From NCBI GenBank assembly GCA_020832235.1, contig JAFIEZ010000018.1, forward strand, positions 186,001 through 250,000: DNA of 64,000 nt, given 5' to 3'. This DNA is from Bacteroidota bacterium (GTDB lineage: Bacteria; Bacteroidota; Rhodothermia; Balneolales; HLUCCA01). The notes beneath the pieces are model-generated. The model worked only from the letters and a program-made list of their open reading frames with translations. It was not told where the DNA came from and did no database searches. Within the stretch, counting starts at the first letter, position 1; each line of letters begins with the position of its first letter. This document shows positions 1 through 64,000 of the stretch, one piece after another. The position numbers were made by a program, and so were the translations under genes.

Positions 1-1
1 G

Positions 2-1177
2 GCGTTGTTTGAGCGCCAGCGCCAGGAAAACAGTGCCGGTAATTATCTATCAAGGGCGTTGATTGTTGTTCAGTTTGCTGTAGCCGCATTTCTGATAGCC
101 GGAACATGGATTGTATTCACGCAGCTGGATTTCATGCGGAACCAACGACTCGGTTTTGATCAGGAACAAACCGTGGTAATTCCGGCCGGATTCACCAGAA
201 TGATTTTCTATTACGACAGCTTTAAACAGCAGACCACGCAACACCCCGATATACTTGAGGTTATTGGCAGTAATGTCATCATAGGTACAGAAACCCAGAC
301 CTTCGGCTATCGGATTGACGGCGTGAATAACGCGGAAGAGACATCATACCCGGTATTTCTGGTAACAGAAGGTTTTGAGCAGGTATTGGGGATAGAGCTC
401 CTGGCGGGTAGACCGTTTTCTGTGGATTTCATCAATGATGCAACCGAATCGGTTATTGTTAACGAGCGATTTGTGCGCAGAATGGGCTGGTCGGACCCCA
501 ATGACGCTGTAGGCAGGATTATTCGCAGGGATGGGTTTCGTTTTGAGGTAATCGGCGTGCTACCGGATTTCAATATTACCAGTCTGCATCGGGAAATTGA
601 ACCTGTGGTTTTTGAGCTTGCCAAGAATATTCCTGCTCAAATTGGCTATGTAATGGTTAAGGTTCGTCCGGGTGATCCCTCCGGCGCACTACGCGCATTG
701 GAAAAAGCCTGGGTTGAGGTTGATCCCAATCGTCCGTTCGAGTTTTTCTTTCTGGATGAACGAATTGAACAGCAATATCAGAATGAGCAGCAGCTTGCCC
801 GTGTTACAGGATTCTTTGCCATCATCGCCATTCTTCTTTCATGCTTTGGTCTATTTGGCCTGGCATCGTATGCCACCATGCGAAAAAAACGTAGCATTGG
901 AATCCGAAAAGTATTGGGAGCATCGGTAAGCAATCTAATCTTGCTTCAAAGCCGTGAGTTTTTGATGCTTGTAGTACTCGCCAACCTTGTAGCCATTCCG
1001 CTCATATTCTGGGTGATGGGTTCCTGGCTGGAAGGGTTCGCATACCGAATCGCCATTGGTTATGGTCTCATCCTTTCCACTTTTCTGATTACCCTTATTA
1101 TTGCCTTTATCTCGGTTGCCTGGCAAACGACTAAAGCGGCTCTGCAAAATCCTGTTGATAGCATTCAGCGGAATTGA
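2..1177 (+). CDS. FtsX/MacB-type ABC transporter permease, 3' part
   Basis: This is the C-terminal half of an inner-membrane permease of the MacB/FtsX family; the reading frame is open to the left edge, so the true start lies outside the window. Counting from the first visible start-like codon at 5, a membrane segment lies near residues 19-41, a periplasmic MacB-type domain near 45-255, and three membrane helices follow at roughly 267-290, 315-340 and 355-380. The cytoplasmic coupling motif IGIRKVLGAS sits between the first two of these, as is typical of FtsX domains. Such permeases work with an ATPase to move lipoproteins, peptides or drugs, or to transmit force; the substrate cannot be told here. 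The visible 390 residues are about half of the usual 780-820 for the Bacteroidota duplicated form. Confidence 0.85.
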   Translation, partial: ALFERQRQENSAGNYLSRALIVVQFAVAAFLIAGTWIVFTQLDFMRNQRLGFDQEQTVVIPAGFTRMIFYYDSFKQQTTQHPDILEVIGSNVIIGTETQTFGYRIDGVNNAEETSYPVFLVTEGFEQVLGIELLAGRPFSVDFINDATESVIVNERFVRRMGWSDPNDAVGRIIRRDGFRFEVIGVLPDFNITSLHREIEPVVFELAKNIPAQIGYVMVKVRPGDPSGALRALEKAWVEVDPNRPFEFFFLDERIEQQYQNEQQLARVTGFFAIIAILLSCFGLFGLASYATMRKKRSIGIRKVLGASVSNLILLQSREFLMLVVLANLVAIPLIFWVMGSWLEGFAYRIAIGYGLILSTFLITLIIAFISVAWQTTKAALQNPVDSIQRN

Positions 1178-1229
1178 GCTAGAATTAAAGATTGGATTTC
1201 GCATCACGTTACCCGTATATTTAAAGTCT

Positions 1230-1328
1230 GGGGTAAGTCTCATACGACCAGCTCCCTCTGAACTCCGCCAGGACCGGAAGGTAGCAACGGTAAGAGGTCG
1301 TAGCGGTGCGATATGATAAGCTTACCCC
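1230..1328 (+). ncRNA. ffs: Bacterial small SRP RNA (4.5S-like)
   Basis: This is the RNA of the signal recognition particle, which binds Ffh and targets nascent membrane proteins to the translocon. The ends GGGGTAAG (1230-1237) and CTTACCCC (1321-1328) pair exactly. The apical domain carries the universal CCGGAAGG element with a GGAA tetraloop (around 1273-1282), followed by TAGCAACGG, which form the Ffh-binding hairpin. It is about 99 nt, the size of the short bacterial form without the Alu domain. It lies between the permease gene and the convergent lon gene. The exact 5' end is inferred from the closing helix. Confidence 0.93.
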
Positions 1329-1337
1329 TTTTTTTTT
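1321..1337 (+). terminator. T-run after SRP RNA
   Basis: Nine T residues (1329-1337) directly follow the closing helix of the SRP RNA, so the terminal stem may double as an intrinsic terminator. Confidence 0.7.
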
Positions 1338-1354
1338 GCCCTTTTATGCCCGTT

Positions 1355-3772
1355 CTACCGAAAAACGTGCGGAAAGGCCTCTTCAATAGTACTCACTGAG
1401 AATATTTTCAGTCCCTCCTTCACTTTTTGTGGTATTTCAGAGAGATCTTTGAGATTATCACGTGGAATAAGCACATTCGTTATGCGATTGCGTTGAGCAG
1501 CAAGCAGCTTTTCATTGAGTCCGCCAATAGCATAAATTTCACCCCGTAAGGTTATTTCGCCCGTCATCGCAATATCGTGACGAATCGGCTTGCCTGTAAT
1601 CAACGACATAATAGCCAATGCCATAGCCATACCCGCGCTCGGACCGTCTTTCGGGATGGCACCTTCGGGAATATGCAAGTGAAATTCATGCGTATCGAAA
1701 TAATCATCCGCGACCCCAAACTCCGCCGAACGTGAACGGATATAGGTAAGAGCAGCCTGGGCCGACTCCTTCATTACATCACCGAGCTGACCGGTAAGCG
1801 TAAAACGGGACTTTCCTTTCACAACAGCTACATCAATCTGCAGGATGGATCCACCAGTTGATGTCCACGCCAGACCATTTACCGAGCCTATCTTATCGCG
1901 CTTATCCAGATCCCGGTCGCGATAGCGCTCAACGCCAAGGAACTCGTGAATTCGGTCGGTATTGATTGTGATAGACGATTTGCGTTTTTTTTCTTTTCTG
2001 GAGCGGACTTCGAGGCGGGCAATTTTACGGCAAACAGCGGAGAGCTGTTGCTCGAGTTGCCGCACGCCCGACTCGGCGGTGTACTTACGAATGACCTCCA
2101 AAATGGCATCATCCTTAAACTTAACACGGGATGGCGTTAATCCGTGGCTTTCAAATAGCTTGGGCAACAGGTGTTTGCGCGAAATTTCAAGCTTATCGTG
2201 CTCCAGATATCCGGGTAGATTAATAATCTCCATGCGGTCGAGCAGCGCAGGCTGTATATTGCTGGCCACATTCGCTGTCGTGATAAACATCACCTGTGAT
2301 AAATCGAAGTCGATATCCAGATAGTGATCGTTAAATGTAGCATTTTGTTCAGGGTCAAGCACCTCCAGCACCGCCGATGAGGGATCACCCCGGAAATCAT
2401 GCCCAAGTTTGTCGATTTCATCCAAGATCACGACCGGATTCATGGTTCCGGCTTTTTTAATGCCTTGGATAATGCGTCCCGGCATGGAACCGATATAGGT
2501 TTTTCGGTGTCCACGGATTTCGGCTTCGTCGCTCACTCCACCCAGGGCTATTCGGATGGTTTTTCTGCCTAAAGCGTTGGCAATAGACTTAGCCAGTGAC
2601 GTTTTTCCCGTGCCCGGAGGTCCAACAAAACACAGAATCTGACTTTTGATACTTTTTACCAGATTCAACACCGCGATATACTCCAAAATGCGGTCCTTAG
2701 GTTTTTCGAGGCCGAAGTGATCTTTGTCGAGCTCTTGCTGAGCCGCATCGATGTCTAAAATATCTTCGCTGTACGTTCCCCAGGGCATGGATACCAGCCA
2801 GTCTATATAATTTCGGGCAACGGTATATTCGGGCGACATGGCCGGTGTTTTTCGGAGCCTCTCCAGCTCTTCAAGGGCCTTACTACGTGCCTGTGGACTC
2901 ATCTCGAGCTGATCGATCTGTTCTTTAAGTCGGGCAAGCTCCGGATCTCCGTAGTCATGCTCATCGAGCTCATCCTGCAGGGCACGAATTTGTTCCTGAA
3001 TGTAGAATCGCTTCTGCGTTTCCTGAATTTCAACCTGAACTTTTTCGTTGATTTTATTGGAAACTTCAAGCACCTCCAACTCGCTCGTGAGTGTTGTGAG
3101 CAATCGTTTAAACATGGCATCCAGCGACTTCTCCTCGAGCAGTTTCTGCCGGTCATCAATCTCCAGATCAAGATAGGAGGCCATATAAAACAGTTGCTTA
3201 GACGGCTCAGCATCAATATCGAACCCAAGTAATACTTCCTCAGGAAGCTCGCTGTTCATCATTACATAACGCTCAAATTTTTCGCGCGTCTTGCGTACCA
3301 GGGTCTTTAGAATAGATTTATTTCGGGTAGACGGAGCTCCAACAACTGAAAATGTAGCCGTAAAGTAAGGGTCTTCCTGGGTGATCTTACGAATTTTCAT
3401 CACATCCATCCCACTCACCAGTACCTTCATGAGATTATTGGGCAGACGGAGCACCTGTACGATACGGGCAAGTGTACCGGTTTTATGAAGCTCATCGGCT
3501 AATGGCTCCTCCTCGTCGGGATCTTCCTGCGTTGCGAGCAGAATAAATTTATGGGTAGACACCACCGATTCAATCGCTTTTACGGTACTGTCGCGACCGA
3601 CCAAAATTGGAAACATGGTGTACGGGAAAATAACGGTATCGCGAAGGGGCAGAACCGGGAGCTCTTCAGGTACTTCCTCGTTTTCTGCGGATGCTTCAAG
3701 TAAAAGCTGATCTATTCCGGAAAGGAGGAGATCATGATCGATGGTTTCTGCCGTTTTTTTCTTTTTTGCCAT
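1355..3772 (-). CDS. lon: ATP-dependent Lon protease
   Basis: Cytoplasmic AAA+ serine protease that degrades misfolded and regulatory proteins. The 805 residues follow the LonA layout: an N-terminal substrate-binding domain (about 35-240), a helical linker, an AAA+ module with Walker A GPPGTGKT near residue 384 and Walker B VVILDEIDK, and a C-terminal protease domain. The catalytic dyad is Ser712 in PKDGPSAGMAM and Lys755 in GGLNEKLL; their 43-residue spacing equals that of the E. coli Ser679/Lys722 pair. The start at MAKKKK gives a full-length family member. It is transcribed away from recN, with 249 bp between them, and converges on the SRP RNA gene. Confidence 0.98.
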   Translation of the reverse strand: MAKKKKTAETIDHDLLLSGIDQLLLEASAENEEVPEELPVLPLRDTVIFPYTMFPILVGRDSTVKAIESVVSTHKFILLATQEDPDEEEPLADELHKTGTLARIVQVLRLPNNLMKVLVSGMDVMKIRKITQEDPYFTATFSVVGAPSTRNKSILKTLVRKTREKFERYVMMNSELPEEVLLGFDIDAEPSKQLFYMASYLDLEIDDRQKLLEEKSLDAMFKRLLTTLTSELEVLEVSNKINEKVQVEIQETQKRFYIQEQIRALQDELDEHDYGDPELARLKEQIDQLEMSPQARSKALEELERLRKTPAMSPEYTVARNYIDWLVSMPWGTYSEDILDIDAAQQELDKDHFGLEKPKDRILEYIAVLNLVKSIKSQILCFVGPPGTGKTSLAKSIANALGRKTIRIALGGVSDEAEIRGHRKTYIGSMPGRIIQGIKKAGTMNPVVILDEIDKLGHDFRGDPSSAVLEVLDPEQNATFNDHYLDIDFDLSQVMFITTANVASNIQPALLDRMEIINLPGYLEHDKLEISRKHLLPKLFESHGLTPSRVKFKDDAILEVIRKYTAESGVRQLEQQLSAVCRKIARLEVRSRKEKKRKSSITINTDRIHEFLGVERYRDRDLDKRDKIGSVNGLAWTSTGGSILQIDVAVVKGKSRFTLTGQLGDVMKESAQAALTYIRSRSAEFGVADDYFDTHEFHLHIPEGAIPKDGPSAGMAMALAIMSLITGKPIRHDIAMTGEITLRGEIYAIGGLNEKLLAAQRNRITNVLIPRDNLKDLSEIPQKVKEGLKIFSVSTIEEAFPHVFR

Positions 3773-4021
3773 GGTGTAAATGCGTTGATATTCTTCTGAG
3801 CCGTAAGATATGCAAAATTGGAGTGTATCGCTGTGGGCGGAAACCTTGTTGACTCATCTTGTGGTCTTATTGTAAAAAAAATGTGATTTTGTGTGTAAGA
3901 TTTTGCCTCCAAATGACTCATTATAGCAGATGGAATGTAACACTACACATCAGTAATTTGTTATCGATACACAACAGGAGAACATCCTGCTATTTAACCG
4001 AATCTATTTTTCACATCGTTT

Positions 4022-5758
4022 ATGATTGAATCTATTTACGTCAAAGATTTCGCCCTGATTGATGAGCTCGAGGTCAATCCCGGTGCGGGACTGAATATCA
4101 TTACCGGTCAGACCGGCGCGGGGAAGTCGATTCTTATCGGTGCTTTGAATATGATTTTAGGTGAACGGGCCGATACCGACACCATTCGGCATGGTGCACA
4201 GAAAGCGGTAGCGGAGGCGCTCATACGGGTTGGCAATAACGATCAGATTCGCAAGGTTTTGGAAGAAGCTGAAGTTGAATTTCGGAATGTTCTCATACTT
4301 CGCCGTGAAATTCGGTCGGCAGCCAGCAGGGCTTTCGTTAACGATACCCCCGTTCCTGTGGGAGTACTGAAAAAAATCGGGGATTTGCTGGTCGACTTAC
4401 ATGGGCAGCACGATCATCAGTTACTGCTCAAGGAGGAGCATCATCGTGAGGTGGTTGACGGCCTGCAGCAGGTACGCCCCCATCTTGAAGCATGGCAACA
4501 GCAGTATCGGGAAGTTGTAGCGATACGAAAGTCGCTTTCAACGCTACGTAAGCAGGAAAAAGACCTACAGGAGAAACAGGAACTGTACCGATTTCAGCTG
4601 AAAGAACTGGAAACGGTGCAACCGGATGTAGAAGAGTATGAGCAGATGGAGCAGGAGATGCGGTTGTTAGACAATGCTGAAGAGCTCGACCAGAAAGCGG
4701 CGCTTGTCGTACAGGCCGGAAGTGAGTCGGAGGTCAACATCGAAGACCTGCTCACTATTATGGGTACTGCACTGGAAGATCTGGCCGCCATTGAAAACGG
4801 ATTTGAAGGCTATGTTCAGGAGTTTAACGCCGCCAGAATCAGTATCCGGGAGGCGGTTCGATTCGCCGAACGGTACCGTTCAGGTATTGAGTTTAATCCG
4901 CAGCGACTTGAATTTCTTCGTAAACGCCAGTCTGACTTACGTAAGTTAGAAAAGAAGTACGGCAAGAGTATTGAAGAGCTATGTGAGTATATGAATGAAC
5001 TGCGTAGTAATCTGAATTTAGCAGATAACTATGATATAGAAATTGAGAAGCTCGAGAACAAGGTCGCTCAGGCGTTGGATGTACTCAAGGAGAAGGCTAC
5101 CAAACTGCATGAAGCCCGGGTTAATGCCTCACAAAAACTGGGGGAACAAATTGTTGGTGAACTCCAAAAACTGGGTATTGTACACGCCCGATTCGAGACC
5201 CGGGTCGATTGGCTGGTTGATACAGGTGGCTGGATTGAAATTGATGAACAACGTGTCGCGTGCACGGAGTTCGGCAGCGACGATGTGCGTTTCTTCATCT
5301 CTACGAACAAGGGGGAAGTACCTAAACCCCTTTCTAAAACGGCTTCCGGTGGGGAAATTAGCCGAATAATGCTGGCTTTGAAATCTATCCTCGCTATGGA
5401 GCAATCTTTACCGGTTATGATTTTTGATGAAATCGATACGGGGATAAGCGGTGAAGTTGCCGAGCAGGTTGGTCAGACGATGCGTCGCCTGGCAACGAAA
5501 TGTCAGATTTTGGCCATTACCCATCAGCCGCAGATTGCCTCACAGGCACATCATCATTTCAAAGTCTCGAAACAGGAAGAAAAGGAACGCACCATTACGT
5601 ACATCCACAAATTGGATAATGAAGAGCATATACGCGAGGTAGCCACACTTATGAGTGGTGCCAAAGTGAGTGAAGCGGCGTTAAAAAGTGCCCGTGAATT
5701 GGTGGAAAGTGTTTCGCTTAATTATGCACCGCCGTCGGACGGAGATGTGAAACCTTGA
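4022..5758 (+). CDS. recN: DNA repair protein RecN
   Basis: SMC-like ATPase acting in double-strand-break repair. Walker A GQTGAGKS is at residues 29-36; a long coiled-coil-rich middle (about 150-380) separates it from the C-terminal half, which carries the signature region TASGGEISR and Walker B PVMIFDEIDTGISG, followed by AITHQPQIA. The length of 578 residues is normal for RecN. Its 3' end overlaps the 3' end of convergent dxs by 41 bp, with no room for an intrinsic terminator. No Shine-Dalgarno sequence is visible before the ATG, in line with most starts in this window. I saw no E. coli-type LexA box upstream. Confidence 0.97.
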   Translation: MIESIYVKDFALIDELEVNPGAGLNIITGQTGAGKSILIGALNMILGERADTDTIRHGAQKAVAEALIRVGNNDQIRKVLEEAEVEFRNVLILRREIRSAASRAFVNDTPVPVGVLKKIGDLLVDLHGQHDHQLLLKEEHHREVVDGLQQVRPHLEAWQQQYREVVAIRKSLSTLRKQEKDLQEKQELYRFQLKELETVQPDVEEYEQMEQEMRLLDNAEELDQKAALVVQAGSESEVNIEDLLTIMGTALEDLAAIENGFEGYVQEFNAARISIREAVRFAERYRSGIEFNPQRLEFLRKRQSDLRKLEKKYGKSIEELCEYMNELRSNLNLADNYDIEIEKLENKVAQALDVLKEKATKLHEARVNASQKLGEQIVGELQKLGIVHARFETRVDWLVDTGGWIEIDEQRVACTEFGSDDVRFFISTNKGEVPKPLSKTASGGEISRIMLALKSILAMEQSLPVMIFDEIDTGISGEVAEQVGQTMRRLATKCQILAITHQPQIASQAHHHFKVSKQEEKERTITYIHKLDNEEHIREVATLMSGAKVSEAALKSARELVESVSLNYAPPSDGDVKP

Positions 5759-7673
5759 ATTTAGCTAACTGCTGTTTAACCGTTTCAACTACAGCCAATG
5801 CATCAATTCCTGCCTCGCGATAGAGTTCTTTTTGCGAACCATGCTCAATAATCTGGTCAGGTACGCCCATAATTTTCACAGAGATCCCAGGGTGATTTTC
5901 AGCAATATACTCGGTAACAGCGCTGCCAAATCCACCTAATTTTGTACCGTCTTCGATCGTGACTATAGATTTGTACGTACTTGCAATTTCATCCAAAAGC
6001 TGCGTATCGAGTGGTTTCACAAAACGCATATTGTAGTGGCCGATGCGAATGCCTTCATCTTCCAACATGTGCGCTGCGTCTGTAACCTGGTTGCCGATGG
6101 TACCGAAAGATAGAACAGCAACTTGGTCGCCCTGACGTAAACATTCGCCTTTCCCAATTTCAATCTGACGAGGCGTATTCTCTTCGGGCATAAAATTCTG
6201 TACCTCACCACGCGGGTAACGTATAGAAAAAGCGCCATCTTCATAGTTGGAAGCGGTATACATCATATCACGAAGCTCAACTTCATTCATTGGAGCAGCA
6301 ACGATAACATTAGGTACGCAACGCATGTAGCTAATGTCGTATAACCCGTGGTGAGTTGGACCGTCGGCCCCAACAAGACCTGCTCTGTCCATACAGAAAA
6401 CTACCGGTAGCTTCTGTATACAGACATCGTGAATAACTTGATCGTAGGCTCGTTGCATAAATGTAGAATAAATCGCCACAAAAGGTTTGACCCCTTGTGT
6501 AGCGAGTCCGGCAGCGAACGTAACACCATGCTGCTCGGCAATACCCACATCGTACGTACGTTCAGGCATTTCTTTCATCATCTTGAGCAGGCCGGTACCG
6601 CTGGGCATAGCCGCTGTAATTCCAACAATTCGGGAATCTTTTTTTGCCAGACCGATGAGGGTGTCGGCAAATACATCTTGATATTTGGGCAGACTGGGCT
6701 TGGTAGGTTTCACGGCTAGTGAAGCCCCGGACACTTTATCGAACGGGCTTCCAGAGGCGTGCCATTTAACCTGATCTTTTTCGGCAGGAGCAAAGCCCTT
6801 CCCTTTAACCGTTACCACATGGAGCAGTTTGGGTCCGGGTATTTTCTTCAGATCCTGCAAGGTTTTGGTCAGGTTTTTCACATTATGACCGTCTACCGGA
6901 CCGTAATATTTGAATCCCAGAGCTCGGAATAGAGACCCTGGGGTGAGCGCTGTGGTCATGGCAGCCTCCAGCCGCGACGCGACCTTCCGCATTTTATCGC
7001 CGGCAGCTTTGAAATGGCCCAGCATATCATAAACTTCGTCGCGAATTTTATTAAATGTGCCACTGGATGTAATGTCAGCAAGATACTCGTTGAGTGCGCC
7101 TACATTGGGGTCAATTGACATCCGGTTGTCATTCAAAATAACCAAGACATTACTGTTCATAGCTCCGGCATTGTTCATAGCCTCGAAAGCCATTCCTGCC
7201 GACATTGAACCATCGCCAATTACGGCAACTACGTGTTTATCTTCTTTATTGTGATCACGACCAATCGCCATACCTAATGCGGCAGATATAGAAGTACTGG
7301 AGTGACCAACACCAAAAGTATCGTACGGGCTTTCACTGCGTTTGGGAAACCCAGACAACCCGCCGTATTTCCGGTTCGTATGAAAATTTTCCCTGCGGCC
7401 TGTAAGTATTTTGTGACCATATGCCTGATGGCCAACATCCCAAACCAGTAAATCATCAGGGGTATTATAGGCATGGTGCAAGGCAACGGTAAGCTCAACA
7501 ACGCCTAAACTGGCACCGAAATGCCCCCCGTGAATCGAGACAATATCTATTATATAGTCCCTTAACTCGAAACTTAAGTCTACAAGTTGGTCAGCAGTGA
7601 GTTTGCGGATATCTGCCGGTGAATGGATGGTTGCCAGTAATGGGCCCGGTGTTGCAATGCGTTCGTCGGCCAT
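5718..7673 (-). CDS. dxs: 1-deoxy-D-xylulose-5-phosphate synthase
   Basis: Thiamine-diphosphate enzyme of the MEP pathway; it condenses pyruvate and glyceraldehyde 3-phosphate into DXP, the precursor of isoprenoids, thiamine and pyridoxal. The N-terminal ThDP/Mg-binding motif GDGSMSAGMAFEAMNNAG is followed by the transketolase pyrimidine-binding domain (TYDVGIAEQHGVTFAAG) and a C-terminal transketolase domain, in 651 residues, which is usual. The start ATG is 2 bp after the xseB stop, so the two form an operon; xseB next to dxs is a common arrangement. Its last 41 bp overlap recN on the other strand. Confidence 0.97.
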   Translation of the reverse strand: MADERIATPGPLLATIHSPADIRKLTADQLVDLSFELRDYIIDIVSIHGGHFGASLGVVELTVALHHAYNTPDDLLVWDVGHQAYGHKILTGRRENFHTNRKYGGLSGFPKRSESPYDTFGVGHSSTSISAALGMAIGRDHNKEDKHVVAVIGDGSMSAGMAFEAMNNAGAMNSNVLVILNDNRMSIDPNVGALNEYLADITSSGTFNKIRDEVYDMLGHFKAAGDKMRKVASRLEAAMTTALTPGSLFRALGFKYYGPVDGHNVKNLTKTLQDLKKIPGPKLLHVVTVKGKGFAPAEKDQVKWHASGSPFDKVSGASLAVKPTKPSLPKYQDVFADTLIGLAKKDSRIVGITAAMPSGTGLLKMMKEMPERTYDVGIAEQHGVTFAAGLATQGVKPFVAIYSTFMQRAYDQVIHDVCIQKLPVVFCMDRAGLVGADGPTHHGLYDISYMRCVPNVIVAAPMNEVELRDMMYTASNYEDGAFSIRYPRGEVQNFMPEENTPRQIEIGKGECLRQGDQVAVLSFGTIGNQVTDAAHMLEDEGIRIGHYNMRFVKPLDTQLLDEIASTYKSIVTIEDGTKLGGFGSAVTEYIAENHPGISVKIMGVPDQIIEHGSQKELYREAGIDALAVVETVKQQLAKFKVSHLRPTAVHN

Positions 7674-7675
7674 CG

Positions 7676-7870
7676 TTATGAATTTTGTTCTTGATTTACT
7701 TTATCGATTCGGAGCTCTGCTTTTTCAAGAATTTCGGAGCAATGTTTCGAGAGTTTCATACCTTCCTCGTACAAACTAACCGACTCTTCCAGAGATACAG
7801 ACCCTTCTTCGAGTTTGTTCACAATAGCTTCCAGATTCTTTAAAGCATCTTCAAAACTGATTCGTTCCAT
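7676..7870 (-). CDS. xseB: Exodeoxyribonuclease VII small subunit
   Basis: Small subunit that binds XseA to form exonuclease VII, which degrades single-stranded DNA into oligonucleotides. The 64-residue product starts MERISFEDALKNLEAIV and has the family signature LEEGSVSLEESVSLYEEGMK, predicted as an antiparallel coiled coil. I chose the ATG at 7870 over an in-frame upstream start at 7930, because the extra 20 residues are arginine-rich and do not belong to the family. No xseA is in the window. It is translationally close to dxs. Confidence 0.9.
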   Translation of the reverse strand: MERISFEDALKNLEAIVNKLEEGSVSLEESVSLYEEGMKLSKHCSEILEKAELRIDKVNQEQNS

Positions 7871-8080
7871 ATAGCGAGGTCTATTTCTTGTGATACGTGG
7901 ATATAATCTATCATATACGCAACTTAGCAAAACAACGAGTAATTTCCCGAAAATTCTGTTTTTAAATGAACGATTGCCAATTTGAATTGCTTCTAATTTT
8001 GTATTCAGATACTTTTACACAATCGTGTTAGGTAAAAGGGAACACAACGTTCAGAATATTTAGAAGTAAAAGGAATCATT

Positions 8081-8413
8081 ATGGCTTATGTAGTAACCGA
8101 ACCCTGTATTAATTGTAAATATACCAACTGTGCAGCCGTTTGTCCGGTTGACGCATTCAGGGAAGGTCCGAATTTTTTGGTCATCGACCCGAATGAATGT
8201 ATTGACTGCGATGCCTGCGTGTCGGAATGTCCGGTTGAAGCAATTTTCCCGGATGACGAGGTACCTGCAGAATGGGAGCATTACATCGACTGGAACGAGC
8301 GTCTTGCCGAGAAGTGGGAAGACAATGTAATCAACGAAACGAAAGATGCATTGCCAGACGCAGACGAGTGGGCTAATAAGCCTAAGAGCGTTGATGATAT
8401 CATTCAGGAATAA
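8081..8413 (+). CDS. fdxA: Seven-iron ferredoxin (3Fe-4S/4Fe-4S)
   Basis: Small soluble electron carrier. Cysteines 9, 12, 17, 21 in the first half and 40, 43, 46, 50 in the second reproduce the Azotobacter FdI pattern: Cys9, 17 and 50 for the 3Fe-4S cluster, Cys21, 40, 43 and 46 for the 4Fe-4S cluster, and Cys12 as the extra residue. The acidic C-terminal tail (residues 60-110) is typical of the 7Fe family. The start is supported by AAAAGGA a few bases upstream, one of the few recognisable ribosome-binding sites here. It stands alone, divergent from xseB-dxs and followed by a strong terminator. Confidence 0.95.
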
Positions 8414-8472
8414 GTGACAATCTAAATAGTGCAGGTCCACTGAGCAGCGAATCTGCCGTTATTTTTATTTCC

Positions 8473-8505
8473 AAGGCCGGGTATTTCATATGCTCGGCCT
8501 TTTGT
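8473..8505 (+). terminator. Intrinsic terminator after fdxA
   Basis: AAGGCCG (8473-8479) pairs with CGGCCTT (8495-8501), and the stem runs into a short T stretch. Confidence 0.8.
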
Positions 8506-8563
8506 TTATTGGTTAGCGTCTACGCTCTATGATGGCCAAATTTCTCTGTTATAATTTGGCCAG

Positions 8564-9394
8564 GTGCACTCAAACGTAATTCGCATGAACTCTCACTATC
8601 CAAAAATAATGGGCATCCTGAATTGTACACCCGATTCTTTTTCAGACGGCGGGTTATACATGGATGTGGATGCGGCTGTAATTCGTGCCGGTGAAATGAT
8701 ATCGCAGGGTGCTTCAATTATTGATATTGGGGGTGAATCTACTCGACCAGGTAGTGATCCTGTACCTGTGGCACAGGAAATGCAGAGAACCATTCCTGTG
8801 CTTGAAAAATGTATTGCACGATGGCCCGAAATAGCCTTTTCCATCGACACGACCAAATTTGAAGTTGCGGAAGCGGCACTTCAAACAGGCGCTCATTACG
8901 TAAACGACGTAAGCGGACTTCGAAAAGAGCCTCGTTTCATTGACCTCTGTATAAAGTATAATGCCGGGCTGATGATAATGCACTCTATTGGAAATCCGAA
9001 AACGATGCAGGAAAATCCTGTTTATGACAATGTTGTGGAGGAAGTACGTCATGAGCTCGTTTCCAAAGCCGATGAGGCCCGTGCCCGTGGCGTCAAAGAG
9101 GTCGTTATTGATCCCGGTATCGGTTTTGGCAAAACCTTGAAGCACAATATTGCTTTGATCAAGTCCATAAGCAGATTTTGCGACACCGGGTATCCTGTGC
9201 TCATTGGTGCGTCACGAAAATCCATGATAGGCAACATGCTGAATGGCAGGCCCGCTGAAGACCGATTGGCAGGTACATTAGCCGTACACTATCATGCATT
9301 ACTATCTGGAGCACATATACTTCGGGTGCATGATGTTCAGGAAGCACACGATACACTGCTTGTTTACAGACATCTTGGCAGGCTGCAGGGATAG
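8564..9394 (+). CDS. folP: Dihydropteroate synthase
   Basis: Folate-pathway enzyme that joins 6-hydroxymethyl-dihydropterin pyrophosphate with p-aminobenzoate. The TIM barrel shows the expected signatures: GILNCTPDSFSDGG near residue 17, IIDIGGESTRPGS, an INDVSGL-like segment (YVNDVSGL), IDPGIGFGKT, and GASRKSMIG near the C-terminus. The length of 276 is normal. An alternative ATG seven codons downstream (8585) is equally possible, since neither has a strong ribosome-binding site. It precedes cdaA by 240 bp, an order often seen in related phyla. Confidence 0.96.
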   Translation: MHSNVIRMNSHYPKIMGILNCTPDSFSDGGLYMDVDAAVIRAGEMISQGASIIDIGGESTRPGSDPVPVAQEMQRTIPVLEKCIARWPEIAFSIDTTKFEVAEAALQTGAHYVNDVSGLRKEPRFIDLCIKYNAGLMIMHSIGNPKTMQENPVYDNVVEEVRHELVSKADEARARGVKEVVIDPGIGFGKTLKHNIALIKSISRFCDTGYPVLIGASRKSMIGNMLNGRPAEDRLAGTLAVHYHALLSGAHILRVHDVQEAHDTLLVYRHLGRLQG

Positions 9395-9634
9395 CAAAAT
9401 CAGGGTTAAGCTTTTGGGATGCGAAACCTGTGCAATTTCACACAATAGTCAGTACCCCTGCTATTTAGCCGTCTACTTATCCAACCTGTTGCTTTCGGAA
9501 CGGTTCATGAATTCAGTCTGTCTTAAGCGTCTTCGCAAATACAAGCAGTCCCGATTTACAAACACATGATATCCTTTTTTAAAGTATATTGACGTAATGA
9601 TAACCAAGTTAAGTACTTCCAGAAACTCGCCATT

Positions 9635-10438
9635 TTGATTCCCTTAGGCTTTTTAGATTTTGGCTTAAAAGACCTTATTGAAACGGCCATCATTGCCGTC
9701 GCGATCTTTTACATGTACCGGTGGATACGCGGCTCATTTGCTGTACCCGCTTTTTTTGGAATTATTATCATTTTTGCGGTTAATGCACTGGTGAGTGTAC
9801 TGGGCCTGAGCACCATCAATTTCATCTTACGACGGGTTACCGATGTAGGTATATTGGCTGTCATTATTATTTTTCAGCCAGAAATTCGAAAACTACTGTA
9901 CAATCTTGGGCAAAATACCCGTTTCGACAAAATATTTGCTCAGAAAGAGTCCGACTCGGTGATTGATGAAGTCATTGAAGCCGTAAAAATAATGTCACGA
10001 GCAAAAACAGGAGCTCTGATCGTATTCGCTAAAACGGCCACCATGCACGACCTTGTTGACGCGGGAATTAAAGTGGATGCAAAGGTCAGCAGCAAGCTTC
10101 TCACTACCATTTTCCAAAAAGATACCCCCCTGCACGACGGTGCTGTAATCATTCGCAGCGACCGAATTGTTGCTGCAAGCTGCTATCTGCCGATCAGTCA
10201 GAACCCGAATATATCCTCAACATTTGGTACCCGTCACCGCGCAGCACTTGGAATAAGTGAATCAAGCAACGTATTGGTTATTGTTGTCTCAGAAGAAACC
10301 GGCAGAATATCTGTAGCCCGAAGCGGCTCATTAGTGAGCGGTATGACTATTCAAAAGCTTCGCAGTGAAATGGAGCAACACCTTACCGACAAGAATTCAG
10401 CATCTGAAGAAGTCGGTTTCAGTAAAAGTGCCTCTTAA
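9635..10438 (+). CDS. cdaA: Diadenylate cyclase CdaA (c-di-AMP synthase)
   Basis: Membrane-anchored enzyme that makes cyclic di-AMP from two ATP, controlling osmolyte and potassium balance. Two to three hydrophobic segments occupy residues 15-95, followed by the DAC domain with DGA at 168-170 and RHR at 200-202, the two catalytic motifs. The length of 267 matches CdaA/DacA. The best start is a TTG at 9635: the frame is stopped 45 bp upstream and no ATG is available before the first helix. The gene is 2 bp from the following WbqC-family gene, so they are probably co-transcribed. Confidence 0.93.
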   Translation: MIPLGFLDFGLKDLIETAIIAVAIFYMYRWIRGSFAVPAFFGIIIIFAVNALVSVLGLSTINFILRRVTDVGILAVIIIFQPEIRKLLYNLGQNTRFDKIFAQKESDSVIDEVIEAVKIMSRAKTGALIVFAKTATMHDLVDAGIKVDAKVSSKLLTTIFQKDTPLHDGAVIIRSDRIVAASCYLPISQNPNISSTFGTRHRAALGISESSNVLVIVVSEETGRISVARSGSLVSGMTIQKLRSEMEQHLTDKNSASEEVGFSKSAS

Positions 10439-10440
10439 CT

Positions 10441-11202
10441 ATGCGAATGGCATGGCAGCTTCCAACTGCTTTCCCCGACTTGTATTGGCTAACTCGCTGC
10501 GTTAACAGCGACCTACTATTGATAGACGACACGCAGCCCTTCAACCGCAAGAGCCGGATTCACAGAGGCAAGATCAGAAATGCCACCGGGGTTCAATGGA
10601 TTTACATTCCAATTCATCCAGAAGACCGAAAGATTCCCTTACGCGAAGCTCGTGTAGATACAACCACCGACTGGCTTACTCCTCTGTTGAGATCACTAGA
10701 ATTTGCCTACAGAAACAGTATATACTACGATTTTTACGAACCTGAAATCTACACGGATTTTTCAGCAGCTTCCAAAATTGAGCGTTACCTGGAGGCGATT
10801 AACTATTTGAATAGCAGACTGTGGGAGTATCTCGAACTTAGCAAACCTGCAAACCTGGTTTATATATCTGAACTTGAAGCAGATGCTGAAGCTTTTTCCC
10901 GTACGATGCCGGACACATCAGATGAGGTACAGTTATTCCCGGAATTCAACTCCTCCAACTACCTGAAAATGCCCGTTACTGATCAAAACAGATTGGAGGA
11001 ATACTTCTCTAAAGACAAGAAGATCCATGTAATTGGCTCACATTCGTACAATGAGCGCACCGAGCAGGAACTGATTTCGGCACATCCTGTTTATCGGCAA
11101 CACTTTGGCGGATTTCAGGAAGGCTGTTCTCTGTACGATGTACTATTTGAGGTAGGGCCGGAGTTTTGGAAAATTTATGATACGCTCCTTTTTGACCGAT
11201 AA
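10441..11202 (+). CDS. WbqC-family protein
   Basis: The 253-residue protein begins MRMAWQLPTAFPDLYWL and contains DDTQPFNRKSRIHR and WIYIPIH, which resemble the WbqC-like family (first noted in O-antigen clusters, biochemical role unproven). The C-terminus carries GSHSYNERTEQEL. No signal peptide or membrane segment is seen, so it is probably cytoplasmic. It follows cdaA by 2 bp. In Bacteroidota, WbqC-like genes often lie near signal peptidase genes, but none is present here. The family assignment is by recognition of sequence style; a function should not be assumed. Confidence 0.75.
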   Translation: MRMAWQLPTAFPDLYWLTRCVNSDLLLIDDTQPFNRKSRIHRGKIRNATGVQWIYIPIHPEDRKIPLREARVDTTTDWLTPLLRSLEFAYRNSIYYDFYEPEIYTDFSAASKIERYLEAINYLNSRLWEYLELSKPANLVYISELEADAEAFSRTMPDTSDEVQLFPEFNSSNYLKMPVTDQNRLEEYFSKDKKIHVIGSHSYNERTEQELISAHPVYRQHFGGFQEGCSLYDVLFEVGPEFWKIYDTLLFDR

Positions 11203-11239
11203 TAAGCATGACGCATAAACTGAATATGTAAACCAAGCA

Positions 11240-12670
11240 TTGGCAAAACCGTTGAAGATTATCAATAAATCTGGGGGAAGTAAGGAAGACCTGATTCGTA
11301 TATCAAACGAATCGCCGGTTATTATGATGCGATGGAAAAATGCGCCGGGCTGGCCGGTAGAATTTGTCTCAGAAAATATTTCGCAATGGGGGTACTCTCC
11401 CCATGACTTTACAAGCGGGAAGTTGGATTACGAAAGCATCGTGCACCCTGATGACGTTGAAAAGATGAGTGGTGAAGCGGTAAAACTCCTGCAAAACAGG
11501 TTAACGCAATACAAACAAACGTACCGAGTATTAAAGGCAAATGGTGATATACTCTGGATAGATGACAGAACCTGGGTAGAATACGATACGGAGGGTAAGC
11601 CTGTAATGATCAATGGTGTTCTGATAGACATGACCGATCGAATCAATGCTGAGATTGCCTATCGAGATAAAAACGAACGCCTAAAGATTGCCGTTGCTGC
11701 AAGTAATATTGGCTTTTACGATTATAGAGTAGAGACTGGAGATGTTTTTTATTCCAGAGAATGGAAAACGCAGCTAGGTTTCGACGAAAGTGAGCTTGAA
11801 AATCATTACGAAACCTGGTTTAACCTGCTACACCCCGATGACAGAGAAAGGGCTGTTGCTACTTTGCGCGACTTCTCGACTGACCCCAGTGCTTTTTTGT
11901 ACAAAAGCAAATTCAGATTAGCGCGTAAAAAAGACGGTTATTCCTGGATTCTGGCCAATGGTATCGCAGAGCGCGATGCAGAAGGGAATTTACGCAAGCT
12001 TGTAGGTTCTCATATTGACATAACGGATCGAGTAGAACAGGAAATGGCCCTAAAAAAGGCTTTAGAGGAAAAAAACATCCTTTTATCGGAAGTTCACCAT
12101 CGTATTAAAAATAATCTGGCCGTAATTTCCGGAATTCTCCAGCTGCAGCTTGATTACCTCGACACGGCAAAAGAGCGCAGTATTTTTCTGGAGACGATAT
12201 CTAAAGTTCGATCTATCTCGTTGATTCATGAGGCACTATACCAAAACACCTCCATTTCTGATATTTCAGTTCATGAATACCTGCCCAGAGTTGTTCAGAC
12301 CATACAAGATTCTTTCAGCAACAAAGAGAAGCTTATACGAATCTATATCGATATTGACGAGCTTAATATTGCGATCGAAAAGGCAATCCCTCTGGGATTA
12401 TTAGTCAATGAAGTTATTACCAATGCTTTTAAGCACGCGTTTCATCAGGTCAGCGAAGGCAAGATTCACATTACATTAAAGGTTAATCCTTCTAAGTCGA
12501 TTTTGGAAATCCGTGACAATGGAGAAGGTATACCAACCAGCAGTTCATCAAAAAACAGCACGAGTATCGGTATGAATATCATTGAGGGGTTAGCGGCACA
12601 GCTTGGCGGCACCCTGCGTATGTACAATGATGGCGGGGCCGTTACAGAGCTTGAATTACCCGTGAATTGA
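11240..12670 (+). CDS. PAS-domain sensor histidine kinase (HisKA_2 type)
   Basis: Cytoplasmic two-component kinase of 476 residues. Two PAS folds with PAC-type endings occupy about residues 20-140 and 145-275. The phosphoacceptor region LLSEVHHRIKNNLAVISG lies near residue 290 and is of the HisKA_2 type found in kinases that often partner with single-domain receivers. The HATPase domain follows, with the N box VNEVITNAFKHAF, the G1 box RDNGEGI and a GMNIIEGL segment. No transmembrane segment is present, so the signal is intracellular, perhaps redox or a small ligand. The start is a TTG at 11240; the exact start is uncertain. No response regulator gene is adjacent. Confidence 0.9.
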   Translation: MAKPLKIINKSGGSKEDLIRISNESPVIMMRWKNAPGWPVEFVSENISQWGYSPHDFTSGKLDYESIVHPDDVEKMSGEAVKLLQNRLTQYKQTYRVLKANGDILWIDDRTWVEYDTEGKPVMINGVLIDMTDRINAEIAYRDKNERLKIAVAASNIGFYDYRVETGDVFYSREWKTQLGFDESELENHYETWFNLLHPDDRERAVATLRDFSTDPSAFLYKSKFRLARKKDGYSWILANGIAERDAEGNLRKLVGSHIDITDRVEQEMALKKALEEKNILLSEVHHRIKNNLAVISGILQLQLDYLDTAKERSIFLETISKVRSISLIHEALYQNTSISDISVHEYLPRVVQTIQDSFSNKEKLIRIYIDIDELNIAIEKAIPLGLLVNEVITNAFKHAFHQVSEGKIHITLKVNPSKSILEIRDNGEGIPTSSSSKNSTSIGMNIIEGLAAQLGGTLRMYNDGGAVTELELPVN

Positions 12671-12780
12671 AGCCGGTTTAGTAATGCCATTTTACGGCAC
12701 CGATGCTTATCTTACCAAAACAAGAGGCTAGGTTAACACCTCTGCGTTCTTGTTATCATCTGCACTTTAGAACGTAATTT

Positions 12781-15700
12781 ATGCTCGCTTCGGAAACTTC
12801 AGGAGTCAAGAATACCACTGATTCACAATACGCACACACATCCGATCCCGTGACTGCGCCAGCCATCTCCCGCGACAGCATGGTGCGCCGTTTGTACGCA
12901 AACGATGCCTCTATGTATGAAGAGATGCCTCAGGGCGTATTCTTCCCTGAAAATGCGGAAGACATTCGGGACTTAGTGAAATGGTGTGCCATTCACAGAA
13001 CCCCCATCACTCCACGGGCTGCAGGAACGAGTCTTGCAGGTCAGACAACCGGAGGCGGCATCATCATGGATACCTCCCGGTATATGAATCGCATATTATC
13101 TATCGATGAAGCTTCATCTAAGGCCGTTGTACAGCCCGGAGTTATTCGAGACAGCCTGAATCGCGTAGCTGCCCCCATGGGTCTTCAGTTCGGTCCAGAT
13201 ACCTCAACGACGAACCGTTGTATGTTGGGCGGAATGATTGGTAACAACTCTGCCGGATCATTTTCCCTGAAACACCGCACTACCAGAGAGCATATACAAA
13301 CCATGCGGGTTGTGCTCAGCGATGGGTCTTTAGTTGAGTTTGGTCCGCTAACAAACGAAGAGCTGGATGAAAAAAAACAGCTAAAAACACTGGAAGGCCG
13401 CATTTATCGTGAGATGCTTGCGTTACTGGAGGCGAATAAAGACGCAATTTTGACAAGTTATCCGCATCCCGATATAACCAGAAGAAATACCGGTTATGCC
13501 CTGGATCGCCTTTGTGAAATGGAACCTCTCACCCCAGGCGGTCGTCCATTCAATATGGCGGAATTGCTTTGTGGCAGTGAGGGAACATTGGCCATGACTG
13601 TTGATGCCGATGTGCGACTGGTTCCCTTGCCAAAGCATAAAATCCTGCTCATTGGCCAATATGCCACACTCAAAGAATCCATGTTGGCCACAGTGGAGGC
13701 CGTTAAGGCTGTACCACCTCCTGCCGTTGGCGAAACCAGAACCGACGGAGAGCTGGGAGCCGTTGAACTCATTGACGATATTATCATCAAAGCCACAGAA
13801 TTAAACCTTGAGCAAACGCGAAATCGTTTTTTCATCGTAGGAGAGCCAAAAGCTGTTCTGATTATGCAGCTGGAAGGAGGCGATGTTGAAAAGCTGGTAT
13901 CAAGAGCCAACGCATTGGGAGAGCAACTTAAGGCAGGCGGGCTGGGATATGACTACAAGGTTTTTACCGAACCGGCCGACATGTATAAAGTTTGGGAACT
14001 CAGAAAAGCAGGCTTAGGGCTGTTGATGGGAACCTGGGCAGAATCCCGAACTCCTGAATTTATTGAAGACACCGCTGTAAGAGTGCAGGACTTACCCGCA
14101 TATATCGAAGATTTTGAAGGCATCATGCGAAAGTACGACACGCATAGTGTGTATTATGCCCATGCCTCTGTTGGGGAATTGCACCTTCGACCCGAATTAA
14201 ACCTCACCACCCGTGAAGGTTTCGAGAAAATGAAGCAGATTGCCGAAGAAGTGGCTTTATTGGTCAAAAAATATCGTGGTTCTCTGAGCGGTGAGCACGG
14301 AGACGGACGTGTACGCGCACCATACATTGAGCTGGTACTGGGTTCCGATATGATGCCTCTGCTAAAGCGGGTAAAAGAAATATGGGACCCCAATGGAATT
14401 TTCAATCCGGGTAAAATCGTCGATGCCAAACCCATGGATGCCGACCTCAGGTTTTATCCGGATGAGGAAATACCCCAATTTAATACGGTATTTCATTATC
14501 GCGATGAGGGTAACTTCATGGCACTGGTTGATAAATGCAACGGTGCAGGGGTATGTCGTAAGCTGGCGGAAAGCGGCGGTACAATGTGTCCTTCTTATAT
14601 GGCAACCCGTGACGAAAAAGATTCCACCCGTGGCAGAGCCAACGTTTTTCGGCAAGTATTTAGGGGAGAGCGGATGGATGCTTTCTCTGATGGCGACCTG
14701 AATGAAGCGCTCAGCCTTTGTCTGAGTTGCAAAGCTTGTAAAACAGAGTGCCCGGCAAATGTAGACATGGCCAAGATGAAAGCTGAGTTTACGCAAGGCC
14801 GGCATGATGCCGAGGGTGCACCACTCAGCTACCATTTCTTTGCTCGTCCGGAATTGTTATATCCGCTTGCAGCACCTTTTGCTCCCCTGGTAAATTGGAT
14901 GAATACCCTGAATCCGGTCAAAGAAATCTATAAGACCCTATTTAATATTCATCCGGAAAGGGAATTACCTGCCTTTGCAACTGAACCATTTCATAGATGG
15001 CACAAAAAGCGTAGTCCATTAAATTATGCCGATTTCGCCGCATCACCAGTGGGGAAACCATCCAAGAATAAATCAAATGGTGAGCCATCAAGAGACGAAA
15101 CCACCAATAACTCAACTGTTGATTCGGCTTCCATTCGTAAACATCATCGTTCTGCACCCGGAAGCAGTGGACGTGTATTAATTATGGTAGATATGTTCAT
15201 GAACTACCATGAACCTGAAATCGGCAGGGCTATGGTGGAAGTCTTTGAGCTGCTGGGTTACGAGGTTCAGGTAACAGAACCCATGCAAAGTGGCCGAACG
15301 CATATTTCAAAGGGTTTCGTGCGGGATGCCAAAAAAATTGCTCATAGAAATATCCAGACCCTCACCCCTTATGCTAGTAAGGACTTTGCCATTGTTGGAC
15401 AAGAGCCTTCCGAAATTTTGACCTTGCGCGATGAGTATCTGGACCTTTGTGATGAAAATGTGCTTGAGGATGCCAGAAAAGTAGCTTCAAGTACGTATAT
15501 GTTTGAGGAGTTTCTCCAAAAACACTTCGCTGCCAACCCTGATGATATCAGACTCTTTGATCCCAGGGGTAAGGCGGCCGTTGTGCATGGTCATTGCCAT
15601 GCAAAAGCATTAGTCGGAATGGAGCCCGTTATGGATGTACTAACACAAATTGGTTATAAGGCTGAAAATCTGCCAACAGGGTGTTGTGGAATGGCCGGGA

Positions 15701-15894
15701 GCTTTGGCTATGAAGCAGATCATTACGAGATATCACAACAGATTGGCGAACTGGTATTGTTTCCTCGACTCAGAGCGACTGCATCAGAAACGGATATCTG
15801 TGCACATGGTTTCTCATGTCGTCATCAAATTGCAGATGGCGTGGACCGACAGGCTAAACATACCGCCATACTTGTTCGGGATGCCATAATGTAA
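12781..15894 (+). CDS. FAD-linked oxidase / Fe-S dehydrogenase fusion
   Basis: A 1037-residue cytoplasmic flavoprotein that joins a D-2-hydroxyacid dehydrogenase (FAD_binding_4 plus FAD-oxidase C domain) to a GlpC/LutA-like iron-sulfur module, the architecture of D-2-hydroxyglutarate dehydrogenase YdiJ and relatives. The FAD domain spans about residues 55-260 (TPRAAGTSLAGQTTGGG), with SGEHGDGRVR near residue 504. Cysteines in CNGAGVCRK near 585 and CLSCKACKTECP near 645 fit ferredoxin-type clusters. The C-terminal CCG domains show GHCHAK near 937 and GCCGMAGSFGYE near 966. It probably oxidises a D-2-hydroxy acid and passes electrons to a quinone or ferredoxin; the substrate is not known. It is a monocistronic gene with its own terminator. 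Confidence 0.92.
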   Translation: MLASETSGVKNTTDSQYAHTSDPVTAPAISRDSMVRRLYANDASMYEEMPQGVFFPENAEDIRDLVKWCAIHRTPITPRAAGTSLAGQTTGGGIIMDTSRYMNRILSIDEASSKAVVQPGVIRDSLNRVAAPMGLQFGPDTSTTNRCMLGGMIGNNSAGSFSLKHRTTREHIQTMRVVLSDGSLVEFGPLTNEELDEKKQLKTLEGRIYREMLALLEANKDAILTSYPHPDITRRNTGYALDRLCEMEPLTPGGRPFNMAELLCGSEGTLAMTVDADVRLVPLPKHKILLIGQYATLKESMLATVEAVKAVPPPAVGETRTDGELGAVELIDDIIIKATELNLEQTRNRFFIVGEPKAVLIMQLEGGDVEKLVSRANALGEQLKAGGLGYDYKVFTEPADMYKVWELRKAGLGLLMGTWAESRTPEFIEDTAVRVQDLPAYIEDFEGIMRKYDTHSVYYAHASVGELHLRPELNLTTREGFEKMKQIAEEVALLVKKYRGSLSGEHGDGRVRAPYIELVLGSDMMPLLKRVKEIWDPNGIFNPGKIVDAKPMDADLRFYPDEEIPQFNTVFHYRDEGNFMALVDKCNGAGVCRKLAESGGTMCPSYMATRDEKDSTRGRANVFRQVFRGERMDAFSDGDLNEALSLCLSCKACKTECPANVDMAKMKAEFTQGRHDAEGAPLSYHFFARPELLYPLAAPFAPLVNWMNTLNPVKEIYKTLFNIHPERELPAFATEPFHRWHKKRSPLNYADFAASPVGKPSKNKSNGEPSRDETTNNSTVDSASIRKHHRSAPGSSGRVLIMVDMFMNYHEPEIGRAMVEVFELLGYEVQVTEPMQSGRTHISKGFVRDAKKIAHRNIQTLTPYASKDFAIVGQEPSEILTLRDEYLDLCDENVLEDARKVASSTYMFEEFLQKHFAANPDDIRLFDPRGKAAVVHGHCHAKALVGMEPVMDVLTQIGYKAENLPTGCCGMAGSFGYEADHYEISQQIGELVLFPRLRATASETDICAHGFSCRHQIADGVDRQAKHTAILVRDAIM

Positions 15895-15914
15895 CAGGTT
15901 ACATGCTATCTCTC

Positions 15915-15937
15915 GAGTGCGAAAACACTCTTTTTTT
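15915..15937 (+). terminator. Intrinsic terminator after the FAD/Fe-S dehydrogenase
   Basis: GAGTG (15915-15919) pairs with CACTC (15926-15930) around a CGAAAA loop, followed by seven T residues. Confidence 0.88.
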
Positions 15938-15969
15938 CAGGGTAGTGATATAGGATGTGGGTACCGTGT

Positions 15970-16524
15970 TCAGATAGGATCTTCAGGTCTTTGTGTTTGC
16001 TCTGCCAACTGTTTTTTCATTTTCCACTCGAAACAGTGGTTTATATCATGTAATGGTCTGATTACCCGAGTCATAGTAAAACCCAGGCGTTCATATAGCC
16101 GATGTGCCCCAACAAACTGCGTATCGGTCCACAGGTGAATAGCGCTCACGCCCAGAAAGACGGCCAGATCAAGTACCTGCTGAATCATCCAGGTTCCGAT
16201 GCCCTCGCCTCGCAGGTCGGCATCTACATAGACCCTGCTTAAACAAGCTCCTTCTTCATCATATTTCAGAGCAATTACTGCACAAACCCGATTATTGGCT
16301 GAAGTAATAGCAAACAGTACGGGTTTACCGATTTCCGGCAAATTGTTGGCATAATAAGAGTTGAATTCTTCGAAATCGGGTACTTCTACAGCAGCCGAGA
16401 ATTGCCATCCATATTCATGAAATACGCGCTCAACGATAGACGTTAAGGCAGGGATTTGATCCTCCCGGGCATAATCCATTGTATAATCTCTGAGTTTGGC
16501 GGGAAATTCAGGCTTTTTAGCCAT
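15970..16524 (-). CDS. GNAT-family N-acetyltransferase
   Basis: Predicted acetyl-CoA-dependent acetyltransferase with the GNAT fold. The acetyl-CoA-binding segment is YVDADLRGEGIGTWMIQQ (R-G-x-G-I-G variant of the Q/RxxGxG/A motif), and the C-terminal LYERLGF is a typical GNAT ending. I chose the ATG at 16524 (MAKKPEFPAK); the frame remains open to about 16572, but those 16 residues add nothing to the domain. It is transcribed toward the FAD/Fe-S dehydrogenase and divergently from the Bdr-like gene. The acceptor substrate cannot be predicted. Confidence 0.85.
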   Translation of the reverse strand: MAKKPEFPAKLRDYTMDYAREDQIPALTSIVERVFHEYGWQFSAAVEVPDFEEFNSYYANNLPEIGKPVLFAITSANNRVCAVIALKYDEEGACLSRVYVDADLRGEGIGTWMIQQVLDLAVFLGVSAIHLWTDTQFVGAHRLYERLGFTMTRVIRPLHDINHCFEWKMKKQLAEQTQRPEDPI

Positions 16525-16637
16525 ATTTTGAATGATTGAGTTGTGAACGGGTGTTTGTATTAACATGCACAATACATGTTCTAGCCTTGCCTGTTCGTGT
16601 ACAATTAAAACATAAGATACTATTACGATAAATAAAT

Positions 16638-17585
16638 ATGGTTATCATCATTGGTGCCGGACCGGTTGGACTGGCCTGCGGAATCGCTTTAAAGAAGAGA
16701 AATATTGCATTCAAAATTATTGATAAAGGGTGTCTTACAAATTCAATCTATCACTATCCGGTTAACATGACCTTTTTCTCCACGTCAGACCGGCTCGAAA
16801 TAGGTGATATCCCGTTCATTTCACACAATGTTAAGCCTACACGTAGAGAAGCTCTGGAGTATTACCGAAGGGTTACAGAACATTTTGACCTTCCTGTGAA
16901 TTTATACGAAAAAGTGAGTTCAATTTCAGGTGACAGGGGGAATTTTACCGTTACAACCGACAAAGCCACATATAAAGCTGAAAAAGTAATTATTGCTTCT
17001 GGTTTCTACAGTGATCCTCATCGAATGGATGTTCCCGGGGAAGATTTGCCTAAAGTGAAGCATTACTATGATGAACCTCATCCATATGCATTTCAGCATG
17101 TTTTGGTTATCGGTGCCGGTAATTCGGGAGTCGATGTAGCTCTGGAAACCTATCGTGCCGGCTCCAAAGTTACCATGGTAGTTCGAGGGTCGGAAATTAA
17201 GAAGACGGTTAAGTATTGGGTTCGCCCTGATATCGAAAACCGTATCAAAAATGATGAGATCAAGGCTTATTTCAATACCAGTGTGGTTCGTATAAACGAA
17301 AAAACCGTGACATTGCGAACACCTGAGGGGGAGAAAGTAATTGATAACGATTTTGTATTGGCCATGACCGGATATGAGCCTGATTTTTCTTTGTTGGAGG
17401 ATGCTGGTGTAAAGTTTCATGATGATGAAGCACGCACTCCTATTTATAATGAACACACAATGGAGTCGAATAAAGAGGGGCTCTATCTGGCCGGAGTTGT
17501 TTGTGGCGGTCTGAACACGAGCAAGTGGTTTATAGAGAACTCACGTTACCACGGGGAGGTTATAGCACAACATATAGCCAGCTGA
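16638..17585 (+). CDS. bdr: YpdA-family FAD/NADPH oxidoreductase (putative bacillithiol disulfide reductase)
   Basis: A two-dinucleotide-fold flavoprotein of 315 residues. The FAD motif IIGAGPVGLACG is at the N-terminus and the NAD(P)H motif VIGAGNSGVDVALE is near residue 157. The family-typical SIYHYPVNMTFFSTSDRLEIGDIPF segment (quoted in parts: SIYHYPVNMTFFST, then DRLEIGDIPF) distinguishes YpdA/Bdr from thioredoxin reductase, and the CxxC redox motif of thioredoxin reductases is absent. YpdA in Staphylococcus and Bacillus reduces bacillithiol disulfide; many Bacteroidota and relatives make bacillithiol, so that role is plausible. No bacillithiol synthesis gene (bshA, bshB, bshC) is in the window. 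Confidence 0.85.
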   Translation: MVIIIGAGPVGLACGIALKKRNIAFKIIDKGCLTNSIYHYPVNMTFFSTSDRLEIGDIPFISHNVKPTRREALEYYRRVTEHFDLPVNLYEKVSSISGDRGNFTVTTDKATYKAEKVIIASGFYSDPHRMDVPGEDLPKVKHYYDEPHPYAFQHVLVIGAGNSGVDVALETYRAGSKVTMVVRGSEIKKTVKYWVRPDIENRIKNDEIKAYFNTSVVRINEKTVTLRTPEGEKVIDNDFVLAMTGYEPDFSLLEDAGVKFHDDEARTPIYNEHTMESNKEGLYLAGVVCGGLNTSKWFIENSRYHGEVIAQHIAS

Positions 17586-17645
17586 AACGCCGTAGATTGG
17601 CTTTATCGTTTTGGGAAAACGTGCGGGAACATGAAAATTTCACAG

Positions 17646-17674
17646 AAATCAGCAGTAGCTTATTTCGCTGATTT
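17646..17674. terminator. Possible bidirectional terminator
   Basis: AAATCAGC (17646-17653) and GCTGATTT (17667-17674) form an 8-bp hairpin between the convergent Bdr and 7TM kinase genes. T-tracts are short on both strands. Confidence 0.4.
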
Positions 17675-17690
17675 TACAAGATTTCAGGCA

Positions 17691-19877
17691 TTAGCCCAAC
17701 CATTCACCCAGCTTAGACAACAGATCGTCTTTTCGAATCGGTTTTGAAATGAGGTGGGTAAAACCTGCTTTTTCTATACGCTCTTTTTCCAGCATTGCAT
17801 GACCCGACAGAGCTACCAGAGGGGCTTTACAACCCATTCCGCTGATTTTTTCAGCTGCTTCAAAGCCATCCATAACCGGCATTTTGATATCGAGCAAAAT
17901 AACATCAACATCTGTGTTTGATGTATACGCATCCACTGCCTGTTGACCGGTTTCGGCTAAAATAAGTTCCACGTTGGTCTTTTTGAGCGCGATTTTCATG
18001 TACATAATGTTCACTGGCTCGTCTTCCGCCAAGATAATTTTTTTACCCGTCCAGTCTGGTATTGCAGATGATTTTTCGCTCATAAATGGATTTGCTTGTT
18101 CTGTATAGTCTTTTGTAGGAATATGCGGAATTTTAACGAAAAACGTACTACCATTTCCAGGTGAGGATGTAACCGATATATCTCCTCCCAGAAGCTCGGC
18201 GTAGCCACGCGATATAGCAAGTCCCAGGCCGGTTCCTCTGGATATGTACTGACTATCCTGGTCGAGCTGCTGAAATCTGTCGAAAACGAGTTGAATTTTT
18301 TCGGGTTCAATTCCTTTTCCGGTGTCTCTTACTGAAAGCGTTAATAGTCCATCGATAAGATTAGCATTCAGTACAATTTGACCCACCTCGGTAAATTTCA
18401 TCGCATTCGACAATAAATTGATAAGTATTTGTCGGAGTTTTTGTCGGTCAGACAAGATGTTATCTTCAGAGTTTTCCAGAAAAGAGCGGTACTTGAAAGT
18501 CAGCCCACGACGTATTATCTGCGGCTCGATGGAGTGAGCGACGTCTTCTAATAGCTTCTGAACTGATAGAGAGGCTACTCTAACCGTATCCTGTCCTGCT
18601 TCTATTTTGGAGATATCAATAATATCATTGATGATGAGCAGCAGCTGTTCGGAGTTATCTTCAATAACACTTAAGTAGTGATTACGTTCTTCTTCGGTAA
18701 GTTCCGGATCGCGTAAAATTCCGGCAAAACCGATAATCCCATTCATAGGATTACGAATTTCATGCGACATATTTGCCAGAAAGGCACTTTTCAGGCGATC
18801 ACTTTCTTCGGCTTTAAGTCGGGCCATTACCAGTTCTGCTTCCGTTCTGCGTTGCTCCGTAATATCCCGGAATATCAATATTGTACCGGTCGATTGCGGT
18901 GTTTTTCCGATTAAGTTCGTGGCAACAACCATAACGTTTACCGCATCCTCTGTTGGGCTTTCAATAAGCAATTCAATTTTACCTCCCTTTTCTGAGCCTA
19001 GTAAGCGTTCGAGTTTAGAAAAATAGGAAGGTAATTCAGTTACCTTCAGTCCGGTATAATCGATTTTCTTTCCACCAAGTAAGCGCACCATGGAGTGATT
19101 GTAATACACAACCCGGAATTTGTTGTCGAATACTATTACACCCTCTTCAAGTCCTTCCACAACTTTATCTCGAGCAACTGGAATGACATCAAAAAGTTGA
19201 AAGCGGATCAATCCAAGACCAATAGCCATCCCTGTTAAGGTGAATATAAAAGGTGTCAAATCCAGGTATTCGTAAGGTCTGAAACCAAGATGATACAACG
19301 CATTGCCAAACCAGGGAATGAGTGTACCTGCCAGAACTACCAATGTTTGCTTTTTGTAGATTGGTGCCGCGTTATTGTAGTTTCTGAATAATAGAATAAT
19401 ACCCCATATGAGTAAGGCATAGAAGTAGAACATATGTACCAGATACCATGGACCTCTTGCAAAATCGAGCATCGGAAAGGGTGTATCGGCAGCTACCTGA
19501 TAAGAGATATAATGCAGATTATGCCACTGATTGGTCCAGACCATAAGGATAGTGGTTACGGGTACCAAAAAGAGGAGCGCAATATTGCGTTTAGTAAGTA
19601 TATGAGTTTGGCCTGTGAATGAAAGGCAGAAGGTCATCCAGAAGCCTGGTATTAACCCGATACCGATGTATTCAATTTTTATCCAGAACATCATCCCTTC
19701 CAAGGTTGTGGAAGTGAGCTCGAAAGCATAGGCTACGGCCCATATTGACAATGAAACCATCATCCAGGCAAAATGACGGCCAGCCTGCCCTACCCTCGAG
19801 AATAGTACTGCAGCTAGTACCCCTGTTGCAAGCGCAGAGATAATCAGTAAAACAGCAAAAACATTAAACTGCAGCAT
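17691..19877 (-). CDS. 7TM hybrid sensor histidine kinase / response regulator
   Basis: Inner-membrane hybrid kinase of 728 residues. Seven hydrophobic segments fill about residues 1-215 and resemble the HisKA_7TM N-terminal domain. A PAS domain (about 225-345) follows, then HisKA with FLANMSHEIRNPMNG containing the phosphoacceptor His, a HATPase domain with NLLSNAMKFTEVG, DTGKGI and GTGLGLAIS, and a C-terminal receiver with the phospho-Asp in VILLDIKMPVMDGFE and Lys in HLISKPIRKDD. The signal is probably a membrane-soluble or periplasmic ligand. No dedicated output protein is encoded nearby, so phosphotransfer must go elsewhere. Confidence 0.93.
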   Translation of the reverse strand: MLQFNVFAVLLIISALATGVLAAVLFSRVGQAGRHFAWMMVSLSIWAVAYAFELTSTTLEGMMFWIKIEYIGIGLIPGFWMTFCLSFTGQTHILTKRNIALLFLVPVTTILMVWTNQWHNLHYISYQVAADTPFPMLDFARGPWYLVHMFYFYALLIWGIILLFRNYNNAAPIYKKQTLVVLAGTLIPWFGNALYHLGFRPYEYLDLTPFIFTLTGMAIGLGLIRFQLFDVIPVARDKVVEGLEEGVIVFDNKFRVVYYNHSMVRLLGGKKIDYTGLKVTELPSYFSKLERLLGSEKGGKIELLIESPTEDAVNVMVVATNLIGKTPQSTGTILIFRDITEQRRTEAELVMARLKAEESDRLKSAFLANMSHEIRNPMNGIIGFAGILRDPELTEEERNHYLSVIEDNSEQLLLIINDIIDISKIEAGQDTVRVASLSVQKLLEDVAHSIEPQIIRRGLTFKYRSFLENSEDNILSDRQKLRQILINLLSNAMKFTEVGQIVLNANLIDGLLTLSVRDTGKGIEPEKIQLVFDRFQQLDQDSQYISRGTGLGLAISRGYAELLGGDISVTSSPGNGSTFFVKIPHIPTKDYTEQANPFMSEKSSAIPDWTGKKIILAEDEPVNIMYMKIALKKTNVELILAETGQQAVDAYTSNTDVDVILLDIKMPVMDGFEAAEKISGMGCKAPLVALSGHAMLEKERIEKAGFTHLISKPIRKDDLLSKLGEWLG

Positions 19878-20101
19878 AGATAATCAGAAGACATTCAACT
19901 TGTGCGTGATGTCAATATAGGTTTTACAATTCTCGATGAATAATTAAGACTTATTTTACTCATAATTCTAATAAAAACTAAGTCGAATTATGTCTGAAGC
20001 TAAAAGCTTCAGTATTTCATATGTTTGGTGTTCAAACAATCTTTTGGATGTTAGTTCGTTAATAAACTATGCTTTACAGGAAAACAAACCAATCAATACG
20101 T

Positions 20102-20590
20102 ATGAAAATCAGCTACAAACAACTTCTCATTCTCCCCCTCATCACAATATTTGCCCTTGCATTATCACCACAAGCAAATGCTCAAACCAATGGTGGAGAT
20201 TTTGGTCTGGGTGTCATTTTAGGTGAACCAACCGGTATATCGGCAAAACTATACACGGGCAACGGTCGGGCATTGGACTTTGGTGCGGCATGGTCTTTCG
20301 GTAATAATGCTTCCATGCACCTGCATGCCGATTATCTCATTCACCGCTTTGACTTAATCAGTGTAGACAGTGGCCAGCTACCCCTTTACTATGGTATTGG
20401 TGCACGTGTTCGTATGGCTGATAATGCCCAGGCAGGAGTTCGCATTCCAATCGGTCTTAGCTACTACTTCCCGAATGATCCGCTTGAAATTTTCTTTGAG
20501 ATTGTACCTATTCTTGACCTTGCTCCAAAAACTAGCTTTTCAGGAAACGGTGGCTTTGGTATCCGATATTATTTCGGTAAGGCACGATAA
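20102..20590 (+). CDS. Secreted small beta-barrel candidate, unknown function
   Basis: A 162-residue protein with a clear signal peptide (MKISYKQLLILPLI, cleavage near ALSPQANAQ/TN). The mature part alternates polar and hydrophobic residues and ends in an aromatic-rich strand (GGFGIRYYFGKAR), as outer-membrane barrels do. The segment GDFGLGVILGEPTGISAKLY recalls the DUF3996 / BAPKO_0422-like group. I chose the ATG at 20102 over an in-frame start at 20069 because the latter would put charged residues before the signal peptide. Its 3' end is 6 bp from convergent comEC. Confidence 0.75.
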   Translation: MKISYKQLLILPLITIFALALSPQANAQTNGGDFGLGVILGEPTGISAKLYTGNGRALDFGAAWSFGNNASMHLHADYLIHRFDLISVDSGQLPLYYGIGARVRMADNAQAGVRIPIGLSYYFPNDPLEIFFEIVPILDLAPKTSFSGNGGFGIRYYFGKAR

Positions 20591-20596
20591 CAGCAC

Positions 20597-23002
20597 CTAA
20601 AAAGATTTTCTGCGAATAGTGTACCCATCACTTTCGTAAATCAACGCGCTGTGTAAACTGGTAAAACCTACATCAGAAGCAAACTTGTGCATATTACGAG
20701 TTGCCTCCTGGTGTGGGTGCCGGTAGCGATTACGATAGCCAAGAGAAACAGCCACTAGGTCTGGAGAAACGTAATTCATAAAGCGTTCACCTGATGAAGT
20801 TTTAGACCCGTGATGCCCGGCTTTGTACCAGTCGGAATTCAGGAAATAACCGAACCTGTCGGCCATTCGTCTTTCCGCCAGCATCTCCGCATCTCCCGTA
20901 AGAAGAAATGACGTTTCTCCGTAAACAACTTTGACTGATACGGAATACGCATTCGGGTCGCGACCAAGCGGACTTACATCGGGATGCAAGACCAACATCC
21001 TTATCTTATCGTCTACCGAAATAACGTCGCCCGAGTTTACCTCAACTACCGGTATTTCGGCTTTCTCTGCGGCTCTCATGTAACCTGCAAATACAGCTGA
21101 ACCAAAGGAAAGCGGTACCTGGTAAATTACACCGATACTTAGGTTCTCTATCAGAGTAAGCATACCCCCAATATGATCTGCATGAGGATGTGACAAAATT
21201 ATGGCATCGATGTGGCTAATACCCCTGGCCTGTAAATCAGGCAGAATGACCGACCATCCGCTGTTTTGGAAAGGTGATAACACACCGGTATCATACAGCA
21301 CAGTATATCCGGAGGGGGTCTGTAACAAGACGGCATCTCCTTGTCCTACATCATAAACGGTAACTCTTAATACCGGCGTGCCCCAACGTTGACTCAGTTG
21401 TTCTACCCGAATGATACACAATACAAACAGGCATAAAATCAACCATTTGAAACGAGCTGCCGGGACTTTTATAGCTGCTATGAAACCTGCTGCTGCAAAC
21501 CATATCACCCCCGTAAATGACGATATTTCGGTTATTTGCATCCACGATATATCGTGACTTCCTACGACCTCCACCAACCAGAGCAGTATAGAGGCAAGCC
21601 ACTCAGCAGGCATCATAATCCACCCGGAGGAGGCCTCCCAAAGCAACGCAATGGGTAAAGCCAGCATAGACCATAAGAAGAGAGCTTGTGTAACCGGCAC
21701 ACCTACTGTGTTTGCTATCGGACCTGCCACGGAAAATTCCCCGAAGGTTCCGGCAAGTATAGGGAACAATCCAGCCTGAACAATCAAGCTGATTCCCAGG
21801 AAAAGAATAATGCTCCCTTTCCAACCGAATCGCATTTTTGCCGGCAGTATATCTCGCACTACCGGGCCAAGCACCAATATTAGGCAAACGGCTACAAACG
21901 ACATCTGAAACCCCACGTCAAATAATGATTCTGGGTTCCATACCAATAAAATAATAGCTGCAACACCTGTGGTATTCAGCGAATCTCTGTTTCGTTGAAA
22001 CAACTTGCCAACGGCCAGCAGGCATGCCGTAATAGAGGCTCTGCTAACAGACGACGAGAACCCGGTGAGCCCGGCATAAAAAAGCAAAATCGAAGCAATG
22101 ATAACCAATCCGAGCGAGCGGCCTGTGTCATTAGTCCAGAACCAGGGTATCAACGCCCAAATGGGCATGAGAACAAAGCCTACGTGCATACCAGACACCG
22201 CCATCAGGTGCGACAGACCGGCACGAGAGAATGCCGTTCTCACATCCCGATCCATATCGCCTTTATCACCAAGTAAGATGGCCTTAAATAAGGGACGAAC
22301 ACGCTCATCTACCGCTCGGTCGAGCAGGTTATGCATCCCTGCCCTCCACCAGATCCAGCTTAATCTGCTTTCGAGCTTCCTGCTCGAAACAACATCATAC
22401 AGTTGGGCCGTTACCTGAATCCCTTCAGAACGCAGCCAGCGCCCAACATCAAACGCCTTGGGATTTCGACGTTCCGGAAATGCGCGGATTTCGGCTTTGA
22501 GAACCACATAGTTGTTCTGTGCAACAGATGCAGCCAACGTGCTGTCGGCCCGGAATGCCCGTAGTTGCATGCGAATCCCAACCTCTTGCCAATACCCTCC
22601 AGCGAGAACCGAATCAGCGTTTATCACTACATTCAGGCTACCATTTTGGGTAAGCCTCGACTCCCTAACGGTACCGGCAACGGTGATTACCTGTCCCTGC
22701 AGACCACTCACGAGCTGAACCGGTTTTGGCTCCGTTGCATTGTAGTTCCCTGCACGAACCAGACCGAATAGAATAATCAGACTAACATAAAGCCACCTCA
22801 CCAGTGCTGAAACCCATCGACGTACTGTTTGATAGGTCACTATTTCAGCTATAAGCCAGATGAAAATCCATGCGGCTAAAACAGCATATGAAACAGGCTC
22901 TACGTAATCTGAAAGTAAAATCCCGGCTATAAGGCACAGCACCACCCTCACGGCCGGATACCGTGCATACGGGAAACGATATGAATCATCCGTAACTGTC
23001 AT
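20597..23002 (-). CDS. comEC: ComEC/Rec2 DNA-uptake channel
   Basis: Inner-membrane protein that passes single-stranded DNA into the cytoplasm during natural transformation. The 801 residues show the full ComEC/Rec2 plan: an N-terminal DUF4131-type region with membrane helices and an OB-like segment (about 1-190), the multi-helix competence domain with HLMAVSGMHVGF (about 220-510), and a C-terminal metallo-beta-lactamase domain with ILSHPHADHIGG near residue 605 and later LTGDAE and KAGHHGSKTSSG. The metal ligands of the MBL domain are intact, so it may degrade one DNA strand. Other competence genes are not in the window. Confidence 0.95.
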   Translation of the reverse strand: MTVTDDSYRFPYARYPAVRVVLCLIAGILLSDYVEPVSYAVLAAWIFIWLIAEIVTYQTVRRWVSALVRWLYVSLIILFGLVRAGNYNATEPKPVQLVSGLQGQVITVAGTVRESRLTQNGSLNVVINADSVLAGGYWQEVGIRMQLRAFRADSTLAASVAQNNYVVLKAEIRAFPERRNPKAFDVGRWLRSEGIQVTAQLYDVVSSRKLESRLSWIWWRAGMHNLLDRAVDERVRPLFKAILLGDKGDMDRDVRTAFSRAGLSHLMAVSGMHVGFVLMPIWALIPWFWTNDTGRSLGLVIIASILLFYAGLTGFSSSVSRASITACLLAVGKLFQRNRDSLNTTGVAAIILLVWNPESLFDVGFQMSFVAVCLILVLGPVVRDILPAKMRFGWKGSIILFLGISLIVQAGLFPILAGTFGEFSVAGPIANTVGVPVTQALFLWSMLALPIALLWEASSGWIMMPAEWLASILLWLVEVVGSHDISWMQITEISSFTGVIWFAAAGFIAAIKVPAARFKWLILCLFVLCIIRVEQLSQRWGTPVLRVTVYDVGQGDAVLLQTPSGYTVLYDTGVLSPFQNSGWSVILPDLQARGISHIDAIILSHPHADHIGGMLTLIENLSIGVIYQVPLSFGSAVFAGYMRAAEKAEIPVVEVNSGDVISVDDKIRMLVLHPDVSPLGRDPNAYSVSVKVVYGETSFLLTGDAEMLAERRMADRFGYFLNSDWYKAGHHGSKTSSGERFMNYVSPDLVAVSLGYRNRYRHPHQEATRNMHKFASDVGFTSLHSALIYESDGYTIRRKSF

Positions 23003-23232
23003 GACTTCAATACGTACAATAGACTTGGGATATCCTCCCCATGCGACTACGAATCATCTTCATACGGTCGGTTTATAAGAGCCTATTGTTTAAAAACGGG
23101 CACCCATGAGCAGGCCTTCACAACCGTGTACAGCACATGAACGTATTCTCGCAAAAAAAGGGTTTAATACCATGAGTATGAACGTTCTGATTTCTTACAT
23201 TTCTTACACAAAATTCACAGTAAAACCTCTGT

Positions 23233-24036
23233 ATGCAGCCTATAATCCTCCGTTCACCGCGATATGATGACCAGAAAATCACGCTTCCGGTTGAAATAGC
23301 TGATTTATCGAAGCCATTTAACGGCTCCATCAGCTCACCTAAAGGCGATGAGTATCCGGTAACGCGGAACATTGTGAGGCTGCTCAATGGCGAAATCCCT
23401 AAAACGACATTGGCCCAAGACAGCAACTTCATCCCGCTAACCGCAAAGGGATACGAGGATTTCTGGAGGAAAAGCTCCATACGGTCCATTTCCGGTGAAG
23501 ATTTCACTATGGGAGACGAACAGAACTTACTCATCGAATGGCTGCAGGTTACCCCTGGCGAGCTCGTTCTGGACTTAGGTACTTCCACAGGACTCTACCC
23601 CAGAACGCTGTTTACCAGTCAACCCAAGGCCCGTTACGTTGCTATAGATCTGGCCATGCCCATGCTTCGGGAAGCCCGGTCGCGGGCGGCAGATGAGCAA
23701 TGCCACGTCACCTGGATGGAGGCCAACGCTGAATCCCTTCCCTTCTTCGCCGAAAGCGTAGATGCCATTACGTGCGGGGGAAGTCTGAACGAGTTCTACG
23801 ACCCGCTCAAAGCCCTGTTCGAAGCGCGGAGGGTATTACGAAAAGGGGGTGCGTTTTTTCTGATGTATCTGTTGGAGGCCGACACATTTGTTGGCAAAGC
23901 TCTGCAAAAAGCGTCCGGCATTGGCGGAATTAAATTTTGGTCGAAACGAGCATCCTATAAGCTATTCGAACAGGCTGGCTTTACCGTAGAGTGCGAAAAA
24001 CAACTGGGCATCGTACAGTTCGTGCTGCTGAAATAG
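23233..24036 (+). CDS. SAM-dependent methyltransferase (class I)
   Basis: A 267-residue cytoplasmic enzyme with a class I methyltransferase domain in its C-terminal two thirds: motif I VLDLGTSTGLYPRTL near residue 116, an acidic strand-2 end in VAIDLAMPMLREA, and motif IV-like DAITCGGSLNEFYDP. The N-terminal 60 residues read like a Trm112-type leader without zinc cysteines. It resembles the UbiE/MenG-like Methyltransf_11 group, but the substrate cannot be assigned. It is divergent from comEC (230 bp apart) and converges on the SAM hydrolase-family gene with only 3 bp between stops. Confidence 0.85.
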   Translation: MQPIILRSPRYDDQKITLPVEIADLSKPFNGSISSPKGDEYPVTRNIVRLLNGEIPKTTLAQDSNFIPLTAKGYEDFWRKSSIRSISGEDFTMGDEQNLLIEWLQVTPGELVLDLGTSTGLYPRTLFTSQPKARYVAIDLAMPMLREARSRAADEQCHVTWMEANAESLPFFAESVDAITCGGSLNEFYDPLKALFEARRVLRKGGAFFLMYLLEADTFVGKALQKASGIGGIKFWSKRASYKLFEQAGFTVECEKQLGIVQFVLLK

Positions 24037-24039
24037 GTT

Positions 24040-24846
24040 TCAGGATGCAGATCGCTTGAATAACACCGATATTGGCATGCCTTTATGTCCACTTAGCAGT
24101 TTCTCGGCATTTCCGTTGCTAACCGCTACCTCCAGATGACCGCTTCCTCCTACCAGGGCAGCCGGAGAACCGGGATCTACATCTGCATATGTACGCACAA
24201 TTTCTTTGAGGATGGTATTACCAACATATACTTTTACCCCGCTTCTCACCGGAAAGGCCTCAAGCATCTCGCGGGTGATATTGGTAATTAAGTTGCCATA
24301 TTGATCGATGTGCATCACCCAGCCCTGAATACCTTCGCTGTCGGCTACGGGCAGCGCCCAACGATACGTAACCAGCTCTTCTATCTGAACGCCGAGATCA
24401 TCCAGATCCACGCCTTTGCTCAGGTGCGCAGCGATAGGGGCGAAAATGTCACGCCCATGAAAGGTATTAGAGCGTTCGTTCGACCAAAAACTGGTGTTGG
24501 TCAGCTCGTAAGCATCGTAGGGTTCCTGGTCGGCGATAAGAGAAAAGATGCCATTATCGGGACCTACAAATAGCTGGTCTTTGATGCGGACGGCAACGGG
24601 GCGACGATTTGTGCCTACGCCGGGATCAACCACTACCAGGTGGATGGTGCCGGAGGGATACAAAAAAGCAGAGTTCTTGGTAATCCAGGCCCCGGCCATA
24701 ATATCTTGGGGTGGCACGTGATGGGAGACATCAACCAGGCGCACATCCCGAGAAATGCCCAACATTACCGCTTTCATCGCGCTCACGTAAAAGTCCCGCG
24801 AACCGAAATCTGTTGTAAGCGTAATGATGGGTGATCCAGCGTGCAT
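24040..24846 (-). CDS. SAM hydroxide adenosyltransferase (DUF62 family)
   Basis: Member of the family that includes SAM hydroxide adenosyltransferases and the SAM-dependent fluorinase and chlorinase. It most likely hydrolyses S-adenosylmethionine to adenosine and methionine. The 268 residues start with ITLTTDFGSRDFYVSAMKAV and contain HLVVVDPGVGTNRRPVAV and FVGPDNGIFSLI, which line the SAM site in the family. The insert loop found in the fluorinase is not apparent, so a halogenase role is unlikely. It lies downstream of dnaN on the same strand with a 127-bp gap. Confidence 0.92.
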   Translation of the reverse strand: MHAGSPIITLTTDFGSRDFYVSAMKAVMLGISRDVRLVDVSHHVPPQDIMAGAWITKNSAFLYPSGTIHLVVVDPGVGTNRRPVAVRIKDQLFVGPDNGIFSLIADQEPYDAYELTNTSFWSNERSNTFHGRDIFAPIAAHLSKGVDLDDLGVQIEELVTYRWALPVADSEGIQGWVMHIDQYGNLITNITREMLEAFPVRSGVKVYVGNTILKEIVRTYADVDPGSPAALVGGSGHLEVAVSNGNAEKLLSGHKGMPISVLFKRSAS

Positions 24847-24893
24847 TTTTATATGATTAGTGCGTTGGAGCCGGGTTCAATACTGAACAAAGC

Positions 24894-24922
24894 ACAATGC
24901 CGAAACATGATTCCGGCATTGT
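24894..24922. repeat. Inverted repeat between dnaN and the SAM hydrolase gene
   Basis: ACAATGCCG (24894-24902) and CGGCATTGT (24914-24922) form a perfect 9-bp hairpin with an 11-nt loop. It sits after the dnaN stop and could be a weak terminator or mRNA end; no strong T-tract follows on either strand. Confidence 0.5.
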
Positions 24923-24973
24923 TTGAATGTTTACATGCACAGCTACTGCAGGCAGGGCTGCGAAAAAAAACAC

Positions 24974-26089
24974 TTAATTGTAGGTGTTCAGCATTACAGG
25001 CATTACGAGCATAAGCATATCCTCATCTTCGTCCTGAACTGAGGGGCGTACGATGCCGGCACGATTCGGGGTAGAAAACTCGAACAACACTTCCGGATCG
25101 TCGATATTGCCCAGAACGTCGCTCAAATACCGTGCATTAAAACCGATTTCCATCTCCGGATCGCCATACTCACAGGAAATGGCTTCTTTTGCCTCGCTGC
25201 TCATATCGATATCTTCTGCGGCAATAATCAGCTCGTCGGGCTTCATCTGAAGGCGAATCTGTCGGGTAGTGGAGCTGGAAAAAATAGATACCCGCTTCAC
25301 GGTTGCCAGCATCTGATCGCGATTAACTTTCATTTCCTTGTCGTTTTCGCGAGGAATAACCGACTCGTAATTCGGATAGGTTTCGTTAATCAGTCGGGTG
25401 ATGACCATGGTGCTGCCACTGCGGAAACGAACATGTTCGTTGCTGATGGTAAGATCGCAGTCGGCTCCATCCAGGGCTTTTTGCACCAGGTTAAGGGCTT
25501 TTTGAGGAACGATGAAATTCACAGGCGCCTGGGCTACGAGATCGCGCTTAATCAAGCGAACCAGGCGATGGCCGTCGGTTGCTACTACCCGACTTTCTTC
25601 CGGACCCAGCTGGAAATAAACCCCCATCATAGCCGGCCTCAGGTCGTCGCTAGACACGGCAAAACTGGTCTTTTGAATGGCACGAATTAGCGATTCGGTA
25701 GAAGTCTTAATTACTTGACCGTCATCCAGCGCAGGGATTGCCGGGAAATCGGCCGCTTTCTCACCAGCCAGCTTGTAATTTCCTTTATCGGTCTTGAATT
25801 TCACGTTGCCTTTATCGTCAATTTCAAACATCACCGGGATGTCGGGCAACTGTCGCAGCGTTTCCAGAAGTCGACGTGCAGGAACAGCCACGGATCCATC
25901 GGTTGTGACGTCGGCATCTACATACTCAACAATAGATACTTCGAGATCGGTGGCACTCAGTTTAACTTTTCCGTTATCGGTTTCGAAAAGTACCGTTTCC
26001 AAAATGGGCATGGTCGCCTTTGTTGGTACGGCGCCTACAACGGCCGACAGACCCTGTACAAGTTCTCCGCTGGATACACTAAATTTCAT
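24974..26089 (-). CDS. dnaN: DNA polymerase III beta subunit (sliding clamp)
   Basis: Ring-shaped processivity factor of replication. The 371-residue protein has the three tandem clamp domains (about 1-120, 128-245, 246-371), with signatures MKFSVSSGELVQGLSAVVGAVP at the start (first 20 residues are typical), VATDGHRLV in domain 2, and the C-terminal LMLVMPVMLN near the end that forms the partner-binding pocket. dnaA, recF and gyrB are not next to it, so the clamp gene is away from the classical dnaA cluster, as is common in Bacteroidota. It is 94 bp downstream of pheA. Confidence 0.97.
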   Translation of the reverse strand: MKFSVSSGELVQGLSAVVGAVPTKATMPILETVLFETDNGKVKLSATDLEVSIVEYVDADVTTDGSVAVPARRLLETLRQLPDIPVMFEIDDKGNVKFKTDKGNYKLAGEKAADFPAIPALDDGQVIKTSTESLIRAIQKTSFAVSSDDLRPAMMGVYFQLGPEESRVVATDGHRLVRLIKRDLVAQAPVNFIVPQKALNLVQKALDGADCDLTISNEHVRFRSGSTMVITRLINETYPNYESVIPRENDKEMKVNRDQMLATVKRVSIFSSSTTRQIRLQMKPDELIIAAEDIDMSSEAKEAISCEYGDPEMEIGFNARYLSDVLGNIDDPEVLFEFSTPNRAGIVRPSVQDEDEDMLMLVMPVMLNTYN

Positions 26090-26183
26090 GCTGTGGAAGT
26101 AAAATTGGGTTTACGTTTATCAGTTACCGAATATACTAAATATTACGTGCTTGTCATCGGCTTTTTGTTCGCCTTCAGGATGG

Positions 26184-27083
26184 TTACCCTTGGGAAATAT
26201 CCATGCTTACGTCGGGGTAACTGCCGAGAACTTCCATAAACTCACAATACTTTTTAACGTGCTCCAGTACTTCCTTACCGCGCGGTGAAAAAAGGTCTAG
26301 CTCGATATCGGCAAAGAAGTCGTACACCCAGGGCGAACCTACACGGGGTCTCGACTCCAGCTTGGTGATATTCACATCCTTTGCCTGGAATTCCTGCAAG
26401 AGTGTAACCAGTCCACCTGGACGATGCTGCACACCAAAATACACCGAGGTTTTGCGGGTTAGTTTGGTATCGGTTTCAGGTAATGGACTGTTCGAGAGCA
26501 GCAGAAACCGGGTGTAATTATTGGGGTCGGTTTCAATGTTGGGTTTCAGAATATGCATCCCATACAGGGAGGCCGATAAGTCGCTGGAAATAACAGCAAC
26601 ATCCCTGCGTGTAGAATCGCGCAAGTCGCGAACAGAACCCGCAGTATCATCCTTTTCCACGATTTTAACATCCAGCGTATCCAGAAAATTACGACACTGT
26701 TCTATAGCCATCGGGTGCGACCAGACTTCACGGATACTCTGCAGGGTCACACCGGGTCTGGCGATGAAATGTTGTGCTATGCGCAGGTAGACCTCACCCA
26801 CGATTGGCGTTTTACTGGCTGCAAGCAGATCATAATTGTAAATAATACTTCCGGCAATCGAATTTTCAATCGCCAGCAGCATATGCGTAGCCTTAGCAGT
26901 ACGGCCATCCTCGAAAACCTCACGAAAGGAGTCTCGATACAAATATGTTGCCTCGCCAAACAGCATGCGCGCGGCAATATGATGAAATGAGCCCGGCTGT
27001 CCCTGAATTGAAATGGTTGATTGTTGTGTGAGCTGCGGATAACGGGGCTGTGCCGCCGCGGAATCGGTATCGGTTAACGTCAT
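26184..27083 (-). CDS. pheA: Prephenate dehydratase
   Basis: Converts prephenate to phenylpyruvate in phenylalanine biosynthesis. The 299 residues comprise the PDT catalytic domain (about 23-205; ISIQGQPGSFHHIAAR, LAIENSIAGSI, and the catalytic-loop region DTAGSVRDLRD where family members have a T[R]F motif further on: NYTRFLLLS) and a C-terminal ACT domain (about 215-295; TSVYFGVQHRPGGLVTLL, then LESRPRVGSPWVYDFF) that binds phenylalanine for feedback control. There is no chorismate mutase domain, so it is the monofunctional type. It is divergent from recJ. Confidence 0.95.
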   Translation of the reverse strand: MTLTDTDSAAAQPRYPQLTQQSTISIQGQPGSFHHIAARMLFGEATYLYRDSFREVFEDGRTAKATHMLLAIENSIAGSIIYNYDLLAASKTPIVGEVYLRIAQHFIARPGVTLQSIREVWSHPMAIEQCRNFLDTLDVKIVEKDDTAGSVRDLRDSTRRDVAVISSDLSASLYGMHILKPNIETDPNNYTRFLLLSNSPLPETDTKLTRKTSVYFGVQHRPGGLVTLLQEFQAKDVNITKLESRPRVGSPWVYDFFADIELDLFSPRGKEVLEHVKKYCEFMEVLGSYPDVSMDISQG

Positions 27084-27343
27084 GTTCTGTTCTGAATTAT
27101 CCCTACTTGTGTTTCAGTACCAAATAAAGCGACTGTTCATCTTGTGTGAAAACGTCGCAACTTCTATCTAAAATGCAAAGATGCGCAAAAACATAGGAAC
27201 TTCCCACATTATTCTATTGCTTTACGACGTTAGAATCTTAAATTGTTTAATTACGCTTCGACAGATTGAAGCGGGACGGCACCTAAGTGTGAAAACTCAT
27301 CTGCCGCATCTATGATAAATAAGAAAAATAATAAAGGTACACT

Positions 27344-29095
27344 ATGTCATTCCGATGGGTTTTCACTCAACCGGAAGATGGCGATGCAGTGGTACACCTC
27401 GAACAGGCACTATTCTCGAGCAACGGGAGTGCCAAGGCCAAGAAGCTGTCTTCTGAGGCCGGGCTCACTCTTGCCCGGTTACTGGCTCTGCGCGGAGTTA
27501 CCACCTACGATAGCGCACGCCATTTTTTCCGTCCCGACCTGACCGCGCTTCACGATCCTTTTTTGATGAAAGATATGCACAAGGCGTCTGTACGTCTCGC
27601 CCGTGCCATCCGAAATCAGGAAAAAGTAGTTGTTTACGGTGATTATGATGTTGATGGCACAACGGCCACCGCCATTGTTTACAGCTTCCTGAAACGATTC
27701 GGGGTAGATGTTTCGCACTATATTCCTCATCGTTTTAAAGAGGGGTACGGAATCAGCGAAGACGGGATCCAATTTGCTATTAATAGTAAAAGTGACCTCA
27801 TCGTCTCGGTCGATTGTGGTATTACAGCGGTTGAAGAAGCAAAATTCGCCAAAGAGAAAGGTATTGACCTGGTGATTTGTGATCATCATAATGCCGGAGA
27901 TGAAATACCGGACGCTGTTGCAGTGCTGGACCCTAAACGGCCCGATTGTGACTACCCTTTTGATGGGCTTTCTGGTGCGGGTGTAGGATTTAAGCTGGTT
28001 CAGGCTACCCTTTCAAAGCTTGGTTTACCTCAGGATGAAGCCTATAAATTTCTAGATCTTGTGGCGATATCCATCGCCTCTGATATTGTGCCAATTGTGG
28101 ATGAAAACAGAATTTTGATGCGTGAGGGGCTAAAACTCCTGAATGAATCTCCCCGGGTAGGCATTAAAGCGCTGATGAATCTCATTAAGATGGACATCGG
28201 CAAGGTGAGTACATCCAACATTGTGTTCTCAATTGGTCCTCGCATCAATGCTGCAGGCAGAATGGGGGATGCAGGAACAGCCATGCAATTGCTTATTGCC
28301 GAATCATATGAAGAAGCCTCGAAGTTTGCCGCGGAGCTGGAGGCTATCAATCAGAAACGCCGCAAAACCGACACCAAAACCATGGAACAGGCCATGATTC
28401 AAATTGATGAGCGGGTAAATATGAGCACCTGCGCCTCTGTGGTGTTGCATCATCCCGAATGGCATCTGGGTGTGATTGGTATTGTGGCATCGAGGTTGGT
28501 TGATCAGTATTGCAGACCGGCCGTGATGCTCAGTACGGTTGATGGCAAAATCAAAGGTTCGGCCCGAAGCGTGAAGGGATTTAACATTTACAACGCGCTG
28601 AAAGAATGCGAAGATTTGTTGATACAATTTGGCGGTCACGAGTTTGCTGCCGGACTCACCATGGAAGAAAGCAAACTGGATGAGTTCCGGGAACGGTTCA
28701 ATCAGATTGTGCGGGAGCGCATGTGCGATGAAGATTTCAAACCTGAGCTGAGCATCGATGCCGAGATTGAGCTGAGTTACATAGATGCACAGTTTTGGAA
28801 GGTGTTGAGTCAGTTTGAGCCTTTTGGTCCGCTGAATACAAAACCTGTATTCGTGAGTAAAGGTGTGCAGGTAGTGGGGAACCCGATTATTGTGGGCAGA
28901 GACCACTTAAAGCTGAGGGTGATGCAGAACGGTTCGTATGCCTTTGATGCCATTGGATTTAATTTGGGTTCGCATCTTGAGGATGTGCGTAGTTGTCAGA
29001 ACGGTTGCCTGGAAATGGCCTTTACCATTGATGAAAACACCTGGAGAAATCGAACTTCCCTCCAACTGCAGGTTCTGGACTTGCGTGTGAATTAA
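27344..29095 (+). CDS. recJ: Single-stranded-DNA-specific exonuclease RecJ
   Basis: 5'-3' ssDNA exonuclease used in recombination and mismatch repair. The DHH phosphoesterase core shows DYDVDGTTATAI near residue 100, VDCGITA, DHHNAGDEIPDAVAVLDP near 180, and PRINAAGRMGDA; the DHHA1 domain contains GGHEFAAGLTM; an OB-type C-terminal domain completes the 583 residues. All metal-binding Asp and His motifs are present. It is transcribed from a 260-bp divergent region shared with pheA, and the tRNA-Phe gene follows. Confidence 0.96.
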   Translation: MSFRWVFTQPEDGDAVVHLEQALFSSNGSAKAKKLSSEAGLTLARLLALRGVTTYDSARHFFRPDLTALHDPFLMKDMHKASVRLARAIRNQEKVVVYGDYDVDGTTATAIVYSFLKRFGVDVSHYIPHRFKEGYGISEDGIQFAINSKSDLIVSVDCGITAVEEAKFAKEKGIDLVICDHHNAGDEIPDAVAVLDPKRPDCDYPFDGLSGAGVGFKLVQATLSKLGLPQDEAYKFLDLVAISIASDIVPIVDENRILMREGLKLLNESPRVGIKALMNLIKMDIGKVSTSNIVFSIGPRINAAGRMGDAGTAMQLLIAESYEEASKFAAELEAINQKRRKTDTKTMEQAMIQIDERVNMSTCASVVLHHPEWHLGVIGIVASRLVDQYCRPAVMLSTVDGKIKGSARSVKGFNIYNALKECEDLLIQFGGHEFAAGLTMEESKLDEFRERFNQIVRERMCDEDFKPELSIDAEIELSYIDAQFWKVLSQFEPFGPLNTKPVFVSKGVQVVGNPIIVGRDHLKLRVMQNGSYAFDAIGFNLGSHLEDVRSCQNGCLEMAFTIDENTWRNRTSLQLQVLDLRVN

Positions 29096-29293
29096 TGTGG
29101 TTTGGTTGGAGGGTGTCGTATATAGAGTTCTGATTCTGTTTATTTGATGATTCAGATACGCTGATGGTTCGGTTTCTTATTCCGCTCGTATTCTCTGGAG
29201 TGGGCTGCACTGCCATCCTATGGTGTGTGGGTAAAAGCATGGCGCATCGCAATTCCTACCTTTTTAAAAAAATTGTGAAAAAGGTATTTCATT

Positions 29294-29323
29294 GAGCATC
29301 AAATACTCATATATTTGATGCTC
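29294..29323. repeat. 12-bp perfect inverted repeat upstream of tRNA-Phe
   Basis: GAGCATCAAATA (29294-29305) and TATTTGATGCTC (29312-29323) pair without mismatch around a 6-nt loop. It lies between recJ and the tRNA gene and could end the recJ transcript, although only TTG follows. Confidence 0.6.
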
Positions 29324-29361
29324 TTGAATAAACGATAGCTCATTGAGTTACGTTTTGTCGG

Positions 29362-29434
29362 GGGACTGTAGCTCAGTTGGTAGAGCAATGGACTGAAAAT
29401 CCATGTGTCGGCGGTTCGATTCCGCCCGGTCCCA
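29362..29434 (+). tRNA. tRNA-Phe (GAA)
   Basis: A 73-nt tRNA. The acceptor arm GGGACTG pairs with CGGTCCC (one T-G pair), the D arm is GCTC-AGTTGGTA-GAGC, the anticodon arm is ATGGA-CTGAAAA-TCCAT with anticodon GAA, and the T arm is GGCGG-TTCGATT-CCGCC. The discriminator base is A, followed by CC; a full CCA end is not encoded (ACCT). Confidence 0.97.
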
Positions 29435-29443
29435 CCTTACACT

Positions 29444-29484
29444 AAGCCTAAGCTGCATATAAACAGCATCTTAGGCTTTTTTGT
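29444..29484 (+). terminator. Intrinsic terminator after tRNA-Phe
   Basis: AGCCTAAG (29445-29452) pairs with CTTAGGCT (29470-29477), extended by CTG/CAG, and the stem is followed by a T-rich run. Confidence 0.85.
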
Positions 29485-29592
29485 TTTTATGCAGGTACCA
29501 ATAAAGGTGCGCGTGCGGGCACTATAATAATCCGTCTTTTGTTTAGGATGGTATCCGTATTGTGAATTACACGGTTACCATACAAACATCCT

Positions 29593-30075
29593 ATGCATTT
29601 CTATCAATTTGAAGCTGAAAGGCTGCGTGGAGGCACAGCATCTATGCAGGCCTACCAGGGCAAGACGATACTGATTGTGAATACAGCCAGTAAGTGCGGA
29701 CTTACGCCCCAATATCAGGGGCTCGAAGAACTCTATCGCAGGTATGAGTCGCAAGGTCTTGTAGTTTTAGGATTTCCCTGTAACCAATTCGGTAATCAGG
29801 AACCCGGCATGGCTGCCGAAATTGAATCCTTTTGTCAGGTAAACTATGGGGTGAGTTTCCCCATATTTGCCAAGGTCGATGTTAACGGGAAAAACGCCCA
29901 TCCCTTATTTTCCTATCTAAAAAAAGAGCTTCCCGGTTCGCTGGGTATTGGTACAATTAAATGGAACTTCACAAAGTTTTTGATTAACAAAAAGGGTGTA
30001 CCTGTTCAACGCTTTTCCCCTGTTACGCCCCCTGAGCGGCTGGCATCCTATATTGAGAAGATTCTGGCAGATTAA
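29593..30075 (+). CDS. Glutathione peroxidase-family thiol peroxidase
   Basis: A 160-residue peroxidase of the GPx family. The peroxidatic residue is Cys35 in NTASKCGLTPQY, not selenocysteine; the Gln in PCNQFGNQEPG and the Trp-Asn of IKWNFTKFLI complete the catalytic tetrad. A second Cys in QVNYG-preceding FCQ (around residue 82) could act as the resolving residue, so the electron donor is more likely thioredoxin, or bacillithiol-linked, than glutathione. It has no signal peptide and is a single gene. Confidence 0.93.
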   Translation: MHFYQFEAERLRGGTASMQAYQGKTILIVNTASKCGLTPQYQGLEELYRRYESQGLVVLGFPCNQFGNQEPGMAAEIESFCQVNYGVSFPIFAKVDVNGKNAHPLFSYLKKELPGSLGIGTIKWNFTKFLINKKGVPVQRFSPVTPPERLASYIEKILAD

Positions 30076-30216
30076 ACGTGCAGAAAATAAATCTGTACCA
30101 ATCAAGGGTTAGGTGTCTAGTTTCTGCATCTTTCCTCGCTTAAGGATTTAAACGGCTACATATCTACGCCGATTCTGTTTTCACACCAGACTAACAATAA
30201 TATAATAGGTGTATCC

Positions 30217-32931
30217 ATGAGCAAGTCCCTACTCTACAAGGCTATTAGCATTTTCTTCATCATATTTTCTATTCAAAACACTTCACTTGCGCAATTCAGT
30301 ACCACCGATTTACCCGGCACATTTATTGAACTACCGCTTGACGTTCAGGGAGGTGACGTACATCATATGGAATTCCATAACGGGTTGCTATACCTAACAG
30401 GTAGTTTCAATGGCGGATTCGCTATCTATAATCCAGTTACCGAAGTTACGAGTATTCCAGACCTCGGACTCAAAGGCTTCGGCCATCAGTTTACCAGGTT
30501 TGGAAATCAGCTTTTCATTGTTGGAGATTTCATTATGGCAGGAGAATTTACTGCAAACAACATTGTAGCATTTGACCTGGAAACAAATTCGTTTTTGCAA
30601 CCTCCTTCTGATTTGACCTCCGCAGAGACTTTACTATCCGTTACCACCAACAGCGACGCCGTCTTTGCCGTTAAAGAAGACGGCATAATAATGTTTACAC
30701 CAACCGAAACTGGTTTTTCATCCGAAAACCTCAGCTATTTTTCAGCTGCAGAGATACAATCGAGCCCCGAACCCTATCTCCGATCACTTATTATTGGGGA
30801 TTATGTAGCTGTTGGAGGTCAGACGTACACAGTTTACGATACCGACTATTTCATTTTAGGACGAATTATTGAATCAGGGCAAGGCAGTGTTATTACTCTA
30901 AACCCCTTACCAGACGGATCATTTAGCCAGCCCGACGAGACGAGAGTGAGGGACATGATCTACAAAGATGATTATGCTCTCATTTTAAGAGAATCAGGTA
31001 TAATTGCTTACGTTCCGGCAAATCAGTTTATCCCAGATCCTTGGCACGATCCATTTTACAAAGATTTTATACGACCTACAGCAGCCTCTTCCCGACTCTT
31101 GCACAACATGGATAGTTTTTTATATATGCTCGCTGTGAACGATGTGCAAATCAAAATCGGTCGACAATTACTCAAAGGTGGCCCTTTTCGATTTAATATC
31201 GATCTCTCGCTTAATGAGAACTTTAAAAACGGCACCTTCAATATGACAAGTCTTGAAGGTATGCTTTATATTGCCGGACCGATTTCTGGAGTTAATCCTG
31301 AACAGCAGGTAACCCTCTTTGCAGCTGACCTCACCTCAGATATCATTGACTGGTCACTCACACTAAGAGCTCTTGAGGGCAAAGATATTTCCCGCTCGCT
31401 AACAATTGGTACTTCCGGTGATGCAAGTGATGATTTTGACATTCTTTTCGACCGAATGGCACCTCCACTACCTCCGGATGGAGCCTTTGATGCACGTATT
31501 AAACCCGACCTTATTAGAGATTATAGAATGACTACCGATTCGGAAACTGTTTGGGAAATTCCTGTGATTCAGTCGGCGCAAAAAGGTTTAATTGCACTGG
31601 AATGGGACCCGCAGGAACTGGATGAAATTCCAGGCATCTTGCTTTTAGACATTCTCAGTTCAAGTGACACCACGAGTATTAATATGCGCCACAGAATGTC
31701 GTATGAGCGAGATGATGAAGAAGTACTGTTTATCATACGTCATCTGCTTGAGACCCCATTTACACAAGAGTACCCTTCCGGTTGGTTCCTGATCGGTTCA
31801 CCACAATCGGAGCCTTTTGACCCAATCACAGGTGTACGTCATTCGGTTAACGAAACATTATTTGGGTTTAACGGTGCCTATACCGATGAAACTAGCATGA
31901 TTGCAGGACAAGGCTACTGGCTTTATAGTAGTGATGTTGCAGAAGCTACATTTACTCCCCCTTTTGAAGATACCATTACACGCTTTTTGCGACAGGGTTG
32001 GAATCTGGTATCCGGTGTCTGGCAGCCAACTCCTCTGAACTTGGTTACTGACCCATCGGGTATTCTGGTTCCTGGAACGTTATATTCGTTTGATAGCGGA
32101 TATACTCTTGCAGACGCTATTAAACCGGGTAAAGGGTATTGGGTAATGGCGTCTGAATCGGGTGAGATTACCATTTCACTTGAGGGTGATATAAGCGCAG
32201 GAAAAAGGCCCCCTGAAGTAGCACTACCAGAAGGGTTTATGGTTTTTGAAGTAAGTCACGGCACAGTGCATAGTCTGGAATTTATTCAAGGTGAACACAG
32301 TAATGTAGAAAGCGATGAAATAAAACGATATGCCATGCCACCATTACCCCCCGCAGATGCTTTCGACATACGGTTTAGTAATAATAGCAGGCTCGTTAAT
32401 CAAATCGATGCACAACTAGATGTGCGTAACCCCAAGCACGACCTTACGATAACCCTGTATGAATCGCCTCTTACAGATGGTCAGTGGCTTGATCTGACAC
32501 TCTACTACGGTAACGTAGATACACCGGAATTAGAACTCCAAGTACAACCCGGAGAAACTGTCACCCTTGCAGCAAAAGTTGAAGATGGTCGGTACCTTGC
32601 CAAGATAATAACCAGAACGGGTGGAGTTGTAAGTATTGATGATGTTGAACGGATTACATTGCCTGCAATGGTAGAATTGCGCCAAAATTATCCTAATCCA
32701 TTTAATCCATCTACGACCATTGGCTATAGTATTCCTGAAATGACAGATGTTCGACTAGATGTGTACAACATGCTTGGTCAGCACGTAACTACAATGGTGG
32801 AGCAAAACAACCATGCTGCAGGATTCCACTCTGTACGCTTTGATGCTACCGGGCTTTCATCGGGGATGTATGTGTACCGTTTACATGCGGGTAATACTGT
32901 AATTACGAAGAAATTTACGCTGATTAAATAA
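30217..32931 (+). CDS. T9SS-exported protein with propeller-like N-terminus
   Basis: Secreted protein of 904 residues, function unknown. A signal peptide (cleavage near NTSLAQ) precedes about 350 residues with repeated short strands such as GLLYLTGSFNGGFAIYN and QLFIVGDFI, suggesting a beta-propeller. A middle part (about 390-700) contains two DAFDxRF/DARIKP segments after PPLPP (PPLPPDGAFDARI and PPLPPADAFDIRF), plus GQGYWLYS and GKGYWVMA repeats. The last 80 residues are a type A T9SS sorting domain with LRQNYPNPFNPSTTIGYS and final KKFTLIK. It would cross the outer membrane and be attached to the surface or released. The neighbouring genes do not reveal its job. Confidence 0.85.
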   Translation: MSKSLLYKAISIFFIIFSIQNTSLAQFSTTDLPGTFIELPLDVQGGDVHHMEFHNGLLYLTGSFNGGFAIYNPVTEVTSIPDLGLKGFGHQFTRFGNQLFIVGDFIMAGEFTANNIVAFDLETNSFLQPPSDLTSAETLLSVTTNSDAVFAVKEDGIIMFTPTETGFSSENLSYFSAAEIQSSPEPYLRSLIIGDYVAVGGQTYTVYDTDYFILGRIIESGQGSVITLNPLPDGSFSQPDETRVRDMIYKDDYALILRESGIIAYVPANQFIPDPWHDPFYKDFIRPTAASSRLLHNMDSFLYMLAVNDVQIKIGRQLLKGGPFRFNIDLSLNENFKNGTFNMTSLEGMLYIAGPISGVNPEQQVTLFAADLTSDIIDWSLTLRALEGKDISRSLTIGTSGDASDDFDILFDRMAPPLPPDGAFDARIKPDLIRDYRMTTDSETVWEIPVIQSAQKGLIALEWDPQELDEIPGILLLDILSSSDTTSINMRHRMSYERDDEEVLFIIRHLLETPFTQEYPSGWFLIGSPQSEPFDPITGVRHSVNETLFGFNGAYTDETSMIAGQGYWLYSSDVAEATFTPPFEDTITRFLRQGWNLVSGVWQPTPLNLVTDPSGILVPGTLYSFDSGYTLADAIKPGKGYWVMASESGEITISLEGDISAGKRPPEVALPEGFMVFEVSHGTVHSLEFIQGEHSNVESDEIKRYAMPPLPPADAFDIRFSNNSRLVNQIDAQLDVRNPKHDLTITLYESPLTDGQWLDLTLYYGNVDTPELELQVQPGETVTLAAKVEDGRYLAKIITRTGGVVSIDDVERITLPAMVELRQNYPNPFNPSTTIGYSIPEMTDVRLDVYNMLGQHVTTMVEQNNHAAGFHSVRFDATGLSSGMYVYRLHAGNTVITKKFTLIK

Positions 32932-32947
32932 ATTAGTGCAAGATAAC

Positions 32948-32983
32948 TACCGGCCAATATGCCAGAATGCATGTTTGCCGGTA
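32948..32983 (+). terminator. Possible terminator hairpin
   Basis: TACCGGC (32948-32954) pairs with GCCGGTA (32977-32983) just after the 904-aa gene. The loop is long and no strong T run follows. Confidence 0.3.
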
Positions 32984-33141
32984 ACTGTTTAATCTGGCGA
33001 TGTGTTCGGTATCAAATGGTATTTATAGCATAAATTCCATAAAAAACCCTATTATGGTAGCTGTTTAGGTTTAGTCTTATGCAGTCCGATTATATGTATT
33101 CAGTTATGCCCTTTAATTTCAGTTTTAAACACAGCTACCAC

Positions 33142-33873
33142 ATGGTAAACAATCAAGCTTCCTCTTTTGTGCGGAATCCACTGCTAAATGTTCTGGCATT
33201 GAGTGGTTTCATACTCTTACTTTGCGGAACACTTCATGCTCAATCGGCACAGTTTAACCAGCTTCGGAGCATGATGCAGGAAATGGAATTGAATCGATCG
33301 GCTTTTCCTGAGGAGATTGTTGGCCACCCCTATCTGCATAATGAATGGATTCCAGGCGTATTTACCATACAGGGCGAGGGAGCGTATGGTGAGCTTCAGT
33401 TAAAATTCGAAATAGTCAGCGGTCTGGTCGGTGTGATGTTTGAAGGCGACTCATTGTATCTTCGTCCTCAGCTGGTACCGCAGTTTCGCTACAATATTCA
33501 GGGAGAGGAGTTTCTATTCCAAAACGGATTCCCCTTGGGTGACGTGAACCTTACACGCGATACCTATCTACGGGTTCTTTTCGATGAAAAGGAAGAGTGG
33601 TCATTGTTTATGCATTATAGAAAGGTATTTCTGGATGCAGAGCAGCCACGACCTTATGGTGATTACAGACGCGACCCTATTTTTGAGGAGCGTTTTGTCT
33701 ATTTCGTTCGCTCTCCGGATGGAGAATGGTCGCGCTTCAGACCTACCCGACGAGGTATTGGCCGTCTTTTTGACGATGGAAGAGAGGCAACGCGATATAT
33801 TCGCACCAACAACCTGAGTTTTAATGATCCAGCTGATTTGACACGCGTTTTCCGTCATATGGCCGGCAACTAG
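33142..33873 (+). CDS. Secreted protein, unknown function
   Basis: I do not recognise a family. From the ATG at 33142 the protein has 243 residues with a signal peptide (hydrophobic LLNVLALSGFILLLCG, cleavage near LHAQ/SA). The frame is open to 33079, but those 21 residues precede a normal signal peptide and look untranslated. The mature part is rich in charged and aromatic residues (EEWSLFMHYRKVFLD, RFVYFVRSPDGEWSRF), without cysteines, and reads as an all-beta soluble protein. It follows the 904-aa T9SS gene by about 210 bp and may be related in function. Confidence 0.65.
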   Translation: MVNNQASSFVRNPLLNVLALSGFILLLCGTLHAQSAQFNQLRSMMQEMELNRSAFPEEIVGHPYLHNEWIPGVFTIQGEGAYGELQLKFEIVSGLVGVMFEGDSLYLRPQLVPQFRYNIQGEEFLFQNGFPLGDVNLTRDTYLRVLFDEKEEWSLFMHYRKVFLDAEQPRPYGDYRRDPIFEERFVYFVRSPDGEWSRFRPTRRGIGRLFDDGREATRYIRTNNLSFNDPADLTRVFRHMAGN

Positions 33874-33954
33874 TGCTATATGAAGCTTCAGAACACATTC
33901 ATACACTCCAGTTCGTGTCGCCTTTAGCGATACTTAGCCAAGAATAAATTCTCA

Positions 33955-36738
33955 TCAGGTCTTTTTCAGATACTCTTCCAGAATTGCTGTTAATTTATTT
34001 ATTTCAACCGGCTTGGAAAGAAAGTCATCCATTCCGGCTTCAAAGCACAACTCCCTTTCTTCTTTAAGTGCACCAGCAGTGAGCGCTACAATGGGTATGT
34101 GATTCAGATGTTGGTCCAATTCAAACGTTCGTATCGCCCGTGTGGCCTCTAAACCATCCATTTCGGGCATGTGAACATCCATAAAAATGAGATCGGGTGG
34201 CGATGATTTGACATATTCTACTGTCTCAACGCCCGTTTGAGCTGTTTTTAACACTGCATCAGGCATAATTTTTTGCAACAATGCTTTGATCATGATCAGA
34301 TTCATCGGATGATCTTCAGCAATTAATATCTTTACGCGAGCAGGTGTCTCCTTGTTATCCACGATATATTGCATGAATTCGTCCGAATCGGAGCGACATG
34401 TCCCATCTAGAGCCTTCTCCCCTCCTTCAGCATAGCTAAACCCTCCCAGGCAGGTTGAGAGTTGAGACATTTTAACGGGTTTGGTTAAAAAACAACGAAT
34501 ACCAACTTCTTTAGCCTGATCATGCAGTGTGGTATCGTCTGAAGATGAGTGCATGAGAATAACGGGCAGATCAGATGACGACATGCCAAGGTTGTTCCGA
34601 ATCATACGTACGGTCTCCAATCCGTCAACGTAGGGCATATGGTAGTCGCATAACAATACATCAATATCGTCTGCTTTTTCCAGCACCTTGAGGGCATCCA
34701 GCCCATTTTCACAGGTTATACAGTCAATGCCTGCGTGTGAAAGATTGCGTTCCAGGATTGTTCTGTTAACCATGTTGTCATCTACAATAAGACAACGTTT
34801 TATAGGCAGTTTGACTTCATCCTCATTGTTTTTTGTTGATTCTATTTCAGCTTGAATGGTCATTGAAAAAGTGGAACCAACAGCCGGTTTACTGGTAAAT
34901 TCAATATCAGATCCCATAGCTTGGGCGATCATCTGAGAAATGGCCAAGCCGAGTCCGGTGCCTCCAAAACGACGCGTTGTGGAGCTGTCGGCCTGAGAAA
35001 ACACTTTAAAAAGCTTTGCTCGTTGATCTTTTGTAATCCCAATGCCGGTATCGCGTACCTGAAGTGTTATCCTGGCCTGTTTATTTTCTGAAATTACGGC
35101 CTCTGCACGGAGTTCGACTTCACCTTTGTCTGTAAATTTAACCGCGTTACTTAGAAGGTTTACCAGTATCTGCGTGAGGCGAATGGCATCCGTTTTTATA
35201 AAACGTGGTACTGAAGGATTGATATTCAACAGAAGTTCAATTTTTTTCGTTGAAGCAGCATACTTAACCATGTCGAGGGCGTTTTCGAGCAGATTAATGA
35301 AATCCGTACGTTCATTCTCCCAAACCATCATGTCTGCTTCAATCTTGGAAAAATCAAGAATATTGTTAATGATATTCAGCAAATTCTGACCTGATACATT
35401 TATATATTCAACATACTCCTGAGCGAATTTCTCCAGATCCATCGTTTTTAGAAGCTCTGCAAAACCGATGACTCCATTCAAAGGTGTCCGTATTTCGTGA
35501 CTCATATTCGCAAGAAACTGACTCTTGGCTTTGTTTGCCAGTTCGGCTTCTTGCTTGGCCAGCCGCAATTCGTCTTCCATGCGTTTGCGGTCGGTTATAT
35601 CCTGGTGTGTACCCATCATCCATAATGGTCTGCCATCGGGCAACCAGCTTACAACCTTTCCACGGTCGAGTACCCATACCCAGTGACCGTTCTTATGTTT
35701 CATGCGTGACTCAAAATCATAAAAGTCGCGCTTGCCTTCAAAATGTTCCTGCAGTTGCCTGTTACTGGCCTCAAGGTCGTCTGGATGGGCAAAATGCATC
35801 CACGTTTCTATACTCACCGGACGTATTTCGTCTAGTGTATACCCTGAAATTTCGGCCCAGCGTTCGTTAAAGACCGTTTCACCGGTTTGAACATTCCATT
35901 CCCAGGTGCCTACGTTTGTACCCAGGATAATATTTTCGAGACGGGCGCGATCTTTTTCTAACTCATGCTCCAGCTCTTTGTATGTTGTAACATCAACAAC
36001 AGTACCAATTACCCGCTTGATGACACCATCTGCCTGTATGGCTTCTGTTTTAGTACGAATCCAGCGGAAATTACCTTTTACGGTTTTTATACGAAATTCC
36101 AGATCATAGGGGGTCCCATTACGAACGCACTCCTGAAATGCATTGGAGATTACGGGCCTATCTTCCGGCATATAGCAAGCAATACTATCCCCAATTCGGT
36201 CAACTTCATCATCCGGGTTCATTTCATGAATATGATAAAGCTCCCTCGTCCAGAACATTTCACTGGTTTCTACGGTATACTCCCATCCGCCCGTTACCGT
36301 AATAGCTTCGATTTCTCGGAAAAGCCTATCTCTTCGCTTCAGTTCTGTTTCGCGGGATATACGGTCTGTTACATCTCTGGCTGCTGCATAAATGAGGTTC
36401 CCCTTGGGGTTAGCCCTCCATTCGATATGACGATATGTACCATCGCTGCTCCGGTATCTGTTAACAAAACTTAAAACTTGTTTACTATTTGTAAGATCTG
36501 CAATTGCATCTAATGTTGACTGTAAATCGTCGGGATGTACAAAATCAAGAAAAGACTTGTTTACTAAATCGGATGAGCTGTAGCCCAAAATATCTGACCA
36601 TGCTTCATTCACCCTGATAAACTTCCCTTCAAGATCTGCGATACAGAGTAAATCGAGCGTCAAAGAAAAGAATTCTTGCAGAATTTCTGCGTCATACAGT
36701 TTGGGTTCACCGGTACTTCCGGCAATATTTGTTTCCAT
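33955..36738 (-). CDS. Hybrid histidine kinase with three PAS and two receiver domains
   Basis: A 927-residue soluble signalling protein. Three PAS folds span about residues 15-130, 140-260 and 265-390. HisKA follows with FLANMSHEIRTPLNG, then HATPase (LLSNAVKFTDKGE, DTGIGI, GTGLGLAIS), a first receiver near 645-765 (phospho-Asp in VLLCDYHMPYVDGLE) and a second receiver near 800-925 (DLIFMDVHMPEMDGLEA, with SKPVEI). No transmembrane segment or DNA-binding domain is present, so the sensed signal is intracellular and the output goes through another protein. It lies beside the sugar locus on the minus strand but is separated from GH88 by a terminator, so a role in regulating the locus is speculative. 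Confidence 0.93.
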   Translation of the reverse strand: METNIAGSTGEPKLYDAEILQEFFSLTLDLLCIADLEGKFIRVNEAWSDILGYSSSDLVNKSFLDFVHPDDLQSTLDAIADLTNSKQVLSFVNRYRSSDGTYRHIEWRANPKGNLIYAAARDVTDRISRETELKRRDRLFREIEAITVTGGWEYTVETSEMFWTRELYHIHEMNPDDEVDRIGDSIACYMPEDRPVISNAFQECVRNGTPYDLEFRIKTVKGNFRWIRTKTEAIQADGVIKRVIGTVVDVTTYKELEHELEKDRARLENIILGTNVGTWEWNVQTGETVFNERWAEISGYTLDEIRPVSIETWMHFAHPDDLEASNRQLQEHFEGKRDFYDFESRMKHKNGHWVWVLDRGKVVSWLPDGRPLWMMGTHQDITDRKRMEDELRLAKQEAELANKAKSQFLANMSHEIRTPLNGVIGFAELLKTMDLEKFAQEYVEYINVSGQNLLNIINNILDFSKIEADMMVWENERTDFINLLENALDMVKYAASTKKIELLLNINPSVPRFIKTDAIRLTQILVNLLSNAVKFTDKGEVELRAEAVISENKQARITLQVRDTGIGITKDQRAKLFKVFSQADSSTTRRFGGTGLGLAISQMIAQAMGSDIEFTSKPAVGSTFSMTIQAEIESTKNNEDEVKLPIKRCLIVDDNMVNRTILERNLSHAGIDCITCENGLDALKVLEKADDIDVLLCDYHMPYVDGLETVRMIRNNLGMSSSDLPVILMHSSSDDTTLHDQAKEVGIRCFLTKPVKMSQLSTCLGGFSYAEGGEKALDGTCRSDSDEFMQYIVDNKETPARVKILIAEDHPMNLIMIKALLQKIMPDAVLKTAQTGVETVEYVKSSPPDLIFMDVHMPEMDGLEATRAIRTFELDQHLNHIPIVALTAGALKEERELCFEAGMDDFLSKPVEINKLTAILEEYLKKT

Positions 36739-37047
36739 CTACGAACCTATTTCCTTTCACCACATAGTAATACATACACAAGTACTATCGGTAAGCGAAG
36801 AATAATGTAAAGTGTGTGTTCAAAATCCTCGTATTGCCGATATGCTCCCCCAGCATATCACTTTAAAAGCCCCATCATTCAAATACAATTTGCAAAGCAT
36901 TAGTAAGTTCTCAAAGCTACTGATTCAAAGCAAATGGTTTTCCTATTGCAATATATCTTTTTTCCAATTAAAAAAAAGAATCCGGGAGGGTTATGTTATG
37001 CCACCACCGGATTCTTTTCATATCATGCACCAATTGCGCAATGCATA
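36739..37047. other. Intergenic region between GH88 and the hybrid kinase
   Basis: About 309 bp without a credible gene. It holds the GH88 terminator (36970-37018) and, between it and the kinase start, the presumed kinase promoter, for which I see no clear consensus. Confidence 0.7.
36970..37018 (-). terminator. Intrinsic terminator after GH88
   Basis: On the minus strand AAAGAATCCGG pairs with CCGGATTCTTT (plus-strand positions 37007-37017 and 36976-36986), and the stem runs into about eight T residues. An 11-bp stem with a 20-nt loop. Confidence 0.85.
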
Positions 37048-38328
37048 TTATCGTGCTTCGAGGCGCTGCTTACGGAGTGCTGCTTCGATGAAATAGTAAT
37101 CTGCATAAATGAGGGGTACGTCTATTTCATAACCATGCGGTAAATGACCGGTACTCCTTTCAAGCAGGAAACCAAAGTTCTCTCCATCAGCCGACCTGAA
37201 ATTGTGATAGACGCTGGCCAGAATTTGATCTGCCTTATTCTTGTAATATGCACTTTGGTTGGTACCCATGGTGCTGAGTTCATATAGTGCAGATGCTGTT
37301 ATCGTGGCTGCTGATACATCGCGCGCCGTATTGGGTTGATTTGGATCATCATAATCCCAGAATGGGACCAGATCTGCAGGAAGGTTCGGATGATTGAGGA
37401 TGAATTCCGCAATATTTTCTGCCTGCTGCAGAAATTCAGCGTACCCTGTAAATCGGTATGACATGACATACCCGTAGAGCCCCCATGCCTGACCTCTCGC
37501 CCAGTTGGAAGCATGGAAAGCACCTTGATGCGTGTGCTGTGCGGTCAATTCACCCGTCTCGGGATTAAATCCTGCTACGTGGTATGAACTGTAGTCATCA
37601 CGGAAGAGTACATCGATTGTAGTTCTGGCGTGTTCAACGGCGATATCATAGAAGACGGAATCTCCCGTAATCTGCGTTGCCCGGAAGAGGAGTTCCAGAT
37701 TCATCATGTTGTCAATTATAACCGGGAAATCCCAACGGTCTGTATTATGATCCCACGAGCGTATTGCCCCTACGGTAGGGTTGAAACGGGTTATTAGTGT
37801 GCGGGCAGACTCTACAATAACATCACGGTAATGTGGATCATCAACCAGGCGATACCCCTGTCCGAAGCTGCAGTAGATTTTAAAGCCCATATCGTGAGTT
37901 CCGGCGTTGGTTTTTTCCCGTTCAATGTGCGCGGTATGTCTTTTCGCGTGTTCCAGCCAGTACGTTTCGCCGGTGTACTCATACATAAACCAAAGCAAAC
38001 CGGGCATGAATCCGCTTGTCCAGTCGCGAGAGGGAATAATAAACAGTTCTCCGTCACGAACAGCCCGACTGTTGACATGCGGTCCGCGGTTGCTCATTGG
38101 GTTTCGTTCAATCGCGGCATCTGTTTCATCGATTAAAATAACCAGCTGCTGGCTTGCAAAATCCATAATTTCCTCAACGGTTACGTCGGGAATCCGTTGA
38201 GAATCGGACTTCGTGCAGGATACGGCCAGTAAAGAAAAGCCCAGCATCAAAAGCAGCGCTGGATAAAAAGAGGCTTTCAACGCAGACCGAAAATTCAGCT
38301 GCACTTGGGTAAATACATTATTTTTCAT
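37048..38328 (-). CDS. GH88 unsaturated glucuronyl hydrolase, lipoprotein
   Basis: Removes the delta-4,5-unsaturated uronic acid left at the non-reducing end of oligosaccharides by polysaccharide lyases; the product becomes 5-keto-4-deoxyuronate. The signal peptide ends in the lipobox LLAVSC with Cys38, so the enzyme is anchored in the periplasm or at the outer membrane. The catalytic aspartates correspond to Asp146 in HDMGFKIYCSFG and Asp206 in FPVIIDNMMNLELL, matching the two essential Asp of Bacillus UGL. ASNWARGQAWGLYGY is a further family signature. It is divergent from kduI-kduD, the next two steps, with which it shares a 397-bp regulatory region. Confidence 0.93.
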   Translation of the reverse strand: MKNNVFTQVQLNFRSALKASFYPALLLMLGFSLLAVSCTKSDSQRIPDVTVEEIMDFASQQLVILIDETDAAIERNPMSNRGPHVNSRAVRDGELFIIPSRDWTSGFMPGLLWFMYEYTGETYWLEHAKRHTAHIEREKTNAGTHDMGFKIYCSFGQGYRLVDDPHYRDVIVESARTLITRFNPTVGAIRSWDHNTDRWDFPVIIDNMMNLELLFRATQITGDSVFYDIAVEHARTTIDVLFRDDYSSYHVAGFNPETGELTAQHTHQGAFHASNWARGQAWGLYGYVMSYRFTGYAEFLQQAENIAEFILNHPNLPADLVPFWDYDDPNQPNTARDVSAATITASALYELSTMGTNQSAYYKNKADQILASVYHNFRSADGENFGFLLERSTGHLPHGYEIDVPLIYADYYFIEAALRKQRLEAR

Positions 38329-38725
38329 GTGAGTTTTACAGATTAGTTTCGTTCTGAAACCTCGGGGGTGCTGCTAACGGCAGCGGTCGGGAGGGCTTCA
38401 GAATTACATTTTAGGGATATTTGCTATTTAAGGCGTAGTGTAATTAGTGGTTTTAAGCGTCTTAGCTAAAGCTGTGAATTAGCTGATACACTTTTGCAAA
38501 TAACGGATTCTGATGAAAACTCACTCAATGATTTATAGCTGCAATATATATTAACAAAAAGAGATTTAGAATCACGGTAGCGAGGAAAGCGCTACCAATG
38601 ATCAATTATAAAAACAATACGATTAAAAACAAAATATAGATTATATATTTTTACCAACATATAAGTGTATCTGTTGACAGATACTATATTGACACCAAAA
38701 CAGATATTTTCAAATTAAATCTACT
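38329..38725. promoter_or_regulatory. Divergent regulatory region GH88 / kduI
   Basis: About 397 bp with no gene. It must hold promoters for both directions. It contains two inverted repeats: GGTAGCG/CGCTACC (38576-38582 and 38590-38596) and GTATCTG/CAGATAC (38667-38673 and 38678-38684), either of which may be an operator. Confidence 0.55.
38667..38684. promoter_or_regulatory. Candidate operator palindrome upstream of kduI
   Basis: GTATCTG-TTGA-CAGATAC is a perfect 7-bp inverted repeat with a 4-bp centre, 42 bp before the kduI start. A TTGACA string overlaps its centre. Symmetry and position suit a dimeric repressor; the protein is unknown. Confidence 0.45.
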
Positions 38726-39553
38726 ATGATTATCAGGAATGCAATTGGACCGGGCGAAACAAAAAATATGGATACACAGGACCTCAGAGCCAATTTTCTT
38801 GTTGAGAGTGTAATGCAGGATGGGAAAATTTCCATGACCTATACCCACTACGATCGTCTGGTAATCGGAGGGGCGGTACCAGCTGATAAACCACTCATAC
38901 TTGAAGCTGACGAGGCCATTAAATCCACCTATTTTCTTGAACGAAGAGAGTTGGGAGTGATGGTGGTTTCCGGTGCCGGCATTGTGGTTGTAGATGGTAC
39001 AGAATATCCTCTTGCAACGAAGGAATGTCTGTATGTTGGTCGAGGATCTAAAGAGGTTATTTTTAAAAATGCGGGCAATGGTACGGCTCGTTTCTTTTTC
39101 ACGTCGGCTCCAGCACACGCAGCTTATCCTACCCGAAAGATGACGCAGCAGGAAGCGGAACCCGAACATTTGGGGTCTGTGGAAAAGGCGAACGAAAGAA
39201 CCATATTCAAATACATTCACCCTGCCGGCATTGAAAGCTGTCAGTTGGTGATGGGTTTTACGGAATTAAAGAAAGGAAGCGTCTGGAATACCATGCCTCC
39301 GCACACCCATGACCGCAGAATGGAGGCCTATTTTTATTTCGATGTACCTGCTGAAGATCGTGTTTGGCATTTTATGGGAGAACCAAGCGAGACACGCCAT
39401 CTGGTTATATCAAACTACCAGGCGATTATCTCACCGCCGTGGTCGATACATAGCGGTGCTGGAACTACCAATTACTCATTCATCTGGGCTATGGCCGGCG
39501 AGAATCAAAGCTTCGCAGATATGGACTTTGTTCCCCTCTCGGAAGTAAAATAA
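38726..39553 (+). CDS. kduI: 5-keto-4-deoxyuronate isomerase
   Basis: Isomerises 5-keto-4-deoxyuronate (4-deoxy-L-threo-5-hexosulose uronate) to 2,5-diketo-3-deoxygluconate, in the cytoplasm. The 275-residue cupin keeps the zinc ligands: PPHTHDRRMEAYFYF supplies two His and the Glu, and SPPWSIHSGAG the third His. The N-terminus MIIRNAIGPGETKNMDTQDL aligns with E. coli KduI from residue 1, which supports the start at 38726 over the internal Met15. It heads a plus-strand set with kduD and a DUF4861 gene. Confidence 0.96.
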   Translation: MIIRNAIGPGETKNMDTQDLRANFLVESVMQDGKISMTYTHYDRLVIGGAVPADKPLILEADEAIKSTYFLERRELGVMVVSGAGIVVVDGTEYPLATKECLYVGRGSKEVIFKNAGNGTARFFFTSAPAHAAYPTRKMTQQEAEPEHLGSVEKANERTIFKYIHPAGIESCQLVMGFTELKKGSVWNTMPPHTHDRRMEAYFYFDVPAEDRVWHFMGEPSETRHLVISNYQAIISPPWSIHSGAGTTNYSFIWAMAGENQSFADMDFVPLSEVK

Positions 39554-39574
39554 ACGTGTCAACTTACAGCGTAT

Positions 39575-39609
39575 GATACAGTCGGTCACTACGGTAGTCC
39601 GACTGTATC
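39575..39609 (+). repeat. Strong hairpin between kduI and kduD
   Basis: GATACAGTCGG (39575-39585) pairs perfectly with CCGACTGTATC (39599-39609). Only TACTTTG follows, so it may be a partial terminator or mRNA-stabilising hairpin that sets kduI and kduD at different levels. Confidence 0.6.
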
Positions 39610-39666
39610 GTACTTTGATTAATACTGCCATTCTCATATACACTCATTCTCTACAATCTTTCTTTT

Positions 39667-40431
39667 ATGAAAACGAATCCATTCTCACTAGAAGGTAAAA
39701 CTGCACTTGTTACCGGAGCCAGTCGTGGCCTTGGAAGAGCCATTGCCATAGCCCTTGCAGAAGCAGGTGCTGATGTTGTTTGCGCCGGTTCAAGGTCGGG
39801 AAGCGCTGATGAAACTGCGGCATTAATTGGGAAAACAGGGAGGAAAAGCTGGTCTGTTTCGGGCGATCTTTCTACCTCTGAAGGTGTAGCAACATTAACG
39901 AAAGACACGCTTGCACAGGTAGATCAGATTGACATTTTAGTCAATAATGCGGGTATTATTGAACGCTATCCCGCTGTTGAGTACCCCGAGGATGCGTGGA
40001 ATAATGTATTGCAGACCAATTTAAATGCTGTTTTTCATCTTTGCCGTGAATTTGGCAGCAAAATGGTTGCTCGCAAAGAAGGCAAGATTATCAACATAGC
40101 ATCATTACTATCGTTTTCTGGTGGCATTACAGTTCCGTCTTATGCCGCATCAAAACATGCTGTTGCCGGACTCACAAAAGCATTGGCCAATGAATGGGCC
40201 TCATCAAACATTCAAGTTAACGCTGTTGCACCCGGTTATTTCAAAACCGATAACACGCAGGCTCTTCAGGATAATGAAAAACGTTATGCTGAAATCTCAT
40301 CCCGCATACCTGCTGCCAGATGGGGTGATCCGGAGGACTTAGGAGGCGCTGTGGTATTTCTTGCTTCAAGAGCTGCAGATTATGTTAACGGGCACATCCT
40401 AACTGTTGATGGTGGCTGGATGGCCCGATAG
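39667..40431 (+). CDS. kduD: 2-keto-3-deoxygluconate 5-dehydrogenase
   Basis: Reduces 2,5-diketo-3-deoxygluconate to 2-keto-3-deoxygluconate (KDG) with NAD(P)H. The 254-residue SDR shows the cofactor motif TGASRGLG (residues 16-23), NNAG at 93-96 and the catalytic Ser146, Tyr159 and Lys163 (SYAASKHAVAGLTKA). FSLEGKTALVTGASRG at the N-terminus is typical of KduD rather than other SDRs, and the gene follows kduI by 113 bp. The KDG kinase and aldolase expected next are not in the window. Confidence 0.95.
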   Translation: MKTNPFSLEGKTALVTGASRGLGRAIAIALAEAGADVVCAGSRSGSADETAALIGKTGRKSWSVSGDLSTSEGVATLTKDTLAQVDQIDILVNNAGIIERYPAVEYPEDAWNNVLQTNLNAVFHLCREFGSKMVARKEGKIINIASLLSFSGGITVPSYAASKHAVAGLTKALANEWASSNIQVNAVAPGYFKTDNTQALQDNEKRYAEISSRIPAARWGDPEDLGGAVVFLASRAADYVNGHILTVDGGWMAR

Positions 40432-40490
40432 TCTGGTCAAGTTTGCGGTTATTTAGCTCCAATTAAATTTTACATTACGATCTCCTCTTA

Positions 40491-41732
40491 ATGACCCTTT
40501 TTATGCGAATTTCATTTGCTTTCATCCTATTCATCACAGCCCTTGGTTGTTCCGGAAACAGAGCGGCAGATACACATCATTTTAGTGTGCACAATCAGCT
40601 TGATTATTCTGTTTCGGATGCAGCCGTGCGGATTGACCTAACTGCTTTAGCACTACCGTTATCCGATTGCAGGTATGTACTATTTACATCTGACGATGCA
40701 ACCGGGGCACAGGGTAGTGAAATCCCTTCTCAATGCGACGATTTAAATGGAGACGGGAACCCGGATGAGCTTTTCTTTCTGGCTGATTTTGGACCGGATG
40801 AAACTCGTTCTTTTATCTTAGTAAGAGCCGATTTTGTACCTGAATATGAAAATAGAACGCAAGCTTTCCTGAGAGTTCAAACCGGAGGAAGATTTGTTGA
40901 CGGTCGTTATGTGGATGGAACCGGCCACGAAATGGTCAATCATTTTGATATACCAAATGAGCAGGTGCAAGGATCTGGCTGGGCACACATGGAAGGTCCG
41001 GTCTGGGAATCTGACATGGTTGGGTACCGGTCTTATCTTGACGCTCGTAACCGCATTGATATATTTGGGAAAAGTATGCCTGAACTGGTGCTTGATACCA
41101 TAACACAGAACTACCACCAAATTCACCCCTGGGGTACCGATGTACTTGTAGTGGGTCAGTCTTTGGGGCTGGGTAGTGTTGCTGCTGTACACAACGGAGA
41201 AGTGCAAACCATCAATAACTGGTCGAGCAGACGGTTCGAAGTTCCTGTAAATGGTCCACTGCGCTCTGTAATTCGTATGACCTACAACGACTGGAATGTG
41301 TTTGGACGTACGGTAGACGTTATCTGGGAAGTTGAAATTCACGCTGGCAACCGATACACCGAACAACGTGTTAGCTTACTGGGCGATTCTGATGGATTAA
41401 CATTGGGATCGGGTATAGTTAAACATCCACCGGCACGAGTTCTTCACAGCGGTTCTTTTGGTAATGCACTATATGCGTGGACAAGCGGAGATCAATCAGA
41501 TCAGGGTCACAGACTGGATATGGGAATCGTCATTCCTGAACGATACACCCCGGCACATCTTGATAACAACGCAACACATTTGTTTTCAATCACTCCGATT
41601 GATGGCAAAATAACATACCGCTACACATCGGCCTGGGAATTTGACCACACACACGTAGGTGATTTTCAGCAACATGTTCGGGAGACCGGTGCTTTGCTAA
41701 CCAATCCACCAGTTGTCAGGATATTAAATTAG
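40491..41732 (+). CDS. DUF4861 lipoprotein
   Basis: A 413-residue exported lipoprotein (lipobox ITALGC near residue 20) of the DUF4861 family, which is common in polysaccharide loci of Bacteroidota beside uronate enzymes. DDLNGDGNPDELFFLADF near residue 85 looks like a calcium-binding or dockerin-like loop; the rest is beta-rich, with HPWGTDVLVVGQSLG and WEFDHTHVGDFQ. Its activity is not established to my knowledge. Being 59 bp after kduD, it is probably co-transcribed. An internal Met5 (40503) is an alternative start. It converges on the two-helix membrane gene. Confidence 0.82.
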   Translation: MTLFMRISFAFILFITALGCSGNRAADTHHFSVHNQLDYSVSDAAVRIDLTALALPLSDCRYVLFTSDDATGAQGSEIPSQCDDLNGDGNPDELFFLADFGPDETRSFILVRADFVPEYENRTQAFLRVQTGGRFVDGRYVDGTGHEMVNHFDIPNEQVQGSGWAHMEGPVWESDMVGYRSYLDARNRIDIFGKSMPELVLDTITQNYHQIHPWGTDVLVVGQSLGLGSVAAVHNGEVQTINNWSSRRFEVPVNGPLRSVIRMTYNDWNVFGRTVDVIWEVEIHAGNRYTEQRVSLLGDSDGLTLGSGIVKHPPARVLHSGSFGNALYAWTSGDQSDQGHRLDMGIVIPERYTPAHLDNNATHLFSITPIDGKITYRYTSAWEFDHTHVGDFQQHVRETGALLTNPPVVRILN

Positions 41733-41742
41733 TTTTATGAGG

Positions 41743-41777
41743 CAAAGGTACCAGAGAATCAGCTCTGGGTACCTTTG
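41743..41777. terminator. Bidirectional terminator-like hairpin
   Basis: CAAAGGTACCAGAG (41743-41756) pairs with CTCTGGGTACCTTTG (41763-41777) with one bulged G. It separates the convergent DUF4861 gene and the 85-aa membrane gene, overlapping the last codons of the latter. Confidence 0.65.
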
Positions 41778-42016
41778 GTTGTCAATCTCCATACTGCCCT
41801 GCCGCTGTAGAAGAGGCCTCGAAGCAGCAGCGATACCGCATATAAAAACAGTGTGAGCAATCCTACCACATGAAACTGTGATATCAGTTCAGACCAGCTG
41901 CCCTGGTGCACTAAAATGGCATATACATTTGTCAAGTTTGAGAATACAAACAAAACACCCAGCAGCATCAGCTCTTGCCGGATTACTTTTTCCTTAATAA
42001 TCAGATCTTTAATCAT
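41759..42016 (-). CDS. Small two-helix membrane protein
   Basis: An 85-residue protein of unknown function with two hydrophobic helices, about residues 16-36 (LMLLGVLFVFSNLTNVYAIL) and 47-68 (HVVGLLTLFLYAVSLLLRGL), and basic ends. Its ATG overlaps the stop of the upstream Tat-exported oxidoreductase as ATGA, indicating translational coupling and a shared job, perhaps as a membrane anchor. There are no Cys or haem-binding His pairs and no flavinylation motif. The tight coupling, full-length helices and clean end support a real gene. Confidence 0.75.
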   Translation of the reverse strand: MIKDLIIKEKVIRQELMLLGVLFVFSNLTNVYAILVHQGSWSELISQFHVVGLLTLFLYAVSLLLRGLFYSGRAVWRLTTKGTQS

Positions 42017-43308
42017 GCTTGACAGGGTTTGATTTTATACTTTTCAGGGAGTGTAAGGATGGTTCCTTCACGGGAAGCTTCATCCGCTAAAAGCGACCAG
42101 GTAGAAGCGTTGTACCCTTCTTCGGTGAGCTTTGGAGGTGCTTCACCTTTCCTCACAAATTCAATGAAGCCCTCCAGAAATAGCAGCGTTTCGTTGAGCT
42201 GATAGTCCGGTGAAATATAATTCCCTCCGTACTTAACGGCTTCAGCCGGAATCCAGGTAGCGCCACCTATGGGTATGGTTTCAAAGATGCTCTTCTCAAT
42301 GTTATGGATAAGTGTTCTGATTGCAGGAGGTCGGGGCGGTGTTTCGGCAAAATGTCTGTTAGCTTCCAGCTGCATGGTACCTTCGTTGCCCAGTACCTGA
42401 AACCCCACTCCGTTGTGTCGATTACTGTCCAGCAAGTCATAGGTAAAGTGAACACCGTTTGGATAGGTGAATACAAGCGAGTAATTATCGTACACTTCCC
42501 TTCCATCGGTGTGGTAATTTAAACTACCGCTGCCCATGACGGATAGCGGCTCACTGTCGAGTACCCAGTTGGCCAACTGAAAATGATGAGAGCCTAGTTC
42601 GGTAATCTGTCCGGCAGAATAATCCCAATACAGTCTCCAGTTACGCTGTCGATCCAGAGCACTGCCTCTTCCACCAGGTACGTCATAGAAAATCCATGGT
42701 GTATTGCGTGTCCACCAGCCCCGAAGTTTGGTGATTTTACCCAATTCCCCATTGTTAATCATTTCGAGGGCTTTGATGTAGACCGGACTAAACAATCGTT
42801 GATGCCCTACCAACATGATTTTACCCGAATCAATATGGGCATCGTACATCGCTTTGGTATCGTCAAGCGTTCTGGCCATGGCCTTTTCCACAAATACATG
42901 AATACCCATTTGCATTGCATCGATTGTCATCTGGGCATGCTCATGAAGCGGCGTAGCAATAATTACCGCATCCATTTGGACTTTATCCAGCATTTCACGG
43001 TAGTCTAAAAATCCTTCTGCCTGACCATTGATCATGGCAACGGCACGTTCTTTATGTTCGGGCCATGTATCGCAAACCGCCACAATATCGATGTTCATGC
43101 GGGCCTGAAACTCCTGCACATTAAGCATCAATGTCTGCCCTCTGGAACCTACTCCAATAAAGCCGACGCGTACACGGTCAGATGCGCTCATGCCTGCACC
43201 CGACGGGTTTGTGAATACCGTAAACCAGGGCATCTGAGCTGCCAGAAATGTTGTTCCGGCTAAACCGGAAATCATCTCTATGAAGGCCCTTCTGTTCATA
43301 TTTGTCAT
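42013..43308 (-). CDS. Tat-exported Gfo/Idh/MocA-family oxidoreductase
   Basis: A 431-residue protein with a Tat-type N-terminus (NRRAFIEMISGLAG, residues 5-18), so it is folded with its cofactor before export to the periplasm. The Rossmann motif VGFIGVGSRGQT (48-59) is complete. The usual EKP motif of the family reads EKA (Glu141-Lys142-Ala143). WIFYDVPGGRGSALDRQRNWRLYWDYSAGQITELGSHHFQLANW, quoted only by its ends WIFYDVPGG and ITELGSHHFQLANW, is a typical C-terminal domain part. It likely oxidises or epimerises a sugar with tightly bound NAD(P). It is third of four genes in a compact set with ApbE. Confidence 0.88.
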   Translation of the reverse strand: MTNMNRRAFIEMISGLAGTTFLAAQMPWFTVFTNPSGAGMSASDRVRVGFIGVGSRGQTLMLNVQEFQARMNIDIVAVCDTWPEHKERAVAMINGQAEGFLDYREMLDKVQMDAVIIATPLHEHAQMTIDAMQMGIHVFVEKAMARTLDDTKAMYDAHIDSGKIMLVGHQRLFSPVYIKALEMINNGELGKITKLRGWWTRNTPWIFYDVPGGRGSALDRQRNWRLYWDYSAGQITELGSHHFQLANWVLDSEPLSVMGSGSLNYHTDGREVYDNYSLVFTYPNGVHFTYDLLDSNRHNGVGFQVLGNEGTMQLEANRHFAETPPRPPAIRTLIHNIEKSIFETIPIGGATWIPAEAVKYGGNYISPDYQLNETLLFLEGFIEFVRKGEAPPKLTEEGYNASTWSLLADEASREGTILTLPEKYKIKPCQA

Positions 43309-43336
43309 AATATTTTAATTTTCAGTATGAGAGTAA

Positions 43337-44269
43337 TCAGTGGCTAACTGAGGTAGCTTCATATTCCCACACTTTTTTATTAATCTGATTATCTGTGTAA
43401 TCTACTTTCAATACTACTATATCTGAAAAATGATTTACCAACTGCTGAATGTGTTCCTCCGGCATAGCTAATATAGCCGTAGAAAGAGCTTCAGCATCCC
43501 GGGCTGAATGTGAGTATACCGTAGCGGAAACGAGTTCATCGATCGGGTATCCTGTTTGGGGATTTATAACATGACGATGATTAATTAAAGTACCGTCATC
43601 GTCTGGATAAAAATTACTTGATGTGGAGACCGATCCATCCCTCATTTGAAATGTATGTACCGCTTCATCTGCATTCAGGTAGTTTTTGATGCCCACCTTC
43701 CAGTGATCGCCGGCCGGGTGATGACCTACAGTGAGCACAGAACTCTCCCCCATCGTAATAAATGCAGACTTAATCCCAAAACGTGTTAGCATTTGGTGCA
43801 CTTTCTCGAGTGCGTAACCTTTCCCGAAGCCCCCTAGGTCTATGTCGAGGTGCTCATTTTTGAAAGATATAACGCGATTCTCGGGATTTAATTCAATGTT
43901 GGAGGTACCCGTACGAGCGAGTATCTCGTCAATTTCATTTTTCTCGGCCTGAGGATGTTCTTTCCAATACTCCAGAATTGGTCGTAATGTGATGTCGAAG
44001 TATCCTTGCGTGATTTGATGATACCGGCAGCAGGAGTTTATAACTTCAAATATTTCATTATCTGTTTCTACCGGTTGGCTGACGGCATATTTATTGATTG
44101 AAAAAATATCGCTCCCGTCGTGAAACCGGCTAAGCTTACCTTCAATTCTGGCGATTTCATTTTGAACATGACGAAAGACAGCATCGGCGGCGTCATCATC
44201 AAAACCGGGCAAAACAATATTGCATCGTGTGCCCATGGCATAAAAGCTGGTATGTGCCACATGTGCCAT
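43337..44269 (-). CDS. apbE: ApbE-like FAD:protein FMN transferase
   Basis: Attaches FMN covalently to Ser/Thr of target flavoproteins, using FAD. The 310 residues contain AMGTRCNIVL at the start, DIDLGGFGKGYALEKV, INHRHVINPQTGYPIDE and HSARDAEALSTAILAM, the signatures of the family including the metal/FAD-binding residues. Unlike most ApbE proteins there is no signal peptide or lipobox, so it should act in the cytoplasm, unless an unseen upstream start exists. It begins 3 bp after a Gfo/Idh gene and ends 28 bp before the Tat-exported one. I found no canonical [S/T]GA[S/T] flavinylation site in the neighbours. Confidence 0.92.
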   Translation of the reverse strand: MAHVAHTSFYAMGTRCNIVLPGFDDDAADAVFRHVQNEIARIEGKLSRFHDGSDIFSINKYAVSQPVETDNEIFEVINSCCRYHQITQGYFDITLRPILEYWKEHPQAEKNEIDEILARTGTSNIELNPENRVISFKNEHLDIDLGGFGKGYALEKVHQMLTRFGIKSAFITMGESSVLTVGHHPAGDHWKVGIKNYLNADEAVHTFQMRDGSVSTSSNFYPDDDGTLINHRHVINPQTGYPIDELVSATVYSHSARDAEALSTAILAMPEEHIQQLVNHFSDIVVLKVDYTDNQINKKVWEYEATSVSH

Positions 44270-44272
44270 TGA

Positions 44273-45349
44273 TTAAACCTCCTGATCTGTAGTAAACGGA
44301 TGAAGGTTATCGGGGCTGATGGGAGTTTGCTGTTTAGCTGAGAGGTATGCAGCCTGCACAAAAGCCAGCGCGTTCAGGCTCTCCTCCCCCGATACAGGGG
44401 GCTGTACATCAGATTGGAGTGCTGAGATTATTTGGCGATACTGCTCGGTGTGGTAGCTGTTCGAAAAGCCGGCCAGCGGACTTGATGATCCACCCGAAAC
44501 TACCGCTGATGAAGAGGTGGGTGATGTAGTATCTGTGTAACCTTCAACATGAACGAGCAGATTATCTCCATCCAGGATGGCGGTACCTTTTGTGCCATGA
44601 AACTCAATTTTCCGGTTTTGCGAAGGTGTTATGGATGTTGATGCTTCAAATGTGCCTAAAGCCCCGTTTTTAAAGCGCATGGATGCTACAAGATTGTCTT
44701 CCCCTTCAATTCCATCATGAGTGAGGGTTGCAGAGAAAGCAGATATCATGTCAACCGGTCCTGCCAGCCAGAGCATAAGGTCAACCGTGTGAATACTCTG
44801 ATTGATGAGTGCACCTCCACCATCCAGTTCCAAGCTACCCCTCCAGGGAGCGTTTGTATAGTATGCCTGATCACGAAACCACTTTACGGAGGCGCTTACC
44901 ATTACGAGTTTGCCAATTGTTCCCGCATCTAGGATTTGTTTAAGCTTGCGAACTTCACCAATAAATCGATTCTGATAGATAACTGCGAGTTGAACCTTAC
45001 GCTGTTTACAATATTCAATGAGTTCCATGCCTTTTTCAACATTTACTTCCAAAGGCTTTTCGATAATCAGGTGCTTGCCATGGTCTGCGGCAAGTTTACC
45101 ATAATGTAGGTGGGTACCATTTGGAGTACATAGCACTACAGCGTCCAGGTCAGTGCGTAGAAATGCTTCGTAACTGGTGTAGCCTTTTGTACCATATTTC
45201 TCACAAAATTTCTGCACGTTTTCCTCTGAACGGCTACATGATGCAACCAGAGCAGCGTGGTCTAACGTAGCTATAGCTTCCGCATGAACAGAAGCAATGG
45301 TCCCGCAACCGACAATTCCAAATTTGTATTTCTGCGTAGTTGATGTCAT
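44273..45349 (-). CDS. Cytoplasmic Gfo/Idh/MocA-family oxidoreductase
   Basis: A 358-residue NAD(P)-dependent oxidoreductase without an export signal. The Rossmann motif FGIVGCGTIASVHAEAI begins at residue 10 and the EKP motif is at 97-99 (HLIIEKPLEVN). ALINQSIHTVDLMLWLAGP is the typical sugar-site region. It resembles inositol- or sugar-dehydrogenase relatives; the substrate is unknown. It is first in the minus-strand set with ApbE, the Tat-exported relative and the 85-aa membrane protein, and its 172-bp upstream region holds an inverted repeat of AAATCGTTT. Confidence 0.9.
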   Translation of the reverse strand: MTSTTQKYKFGIVGCGTIASVHAEAIATLDHAALVASCSRSEENVQKFCEKYGTKGYTSYEAFLRTDLDAVVLCTPNGTHLHYGKLAADHGKHLIIEKPLEVNVEKGMELIEYCKQRKVQLAVIYQNRFIGEVRKLKQILDAGTIGKLVMVSASVKWFRDQAYYTNAPWRGSLELDGGGALINQSIHTVDLMLWLAGPVDMISAFSATLTHDGIEGEDNLVASMRFKNGALGTFEASTSITPSQNRKIEFHGTKGTAILDGDNLLVHVEGYTDTTSPTSSSAVVSGGSSSPLAGFSNSYHTEQYRQIISALQSDVQPPVSGEESLNALAFVQAAYLSAKQQTPISPDNLHPFTTDQEV

Positions 45350-45521
45350 TTATTTATGAGGAATCTTCGGTATACCTAAGGTTATGGGTATCTCTGTTTA
45401 AATCGTTTTAATTGAAACTTACATGAATATTATCGGGGTAGTTGTAAATGTATCTAAACGATTTCGTTACATTTGTATACGTGTGTGCTGTGGTTATGAT
45501 TTTGGTTGCAGTACTTCACGC

Positions 45522-46754
45522 TCATTGGTAAGTAACACTGATACCGGGCGGATATGCATAATCGCTCCATAGTCTGTCCATTAAGGCGGCATCCGGTTCA
45601 CCGTCGCTGGTTATTATTCGAAACCTTGTTACATATGGCCGCCCCGGCTGGATACTCATTTCACCCATTTGTGTTGGAGCAAAATTGAAAAACGGCTCTG
45701 ATGGATGAATTCTTGCGGGTTGAGGGAAACGATAATTCGAGGGATGTGCCATGATTGCGAATCCAGCCAGGTGATCGTCGATATAGCCACCCATGTGTAC
45801 CCACCTTGCCCGCTGAGCGTTACCATCTCTTCCCAGACCTTCAGACGTGAGGAATTCTGACATAAAAGGGTCGTCCCAATCTTTATGACCACGAAATCCT
45901 ATCCCACCATACCGATATTCCGGTAATATCAGTGGACTTCCGGTATTAGTTGTTTGGGTTACGGTGATGTCAAATATGTGGTAAGCCTTATCTGTACGGG
46001 GAATGTCAAATACCCGAACTTCCCACATTTCGTTTAGGGCAATTTTCGATTCCTCACCTGTAAGATCAACAAAGTGGTGTCTGGAAACGAGGCCGCCCAT
46101 GACCGGACCTTCCCAGTAATGAAGCATCGTATCAATGTCGACTCTACCAGAGTTCCGGTGCACATTCCAAAAATCCGGTGTATTTCCCTCAAATACGGTG
46201 TTTGTCCAGGCTGACCAAATGCCTGCGTGGTGCGGATGCTGCTGGGCGTTGAGGTGATTAGTTAATTCAAAGCCGTCGGGAGAGAAAATCGGATGTATGT
46301 AGCCCCCTCGTTTATAACGTTCGTCGAGCTCCTGAGGAGGTGAGTTTTCACCGTGGAAGTATCGCAACACACTTCCCTGTGAAGTACGAAATTCTATAGT
46401 AACATCATTTTTAAGAATAGAAACCGCTTGTTGAGCAGATGAATTGGCTACGGATGACTGATTCTGTGCTTGAGAGACGGTCTTTACCGTGAATACTGTA
46501 TTTGTACCTGCTTTTAGTGAGGGTAGCACAAACCAACCGGTATTCTCAGCATCAACTTGCAGGAGCGATTCGGTACCAGTTTCATCTGTTAACACATAGC
46601 TGCCGGATTCAAGGGAAATAGGCAGGGGGAAATGTATGATCGTATTGGTTCGATCAAACGCACCGGCATCAACATGAATGTTAAATTCCTGAGCTGAGAG
46701 AACGGGAATTGTCACCATGAAATTCAGAATGAGTATGGGCAATAATGATTTCAT
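45522..46754 (-). CDS. DUF6807 (PmoA-like) secreted protein
   Basis: A 410-residue exported protein (signal peptide ending VLSAQ) of the DUF6807 family, formerly labelled PmoA, which accompanies Gfo/Idh/MocA and TIM-barrel isomerase genes in glycan loci of Bacteroidota and Planctomycetota. Conserved parts are KRGGYIHPIFSPDG, LNAQQHPHHAGIW and YRYGGIGFRGHKDW. The His-rich segment could bind a metal or the active-site sugar. It is not a methane monooxygenase subunit. It lies between the two oxidoreductase groups. The function is not established. Confidence 0.8.
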   Translation of the reverse strand: MKSLLPILILNFMVTIPVLSAQEFNIHVDAGAFDRTNTIIHFPLPISLESGSYVLTDETGTESLLQVDAENTGWFVLPSLKAGTNTVFTVKTVSQAQNQSSVANSSAQQAVSILKNDVTIEFRTSQGSVLRYFHGENSPPQELDERYKRGGYIHPIFSPDGFELTNHLNAQQHPHHAGIWSAWTNTVFEGNTPDFWNVHRNSGRVDIDTMLHYWEGPVMGGLVSRHHFVDLTGEESKIALNEMWEVRVFDIPRTDKAYHIFDITVTQTTNTGSPLILPEYRYGGIGFRGHKDWDDPFMSEFLTSEGLGRDGNAQRARWVHMGGYIDDHLAGFAIMAHPSNYRFPQPARIHPSEPFFNFAPTQMGEMSIQPGRPYVTRFRIITSDGEPDAALMDRLWSDYAYPPGISVTYQ

Positions 46755-46865
46755 GTGTTTTATTATTCAACAGGTTACCCTCATATCCAAGCAGCTAACA
46801 TCATGGTTGCAAACTCCGAGCTATTCGAAGAGCCTATTGCATTACTGCTACATAGATTAAAACCC

Positions 46866-46922
46866 AAAAAGACACCTCAGTCCGGTAAATACGCCGTAAG
46901 CATATTCATTGGTCTGAGGTGT
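46866..46922 (-). terminator. Intrinsic terminator after the Tat-exported oxidoreductase gene
   Basis: On the minus strand ACACCTCAG pairs with CTGAGGTGT (plus-strand positions 46914-46922 and 46872-46880), followed by CTTTTTGGG. The loop is about 33 nt. Confidence 0.7.
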
Positions 46923-46941
46923 ACATTCTTGGGGAGGGTCA

Positions 46942-48276
46942 CTAGATTCGTGGCTCCCAGCCTGGCTCATACTGGCGGCTCCATAGGCTCATCGCCTCAG
47001 AATCACCGATAATACGCCCGTTGCGTGGGTCTAAGTTCAATGATCGGCCAACATATTGGGAGATATTGGCGAGGTGGAGTGCTTTTACAGAGATTTGTCC
47101 TTCATCTATAGGAGAGTTCAGTTTTTCACCTCTGGTAATCGCTTTAGCAAAGTTATCGATGTGCAGATCGGTCATGTCACCGCCTCCAACCGTGTCGAGT
47201 GCGTCCACTACCTGACCAACTTTGACGCTTTTAACTTCTTTGTTATCCATGTCGTAAACGATATAACCGCTACGATCTATGAGGATGGTACCCTTGGTTC
47301 CATGAATGGTTGTACCTCTGCCTCTATCGTAAAACTGGAATCCATTTGCACTTCGGCCTTCCCAATTGATTAGTTTGCCTTCAGCAAATTCAAAATTCAC
47401 GTTTTGTGTGTCATAAAATTCCCAATCATCATCAAAGGCAAACCTTCCGCCAGCAGAGCTGATGCGGGTAGGATGGGTAACACCGAGAGCCCAGCGTGCG
47501 ATGTCGTATTCATGCGTTCCATTGTTCAATGCTTCACCTGTACCCCATTTCCAGAACCAGTGCCAGTTATAGTGAATAATATTATCACGATAAGGAGTTC
47601 TCGGGGCAGGACCTTGCCATAACTCGTAATCTAACCACTCCGGTACCGGAGCAATTCGTCCTCTTCCTATGGTATCGCGTGGATTGGCGTAGAATGCTTT
47701 TGCATAATATGGTTCACCAATAATTCCGTCGGCGATGTCTTTCATAGCCTGAATTGACTCGGGAGCAGATCGTTGTTGGTTACCCATTTGCACTACTTTA
47801 CCGTATCGCTGAGTAGCCTGAACAATGAGGTCGGCTTCTGCAGGGTTATGGCTACCAGGCTTTTCTACGTACACATGCTTACCAGCCTTCAAGGCCATAA
47901 TGGTGGCAGCGGTATGCCAGTGATCGGGCGCGGCAACAACCAATGCGTCAACATCGGGGTCTTCCAATGCCTTGCGGAAATCTGTACCGGTTTCTGGTCG
48001 AGTACCTTGTTTTTCAGCTACCTTTTCTGCCAAGCCTGCAAGAGGACGGTTATCTACATCGTATAGCGATTTTACATGTGTGCCTTTAACTTCGGCGAAG
48101 GTATTGGCCAATACGGAAGCGCGGCTTCTGGCGGCCATTACCGCAACATTTACGCGATCATTGGCTCCAAGAACAGAGCCTTTTGCCATAGTAAAGGGCC
48201 CTGCAAGGCCAATTCCGGCGCCCACCACGGCCGATTTTTTTAAGAAGTCACGTCGACTTACATTTTTTACAGACAT
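46942..48276 (-). CDS. Tat-exported Gfo/Idh/MocA-family protein with altered Rossmann motif
   Basis: A 444-residue family member with a clear Tat signal (SRRDFLKKSAVVGAGIGLAG, residues 7-26). The EKP motif (138-140, HVYVEKPGSHN) and C-terminal domain (ALNNGTHEYDIARWALGV) are intact. However, the glycine-rich loop that normally reads G-x-G-x-x-G is AARSRA (residues 48-53), so all three glycines are replaced. Either the dinucleotide is held differently or lost. The spacing to the upstream lipoprotein relative is 49 bp, so these two exported proteins are likely produced together. The usual substrate class is sugars; none can be assigned. Confidence 0.88.
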   Translation of the reverse strand: MSVKNVSRRDFLKKSAVVGAGIGLAGPFTMAKGSVLGANDRVNVAVMAARSRASVLANTFAEVKGTHVKSLYDVDNRPLAGLAEKVAEKQGTRPETGTDFRKALEDPDVDALVVAAPDHWHTAATIMALKAGKHVYVEKPGSHNPAEADLIVQATQRYGKVVQMGNQQRSAPESIQAMKDIADGIIGEPYYAKAFYANPRDTIGRGRIAPVPEWLDYELWQGPAPRTPYRDNIIHYNWHWFWKWGTGEALNNGTHEYDIARWALGVTHPTRISSAGGRFAFDDDWEFYDTQNVNFEFAEGKLINWEGRSANGFQFYDRGRGTTIHGTKGTILIDRSGYIVYDMDNKEVKSVKVGQVVDALDTVGGGDMTDLHIDNFAKAITRGEKLNSPIDEGQISVKALHLANISQYVGRSLNLDPRNGRIIGDSEAMSLWSRQYEPGWEPRI

Positions 48277-48325
48277 AGTTTAATCTCCGATAAAATTAAC
48301 TGAGTGATTTGAAATGATTTACATA

Positions 48326-49726
48326 CTACCGTGATGCATTTTGAAGAGCCAGTTCTCTGCCATGTGTTGTGATATAATATTTGGCAATCATATTTGGAAC
48401 TTCCCAATCAGGTAGCGCACCTTGTCTTAGGTATTGGAAGAATGACTGAGCAACCATCCCGAAATGGGCTTCGTGACCGTAATGAAATTCGTCGGGTATT
48501 TGAAGCTCCCATCCTCCAGGCACTTCCACATATCCGGCGCCCGGGTACTGCTGCTGCAACCTGGTCATCATTGAGGCAAAGGCAGGCTGAAGCTCCTGCA
48601 TCGTAACACCATCGGCAGGCTCTACGTATACCGTAGCTCTGTAGTTTTGCTCCATCCCTTGTCTTACTACCAGATTAGAACGTGTACCCCGGATCATCGT
48701 GAAGTGGGTATCATTACCACCTTCAGGGGCTTCATAGTCCCATTGCACACGTACTCTAACGTGGTGACCGTTCAGTAAATAATCAATTTCCCCATTACTG
48801 TATAGTGGAAGATTCCCTTGTCGATTCAACTGATCGCGCAGATAATCTGGAAATTGAGCTTCTCCTGTAATTCGCTGAAATTGGGGGCGGGTAACCAAGG
48901 TATACCACCTACGCGCATCCAATAAGGTTACATCTTCTTCGTAGTTTATAATTTGATCAGGAAATGCAACCCACATAGATAAATCTACCAGGTGTACAGT
49001 TACATCTACAATGCCTTCCCCTTGCTGTCGTACATCAAAATACCATGGCGGACGCTGAAGCGGAGATCCGGCTACGTATTTGAACAAGTGGTGGATACTT
49101 TCTTTGAAGATTGCCGGTTCTTCTTTGGAACCTACAACAAGCTCGCCAAACACATCCTGTTCCTGCATGAGCCTGCGTAAAACACCGGATGTAACCTCAC
49201 GACGTTCTGTCATGATATCATATAGTAAGACGTTATTTTCTTCAGCTTGCTGAAAAGCATCGCGCAAGAGTTCCCAGCCTTCCGTGTCTATGGCCATGGG
49301 CTTATCTGACAATACATTGATCCCTCTGCTGAGCGTCTGGTGGATATAGCTGGTTTTAAGGCGATTATTTCCAGCCGTTACCATTACGTTCCCCAATCTC
49401 ATATTAAGCATGCGTTCGAGGTAGTTCCTGCCCGTAAACACATGTGAAACCCAGTTTGTAGGATCATCGGCTCTATTGTTGAACCCTTCAATTCTAGACA
49501 TGTGTAAGTCTATGTCTGGACCATTTGGTGCGAAAACAAATACATTTTCGTCAAGGTCCGGAATGTTATTTTTTTGAATGAGCGCTGCATGAAAATGACC
49601 CGGATTAAGGGTCATCAGTCTGAACTTTTCAGGCTCTGCCGGCTCTTCATTACTAGTGCACCCAACAGTCATAAGTGCAATACCCATAAGCGGTAAAAAG
49701 GTTCTGGCAAATTTTTTAAACGTCAT
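48326..49726 (-). CDS. Lipoprotein oxidoreductase relative (putative oxidoreductase C-terminal domain)
   Basis: A 466-residue lipoprotein (lipobox ALMTVGC near residue 23). The N-terminal half is a degenerate Gfo/Idh Rossmann fold starting FRLMTLNPGHFHAALIQK, where the glycine-rich loop is replaced by NPGHFHAA, and the EKP position reads DKP (VLSDKPMAID). The second half matches the putative oxidoreductase C-terminal family found with exported Gfo/Idh proteins in Bacteroidota. It probably acts on sugars in the periplasm or at the cell surface. It heads a pair with the Tat-exported gene 49 bp downstream. Confidence 0.82.
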   Translation of the reverse strand: MTFKKFARTFLPLMGIALMTVGCTSNEEPAEPEKFRLMTLNPGHFHAALIQKNNIPDLDENVFVFAPNGPDIDLHMSRIEGFNNRADDPTNWVSHVFTGRNYLERMLNMRLGNVMVTAGNNRLKTSYIHQTLSRGINVLSDKPMAIDTEGWELLRDAFQQAEENNVLLYDIMTERREVTSGVLRRLMQEQDVFGELVVGSKEEPAIFKESIHHLFKYVAGSPLQRPPWYFDVRQQGEGIVDVTVHLVDLSMWVAFPDQIINYEEDVTLLDARRWYTLVTRPQFQRITGEAQFPDYLRDQLNRQGNLPLYSNGEIDYLLNGHHVRVRVQWDYEAPEGGNDTHFTMIRGTRSNLVVRQGMEQNYRATVYVEPADGVTMQELQPAFASMMTRLQQQYPGAGYVEVPGGWELQIPDEFHYGHEAHFGMVAQSFFQYLRQGALPDWEVPNMIAKYYITTHGRELALQNASR

Positions 49727-50060
49727 TTTTTAATCCAGTGATTTCAGGTTTAATCCGTATGGAGGTATTTCGGTTAATTTTGCGGCATTAAGCCACCAGC
49801 AATAGCCCATTTTGACCTCACTTAATCGGTTACTAAATATAATGGTCTACTTTTAGATAACAAATTAAAATCGCTTCCAGAGGGCATTATTTACACCCGT
49901 AAACAAGTCCTTTTTACCCGTCTAGGCGGTTGCTGCCGATACGATTTCAGGCGATCAACATCCGTACTGCTAGATTGTATGCCATGATGACAAAAGACAT
50001 CCGGTTCTGGCGTTAAACCCGTTGCAGCAGGCTAAAAATAAACGAGCCCGAGAGATTGTC
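49727..50060. other. Intergenic region upstream of the lipoprotein oxidoreductase
   Basis: About 334 bp. It contains the presumed promoter of the gene at 49726 and a possible 26-codon leader frame (49730-49810). I see no RNA gene, insertion sequence or recognisable gene remnant. Confidence 0.6.
49730..49810 (-). CDS. Possible 26-codon leader peptide
   Basis: A short frame starts at an ATG with GAGG spaced 6 bases upstream, a better ribosome-binding site than most genes here. It encodes MGYCWWLNAAKLTEIPPYGL and six more residues, and stops one codon before the ATG of the oxidoreductase gene, in the same frame. It may be a leader peptide for translational coupling, or chance. Confidence 0.3.
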   Translation of the reverse strand: MGYCWWLNAAKLTEIPPYGLNLKSLD

Positions 50061-50585
50061 TTAATTCCGAATAAACGGGTTGTTTTCAGAATGAATTTCA
50101 GAAGGCATATTTTCGGATGTAACCGATCCACGCACTCTATATTCCTTGCCGCTGATCGGACCTTTCAGTACCATATCAAAGTTACCTTTGATGAAGTTTC
50201 GTTGTATCTCCGTTATGGTAAATGAGCCCGTTTGCGATGCCAGACGTTCAACGGGGTCCATACCATCAAACATACAAAGCATAGCTGTGCGAACTTGTTC
50301 CCGATCTACAACGTCATAGGTTCCGGGTCCAGGTGCAACACTGAAATTCAGCATATGAATAACGCAACGGCTCGTACTGTCAACTCCCATAGTTATGGTA
50401 TAACTTGACGGAGTCATCATAAGCTCCGAAGTACCATTTAGGCTAAACTCCTCGTCTTCGTGCTCCACAGTTAGATGAAATATGTAGCTCGGGTTATTGG
50501 GATCGTTTGCCATTGCCTGCATATTGACTGAAAAAGCGATTATGCACGCAAAAAGAAATGTAGGTACGATTTTACTGAACTTCAT
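50061..50585 (-). CDS. Small secreted protein, unknown function
   Basis: A 174-residue protein with a signal peptide (hydrophobic FLFACIIAFSVNM, cleavage near QAMA/ND). I do not recognise the family. The mature part is predicted all-beta, with GTYDVVDREQVRTAMLCMFDG in the middle and two cysteines (CVIHM, LCMF) that might form a disulfide; the fold could be lipocalin-like or a small binding domain. It sits downstream of the PL5/PL38-like gene, after a 21-bp palindrome, and may belong to the same locus. Confidence 0.65.
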   Translation of the reverse strand: MKFSKIVPTFLFACIIAFSVNMQAMANDPNNPSYIFHLTVEHEDEEFSLNGTSELMMTPSSYTITMGVDSTSRCVIHMLNFSVAPGPGTYDVVDREQVRTAMLCMFDGMDPVERLASQTGSFTITEIQRNFIKGNFDMVLKGPISGKEYRVRGSVTSENMPSEIHSENNPFIRN

Positions 50586-50623
50586 AGAATTCTATCGGAT
50601 TAGTGAGTGGGTTTGTAACATAG

Positions 50624-50644
50624 AACGTTTTATCGTAAAACGTT
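50624..50644. repeat. 21-bp palindrome AACGTTTTA-TCG-TAAAACGTT
   Basis: Two perfect 9-bp arms (50624-50632 and 50636-50644) around TCG, in the 67-bp gap between the lyase stop and the next start. No T run follows, so an operator or a processing hairpin fits better than a terminator. Confidence 0.6.
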
Positions 50645-50652
50645 AGTGTAAC

Positions 50653-51864
50653 TTATGCCGGATTTGGTAGTCCAACCCAGAGAATTATGTTTTTTAGCAC
50701 CAGATTCCGCAGGCCTTCATGCGATAAAGGGACCTCAGGAACATTTTGCCAGGTAGTGAGGTATTCCATATCGTCGTAGGCCATGGCCGAAAGCAACAAA
50801 AATGGTTGCTGACCGGGCAGTTCATCCCAATAATCAACGTCTGGTTCAAAGGGCCATTCCTCTTTGTGTCGGGTATAATGATGAATGAAATCAACAGCCT
50901 TTTTCATTCCACGACCATCTTCCAGTTCAAAATCCCAGATACCAAGTCCTTCTATTTCCAGAATATGAGCCAGTAAAACCATCCCATTGATGTTAAAAAA
51001 CGAGTACGCGTATGGACGAGTTCTTTCCAGTTCATAATGGAAGCTGCCATCGTCCGACATTTGATTCGGAATGAGAATGGATTTCGTTCTTTCCCGAACA
51101 AATTCCAATGATTCTTCGTCACCTGTGAGGCTGGCAAATGCAGCAACCTGTGCATGCCACCAGGTTCCGTGATTATTGCGCCAGTTCATTTCCTCTATAC
51201 CGTAAGGATGTGTTTTGAGCCAGACGGTATATGCATTGAACCATGTTTTAATCGCTTCGATATCAAATTGACTCACATAGGGTGACTGCGCCAGAATATT
51301 GGCTGCCTGTGCAACATCAATCAGATGCACGGTATCAATAATTCCGATACCTCTTCCGGTTACTCTGCCTGTTATTGCCTGAGCGTAACGCAGATGAGGA
51401 TTCATCTTTGTGTCAGGATTCACAAACCATGCATTGAGATGCCTCATTGCATGCTCAGCATAACGTTGGTCACCGGTAAGCAGATAGGCAGCCGTGAGGG
51501 TTCCGGATATGGTAGACAACCGTTTCATAGCATCGAGGTGATCCACAAAATTATCGGGATTCACAATGCCATCTCTGCGAATGTAAGGTCCGCCGGGATT
51601 ATCCGGATCGGGCCACCAGTACGTACCTTCCGAAAAGTAATCGTGCAGTCCACCCGCGCTTCGCTCACTACTTGATGCCGTTACAGTGACGGGCTCAGCC
51701 GCCAGGAATGCATCGGCAGACTCAATCACACGTTGACGTTCCGCTTCAACAATCACCTCGACAACAGCATCCTGAATAGAGCCTCGTTGTTGCTCTGATT
51801 GCGAACATGCCGTGGCTACGGCAAATAACAGGATACCTGTTGTGATGGTTGTATGAAGCTTCAT
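50653..51864 (-). CDS. PL5/PL38-like polysaccharide lyase, lipoprotein
   Basis: A 403-residue lipoprotein (lipobox VATAC, Cys20) of the alginate-lyase superfamily, an alpha/alpha-barrel. TYWWPDPDNPGGPYIRRDG (81-99) and Asn231-His232 in RNNHGTWWHAQ are family signatures; ELERTRPYAYS supplies Arg281 with Tyr285/Tyr287, the likely catalytic base and acid. The WWPDPDNPGGPY form is typical of the branch that includes PL38 glucuronan lyases more than of true PL5 alginate lyases. With GH88 and KduI/KduD in the locus, cleavage of a glucuronate- or galacturonate-containing chain is more likely than of alginate. It is 69 bp downstream of the TIM-barrel gene. Confidence 0.85.
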   Translation of the reverse strand: MKLHTTITTGILLFAVATACSQSEQQRGSIQDAVVEVIVEAERQRVIESADAFLAAEPVTVTASSSERSAGGLHDYFSEGTYWWPDPDNPGGPYIRRDGIVNPDNFVDHLDAMKRLSTISGTLTAAYLLTGDQRYAEHAMRHLNAWFVNPDTKMNPHLRYAQAITGRVTGRGIGIIDTVHLIDVAQAANILAQSPYVSQFDIEAIKTWFNAYTVWLKTHPYGIEEMNWRNNHGTWWHAQVAAFASLTGDEESLEFVRERTKSILIPNQMSDDGSFHYELERTRPYAYSFFNINGMVLLAHILEIEGLGIWDFELEDGRGMKKAVDFIHHYTRHKEEWPFEPDVDYWDELPGQQPFLLLSAMAYDDMEYLTTWQNVPEVPLSHEGLRNLVLKNIILWVGLPNPA

Positions 51865-51933
51865 GTTAACGTGCGTTTTGGTTTTGGTGCTGTTCTGACA
51901 CCTTTCGACAGATATTAGAACACATCTGCAAGA

Positions 51934-52812
51934 TTAGTCAGCGGTTATGCTCAGAATGTAGGCCCGGCTTTGCGGCAAACGTGAAACGACCTCAGGATGT
52001 CCATCTTCAATGAAGAAATACTCGATATTGGTATCCATTGATGCCCGGAGCACGCTTGGGAAGTCAACCTGGCCGGTGCCCAGAATTACATCGTTCTCGA
52101 TCGGTGTTCCACCGGAGAGATCACCAACAACGCCTTTTTTGAGGTCTCGCAGGTGCATGAGGCGGAATCTATCGGGATATCGCTGCAGCAGCTCTACAGG
52201 ATCATGCCCTGGATGAACAACCCACATCACATCCATTTCAAAGCTCACATACTCGGGATTGGTATTTTGAACCATATAGTCGAACAAGGTTCCATCACCG
52301 TGTGGCACGAACTCGAAACCATGATTGTGATATGCAAAGCGAATGTCATAATTAAGCAAGTACCGACCGGCATTATTGAAATGCTGCACCGCTTCACGGG
52401 CCATTTCCAGGGTGAACATGCCATCGCGTGGAATATTGGCAACGCGTACAAACTTCGCGCCCAATGTAGAAGCATCGCTGGCAATTTGCGTGAGGTCGTT
52501 TTGGATGCCGACGTAGCTCACGCCATAGGAAATCGCGTACATGCCACGCTCATCAAGCAGCTCACGAAGCTCTGCCGCAGTAAGTCCGAAAAGACTGGAA
52601 AACTCAATTTTTGTGATGCCTATTTCTTTGAGCATATCGAGTGTTCCGGGCACATCTTCAGCAAATTGATTGCGGAGTGACCACGACACTACACCAGGAT
52701 CAGATACGATGGGCTCTGATTGTGGCGGTGGGGTTTGCTGGCATCCGATGGAGGTTATAAAAATAACAGCCATCATTGCCATTAACGTTATTTTGCTTGA
52801 TACGCTTTTCAT
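51934..52812 (-). CDS. Lipoprotein TIM-barrel sugar isomerase/epimerase-like protein
   Basis: A 292-residue member of the AP endonuclease 2 / xylose isomerase-like TIM-barrel family, exported as a lipoprotein (lipobox TSIGC, Cys24). Metal-binding positions are retained: Glu in IEFSSLFG or AYHNHGFEF, Asp in FEMDVMWVVHPGHDP, His in LMHLRDLKKG and Glu in YFFIEDGHPE. Cytoplasmic relatives isomerise sugars, but exported ones in Bacteroides act with Gfo/Idh oxidoreductases on 3-keto-glycosides, which suits the neighbours at 42-50 kb. It lies between the deacetylase and the lyase in one minus-strand run. Confidence 0.86.
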   Translation of the reverse strand: MKSVSSKITLMAMMAVIFITSIGCQQTPPPQSEPIVSDPGVVSWSLRNQFAEDVPGTLDMLKEIGITKIEFSSLFGLTAAELRELLDERGMYAISYGVSYVGIQNDLTQIASDASTLGAKFVRVANIPRDGMFTLEMAREAVQHFNNAGRYLLNYDIRFAYHNHGFEFVPHGDGTLFDYMVQNTNPEYVSFEMDVMWVVHPGHDPVELLQRYPDRFRLMHLRDLKKGVVGDLSGGTPIENDVILGTGQVDFPSVLRASMDTNIEYFFIEDGHPEVVSRLPQSRAYILSITAD

Positions 52813-52901
52813 GTTTGTGTGTTTGTTAGTGTACGTTTGGATTCTCTTTAGATTTATGCATCAGCGTTGTGATGGAAGTTAACCCATCCGGCGATGTACT
52901 A

Positions 52902-53669
52902 TTACATTGAATTCAGGCTGCTCAGTTCGTCCATGGTATAAAACCTCATATCGTGTTCTTTCATATAATCGAAAAGAGCACGGAGTGTACGGTATTCCGT
53001 CTGATTGCGATCGGTAAACATCGGCACTGTTTTATGTCCAAACAGCACAACAATTTTATTGTGTTCTTTGGCGTACTCCAGCAACGATAACAGATAAGCC
53101 ATGTCGAAATCATCGCGGTGGCTGTCAATACCTCTTCCGAAAACAAGATTACTGCCATTATAAAATCCTCGGAAATATTCAATTTCTGGATTTCCGCTGG
53201 TGGTACCTCGTAATAAGCGGAACCGGTCGAATAGAAGCGAATCTAATTGGGCGTCACGATTTCCGTAAGGATAGGCAAATGTTGTTGGGAAGAAATTATT
53301 TTGCTCCATTATGTCCATCATCGGATTAATTTCATAGTCGAGGTAAGCCTGAATTCCATTTTCGGATATGTATTCAACCCCACGAATATGATGATACCCA
53401 TGGGCGGCAATTTCATGACCTTCGTCTTGTAAGCGATGCAGCATAGCGATTTCATCATCAGAAAAGCGATGAAAACGGGATAAATAAAACGTTGCCTTCC
53501 ATCCGTATTCTCTGAAAATTTCGTTGGCCTCATACCAGTCATGTATATGCGTATCATCAAACGACAACGCAATTCCGGGTTGTAGCTGCAGCACACGCTG
53601 CGCATGCACACGATCCGGGTGTACGACCAGCATCATGAGTACGGCTATCAACAACGTTGTTATGTTCAT
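52902..53669 (-). CDS. Polysaccharide deacetylase (NodB-like)
   Basis: A 255-residue exported enzyme of the carbohydrate esterase 4 / NodB type, removing acetyl groups from sugars. Motif 1 is GIALSFDDTHIHDWYE (metal Asp), motif 2 is EIAAHGYHH, with the two His ligands, and FAYPYGNRD is a later motif. I chose the ATG at 53669, which gives a proper signal peptide (MNITTLLIAVLMMLVV, cleavage near VHAQ). The open frame continues about 300 bp further upstream, but there it overlaps a different coding remnant and has no sense. Deacetylation would expose acetylated uronan to the lyases. Confidence 0.88.
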   Translation of the reverse strand: MNITTLLIAVLMMLVVHPDRVHAQRVLQLQPGIALSFDDTHIHDWYEANEIFREYGWKATFYLSRFHRFSDDEIAMLHRLQDEGHEIAAHGYHHIRGVEYISENGIQAYLDYEINPMMDIMEQNNFFPTTFAYPYGNRDAQLDSLLFDRFRLLRGTTSGNPEIEYFRGFYNGSNLVFGRGIDSHRDDFDMAYLLSLLEYAKEHNKIVVLFGHKTVPMFTDRNQTEYRTLRALFDYMKEHDMRFYTMDELSSLNSM

Positions 53670-53703
53670 CGCATGTTTGAAGTTATGGGGTTGAGACCCT
53701 TGC

Positions 53704-54003
53704 TTATGGCTCTTCCCGTCTGACGTTAACGGTGTAAACTGTACCGGATGGAATATATAATATCGCATTTCCGGAAGGGTCTGTTCGATGCTGCATTTCA
53801 CTTTGTTGATTATCCCACGCATGGACAATTGGGTAAGGCAAGTGCAGCTCGATAGATTCTGTATTAGTAATGACGAAGGAGTTGTCATTAAACATGACAT
53901 TCGCTGCTGTTTTATTGTTTGGAGTGCGAATTTCGTAGCCATCCCACCCAATGGAGGTTCCATCACCGATACCCAAGGGATCAGAGATTGCGGTGCGTAG
54001 GAC
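53704..54003 (-). pseudogene. C-terminal remnant of a secreted protein gene
   Basis: A frame of about 100 codons without an ATG start codes for a plausible beta-rich protein end (GTSIGWDGYEIRTPNN, then MFNDNSFVITNT, SIELHLPYPIVHAWDNQQ and a final ILYIPSGTVYTVNVRREEP). It is stopped upstream by TAG near 54017. The last residues resemble the linker YTVNVTPIEP of the 775-aa protein next door, so this may be the 3' end of a related gene whose 5' part was lost. A true short protein from a TTG at 53976 cannot be excluded. Confidence 0.5.
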
Positions 54004-54038
54004 TTTATTTAGGGTCTAACGTGAGGCGTAGGCGGCAT

Positions 54039-56366
54039 TTATTTCAAAAGCGTTACAGGTAAGGAATGATATTTGCCAGATGCCTCAATTCTGAGAATGT
54101 AGACTCCGGATGCAAGATTACCGGCATCCAGTGTTACGGTGTGGCGTCCGGCACCACGAAAGCCATGATTTTGAAATAAAACACTTTTGCCCGATATGTT
54201 ATACAGATTCATCTGTACATCAGCAGGCTGCTCGAGATCAAAAACAACATTCGTTGTCGGATTAAATGGATTCGGGTAGTTACCGATGAGTTGAACACCG
54301 GCAGGCACATCCAGAAACCCTTTCTGGTCGACAGACAAAGGCTCTATGGGGGTTACATTCACCGTATATGTTAACGAACCGCTTGCCGTAATATGAACAG
54401 GTATAACACTCAAGCCGGCCCCAATAGATCGGAGGTTAAGACTTTCTATTGAAGTAACTGTTTGGGGATTTTCGATTTCAATCCGGAGCTTCTCGTAGCC
54501 AAATCGGCCAAGCTGAAAAACCTGAATAATGCCACGTGCTTCATCAATACGAAGCTCAAGTGCGCTGTTAACAACTAAAGGCAAAATTTCCTTAAAGGGG
54601 CTTTCGTGGATTATTTCAACTTTGATGTCTTCCTGCTCAAAGGTTAATTTTTTGGTACCAATACCTGAAAAAATCCCTGTAGATCCCAGAGAGTAGGAAA
54701 TTTCAAGCAGCTGGCCGTCCAGGTCACCTATACCGGCCTCCGGTTCTATCGTCACTCCATCCAGGGTATAGACGGCTTCCAATGGCATCGCCTCCCAGGG
54801 GGTAACAATTCGGCCGCTGATGGTCTGCGTACCCCATGCAGCATCGTTTGACCGGCTTTGCGACTGCAATAGTGCTCCGGCAACCGGACTCCAGAGCAAG
54901 CCCAGTCCATAACGCTGCTGTTCTCTTTGAGGCTCACCGGCACTGAAAGCTGCGTAATAATCTTTTTTACGCACAAAGGTTGTTTCAAAGTAGGTTAGAT
55001 CGTCAACACGCTGGTGTATAAAATTGTCAGAAGCCAGATAGGGCAGGCTTTCCACGGCCTGCTGACGCTGGGCTTCGGTAGGGTTCCAGCGATAGTGATC
55101 TCTGTGCAGGAATGCATACGCACTGTATCCGCTAAAATTCCCAACCTGCAACGAAGGAATGTTGGTCCAGCCGGATGTAATCCTTTGCCGTACGGAAGCC
55201 AATCGCTGTTCGGCTTCTTCCTGCGTGGTGTTAAATGCACGCGCCAGAGGAACAACCTCACTCAGGGGCGAATCTAGTCGGGCGAGCGTATTGCGTGACT
55301 GACGCGACTGAATAGAAGAATGGAGTACAAAGTTGATCCCATCGGGTTGCAACACAGCATTATACGACAACCAGTCGATAAATTTTGCATGTTCTTCGGC
55401 ATAATGTGCAGCCAGCTCGGGATTATGGCGAGCGTAATGCCAGGCCATGAGTACGTTGCTATGATGCGTTCCGAAAGCATAGCTCCAATCGGGACCGAAA
55501 TGTTCATAGAAATATCCCGCAGGACTTTGAAAATCATTCAAACTGGTCTCCAGTCTGGTTTCGAAAGCTTCGCGCAATTCACTATCGTCGGGATTCAGAC
55601 TTAAATGAGCCAGTGCACCTGTAAAGGCATTCCCGTATTGATTTGAAAATCGTATACCGTGGCTATACAGCGTATCATCCGTAAAAACTACCATGAGTGC
55701 TTTTCTGTTGGCTTCCCTTACCTGCTGATGGATGGTTTCATCGATGGGTGGTCCCTCTGCGAGAAACTCGAGCGTTTGTCCCATGAATTTGGTGGCGAAT
55801 GCTGTTGCGGCCAGGTTCCATCGATTTTCACCATATTCACTGAAACGACCATCTGCGTTCTGAATACTAACCCAGAAACTCAGTGCGGCCTCCAGTATTT
55901 TCCGCAGGTCTTCATCACCATAATATGGATTCCAATCCTGCTCTTGTGTGTAGAACCATGCTAACGTGGTGATGCTTTCCATAATGCGAGCATTGTATGG
56001 CTCGTTATCTGTGGCATGCCTCCAAACAGAAATGTCGATGAAGCCTTTATTCGGGTCTGAAGTTCGCACTGCATTGGCCACACGATGGAAATGGGCGATG
56101 TAATAGTTAATGTCGTGATCCGGGCCCTGGGAAGCTGGTCGATCTACAAGCCAGTCGCCAATTACCTCCGGTGATATTCCAGACATATTAACTGAAGGCA
56201 ACGGATTCCACCCCGTGAGTATGGTATTTCCAATCGGCTTGTCAATCACATTGCTTCCTTCGGACCATTGAGACTGACTATGTCCCTTCAAGATTCCGAA
56301 ACCCACCATAAACACCGTCAGAAAGAGAATAGGAACATAGTTTCGTAGAATGTGTGTGTGCTTCAT
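54039..56366 (-). CDS. T9SS-exported protein with alpha/alpha-toroid and beta-sandwich, candidate lyase
   Basis: A 775-residue secreted protein I cannot place in a named family. A signal peptide (cleavage near KGHSQ) is followed by about 400 residues rich in helices, with WNLAATAFATKFMGQTLEFL, HGIRFSNQYGNAFTGALAHL and YAFGTHHSNVLMAWHYAR; the His, Tyr and Asn here resemble active sites of alpha/alpha-toroid lyases (PL8, PL21, heparinase II types). Residues about 490-690 look like an antiparallel beta-sandwich, and the last 80 are a T9SS type A domain (LIGNYPNPFNPTTNVVF). The locus context supports a carbohydrate-cleaving role, but no activity is proven. Confidence 0.75.
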   Translation of the reverse strand: MKHTHILRNYVPILFLTVFMVGFGILKGHSQSQWSEGSNVIDKPIGNTILTGWNPLPSVNMSGISPEVIGDWLVDRPASQGPDHDINYYIAHFHRVANAVRTSDPNKGFIDISVWRHATDNEPYNARIMESITTLAWFYTQEQDWNPYYGDEDLRKILEAALSFWVSIQNADGRFSEYGENRWNLAATAFATKFMGQTLEFLAEGPPIDETIHQQVREANRKALMVVFTDDTLYSHGIRFSNQYGNAFTGALAHLSLNPDDSELREAFETRLETSLNDFQSPAGYFYEHFGPDWSYAFGTHHSNVLMAWHYARHNPELAAHYAEEHAKFIDWLSYNAVLQPDGINFVLHSSIQSRQSRNTLARLDSPLSEVVPLARAFNTTQEEAEQRLASVRQRITSGWTNIPSLQVGNFSGYSAYAFLHRDHYRWNPTEAQRQQAVESLPYLASDNFIHQRVDDLTYFETTFVRKKDYYAAFSAGEPQREQQRYGLGLLWSPVAGALLQSQSRSNDAAWGTQTISGRIVTPWEAMPLEAVYTLDGVTIEPEAGIGDLDGQLLEISYSLGSTGIFSGIGTKKLTFEQEDIKVEIIHESPFKEILPLVVNSALELRIDEARGIIQVFQLGRFGYEKLRIEIENPQTVTSIESLNLRSIGAGLSVIPVHITASGSLTYTVNVTPIEPLSVDQKGFLDVPAGVQLIGNYPNPFNPTTNVVFDLEQPADVQMNLYNISGKSVLFQNHGFRGAGRHTVTLDAGNLASGVYILRIEASGKYHSLPVTLLK

Positions 56367-56421
56367 TTGTTTTATTTGATTCCGGGCAATTGATTGGTGT
56401 ATTTAGTCTAGCCGCTGGTAG

Positions 56422-58245
56422 TTACTGCACTTGCGCATCTCGTGCTACCTGTTCTGGGCCGTCCGTTATGCCCATTTGTTTTAGCTCTGCGGTTATGGTT
56501 TCCAAGTCGCCATTGCGCTGTGCCGAGGTCGTGATGGCCTCAACGGCTTCATCACCCAGCCTTTGCCGAAGCTGCTCCATAAATAAGCTTCTTGGCTCAA
56601 CCATACCTTCGGGGTACACTATAGAATGACGATGAAGATATACGATATTCGTGCCTTCAATTCTGTTCAGTTGTAGTCCTGATCGATTTTGTATCCAGTT
56701 TTTGCGGTTGGTAAGTGAACGTTCATCTACTTCTGTGGTCCGGTAACCTACAACCAGGTTTCTGGCAAAAGGCGGATCCATGGCGCCCATTACTTTTGCT
56801 CCGCTGTTCCAGATGACGGTCCAGGCTCCAGACCACCCGTGACCGGTGCCGGAATCCCCGCGATTCATTACCCATAGCCCTGCGGCCGGACCAAAAACTT
56901 CAATATTGTCGAACAGAACACCATGGCTGTATCGGTGGTGGGGCTCTGAAACAGAGAGGGCTTCTTCAGCCCGGCAATCTACAAATGCATTCGGACCGGG
57001 AGTAAAAGCCTGAAGCACAAAGTCGTGTCTGCCTGTTTCACTGTAACATCGCATCATGAGATTTTGATGCCCGTTGATTAGAAAAGGATACCGCTGACTT
57101 CCGGCTATAGGGCTCACCATATCAAGATTTGCCGCATCCATCACGGTAACCTGTTGTGCCTGCGGACGAAGGTAGACCGTTGCAAAGGCAAAGTGAACTC
57201 CAGTAATATTGCGAACCCACGAATTCACGATGTTATCCATCACAATGGCATTTCGGGAATGGTAAGGATCGGTACGTTCGGTGGGATGGTAGTCGAAATC
57301 CGACACGAGTCGTACGTGTTCAACGCCCACTTCCTGGATTCTACCGGATCCATCTGCGAGAGCAACCCATCCTCCTCCAAATTGGTCTTCAATAGCGTGA
57401 ACGGTGGGGGCATCTATAATGATGGTATTACCTTCAACACCCACTACCCTTCTATTCCAGTTAAAGCTATACACTTCGGGTTTCCAGGGAACATTTGGAT
57501 ATTCAAACAAATGCATACCCAGCTCCTCTACCCAGTGGTCGTTGGCCGCGCGATGCACAATGATTTTGTCGCCCGGGCTGAACGCGGATGCATCTTGAAC
57601 CGGTATTCGATGGGTGCCTACCGGTACGCGAGCTTCGGCAACGGGTGTGCGCGTACCTTCGATTTCGGTCATTCCGGCTGTGCCATGGATGTAGAGCAGT
57701 GATCTGGTATCTGTACCCATCGCAATGATTACCGTGCCTTGCTGATGCTGACCCTCTCCGCGCAATACCACACCACTTTCATTGATTCTTAATTGACCAT
57801 AAACCCGGTACACACCGGATTTGAGGAGGAGTGCACCGCGATGTCCGTCTGCATTGGCAGGCATGGCAGCTACGGCGTCGATGGCAGCCTGTATGCGGTC
57901 TGTATCGTCGGCATTACCTTCGGTAGGCTCAAGTATTTTCACGGTGGATACATCCGGTAAAGGTCGGGAGCTGTGGTGATAGCCAACCCAGGAAAAGTCG
58001 GGGATACGGTCGCCGTTGTTGTCGGCTACAGGTATTAACTGTCCATTTTCTATGCGTAACAGAGCCCCTGGATCATCAGATTGCACGGTATTTTCCGACC
58101 CGGGTATCTTATCACCGAATCCACATGCATATACTGTCAGCAGCATAATTGGCAATAGTACTAACTGGCACAGGGAAGTGCGCTGCTTTGTTGAGGGAGT
58201 GTTAATGAAGTTATTGTTAGACTTATGTCTATCCTTTTTTTGCAT
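56422..58245 (-). CDS. Beta-helix lipoprotein, pectate-lyase-like, distant copy
   Basis: A 607-residue lipoprotein (lipobox TVYAC, Cys41) with a right-handed parallel beta-helix: GHRGALLLKSGVYRVYG is the pectate-lyase-3-like start (near residue 134), and repeated GVEHVRLVSD-type turns follow. It shares with the two genes upstream the segments NGDRIPDFSWVGYH, GRHDFV (Asp408), HHRYSHGVLFDN and NRGDSGTGHGWSGAW, in the same order, but lacks the FN3-like and T9SS domains. It may be a surface lyase, epimerase or binding protein for the uronan. It is 10 bp downstream of the 851-aa gene, so they form an operon. Confidence 0.83.
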   Translation of the reverse strand: MQKKDRHKSNNNFINTPSTKQRTSLCQLVLLPIMLLTVYACGFGDKIPGSENTVQSDDPGALLRIENGQLIPVADNNGDRIPDFSWVGYHHSSRPLPDVSTVKILEPTEGNADDTDRIQAAIDAVAAMPANADGHRGALLLKSGVYRVYGQLRINESGVVLRGEGQHQQGTVIIAMGTDTRSLLYIHGTAGMTEIEGTRTPVAEARVPVGTHRIPVQDASAFSPGDKIIVHRAANDHWVEELGMHLFEYPNVPWKPEVYSFNWNRRVVGVEGNTIIIDAPTVHAIEDQFGGGWVALADGSGRIQEVGVEHVRLVSDFDYHPTERTDPYHSRNAIVMDNIVNSWVRNITGVHFAFATVYLRPQAQQVTVMDAANLDMVSPIAGSQRYPFLINGHQNLMMRCYSETGRHDFVLQAFTPGPNAFVDCRAEEALSVSEPHHRYSHGVLFDNIEVFGPAAGLWVMNRGDSGTGHGWSGAWTVIWNSGAKVMGAMDPPFARNLVVGYRTTEVDERSLTNRKNWIQNRSGLQLNRIEGTNIVYLHRHSIVYPEGMVEPRSLFMEQLRQRLGDEAVEAITTSAQRNGDLETITAELKQMGITDGPEQVARDAQVQ

Positions 58246-58255
58246 AATTCGATAT

Positions 58256-60811
58256 TTATTTCAGAAATGTCATTATTCTGGATTGACTAAATCCGCCTGA
58301 CTGAATGCGATACAGATAGGTTTTACTGGCAAAGCCCGATCCATTCCATGTAATATCATGCCAGCCGGCATCCATGTAACCATCAATTAAGCGGGTGACC
58401 TCTCGTCCTAGCATGTCGTATACGATAAGTTGAGTGTCGCCGGCTTTGGGTAATCCGAATGAGATGACAGTGGCGGGATTAAACGGATTCGGGTAATTTT
58501 GTCGTAATTCTAACTGGAGAGGTAAATCAGAATTGGTCTGTTCTACAGTGGTTAAGGTGCCAGAGCGTACGATCTCTAATTCAAATGGTCTTTCCGCCCA
58601 GGCAACTAAAGGTCCGGCTGTTGCTTTAACAGTCCACTTACCCTTTAATGTTTCGCCAGATTGTACGCCGGCATCACGTAGTGCAGACTCAAATTGACCG
58701 AACGTGATATTAACCGCGTTGGTGCTGGTTTCACGTTGTAAGAGGGGTTCGCTGAAATCGCCATCCTGAAGATCGAAATACCAGGTATAAAAAACGGGGT
58801 AACCTGGTGACGGTGTTGACCAACTCAGGTTCAATGTTCGCGAATTTTCTTCGGTAAGGACCACCCGGGACCCAAATCCGGGTCCTTGCAATGTGAGTAC
58901 TTCAAACTGCATATTTGAAGCAACTACATTTGACCAGCCCGACATCCGACCATTTTTTATGGCTGCAATTCGATAGCGATATACTTCATCATCGACAGTT
59001 TCATCCACAAGAAAAGATTCGGAAGAACTGATTCGCGTAAGCTCTTGAAATGGTGCGTCTCCCTTTGACCGTTCAATAACGAGGGAAATTTCATCCAGAT
59101 CTAAATGCCTCCAATCCAGTTTGTAAGTCCTGCTTTGCACCTCTGTAAGTTTCAGATGTGAAGGTGTATCGGGTGGGATGCCAAAAGTAAATCGATCGTA
59201 GAGCTGGGCGTCATAGAGTGAGCTTATTTCAGGATTTTCACCCGTTCCTTCTATAAAACCGGGCAGACCAGCCCACGGTCCGTTACCAGATACAATACCC
59301 TTATTGGCTATGCCGTAATTTTGGGCTGTAGGAGGGCGCTGAATAAAAATATTATTAGAAACTCCGGCATTTACATTCCATGAAACAGAATGAGCAGCGC
59401 TCCACCCGTGGCGGGTACCATAATTCCCCCTGTTCCACAGTCCCAAAATTCTGTTTGTATTGGTCTGTGTAAATATGAGTTTTTCAAAAAGCAACCCCAT
59501 ACTCCAACGTCTGTGCCCCTCCGATGCAGCGTAAGCTCCTGTAGAGGTACCGTTTCGAAAGACTATTCCAGACGCAGAAGCCGCGCCGTTAGAGACGAAG
59601 CAGTGCCGCCCTTCACTGGCATGCACATCGGTAAACAGAATATTGGAAGACCGTACGCTCACATTGAAATTATATCGCATGCGCCCTTCTATGGGTGAAT
59701 GAGGCTCTAAAGATCGTGCGTTTTGAACGGTAACAAACGAAGCGCTTCTGGTGCCAATTCCCTGATTCCTGAAGTGAAGTACAGTTATGCCATATGCCCA
59801 GCTATTGATTACGCCATTAAAAATAATTCCGTGATTAACGTGATTATCGGCCAGTGGACCGTCGCTCTCCAGAATGAGTCGAAGGTGTTCTACTCCCGAC
59901 TCAGCTATCCGATCTTGAAGGTTTGGTTTGTAGACCACCACACTGGAAAGACGTCTATCGAGATGGTTAAATACAGGTACATCCATTGCCAGAATATTCC
60001 CGGAAATCCCTGTTATTGTTCGAAGCTTCATGATGTTCAGCGTCGTCTCGTATCGAATCCATGGGTCTGGAGCTATCAGTGGGCGACCACCGTATTCAAC
60101 GGCTTCAATCCATTCGTCTGTAGCAGGGTGAAGCAACACTATTTCGTCTCCGATTTCGAAGCCGGTTGCATTTTCTACTTCGACATGTCGGTTACCTACG
60201 GCTACAAACTCTGTAACAATTTCCGTTAACGGAGAGCCGGAAGCCATGTGCCAGTTGGATGTGCCACGCCCTACCCGAATAGCCTGAGTGCCCGCGTTTT
60301 GAGAAACGTAGATGACTGTATTCGATGAAGAATCAGTACCGTCACCAGAACCGCGCAGTACAACACCGTTGTGGTTCATTTGAATGGTTGAGGTGATACG
60401 GTAGCTTCCGGGATTCAGCAAAACGGCGCCGCGATGACCATTTTCATCGGGATCCATTTCCCCAACCGAATCTAATGCCTGCTGAATCTGCTGCGTGTCA
60501 TCTCCGGATGAAGACGGGCTCAATGTTATCTTTACGGGCAGCACAGGCAGCGGCACTCCTCCACCGCGATACCCTGCGTGACTGAAGTCCGGTATTCTGT
60601 TGAAATGCTCGTCTGAGTGATATACCAGAGCATCATCCGAACCTTTATAGAGTATTGAAGAATTCCACAATACGGGTTCGCTGTAATTGGTATTATAGCC
60701 TGCTGTTTGGAACTGGCGAGCTTCTATCTGCTCAGGCCAGAGGAGTGCAGTAAAACTGCAGCAAATAATACCAATAAGCAGAAATCGATAATTATACCTA
60801 ACCAAACGCAT
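58256..60811 (-). CDS. T9SS beta-helix protein, copy 2
   Basis: An 851-residue secreted protein. After a signal peptide (cleavage near QIEAR) come the entry motif FNRIPDFSHAGYRGGG, a parallel beta-helix (about 80-560) with GHRGAVLLNPGSYRIT, EGRHCFVSNGAA, EGHRRWSMGLLFEKL and NRGNYGTRHGWSAAHSVSW, an FN3-like domain (about 570-650), a SusE/FN3-like sandwich (about 655-760; WYFDLQDGDFSEPL) and a T9SS type A domain (RQNYPNPFNPATVISFG). The Asp of the conserved RHDF motif is Cys404 here. It is a close paralogue of the 870-aa neighbour and probably polysaccharide-directed. Confidence 0.85.
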   Translation of the reverse strand: MRLVRYNYRFLLIGIICCSFTALLWPEQIEARQFQTAGYNTNYSEPVLWNSSILYKGSDDALVYHSDEHFNRIPDFSHAGYRGGGVPLPVLPVKITLSPSSSGDDTQQIQQALDSVGEMDPDENGHRGAVLLNPGSYRITSTIQMNHNGVVLRGSGDGTDSSSNTVIYVSQNAGTQAIRVGRGTSNWHMASGSPLTEIVTEFVAVGNRHVEVENATGFEIGDEIVLLHPATDEWIEAVEYGGRPLIAPDPWIRYETTLNIMKLRTITGISGNILAMDVPVFNHLDRRLSSVVVYKPNLQDRIAESGVEHLRLILESDGPLADNHVNHGIIFNGVINSWAYGITVLHFRNQGIGTRSASFVTVQNARSLEPHSPIEGRMRYNFNVSVRSSNILFTDVHASEGRHCFVSNGAASASGIVFRNGTSTGAYAASEGHRRWSMGLLFEKLIFTQTNTNRILGLWNRGNYGTRHGWSAAHSVSWNVNAGVSNNIFIQRPPTAQNYGIANKGIVSGNGPWAGLPGFIEGTGENPEISSLYDAQLYDRFTFGIPPDTPSHLKLTEVQSRTYKLDWRHLDLDEISLVIERSKGDAPFQELTRISSSESFLVDETVDDEVYRYRIAAIKNGRMSGWSNVVASNMQFEVLTLQGPGFGSRVVLTEENSRTLNLSWSTPSPGYPVFYTWYFDLQDGDFSEPLLQRETSTNAVNITFGQFESALRDAGVQSGETLKGKWTVKATAGPLVAWAERPFELEIVRSGTLTTVEQTNSDLPLQLELRQNYPNPFNPATVISFGLPKAGDTQLIVYDMLGREVTRLIDGYMDAGWHDITWNGSGFASKTYLYRIQSGGFSQSRIMTFLK

Positions 60812-60917
60812 TATAGAAGTCTCTACTGCGCTTACGGGTACTAATTTGAAAACTCATCATCAATCTGGTCAGATTTGAGTTGATTTTCATAAAAGTATAG
60901 ACGCAATACCCTTAAGC

Positions 60918-63491
60918 TTATTTAATCAATGTCATAATTCGTGATTGCACTTGTCCGGCAACCTGTATTCTGTAAATGTAGGTACCACTGGCCAATTGGG
61001 ACGCATCCCAACGTACTTGATGCCAGCCGGCACTTACGTTACCGTCTACTAAGCGGGTTACTTCCCGGCCCATCATATCGTAGATTACCAGTTGTACCTG
61101 GCCGGCTTCGGGCAGGCCAAAAGAGATCACCGTTTCCGGATTAAACGGGTTGGGGAAGTTTTGCTTCAGCTGAAGTGCACTCGGCAAGTCTGATGCCGGT
61201 TGATTTACCGAAGTAATGACCCCTCCTCTGATAATTTGAATGCTGAACGGTTCGTCTGCCCATTTTCGCAGATTACCTGCAGAAGCCCTCACGGTCCAGT
61301 AGCCGTTAAATGTTGCACCGCTGTCAACTCCAGCTTCTTGTAGAACGGCATCGAGATCTCCGTATGAAATCTGCACCAGATTAATTTCAGATTCACGTGT
61401 TAACAGTGGCTTGGCAAAATCACCGGAATCATCGGTCAGGTACCATGTGTAAAATAGTGGAAAGTCAGAGGTTGTGGCTGTCCACCAAGGGCTGAAATTT
61501 CGGGTATCATTACCGCTCAATTCGAGTACAGCACCATTCGACGGGCTTCTCAGATTAAACGACGGGACCTGCATATTAAAGCTAGCCTCATTAGACCACG
61601 CCGACATCCGACCGTTGTCTACTGCCACCAGACGATAGGTGTATAAATCTTCACCTACTGTTTCATCTAAAAATGATGTTTCTGTAGAGCTCACACGCGT
61701 TAGTTCTTCAAAGGGACCGTCACCATCTGCGCGTTCAATTATTATGGTAATATCTTCCAGGCTCAGGTGATTCCAGCTTAATTGCAAAGCATGCTGCTCG
61801 GCGGCAGGCTCTACCCTTACCCGTGCAGGTGTATCGGGTGGGATACCAAAAGTAAGTCGATCGTAGAGCTGTGCTTCGTACAGCGAGGCTATTGCGGGTG
61901 TTTCACCGGTACCCTCAATAAAACCTACTCTTCCAGGAAATGGACCGCTGCCGTTAACTGTTCCTGTAGTGGCAATTCCGTAATTTTGGGCCGTTGGTGG
62001 TTGTTGAATAACGGCTCTTCTTTCGCCAACATCAACATTCCACGATACAGAATGAGCAGAACTCCAGCCGTGTCGGGTTCCGTATGAGCCTCTGTTATAT
62101 AGTCCCAAAACAATGGATGTATTTGCATCCCTAAATGTCAGATTATCAAATAAGAGGCCCATACTCCATCGGCGATGCCCTTCGGAAGCATTATATGCAC
62201 CTGTGGAAGTGCCGTTGTGAAACACCACACCTGAAACTGAAGCTGTTCCATTTGATACAAAGTCGTGCCGTCCTTCTGAAGCGTGTACGTCGGTAAATAG
62301 AATATTAGTGGCACGGGCTTGTACGTTGAAGTTATATCGAAGTGCACCATCGATTGGTGAGTGCGGTTCCAGTGCTCTTGAATTCTGTATAGTTACGTGT
62401 GACCCGTTGGTTACCCCTATACCTTGAAAACGAAAATGTAACACGGTTACACCGTATGCCCAACTATCTACAACTCCATTAAATATGAGTGCATTATTGC
62501 CGTGGTTATTGGCGAACTCGCCATCACTTTCCAATACAAGTCGGAGGTGTTCTACGCCAGACTCAGCAACACGTTGACCGAAATTAGGTTTGGAAACCAA
62601 TACTCTGGAAAGTCGTCTCTCCAGATGGTTGTACACAGGTGCATCGATCGCTATTACATTGCCGGATATACCTGTAATGGTACGGAGTTTTACAATATTC
62701 AGATTGGACTCGAATTGTCGCCAAGGGTTTGGAGCTGTTTCAGCAAGACCGCCAAATTCGACAGCCTCAATCCAATCGTTTGTTGCTCCATGAAAAATGA
62801 TAATCTCGTCTCCAACATCAAAACGTGATGCATCAGAAACTTCAAAGTGACGGTTGCCTACTGCAACAAATTCGCTCATAATTTCAACAATAGGAGAGCC
62901 AGACACTGTACTCCAGTCTACATTGCCTCTTCCAACTTGGATCGATACACTACCAATTTCTTTGGCGGCATGTATTACCGTATTTTGCGCAGGGTCAACA
63001 TCGTCGCCGGACCCACGCAGCACAACACCACTTTGTGTAATGCGGATGGTGTTGGTGATTCGATACGTACCGGGATTCAGTAAAACGGCGCCTCTATGTC
63101 CATTCTCATCGGGCTCCATTTCACCAACTTCATCTAACGCTTCTTGTATTTGCTGGGTATCGTTGCCGGTAGAAGAAGGACTCAAGGTTATTCTTACGGG
63201 TAATTCAGGGAGCGGAACTCCGCCGCCTCGATAACCGGCATGACTAAAATCAGGAATACGATTTCCATCTTCGTCGGAGTAGTAAACCAGAGTCCCGTCT
63301 GCTCCTTTATAAATGATTGATGAATTCCAGCTTCCGGATTGTGAACTGGCAGAAGACGTGCTGAAGCGGGCGGATTCTTCGGCAAGTTGAGCTTGCAGTA
63401 AAACTGGAGAAAATCCAAAAATAGCTGCTGTTACCAAAAAAAGGGAAATAATACGAAGTTCAGATACTATTGAGAAAGGGATATTAGTCAT
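60918..63491 (-). CDS. T9SS beta-helix protein, copy 1
   Basis: An 857-residue secreted protein from the ATG at 63491 (MTNIPFSIVSELRIISLFLV, cleavage near LLQAQ). The same domains as the 851-aa gene are present in the same order: entry motif GNRIPDFSHAGYRGGG, beta-helix with GHRGAVLLNPGTYRIT, EGRHDFVSNGTA (Asp410), EGHRRWSMGLLFDN and NRGSYGTRHGWSSAHSVSW, FN3-like domain, SusE-like sandwich (WYLTDDSGDFAKPL) and T9SS domain (KQNFPNPFNPETVISFG). An upstream ATG at 63521 is also in frame and cannot be excluded. Its leader contains a compact terminator (63528-63551) that overlaps a competing stem. Confidence 0.86.
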   Translation of the reverse strand: MTNIPFSIVSELRIISLFLVTAAIFGFSPVLLQAQLAEESARFSTSSASSQSGSWNSSIIYKGADGTLVYYSDEDGNRIPDFSHAGYRGGGVPLPELPVRITLSPSSTGNDTQQIQEALDEVGEMEPDENGHRGAVLLNPGTYRITNTIRITQSGVVLRGSGDDVDPAQNTVIHAAKEIGSVSIQVGRGNVDWSTVSGSPIVEIMSEFVAVGNRHFEVSDASRFDVGDEIIIFHGATNDWIEAVEFGGLAETAPNPWRQFESNLNIVKLRTITGISGNVIAIDAPVYNHLERRLSRVLVSKPNFGQRVAESGVEHLRLVLESDGEFANNHGNNALIFNGVVDSWAYGVTVLHFRFQGIGVTNGSHVTIQNSRALEPHSPIDGALRYNFNVQARATNILFTDVHASEGRHDFVSNGTASVSGVVFHNGTSTGAYNASEGHRRWSMGLLFDNLTFRDANTSIVLGLYNRGSYGTRHGWSSAHSVSWNVDVGERRAVIQQPPTAQNYGIATTGTVNGSGPFPGRVGFIEGTGETPAIASLYEAQLYDRLTFGIPPDTPARVRVEPAAEQHALQLSWNHLSLEDITIIIERADGDGPFEELTRVSSTETSFLDETVGEDLYTYRLVAVDNGRMSAWSNEASFNMQVPSFNLRSPSNGAVLELSGNDTRNFSPWWTATTSDFPLFYTWYLTDDSGDFAKPLLTRESEINLVQISYGDLDAVLQEAGVDSGATFNGYWTVRASAGNLRKWADEPFSIQIIRGGVITSVNQPASDLPSALQLKQNFPNPFNPETVISFGLPEAGQVQLVIYDMMGREVTRLVDGNVSAGWHQVRWDASQLASGTYIYRIQVAGQVQSRIMTLIK

Positions 63492-63527
63492 GGTCGTACT
63501 ACTACGTGGGATGATGATCATGTAAAC

Positions 63528-63551
63528 CAAAAAAAAGGGCGTGAGAGCCCT
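63528..63551 (-). terminator. Terminator-like hairpin in the leader of the 857-aa beta-helix gene
   Basis: On the minus strand AGGGC-TCTCAC-GCCCT (63551-63536) is followed by eight T residues. It lies only 38 nt before the chosen ATG (8 nt before the alternative), so it may act as an attenuator. An upstream arm CCTCG (63600-63596) can pair with CGAGG (63553-63549) and would disrupt it. Confidence 0.6.
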
Positions 63552-63610
63552 CGTGTGATAAGAAAAGGGTACATCGCCTTTAACAGCGAGATACCCGAGG
63601 AGATAAAATG

Positions 63611-63640
63611 AGGGCCCTGAAAACGTCTCAGGGCCCTTTT
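63611..63640. terminator. Terminator hairpin after the partial T9SS gene
   Basis: AGGGCCCTGA (63611-63620) pairs with TCAGGGCCCT (63628-63637) around a 7-nt loop. TTTT follows on the plus strand and CATTTTA on the minus strand; the minus-strand reading ends the gene at 63669. Confidence 0.75.
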
Positions 63641-63668
63641 ATGTTAAACCATTCGGTTTAAAAAAGCA

Positions 63669-64000
63669 TTACTTGAGTAATGTCATTGAGTGAACCAGTG
63701 TTCTACCACTTGAGCCAACTTGCATTCTCACAATATAAACACCACTTGATAAGTTAGCAGCGTCGAAAGTTACAGTATGCTGACCTGCACTCTTCATACC
63801 CAGCTGCATGTTAGCAACACGCTGACCAACAACGTTGAATACTTCCATGGTCACGTTATCTGGTGTACCCAATTCAAAAACGATATTTGTTGTTGGGTTG
63901 AATGGATTAGGGAAGTTACCTACAAGACGGAAATCAGCAGGAACTTCTTCAGCTCTTTCTACACTTACCAAAACTTCACCATCACCCCATTTCTGGCGTA
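63669..64000 (-). CDS. T9SS type A sorting domain protein, C-terminal end
   Basis: Only the last 110 or so residues are visible; the frame continues open past the right edge. It ends with a linker KWGDGEVLVSVERAEEVPA and the sorting domain LVGNFPNPFNPTTNIVFELG, terminating in HSMTLLK. It is therefore the tail of a further secreted protein, perhaps the next enzyme or binding protein of the sugar locus. Its catalytic part is outside the window. It stops 132 bp before the beta-helix gene's alternative start, with a terminator between them. Confidence 0.85.
   Translation of the reverse strand, partial: RQKWGDGEVLVSVERAEEVPADFRLVGNFPNPFNPTTNIVFELGTPDNVTMEVFNVVGQRVANMQLGMKSAGQHTVTFDAANLSSGVYIVRMQVGSSGRTLVHSMTLLK

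Follow-up and report, generated by a model that had tools for sequence, protein, structure and literature searches.

A probable operon of cell-envelope enzymes oxidising sugar-acid chains before eliminating the glycosidic bond, with parts that differ from the published gut version

Besides being hydrolysed, glycosides can be cut by a less common route through 3-keto intermediates, which was described only recently, mainly in gut Bacteroidota and soil proteobacteria. The 64-kb stretch of Balneolales DNA analysed here (the window) raises the question of whether such a route is encoded in this genome and, if so, whether it is assembled from the same parts. Nine open reading frames, all on the minus strand, were confirmed between positions 42013 and 52812. 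The original prediction had listed two Tat-exported Gfo/Idh proteins, a lipoprotein related to them, a TIM-barrel lipoprotein and a DUF6807 protein, all of which were borne out by the reading frames and by their Pfam and NCBIfam matches; the same interval also holds an ApbE-like protein, a cytosolic Gfo/Idh, an Alginate_lyase-family protein and a secreted protein of 174 residues, absent from that list. The locus is probably an operon of cell-envelope enzymes which oxidise sugar-acid chains and then eliminate the bond, and its parts differ from those of the published gut version.

The prediction of a periplasmic 3-keto pathway stands in part: by predicted fold and active site the TIM barrel falls with the 3-keto-glycoside 1,2-lyases, and exported Gfo/Idh proteins lie beside it, but this is not the published Bacteroides module. 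In the latter, BT2157 and BT2158 are a DUF1080-family 3-ketotrehalose hydrolase and a glycoside 3-dehydrogenase; a Tat-exported Gfo/Idh dehydrogenase, to which formation of 3-keto sugars is tentatively ascribed, is common to both systems, whereas the present genome has neither a BT_2158-family member nor DUF1080. Membership of that module is not supported, all the Gfo/Idh proteins of the locus failing the BT_2158 and BT_2159 models. With NF058561, the model of the BT_2158 glycoside 3-dehydrogenase, the three proteins scored 128, 90 and 36 bits against a cut-off of 750, and the best score genome-wide was 127 bits. The tree sets the BT_2158 family in a group of its own, and orthology to BT2158/BT2159 was rejected on scores and tree together. 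DUF1080 (PF06439), the 3-keto-disaccharide hydrolase family, adjoins BT_2158-family genes in three of the five reference loci checked; it gave no match in the whole genome (97% complete), so that no missing hydrolase of this family was found elsewhere.

The TIM-barrel lipoprotein (51934-52812, minus strand; lipobox SIGC; AP_endonuc_2 38.8 against a cut-off of 31.1) is a predicted 3-keto-glycoside 1,2-lyase, or eliminase. Foldseek with its predicted fold returned 8tcd/8tcr, 8tct and 8bvk as top PDB matches, the lyases AL1 and BT1 and AtOGE holding ranks 1-3, 5, 8 and 9 and outranking IolE, the hydratase AtHYD (ranks 24 and 27) and the epimerases, with the tagatose 3-epimerases lower; phmmer gave 8e-21 for 8tct and 1e-14 for 8bvk. 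AL1 (Alistipes; 8tcd, 8tcr) and BT1 (B. thetaiotaomicron; 8tct) are 3-keto-beta-glucopyranoside-1,2-lyases, with which the TIM barrel has in common the fold, the residues conserved at the site and a genome of Bacteroidota type that also encodes exported Gfo/Idh dehydrogenases. Identity to them is 21-23% over the structural alignment and, unlike them, the present protein is a lipoprotein encoded among genes for a uronate polysaccharide, its substrate being a prediction only. AtOGE, the O-glycoside beta-eliminase of Agrobacterium tumefaciens (8BVK; PMC10628242), aligns to residues 53-273 of the TIM barrel. Its catalytic His134 and its metal ligands His132, Asp163, His189 and Glu233, as given in PMC10628242, are retained as H164 and as H162, D194, H220 and E269 respectively; the position of AtOGE H66 is occupied by Gly. 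The AtOGE system oxidises C3 by a flavoenzyme (PMC10628242), whereas here this task apparently falls to exported Gfo/Idh proteins. Active-site residues and modelled fold support the grouping of the TIM-barrel lipoprotein with BT1, AL1 and AtOGE. Other TIM barrels sharing these metal-site residues are encoded directly upstream of PF16490 genes in Planctomycetota and KSB1, TatGfo2-type and TIM-barrel genes are neighbours at two loci of other Bacteroidota, and one TIM-barrel relative directly follows uxuA.

The candidate oxidising enzymes are TatGfo1 (42013-43308, minus strand; PF01408, 73 bits) and TatGfo2 (46942-48276, minus strand), two Gfo/Idh/MocA proteins with N-terminal RRxF motifs, in a genome where TatC is present. 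TatGfo2 scores 25.7 with the TIGR01409 Tat model, above its cut-off of 16.7; TatGfo1 is Tat-like by its motif only, the first R and the F of which are invariant in aligned relatives. TatGfo2 is a candidate glycoside 3-dehydrogenase, the BT_2158 family being its top curated-family match even at 128 bits, below the cut-off of 750. Its best PDB matches are 8tdf and 8tdh, the codes of which adjoin those of the named lyases and may thus come from a common project. In this species TatGfo2 has lost the usual Gly-rich motif and reads VMAARSRA, so that NAD binding is not certain. The third Gfo/Idh (44273-45349, minus strand) is cytosolic, with 3q2k and 3q2i as nearest solved relatives (phmmer, 3q2k at 4e-54 over residues 4-341).

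Between these dehydrogenases and the lyases lies the PF16490 lipoprotein (48326-49726, minus strand; lipobox TVGC; 373 bits against a cut-off of 27), a Gfo/Idh-derived protein that matches 4oo3, the solved structure of the family deposited as a hypothetical protein, at 2e-152. The nucleotide-binding motif GxGxxG is missing and replaced by L[DN]PGHFHA in all four sequences, and conserved HFH, DKP and H..D motifs are found, with H44, H46, K142, H245 and D248 invariant. A Gfo/Idh-cluster gene occurs within four genes of PF16490 relatives in 37 of the 60 loci that have 2.5 kb or more of sequence on either side, and this clustering is therefore beyond chance. PF16490 and a TatGfo2-type partner recur together across phyla; DUF6807, ApbE and TIM-barrel genes recur near PF16490 relatives less often than Gfo/Idh. 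The exported DUF6807 protein (45522-46754, minus strand; PF14100, 168.8 bits against a cut-off of 27) carries the invariant residues H173, H175 and H176, and its AF2 model (pLDDT 87) has a mutarotase-like supersandwich fold, with weak Foldseek matches only (TM about 0.3-0.5), to a PL26 lyase and galactose mutarotases; this model speaks against a disguised DUF1080-type hydrolase. A literature search on PF16490/4OO3 and DUF6807 returned nothing useful, no function being found for PF16490, and the present locus gives both families a testable context.

The nature of the sugar is suggested by the surroundings. The window also encodes a GH88/GH105-type unsaturated uronyl hydrolase (37048-38328, minus strand; PF07470, 41.4 bits against 26.6), KduI, the 5-dehydro-4-deoxy-D-glucuronate isomerase (38726-39553, plus strand; NF002091, 418 bits against 250), and KduD, the 2-dehydro-3-deoxy-D-gluconate 5-dehydrogenase (39667-40431, plus strand; TIGR01832, 354.7 bits against 338.85). 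Within the operon, the Alginate_lyase-family lipoprotein (50653-51864, minus strand; PF05426, 277 bits) is a putative PL38-like polysaccharide lyase with 3nfv (5e-56) and 8bdq (3e-42) as nearest PDB entries, both of which we take to be PL38 structures. That the redox route joins a classical lyase/GH88/Kdu route, as proposed, is plausible in view of the passing model scores of KduI and KduD. Their genes are, however, read from the strand opposite to the operon, and L012, the closest relative and syntenic with it, retains the redox genes but not the alginate-lyase-family gene. In a related Balneolales (L013), PF16490, TatGfo2 and DUF6807 genes precede those for DctPQM, D-mannonate oxidoreductase and UxaC; orthologues of its TRAP, mannonate oxidoreductase and UxaC genes (59-84% identity) cluster on contig C3 of the present genome. 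UxaC and MFS transporters occur near the module genes in Sphingobacteriaceae loci.

We propose, with slightly better than even confidence, that the operon provides a cell-envelope, oxidation-dependent route which cleaves uronic-acid glycosides and frees hexuronate. A Tat-exported Gfo/Idh (TatGfo2, perhaps TatGfo1), folded with NAD before export, would oxidise C3 next to the glycosidic bond; the TIM-barrel lipoprotein, as a metal-dependent 3-keto-glycoside 1,2-lyase, would eliminate the aglycone and leave a 2-hydroxy-3-keto-glycal; water could be re-added by PF16490 or DUF6807, the candidates for this step; and an exported Gfo/Idh would reduce the 3-keto sugar, recycling the bound NADH and yielding free hexuronate. 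After uptake by a TRAP transporter, the hexuronate would pass to UxaC, mannonate oxidoreductase and KDPG aldolase, the genes of which lie elsewhere in the genome, and unsaturated uronates would be handled through the classical branch by the adjoining polysaccharide lyase, GH88/105 and KduI/KduD. Sequence and predicted structure support the assignment of the TIM barrel and of its active site, the export signals, the repeated occurrence of these genes together and the connection to TRAP/UxaC made through L013; we infer the oxidation at C3, the uronide substrate, the redox recycling and all assignments in the last two steps, hydration and reduction. If correct, the 3-keto route would reach uronic-acid polymers in an environmental lineage, in the absence of DUF1080 and around the widespread PF16490.

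The same genes could be read otherwise. The exported Gfo/Idh proteins, which keep the EK and H motifs of the fold, might be self-contained glycosidases of the GH109/GH4 type, performing oxidation, elimination, hydration and reduction with tightly bound NAD in one active site while the TIM barrel serves elsewhere, for example in isomerising the released sugar. TatGfo1 does match the GH109 structure 6t2b (5e-12) and most TIM-barrel relatives have no Gfo/Idh gene within 1.5 kb, but DgpA and other dehydrogenases come ahead of 6t2b in that search, and it would be left unexplained why a barrel of eliminase type shares the operon both here and at two other loci (L023, L048); we hold this reading to be unlikely. 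A module that oxidises, reduces or epimerises free sugars in the periplasm and leaves glycosidic bonds uncut appears more improbable still. It would have an established precedent in glucose-fructose oxidoreductase, an exported Gfo/Idh with bound cofactor (1ofg and 1h6a are among the TatGfo2 matches), and would suit the mutarotase-like fold of DUF6807; against it, the TIM barrel is closer to lyases than to epimerases and keeps the catalytic His of AtOGE.

A further alternative departs from our preferred explanation in the substrate only: a 3-keto pathway of broad specificity, serving neutral or N-acetyl sugars, placed inside a uronate polysaccharide locus and having no action on uronate. Sugars other than uronates could be cleaved, since some Dyadobacter loci pairing PF16490 with TatGfo2-like genes adjoin nagA/nagB (nagB assigned by eye) and not uronate genes, and the named lyases AL1 and BT1 are titled for glucosides. 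UxaC, mannonate oxidoreductase or uxuA nevertheless adjoin module genes in Balneolales and Sphingobacteriaceae, and the Kdu genes lie within the window, so that a non-uronate substrate seems possible but on the doubtful side.

How exported NAD-type enzymes retain their cofactor outside the cytoplasm is a question raised by the pairing of TatGfo1 with the divergent ApbE-like (FMN-transferase-like) protein (43337-44269, minus strand; PF02424, 199 bits against 25.6), the only ApbE of the genome, which has no signal peptide. An ApbE is encoded immediately upstream of the exported Gfo/Idh gene in nine of the ten close relatives of TatGfo1, and immediately upstream of a TatGfo1-type gene at four further loci (L023, L063, L065, L074). 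The conserved Asp of the ADAxSTA-type signature is replaced by Glu in all signal-less members linked to TatGfo1, and kept in those bearing a signal peptide. The ApbE targets FMN_bind (PF04205) and NqrB/RnfD (PF03116) were not found in the genome, the search being confined to these two target domains; the operon has no canonical [ST]GA[ST] flavinylation site, this motif occurring in the neighbourhood only as the Rossmann motif of KduD and in one large secreted protein. As for a Ser/Thr attachment site confined to ApbE-linked TatGfo1 proteins, only T128 was specific, and the candidate was rejected. ApbE-linked members carry R171 and Q244 in place of the Tyr and Asp of unlinked relatives, residues suggestive of another substrate and not proof of flavinylation. 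We advance with little confidence that the signal-less protein may be a dedicated cofactor factor for the Tat-exported Gfo/Idh, which would load or covalently attach flavin, or otherwise fix the cofactor, in the cytoplasm before export; this would make a periplasmic sugar oxidoreductase independent of diffusible NAD, and for the ApbE fold both target and role would be new. The orphan ApbE systems (PMC8238504) likewise combine an ApbE with a genome lacking FMN-binding-domain proteins, but that survey kept only proteins with a signal peptide or lipidation site, whereas the present one has no signal, altered signature residues and an exported Gfo/Idh as partner. The secreted 174-aa protein (50061-50585, minus strand), with no Pfam or NCBIfam match, is kept in L012 (69%).

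Nine minus-strand genes, read from 52812 to 42013, form a real and conserved envelope module. In order, they encode a TIM-barrel lipoprotein (51934-52812), an alginate-lyase-family lipoprotein, a 174-aa secreted protein, a Gfo/Idh-derived PF16490 lipoprotein (48326-49726), the Tat-exported Gfo/Idh protein TatGfo2 (46942-48276), a DUF6807 protein (45522-46754), a cytosolic Gfo/Idh protein, an ApbE-like protein (43337-44269) and TatGfo1 (42013-43308), a Gfo/Idh protein with Tat-like export. From family and active-site evidence, the module appears, with moderate confidence, to be a 3-keto-type eliminative route of glycoside cleavage for uronic-acid glycans; it shares its lyase type with the published 3-keto pathway and differs from it in the dehydrogenases and hydrolase. 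The host genome is of Balneolales kind and 3.4 Mb in size (window = G000:C14:186001-250000), and among named relatives the locus is closest to that of PBR18_bin42 (Balneolales bacterium; 90% identity for the PF16490 protein). The setting is that of a polysaccharide locus, as indicated by a GH88/105 protein, KduI, KduD, DUF4861 and large secreted proteins, T9SS-tagged and other, around the operon, and by a TonB-dependent receptor, a BNR protein and an acetylesterase past the window edge.

The predicted identity of the TIM barrel as a 3-keto-glycoside lyase is the firmest functional assignment of the locus. Its phmmer matches in the PDB are 8tct (8e-21), 8tcs, 8tcd and 8bvk, the latter being AtOGE, an Mn2+-dependent O-glycoside beta-eliminase (PMC10628242). 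AtOGE binds its metal through His132, Asp163, His189 and, weakly, Glu233, while His134 is catalytic, activity being lost in H134A and H189A (PMC10628242); these five residues align to H162, D194, H220, E269 and H164 of the TIM barrel, respectively. A structure search of the PDB with an AlphaFold2 model (pLDDT 83) placed two 3-keto-beta-glucopyranoside-1,2-lyases, AL1 of Alistipes and BT1 of B. thetaiotaomicron, together with AtOGE on top, above IolE, AtHYD (a hydratase) and epimerases; the best matches also include two Parabacteroides structures that have no assigned function.

The original prediction assigned the operon to the Bacteroides 3-keto route, a likeness retained for the lyase and lost for the other published components, the BT_2158-family dehydrogenase and the DUF1080 hydrolase, both missing from the window genome. 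Profiling did return BT_2158 (glycoside 3-dehydrogenase) as the best curated family of TatGfo2, but with 128 bits where the cut-off is 750; its closest solved relatives are 8tdf and 8tdh, and TatGfo1 scores similarly with several curated families. Among the 148 genomes of the phylum searched by profile, 10 exceed the BT_2158 cut-off and the window genome has no match over it. In a dehydrogenase tree built with a quick method and carrying long-branch warnings, members of the BT_2158 family cluster in a single supported group, separate from those of TatGfo1 and TatGfo2. DUF1080 (PF06439), which adjoins the BT_2158-family gene in three of five reference loci, has zero matches in the window genome. 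TatGfo2 and its counterpart in L012, the closest related locus, carry VMAARSRA at the position of MGVNSRG, MGGRGRA or VGLGRRL in relatives, and their NAD binding may be altered.

The PF16490 protein carries L[DN]PGHFHA at the expected nucleotide-binding glycine motif, and its HFH, DKP and H..D motifs are invariant. As a lipoprotein it probably crosses the membrane unfolded, which would fit a loss of NAD binding. DUF6807, with a predicted mutarotase-like supersandwich structure and three invariant histidines, or the PF16490 protein could be a candidate hydratase.

The survey anchored on PF16490 covered 80 named loci; a TatGfo2-like gene is present in 46 of 84 PF16490 loci, and 37 of the 60 loci with good flanks have a Gfo/Idh-cluster gene no more than four genes away. 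The hosts include Balneolota, Bacteroidota, Planctomycetota, KSB1 and one acidobacterial MAG. In Planctomycetota and KSB1, TIM barrels of a different branch, sharing the H-N-H, Asp and Glu residues of the window protein, stand directly upstream of PF16490; the window-type TIM barrel accompanies PF16490 in L012, L023 (Natronoflexus pectinivorans) and L048. When the TIM barrel serves as the anchor, however, a Gfo/Idh gene within 1.5 kb is absent from most relatives, although L176 and L178 do have TatGfo2-like neighbours, so that the association is real but not obligatory. The proposed combination with a classical lyase/GH88/Kdu route agrees with the GH88/105, KduI and KduD genes nearby, but the redox module is independent of the alginate-lyase-family lyase, as L012 has no gene for it between those of the TIM barrel and the 174-aa protein. 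The locus is patchy even inside the genus, as G223, the sole same-genus genome sampled, has no TatGfo1 or TIM-barrel match at 1e-20.

Several contexts point to a hexuronate as the released sugar. In L013 (Balneolales), the genes after PF16490, TatGfo2 and DUF6807 encode DctP, a small protein resembling DctQ, DctM, a D-mannonate oxidoreductase (375 bits, cut-off 281), another SDR and a glucuronate isomerase (591, cut-off 387). The window genome has orthologues of these genes (71, 68, 84, 74 and 59% identity), clustered together with a KDPG aldolase on its contig C3. Sphingobacteriaceae loci carry the glucuronate isomerase UxaC and MFS transporters, and in L172 a TIM relative directly follows uxuA, close to UxaC and KDPG aldolase. 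In Dyadobacter (L085, L086, L088), PF16490 and TatGfo2-like genes flank a transporter, nagA and a nagB-like gene on both sides, which suggests an N-acetylglucosamine version; the module may thus serve other sugars too.

The ApbE-like gene is the only ApbE of the window genome. It immediately precedes TatGfo1 in nine of ten other close relatives drawn from 394 genomes (L113-L120, L122; the frame is broken in the tenth, L121), and likewise in four Bacteroidota loci with named hosts. In its clade, a conserved Asp is replaced by Glu and GGS by GES/GNS, and the HxxDPxTGxP motif has partly decayed; relatives bearing a signal peptide keep the usual signature residues. The operon has no ApbE target motif and the window genome no FMN_bind or NqrB/RnfD domain. 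In a 2021 survey, 17% of the genomes carried orphan ApbE genes, and DUF2271 and DUF3570 were given as targets; proteins without a signal peptide or lipidation site were left out (PMC8238504). The ApbE-like protein of the operon, read by eye, has no apparent signal peptide. Cofactor loading into TatGfo1 before export is a candidate reading of low probability.

The polysaccharide locus extends past the window end; from 62000 onward it comprises a TonB receptor without obvious SusD, a BNR_4 protein, an esterase, a SASA acetylesterase and several family-less proteins (L001). A 775-aa T9SS-tagged protein (54039-56366; 83% identity to its L012 counterpart), with a family only in its sorting tail, is a candidate new polysaccharide lyase, its alpha-toroid lyase look being judged by eye. 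Three related large secreted proteins (56422-58245, 58256-60811, 60918-63530), with little or no Pfam coverage and a SusE-like domain in two of them, are probable beta-helix enzymes.
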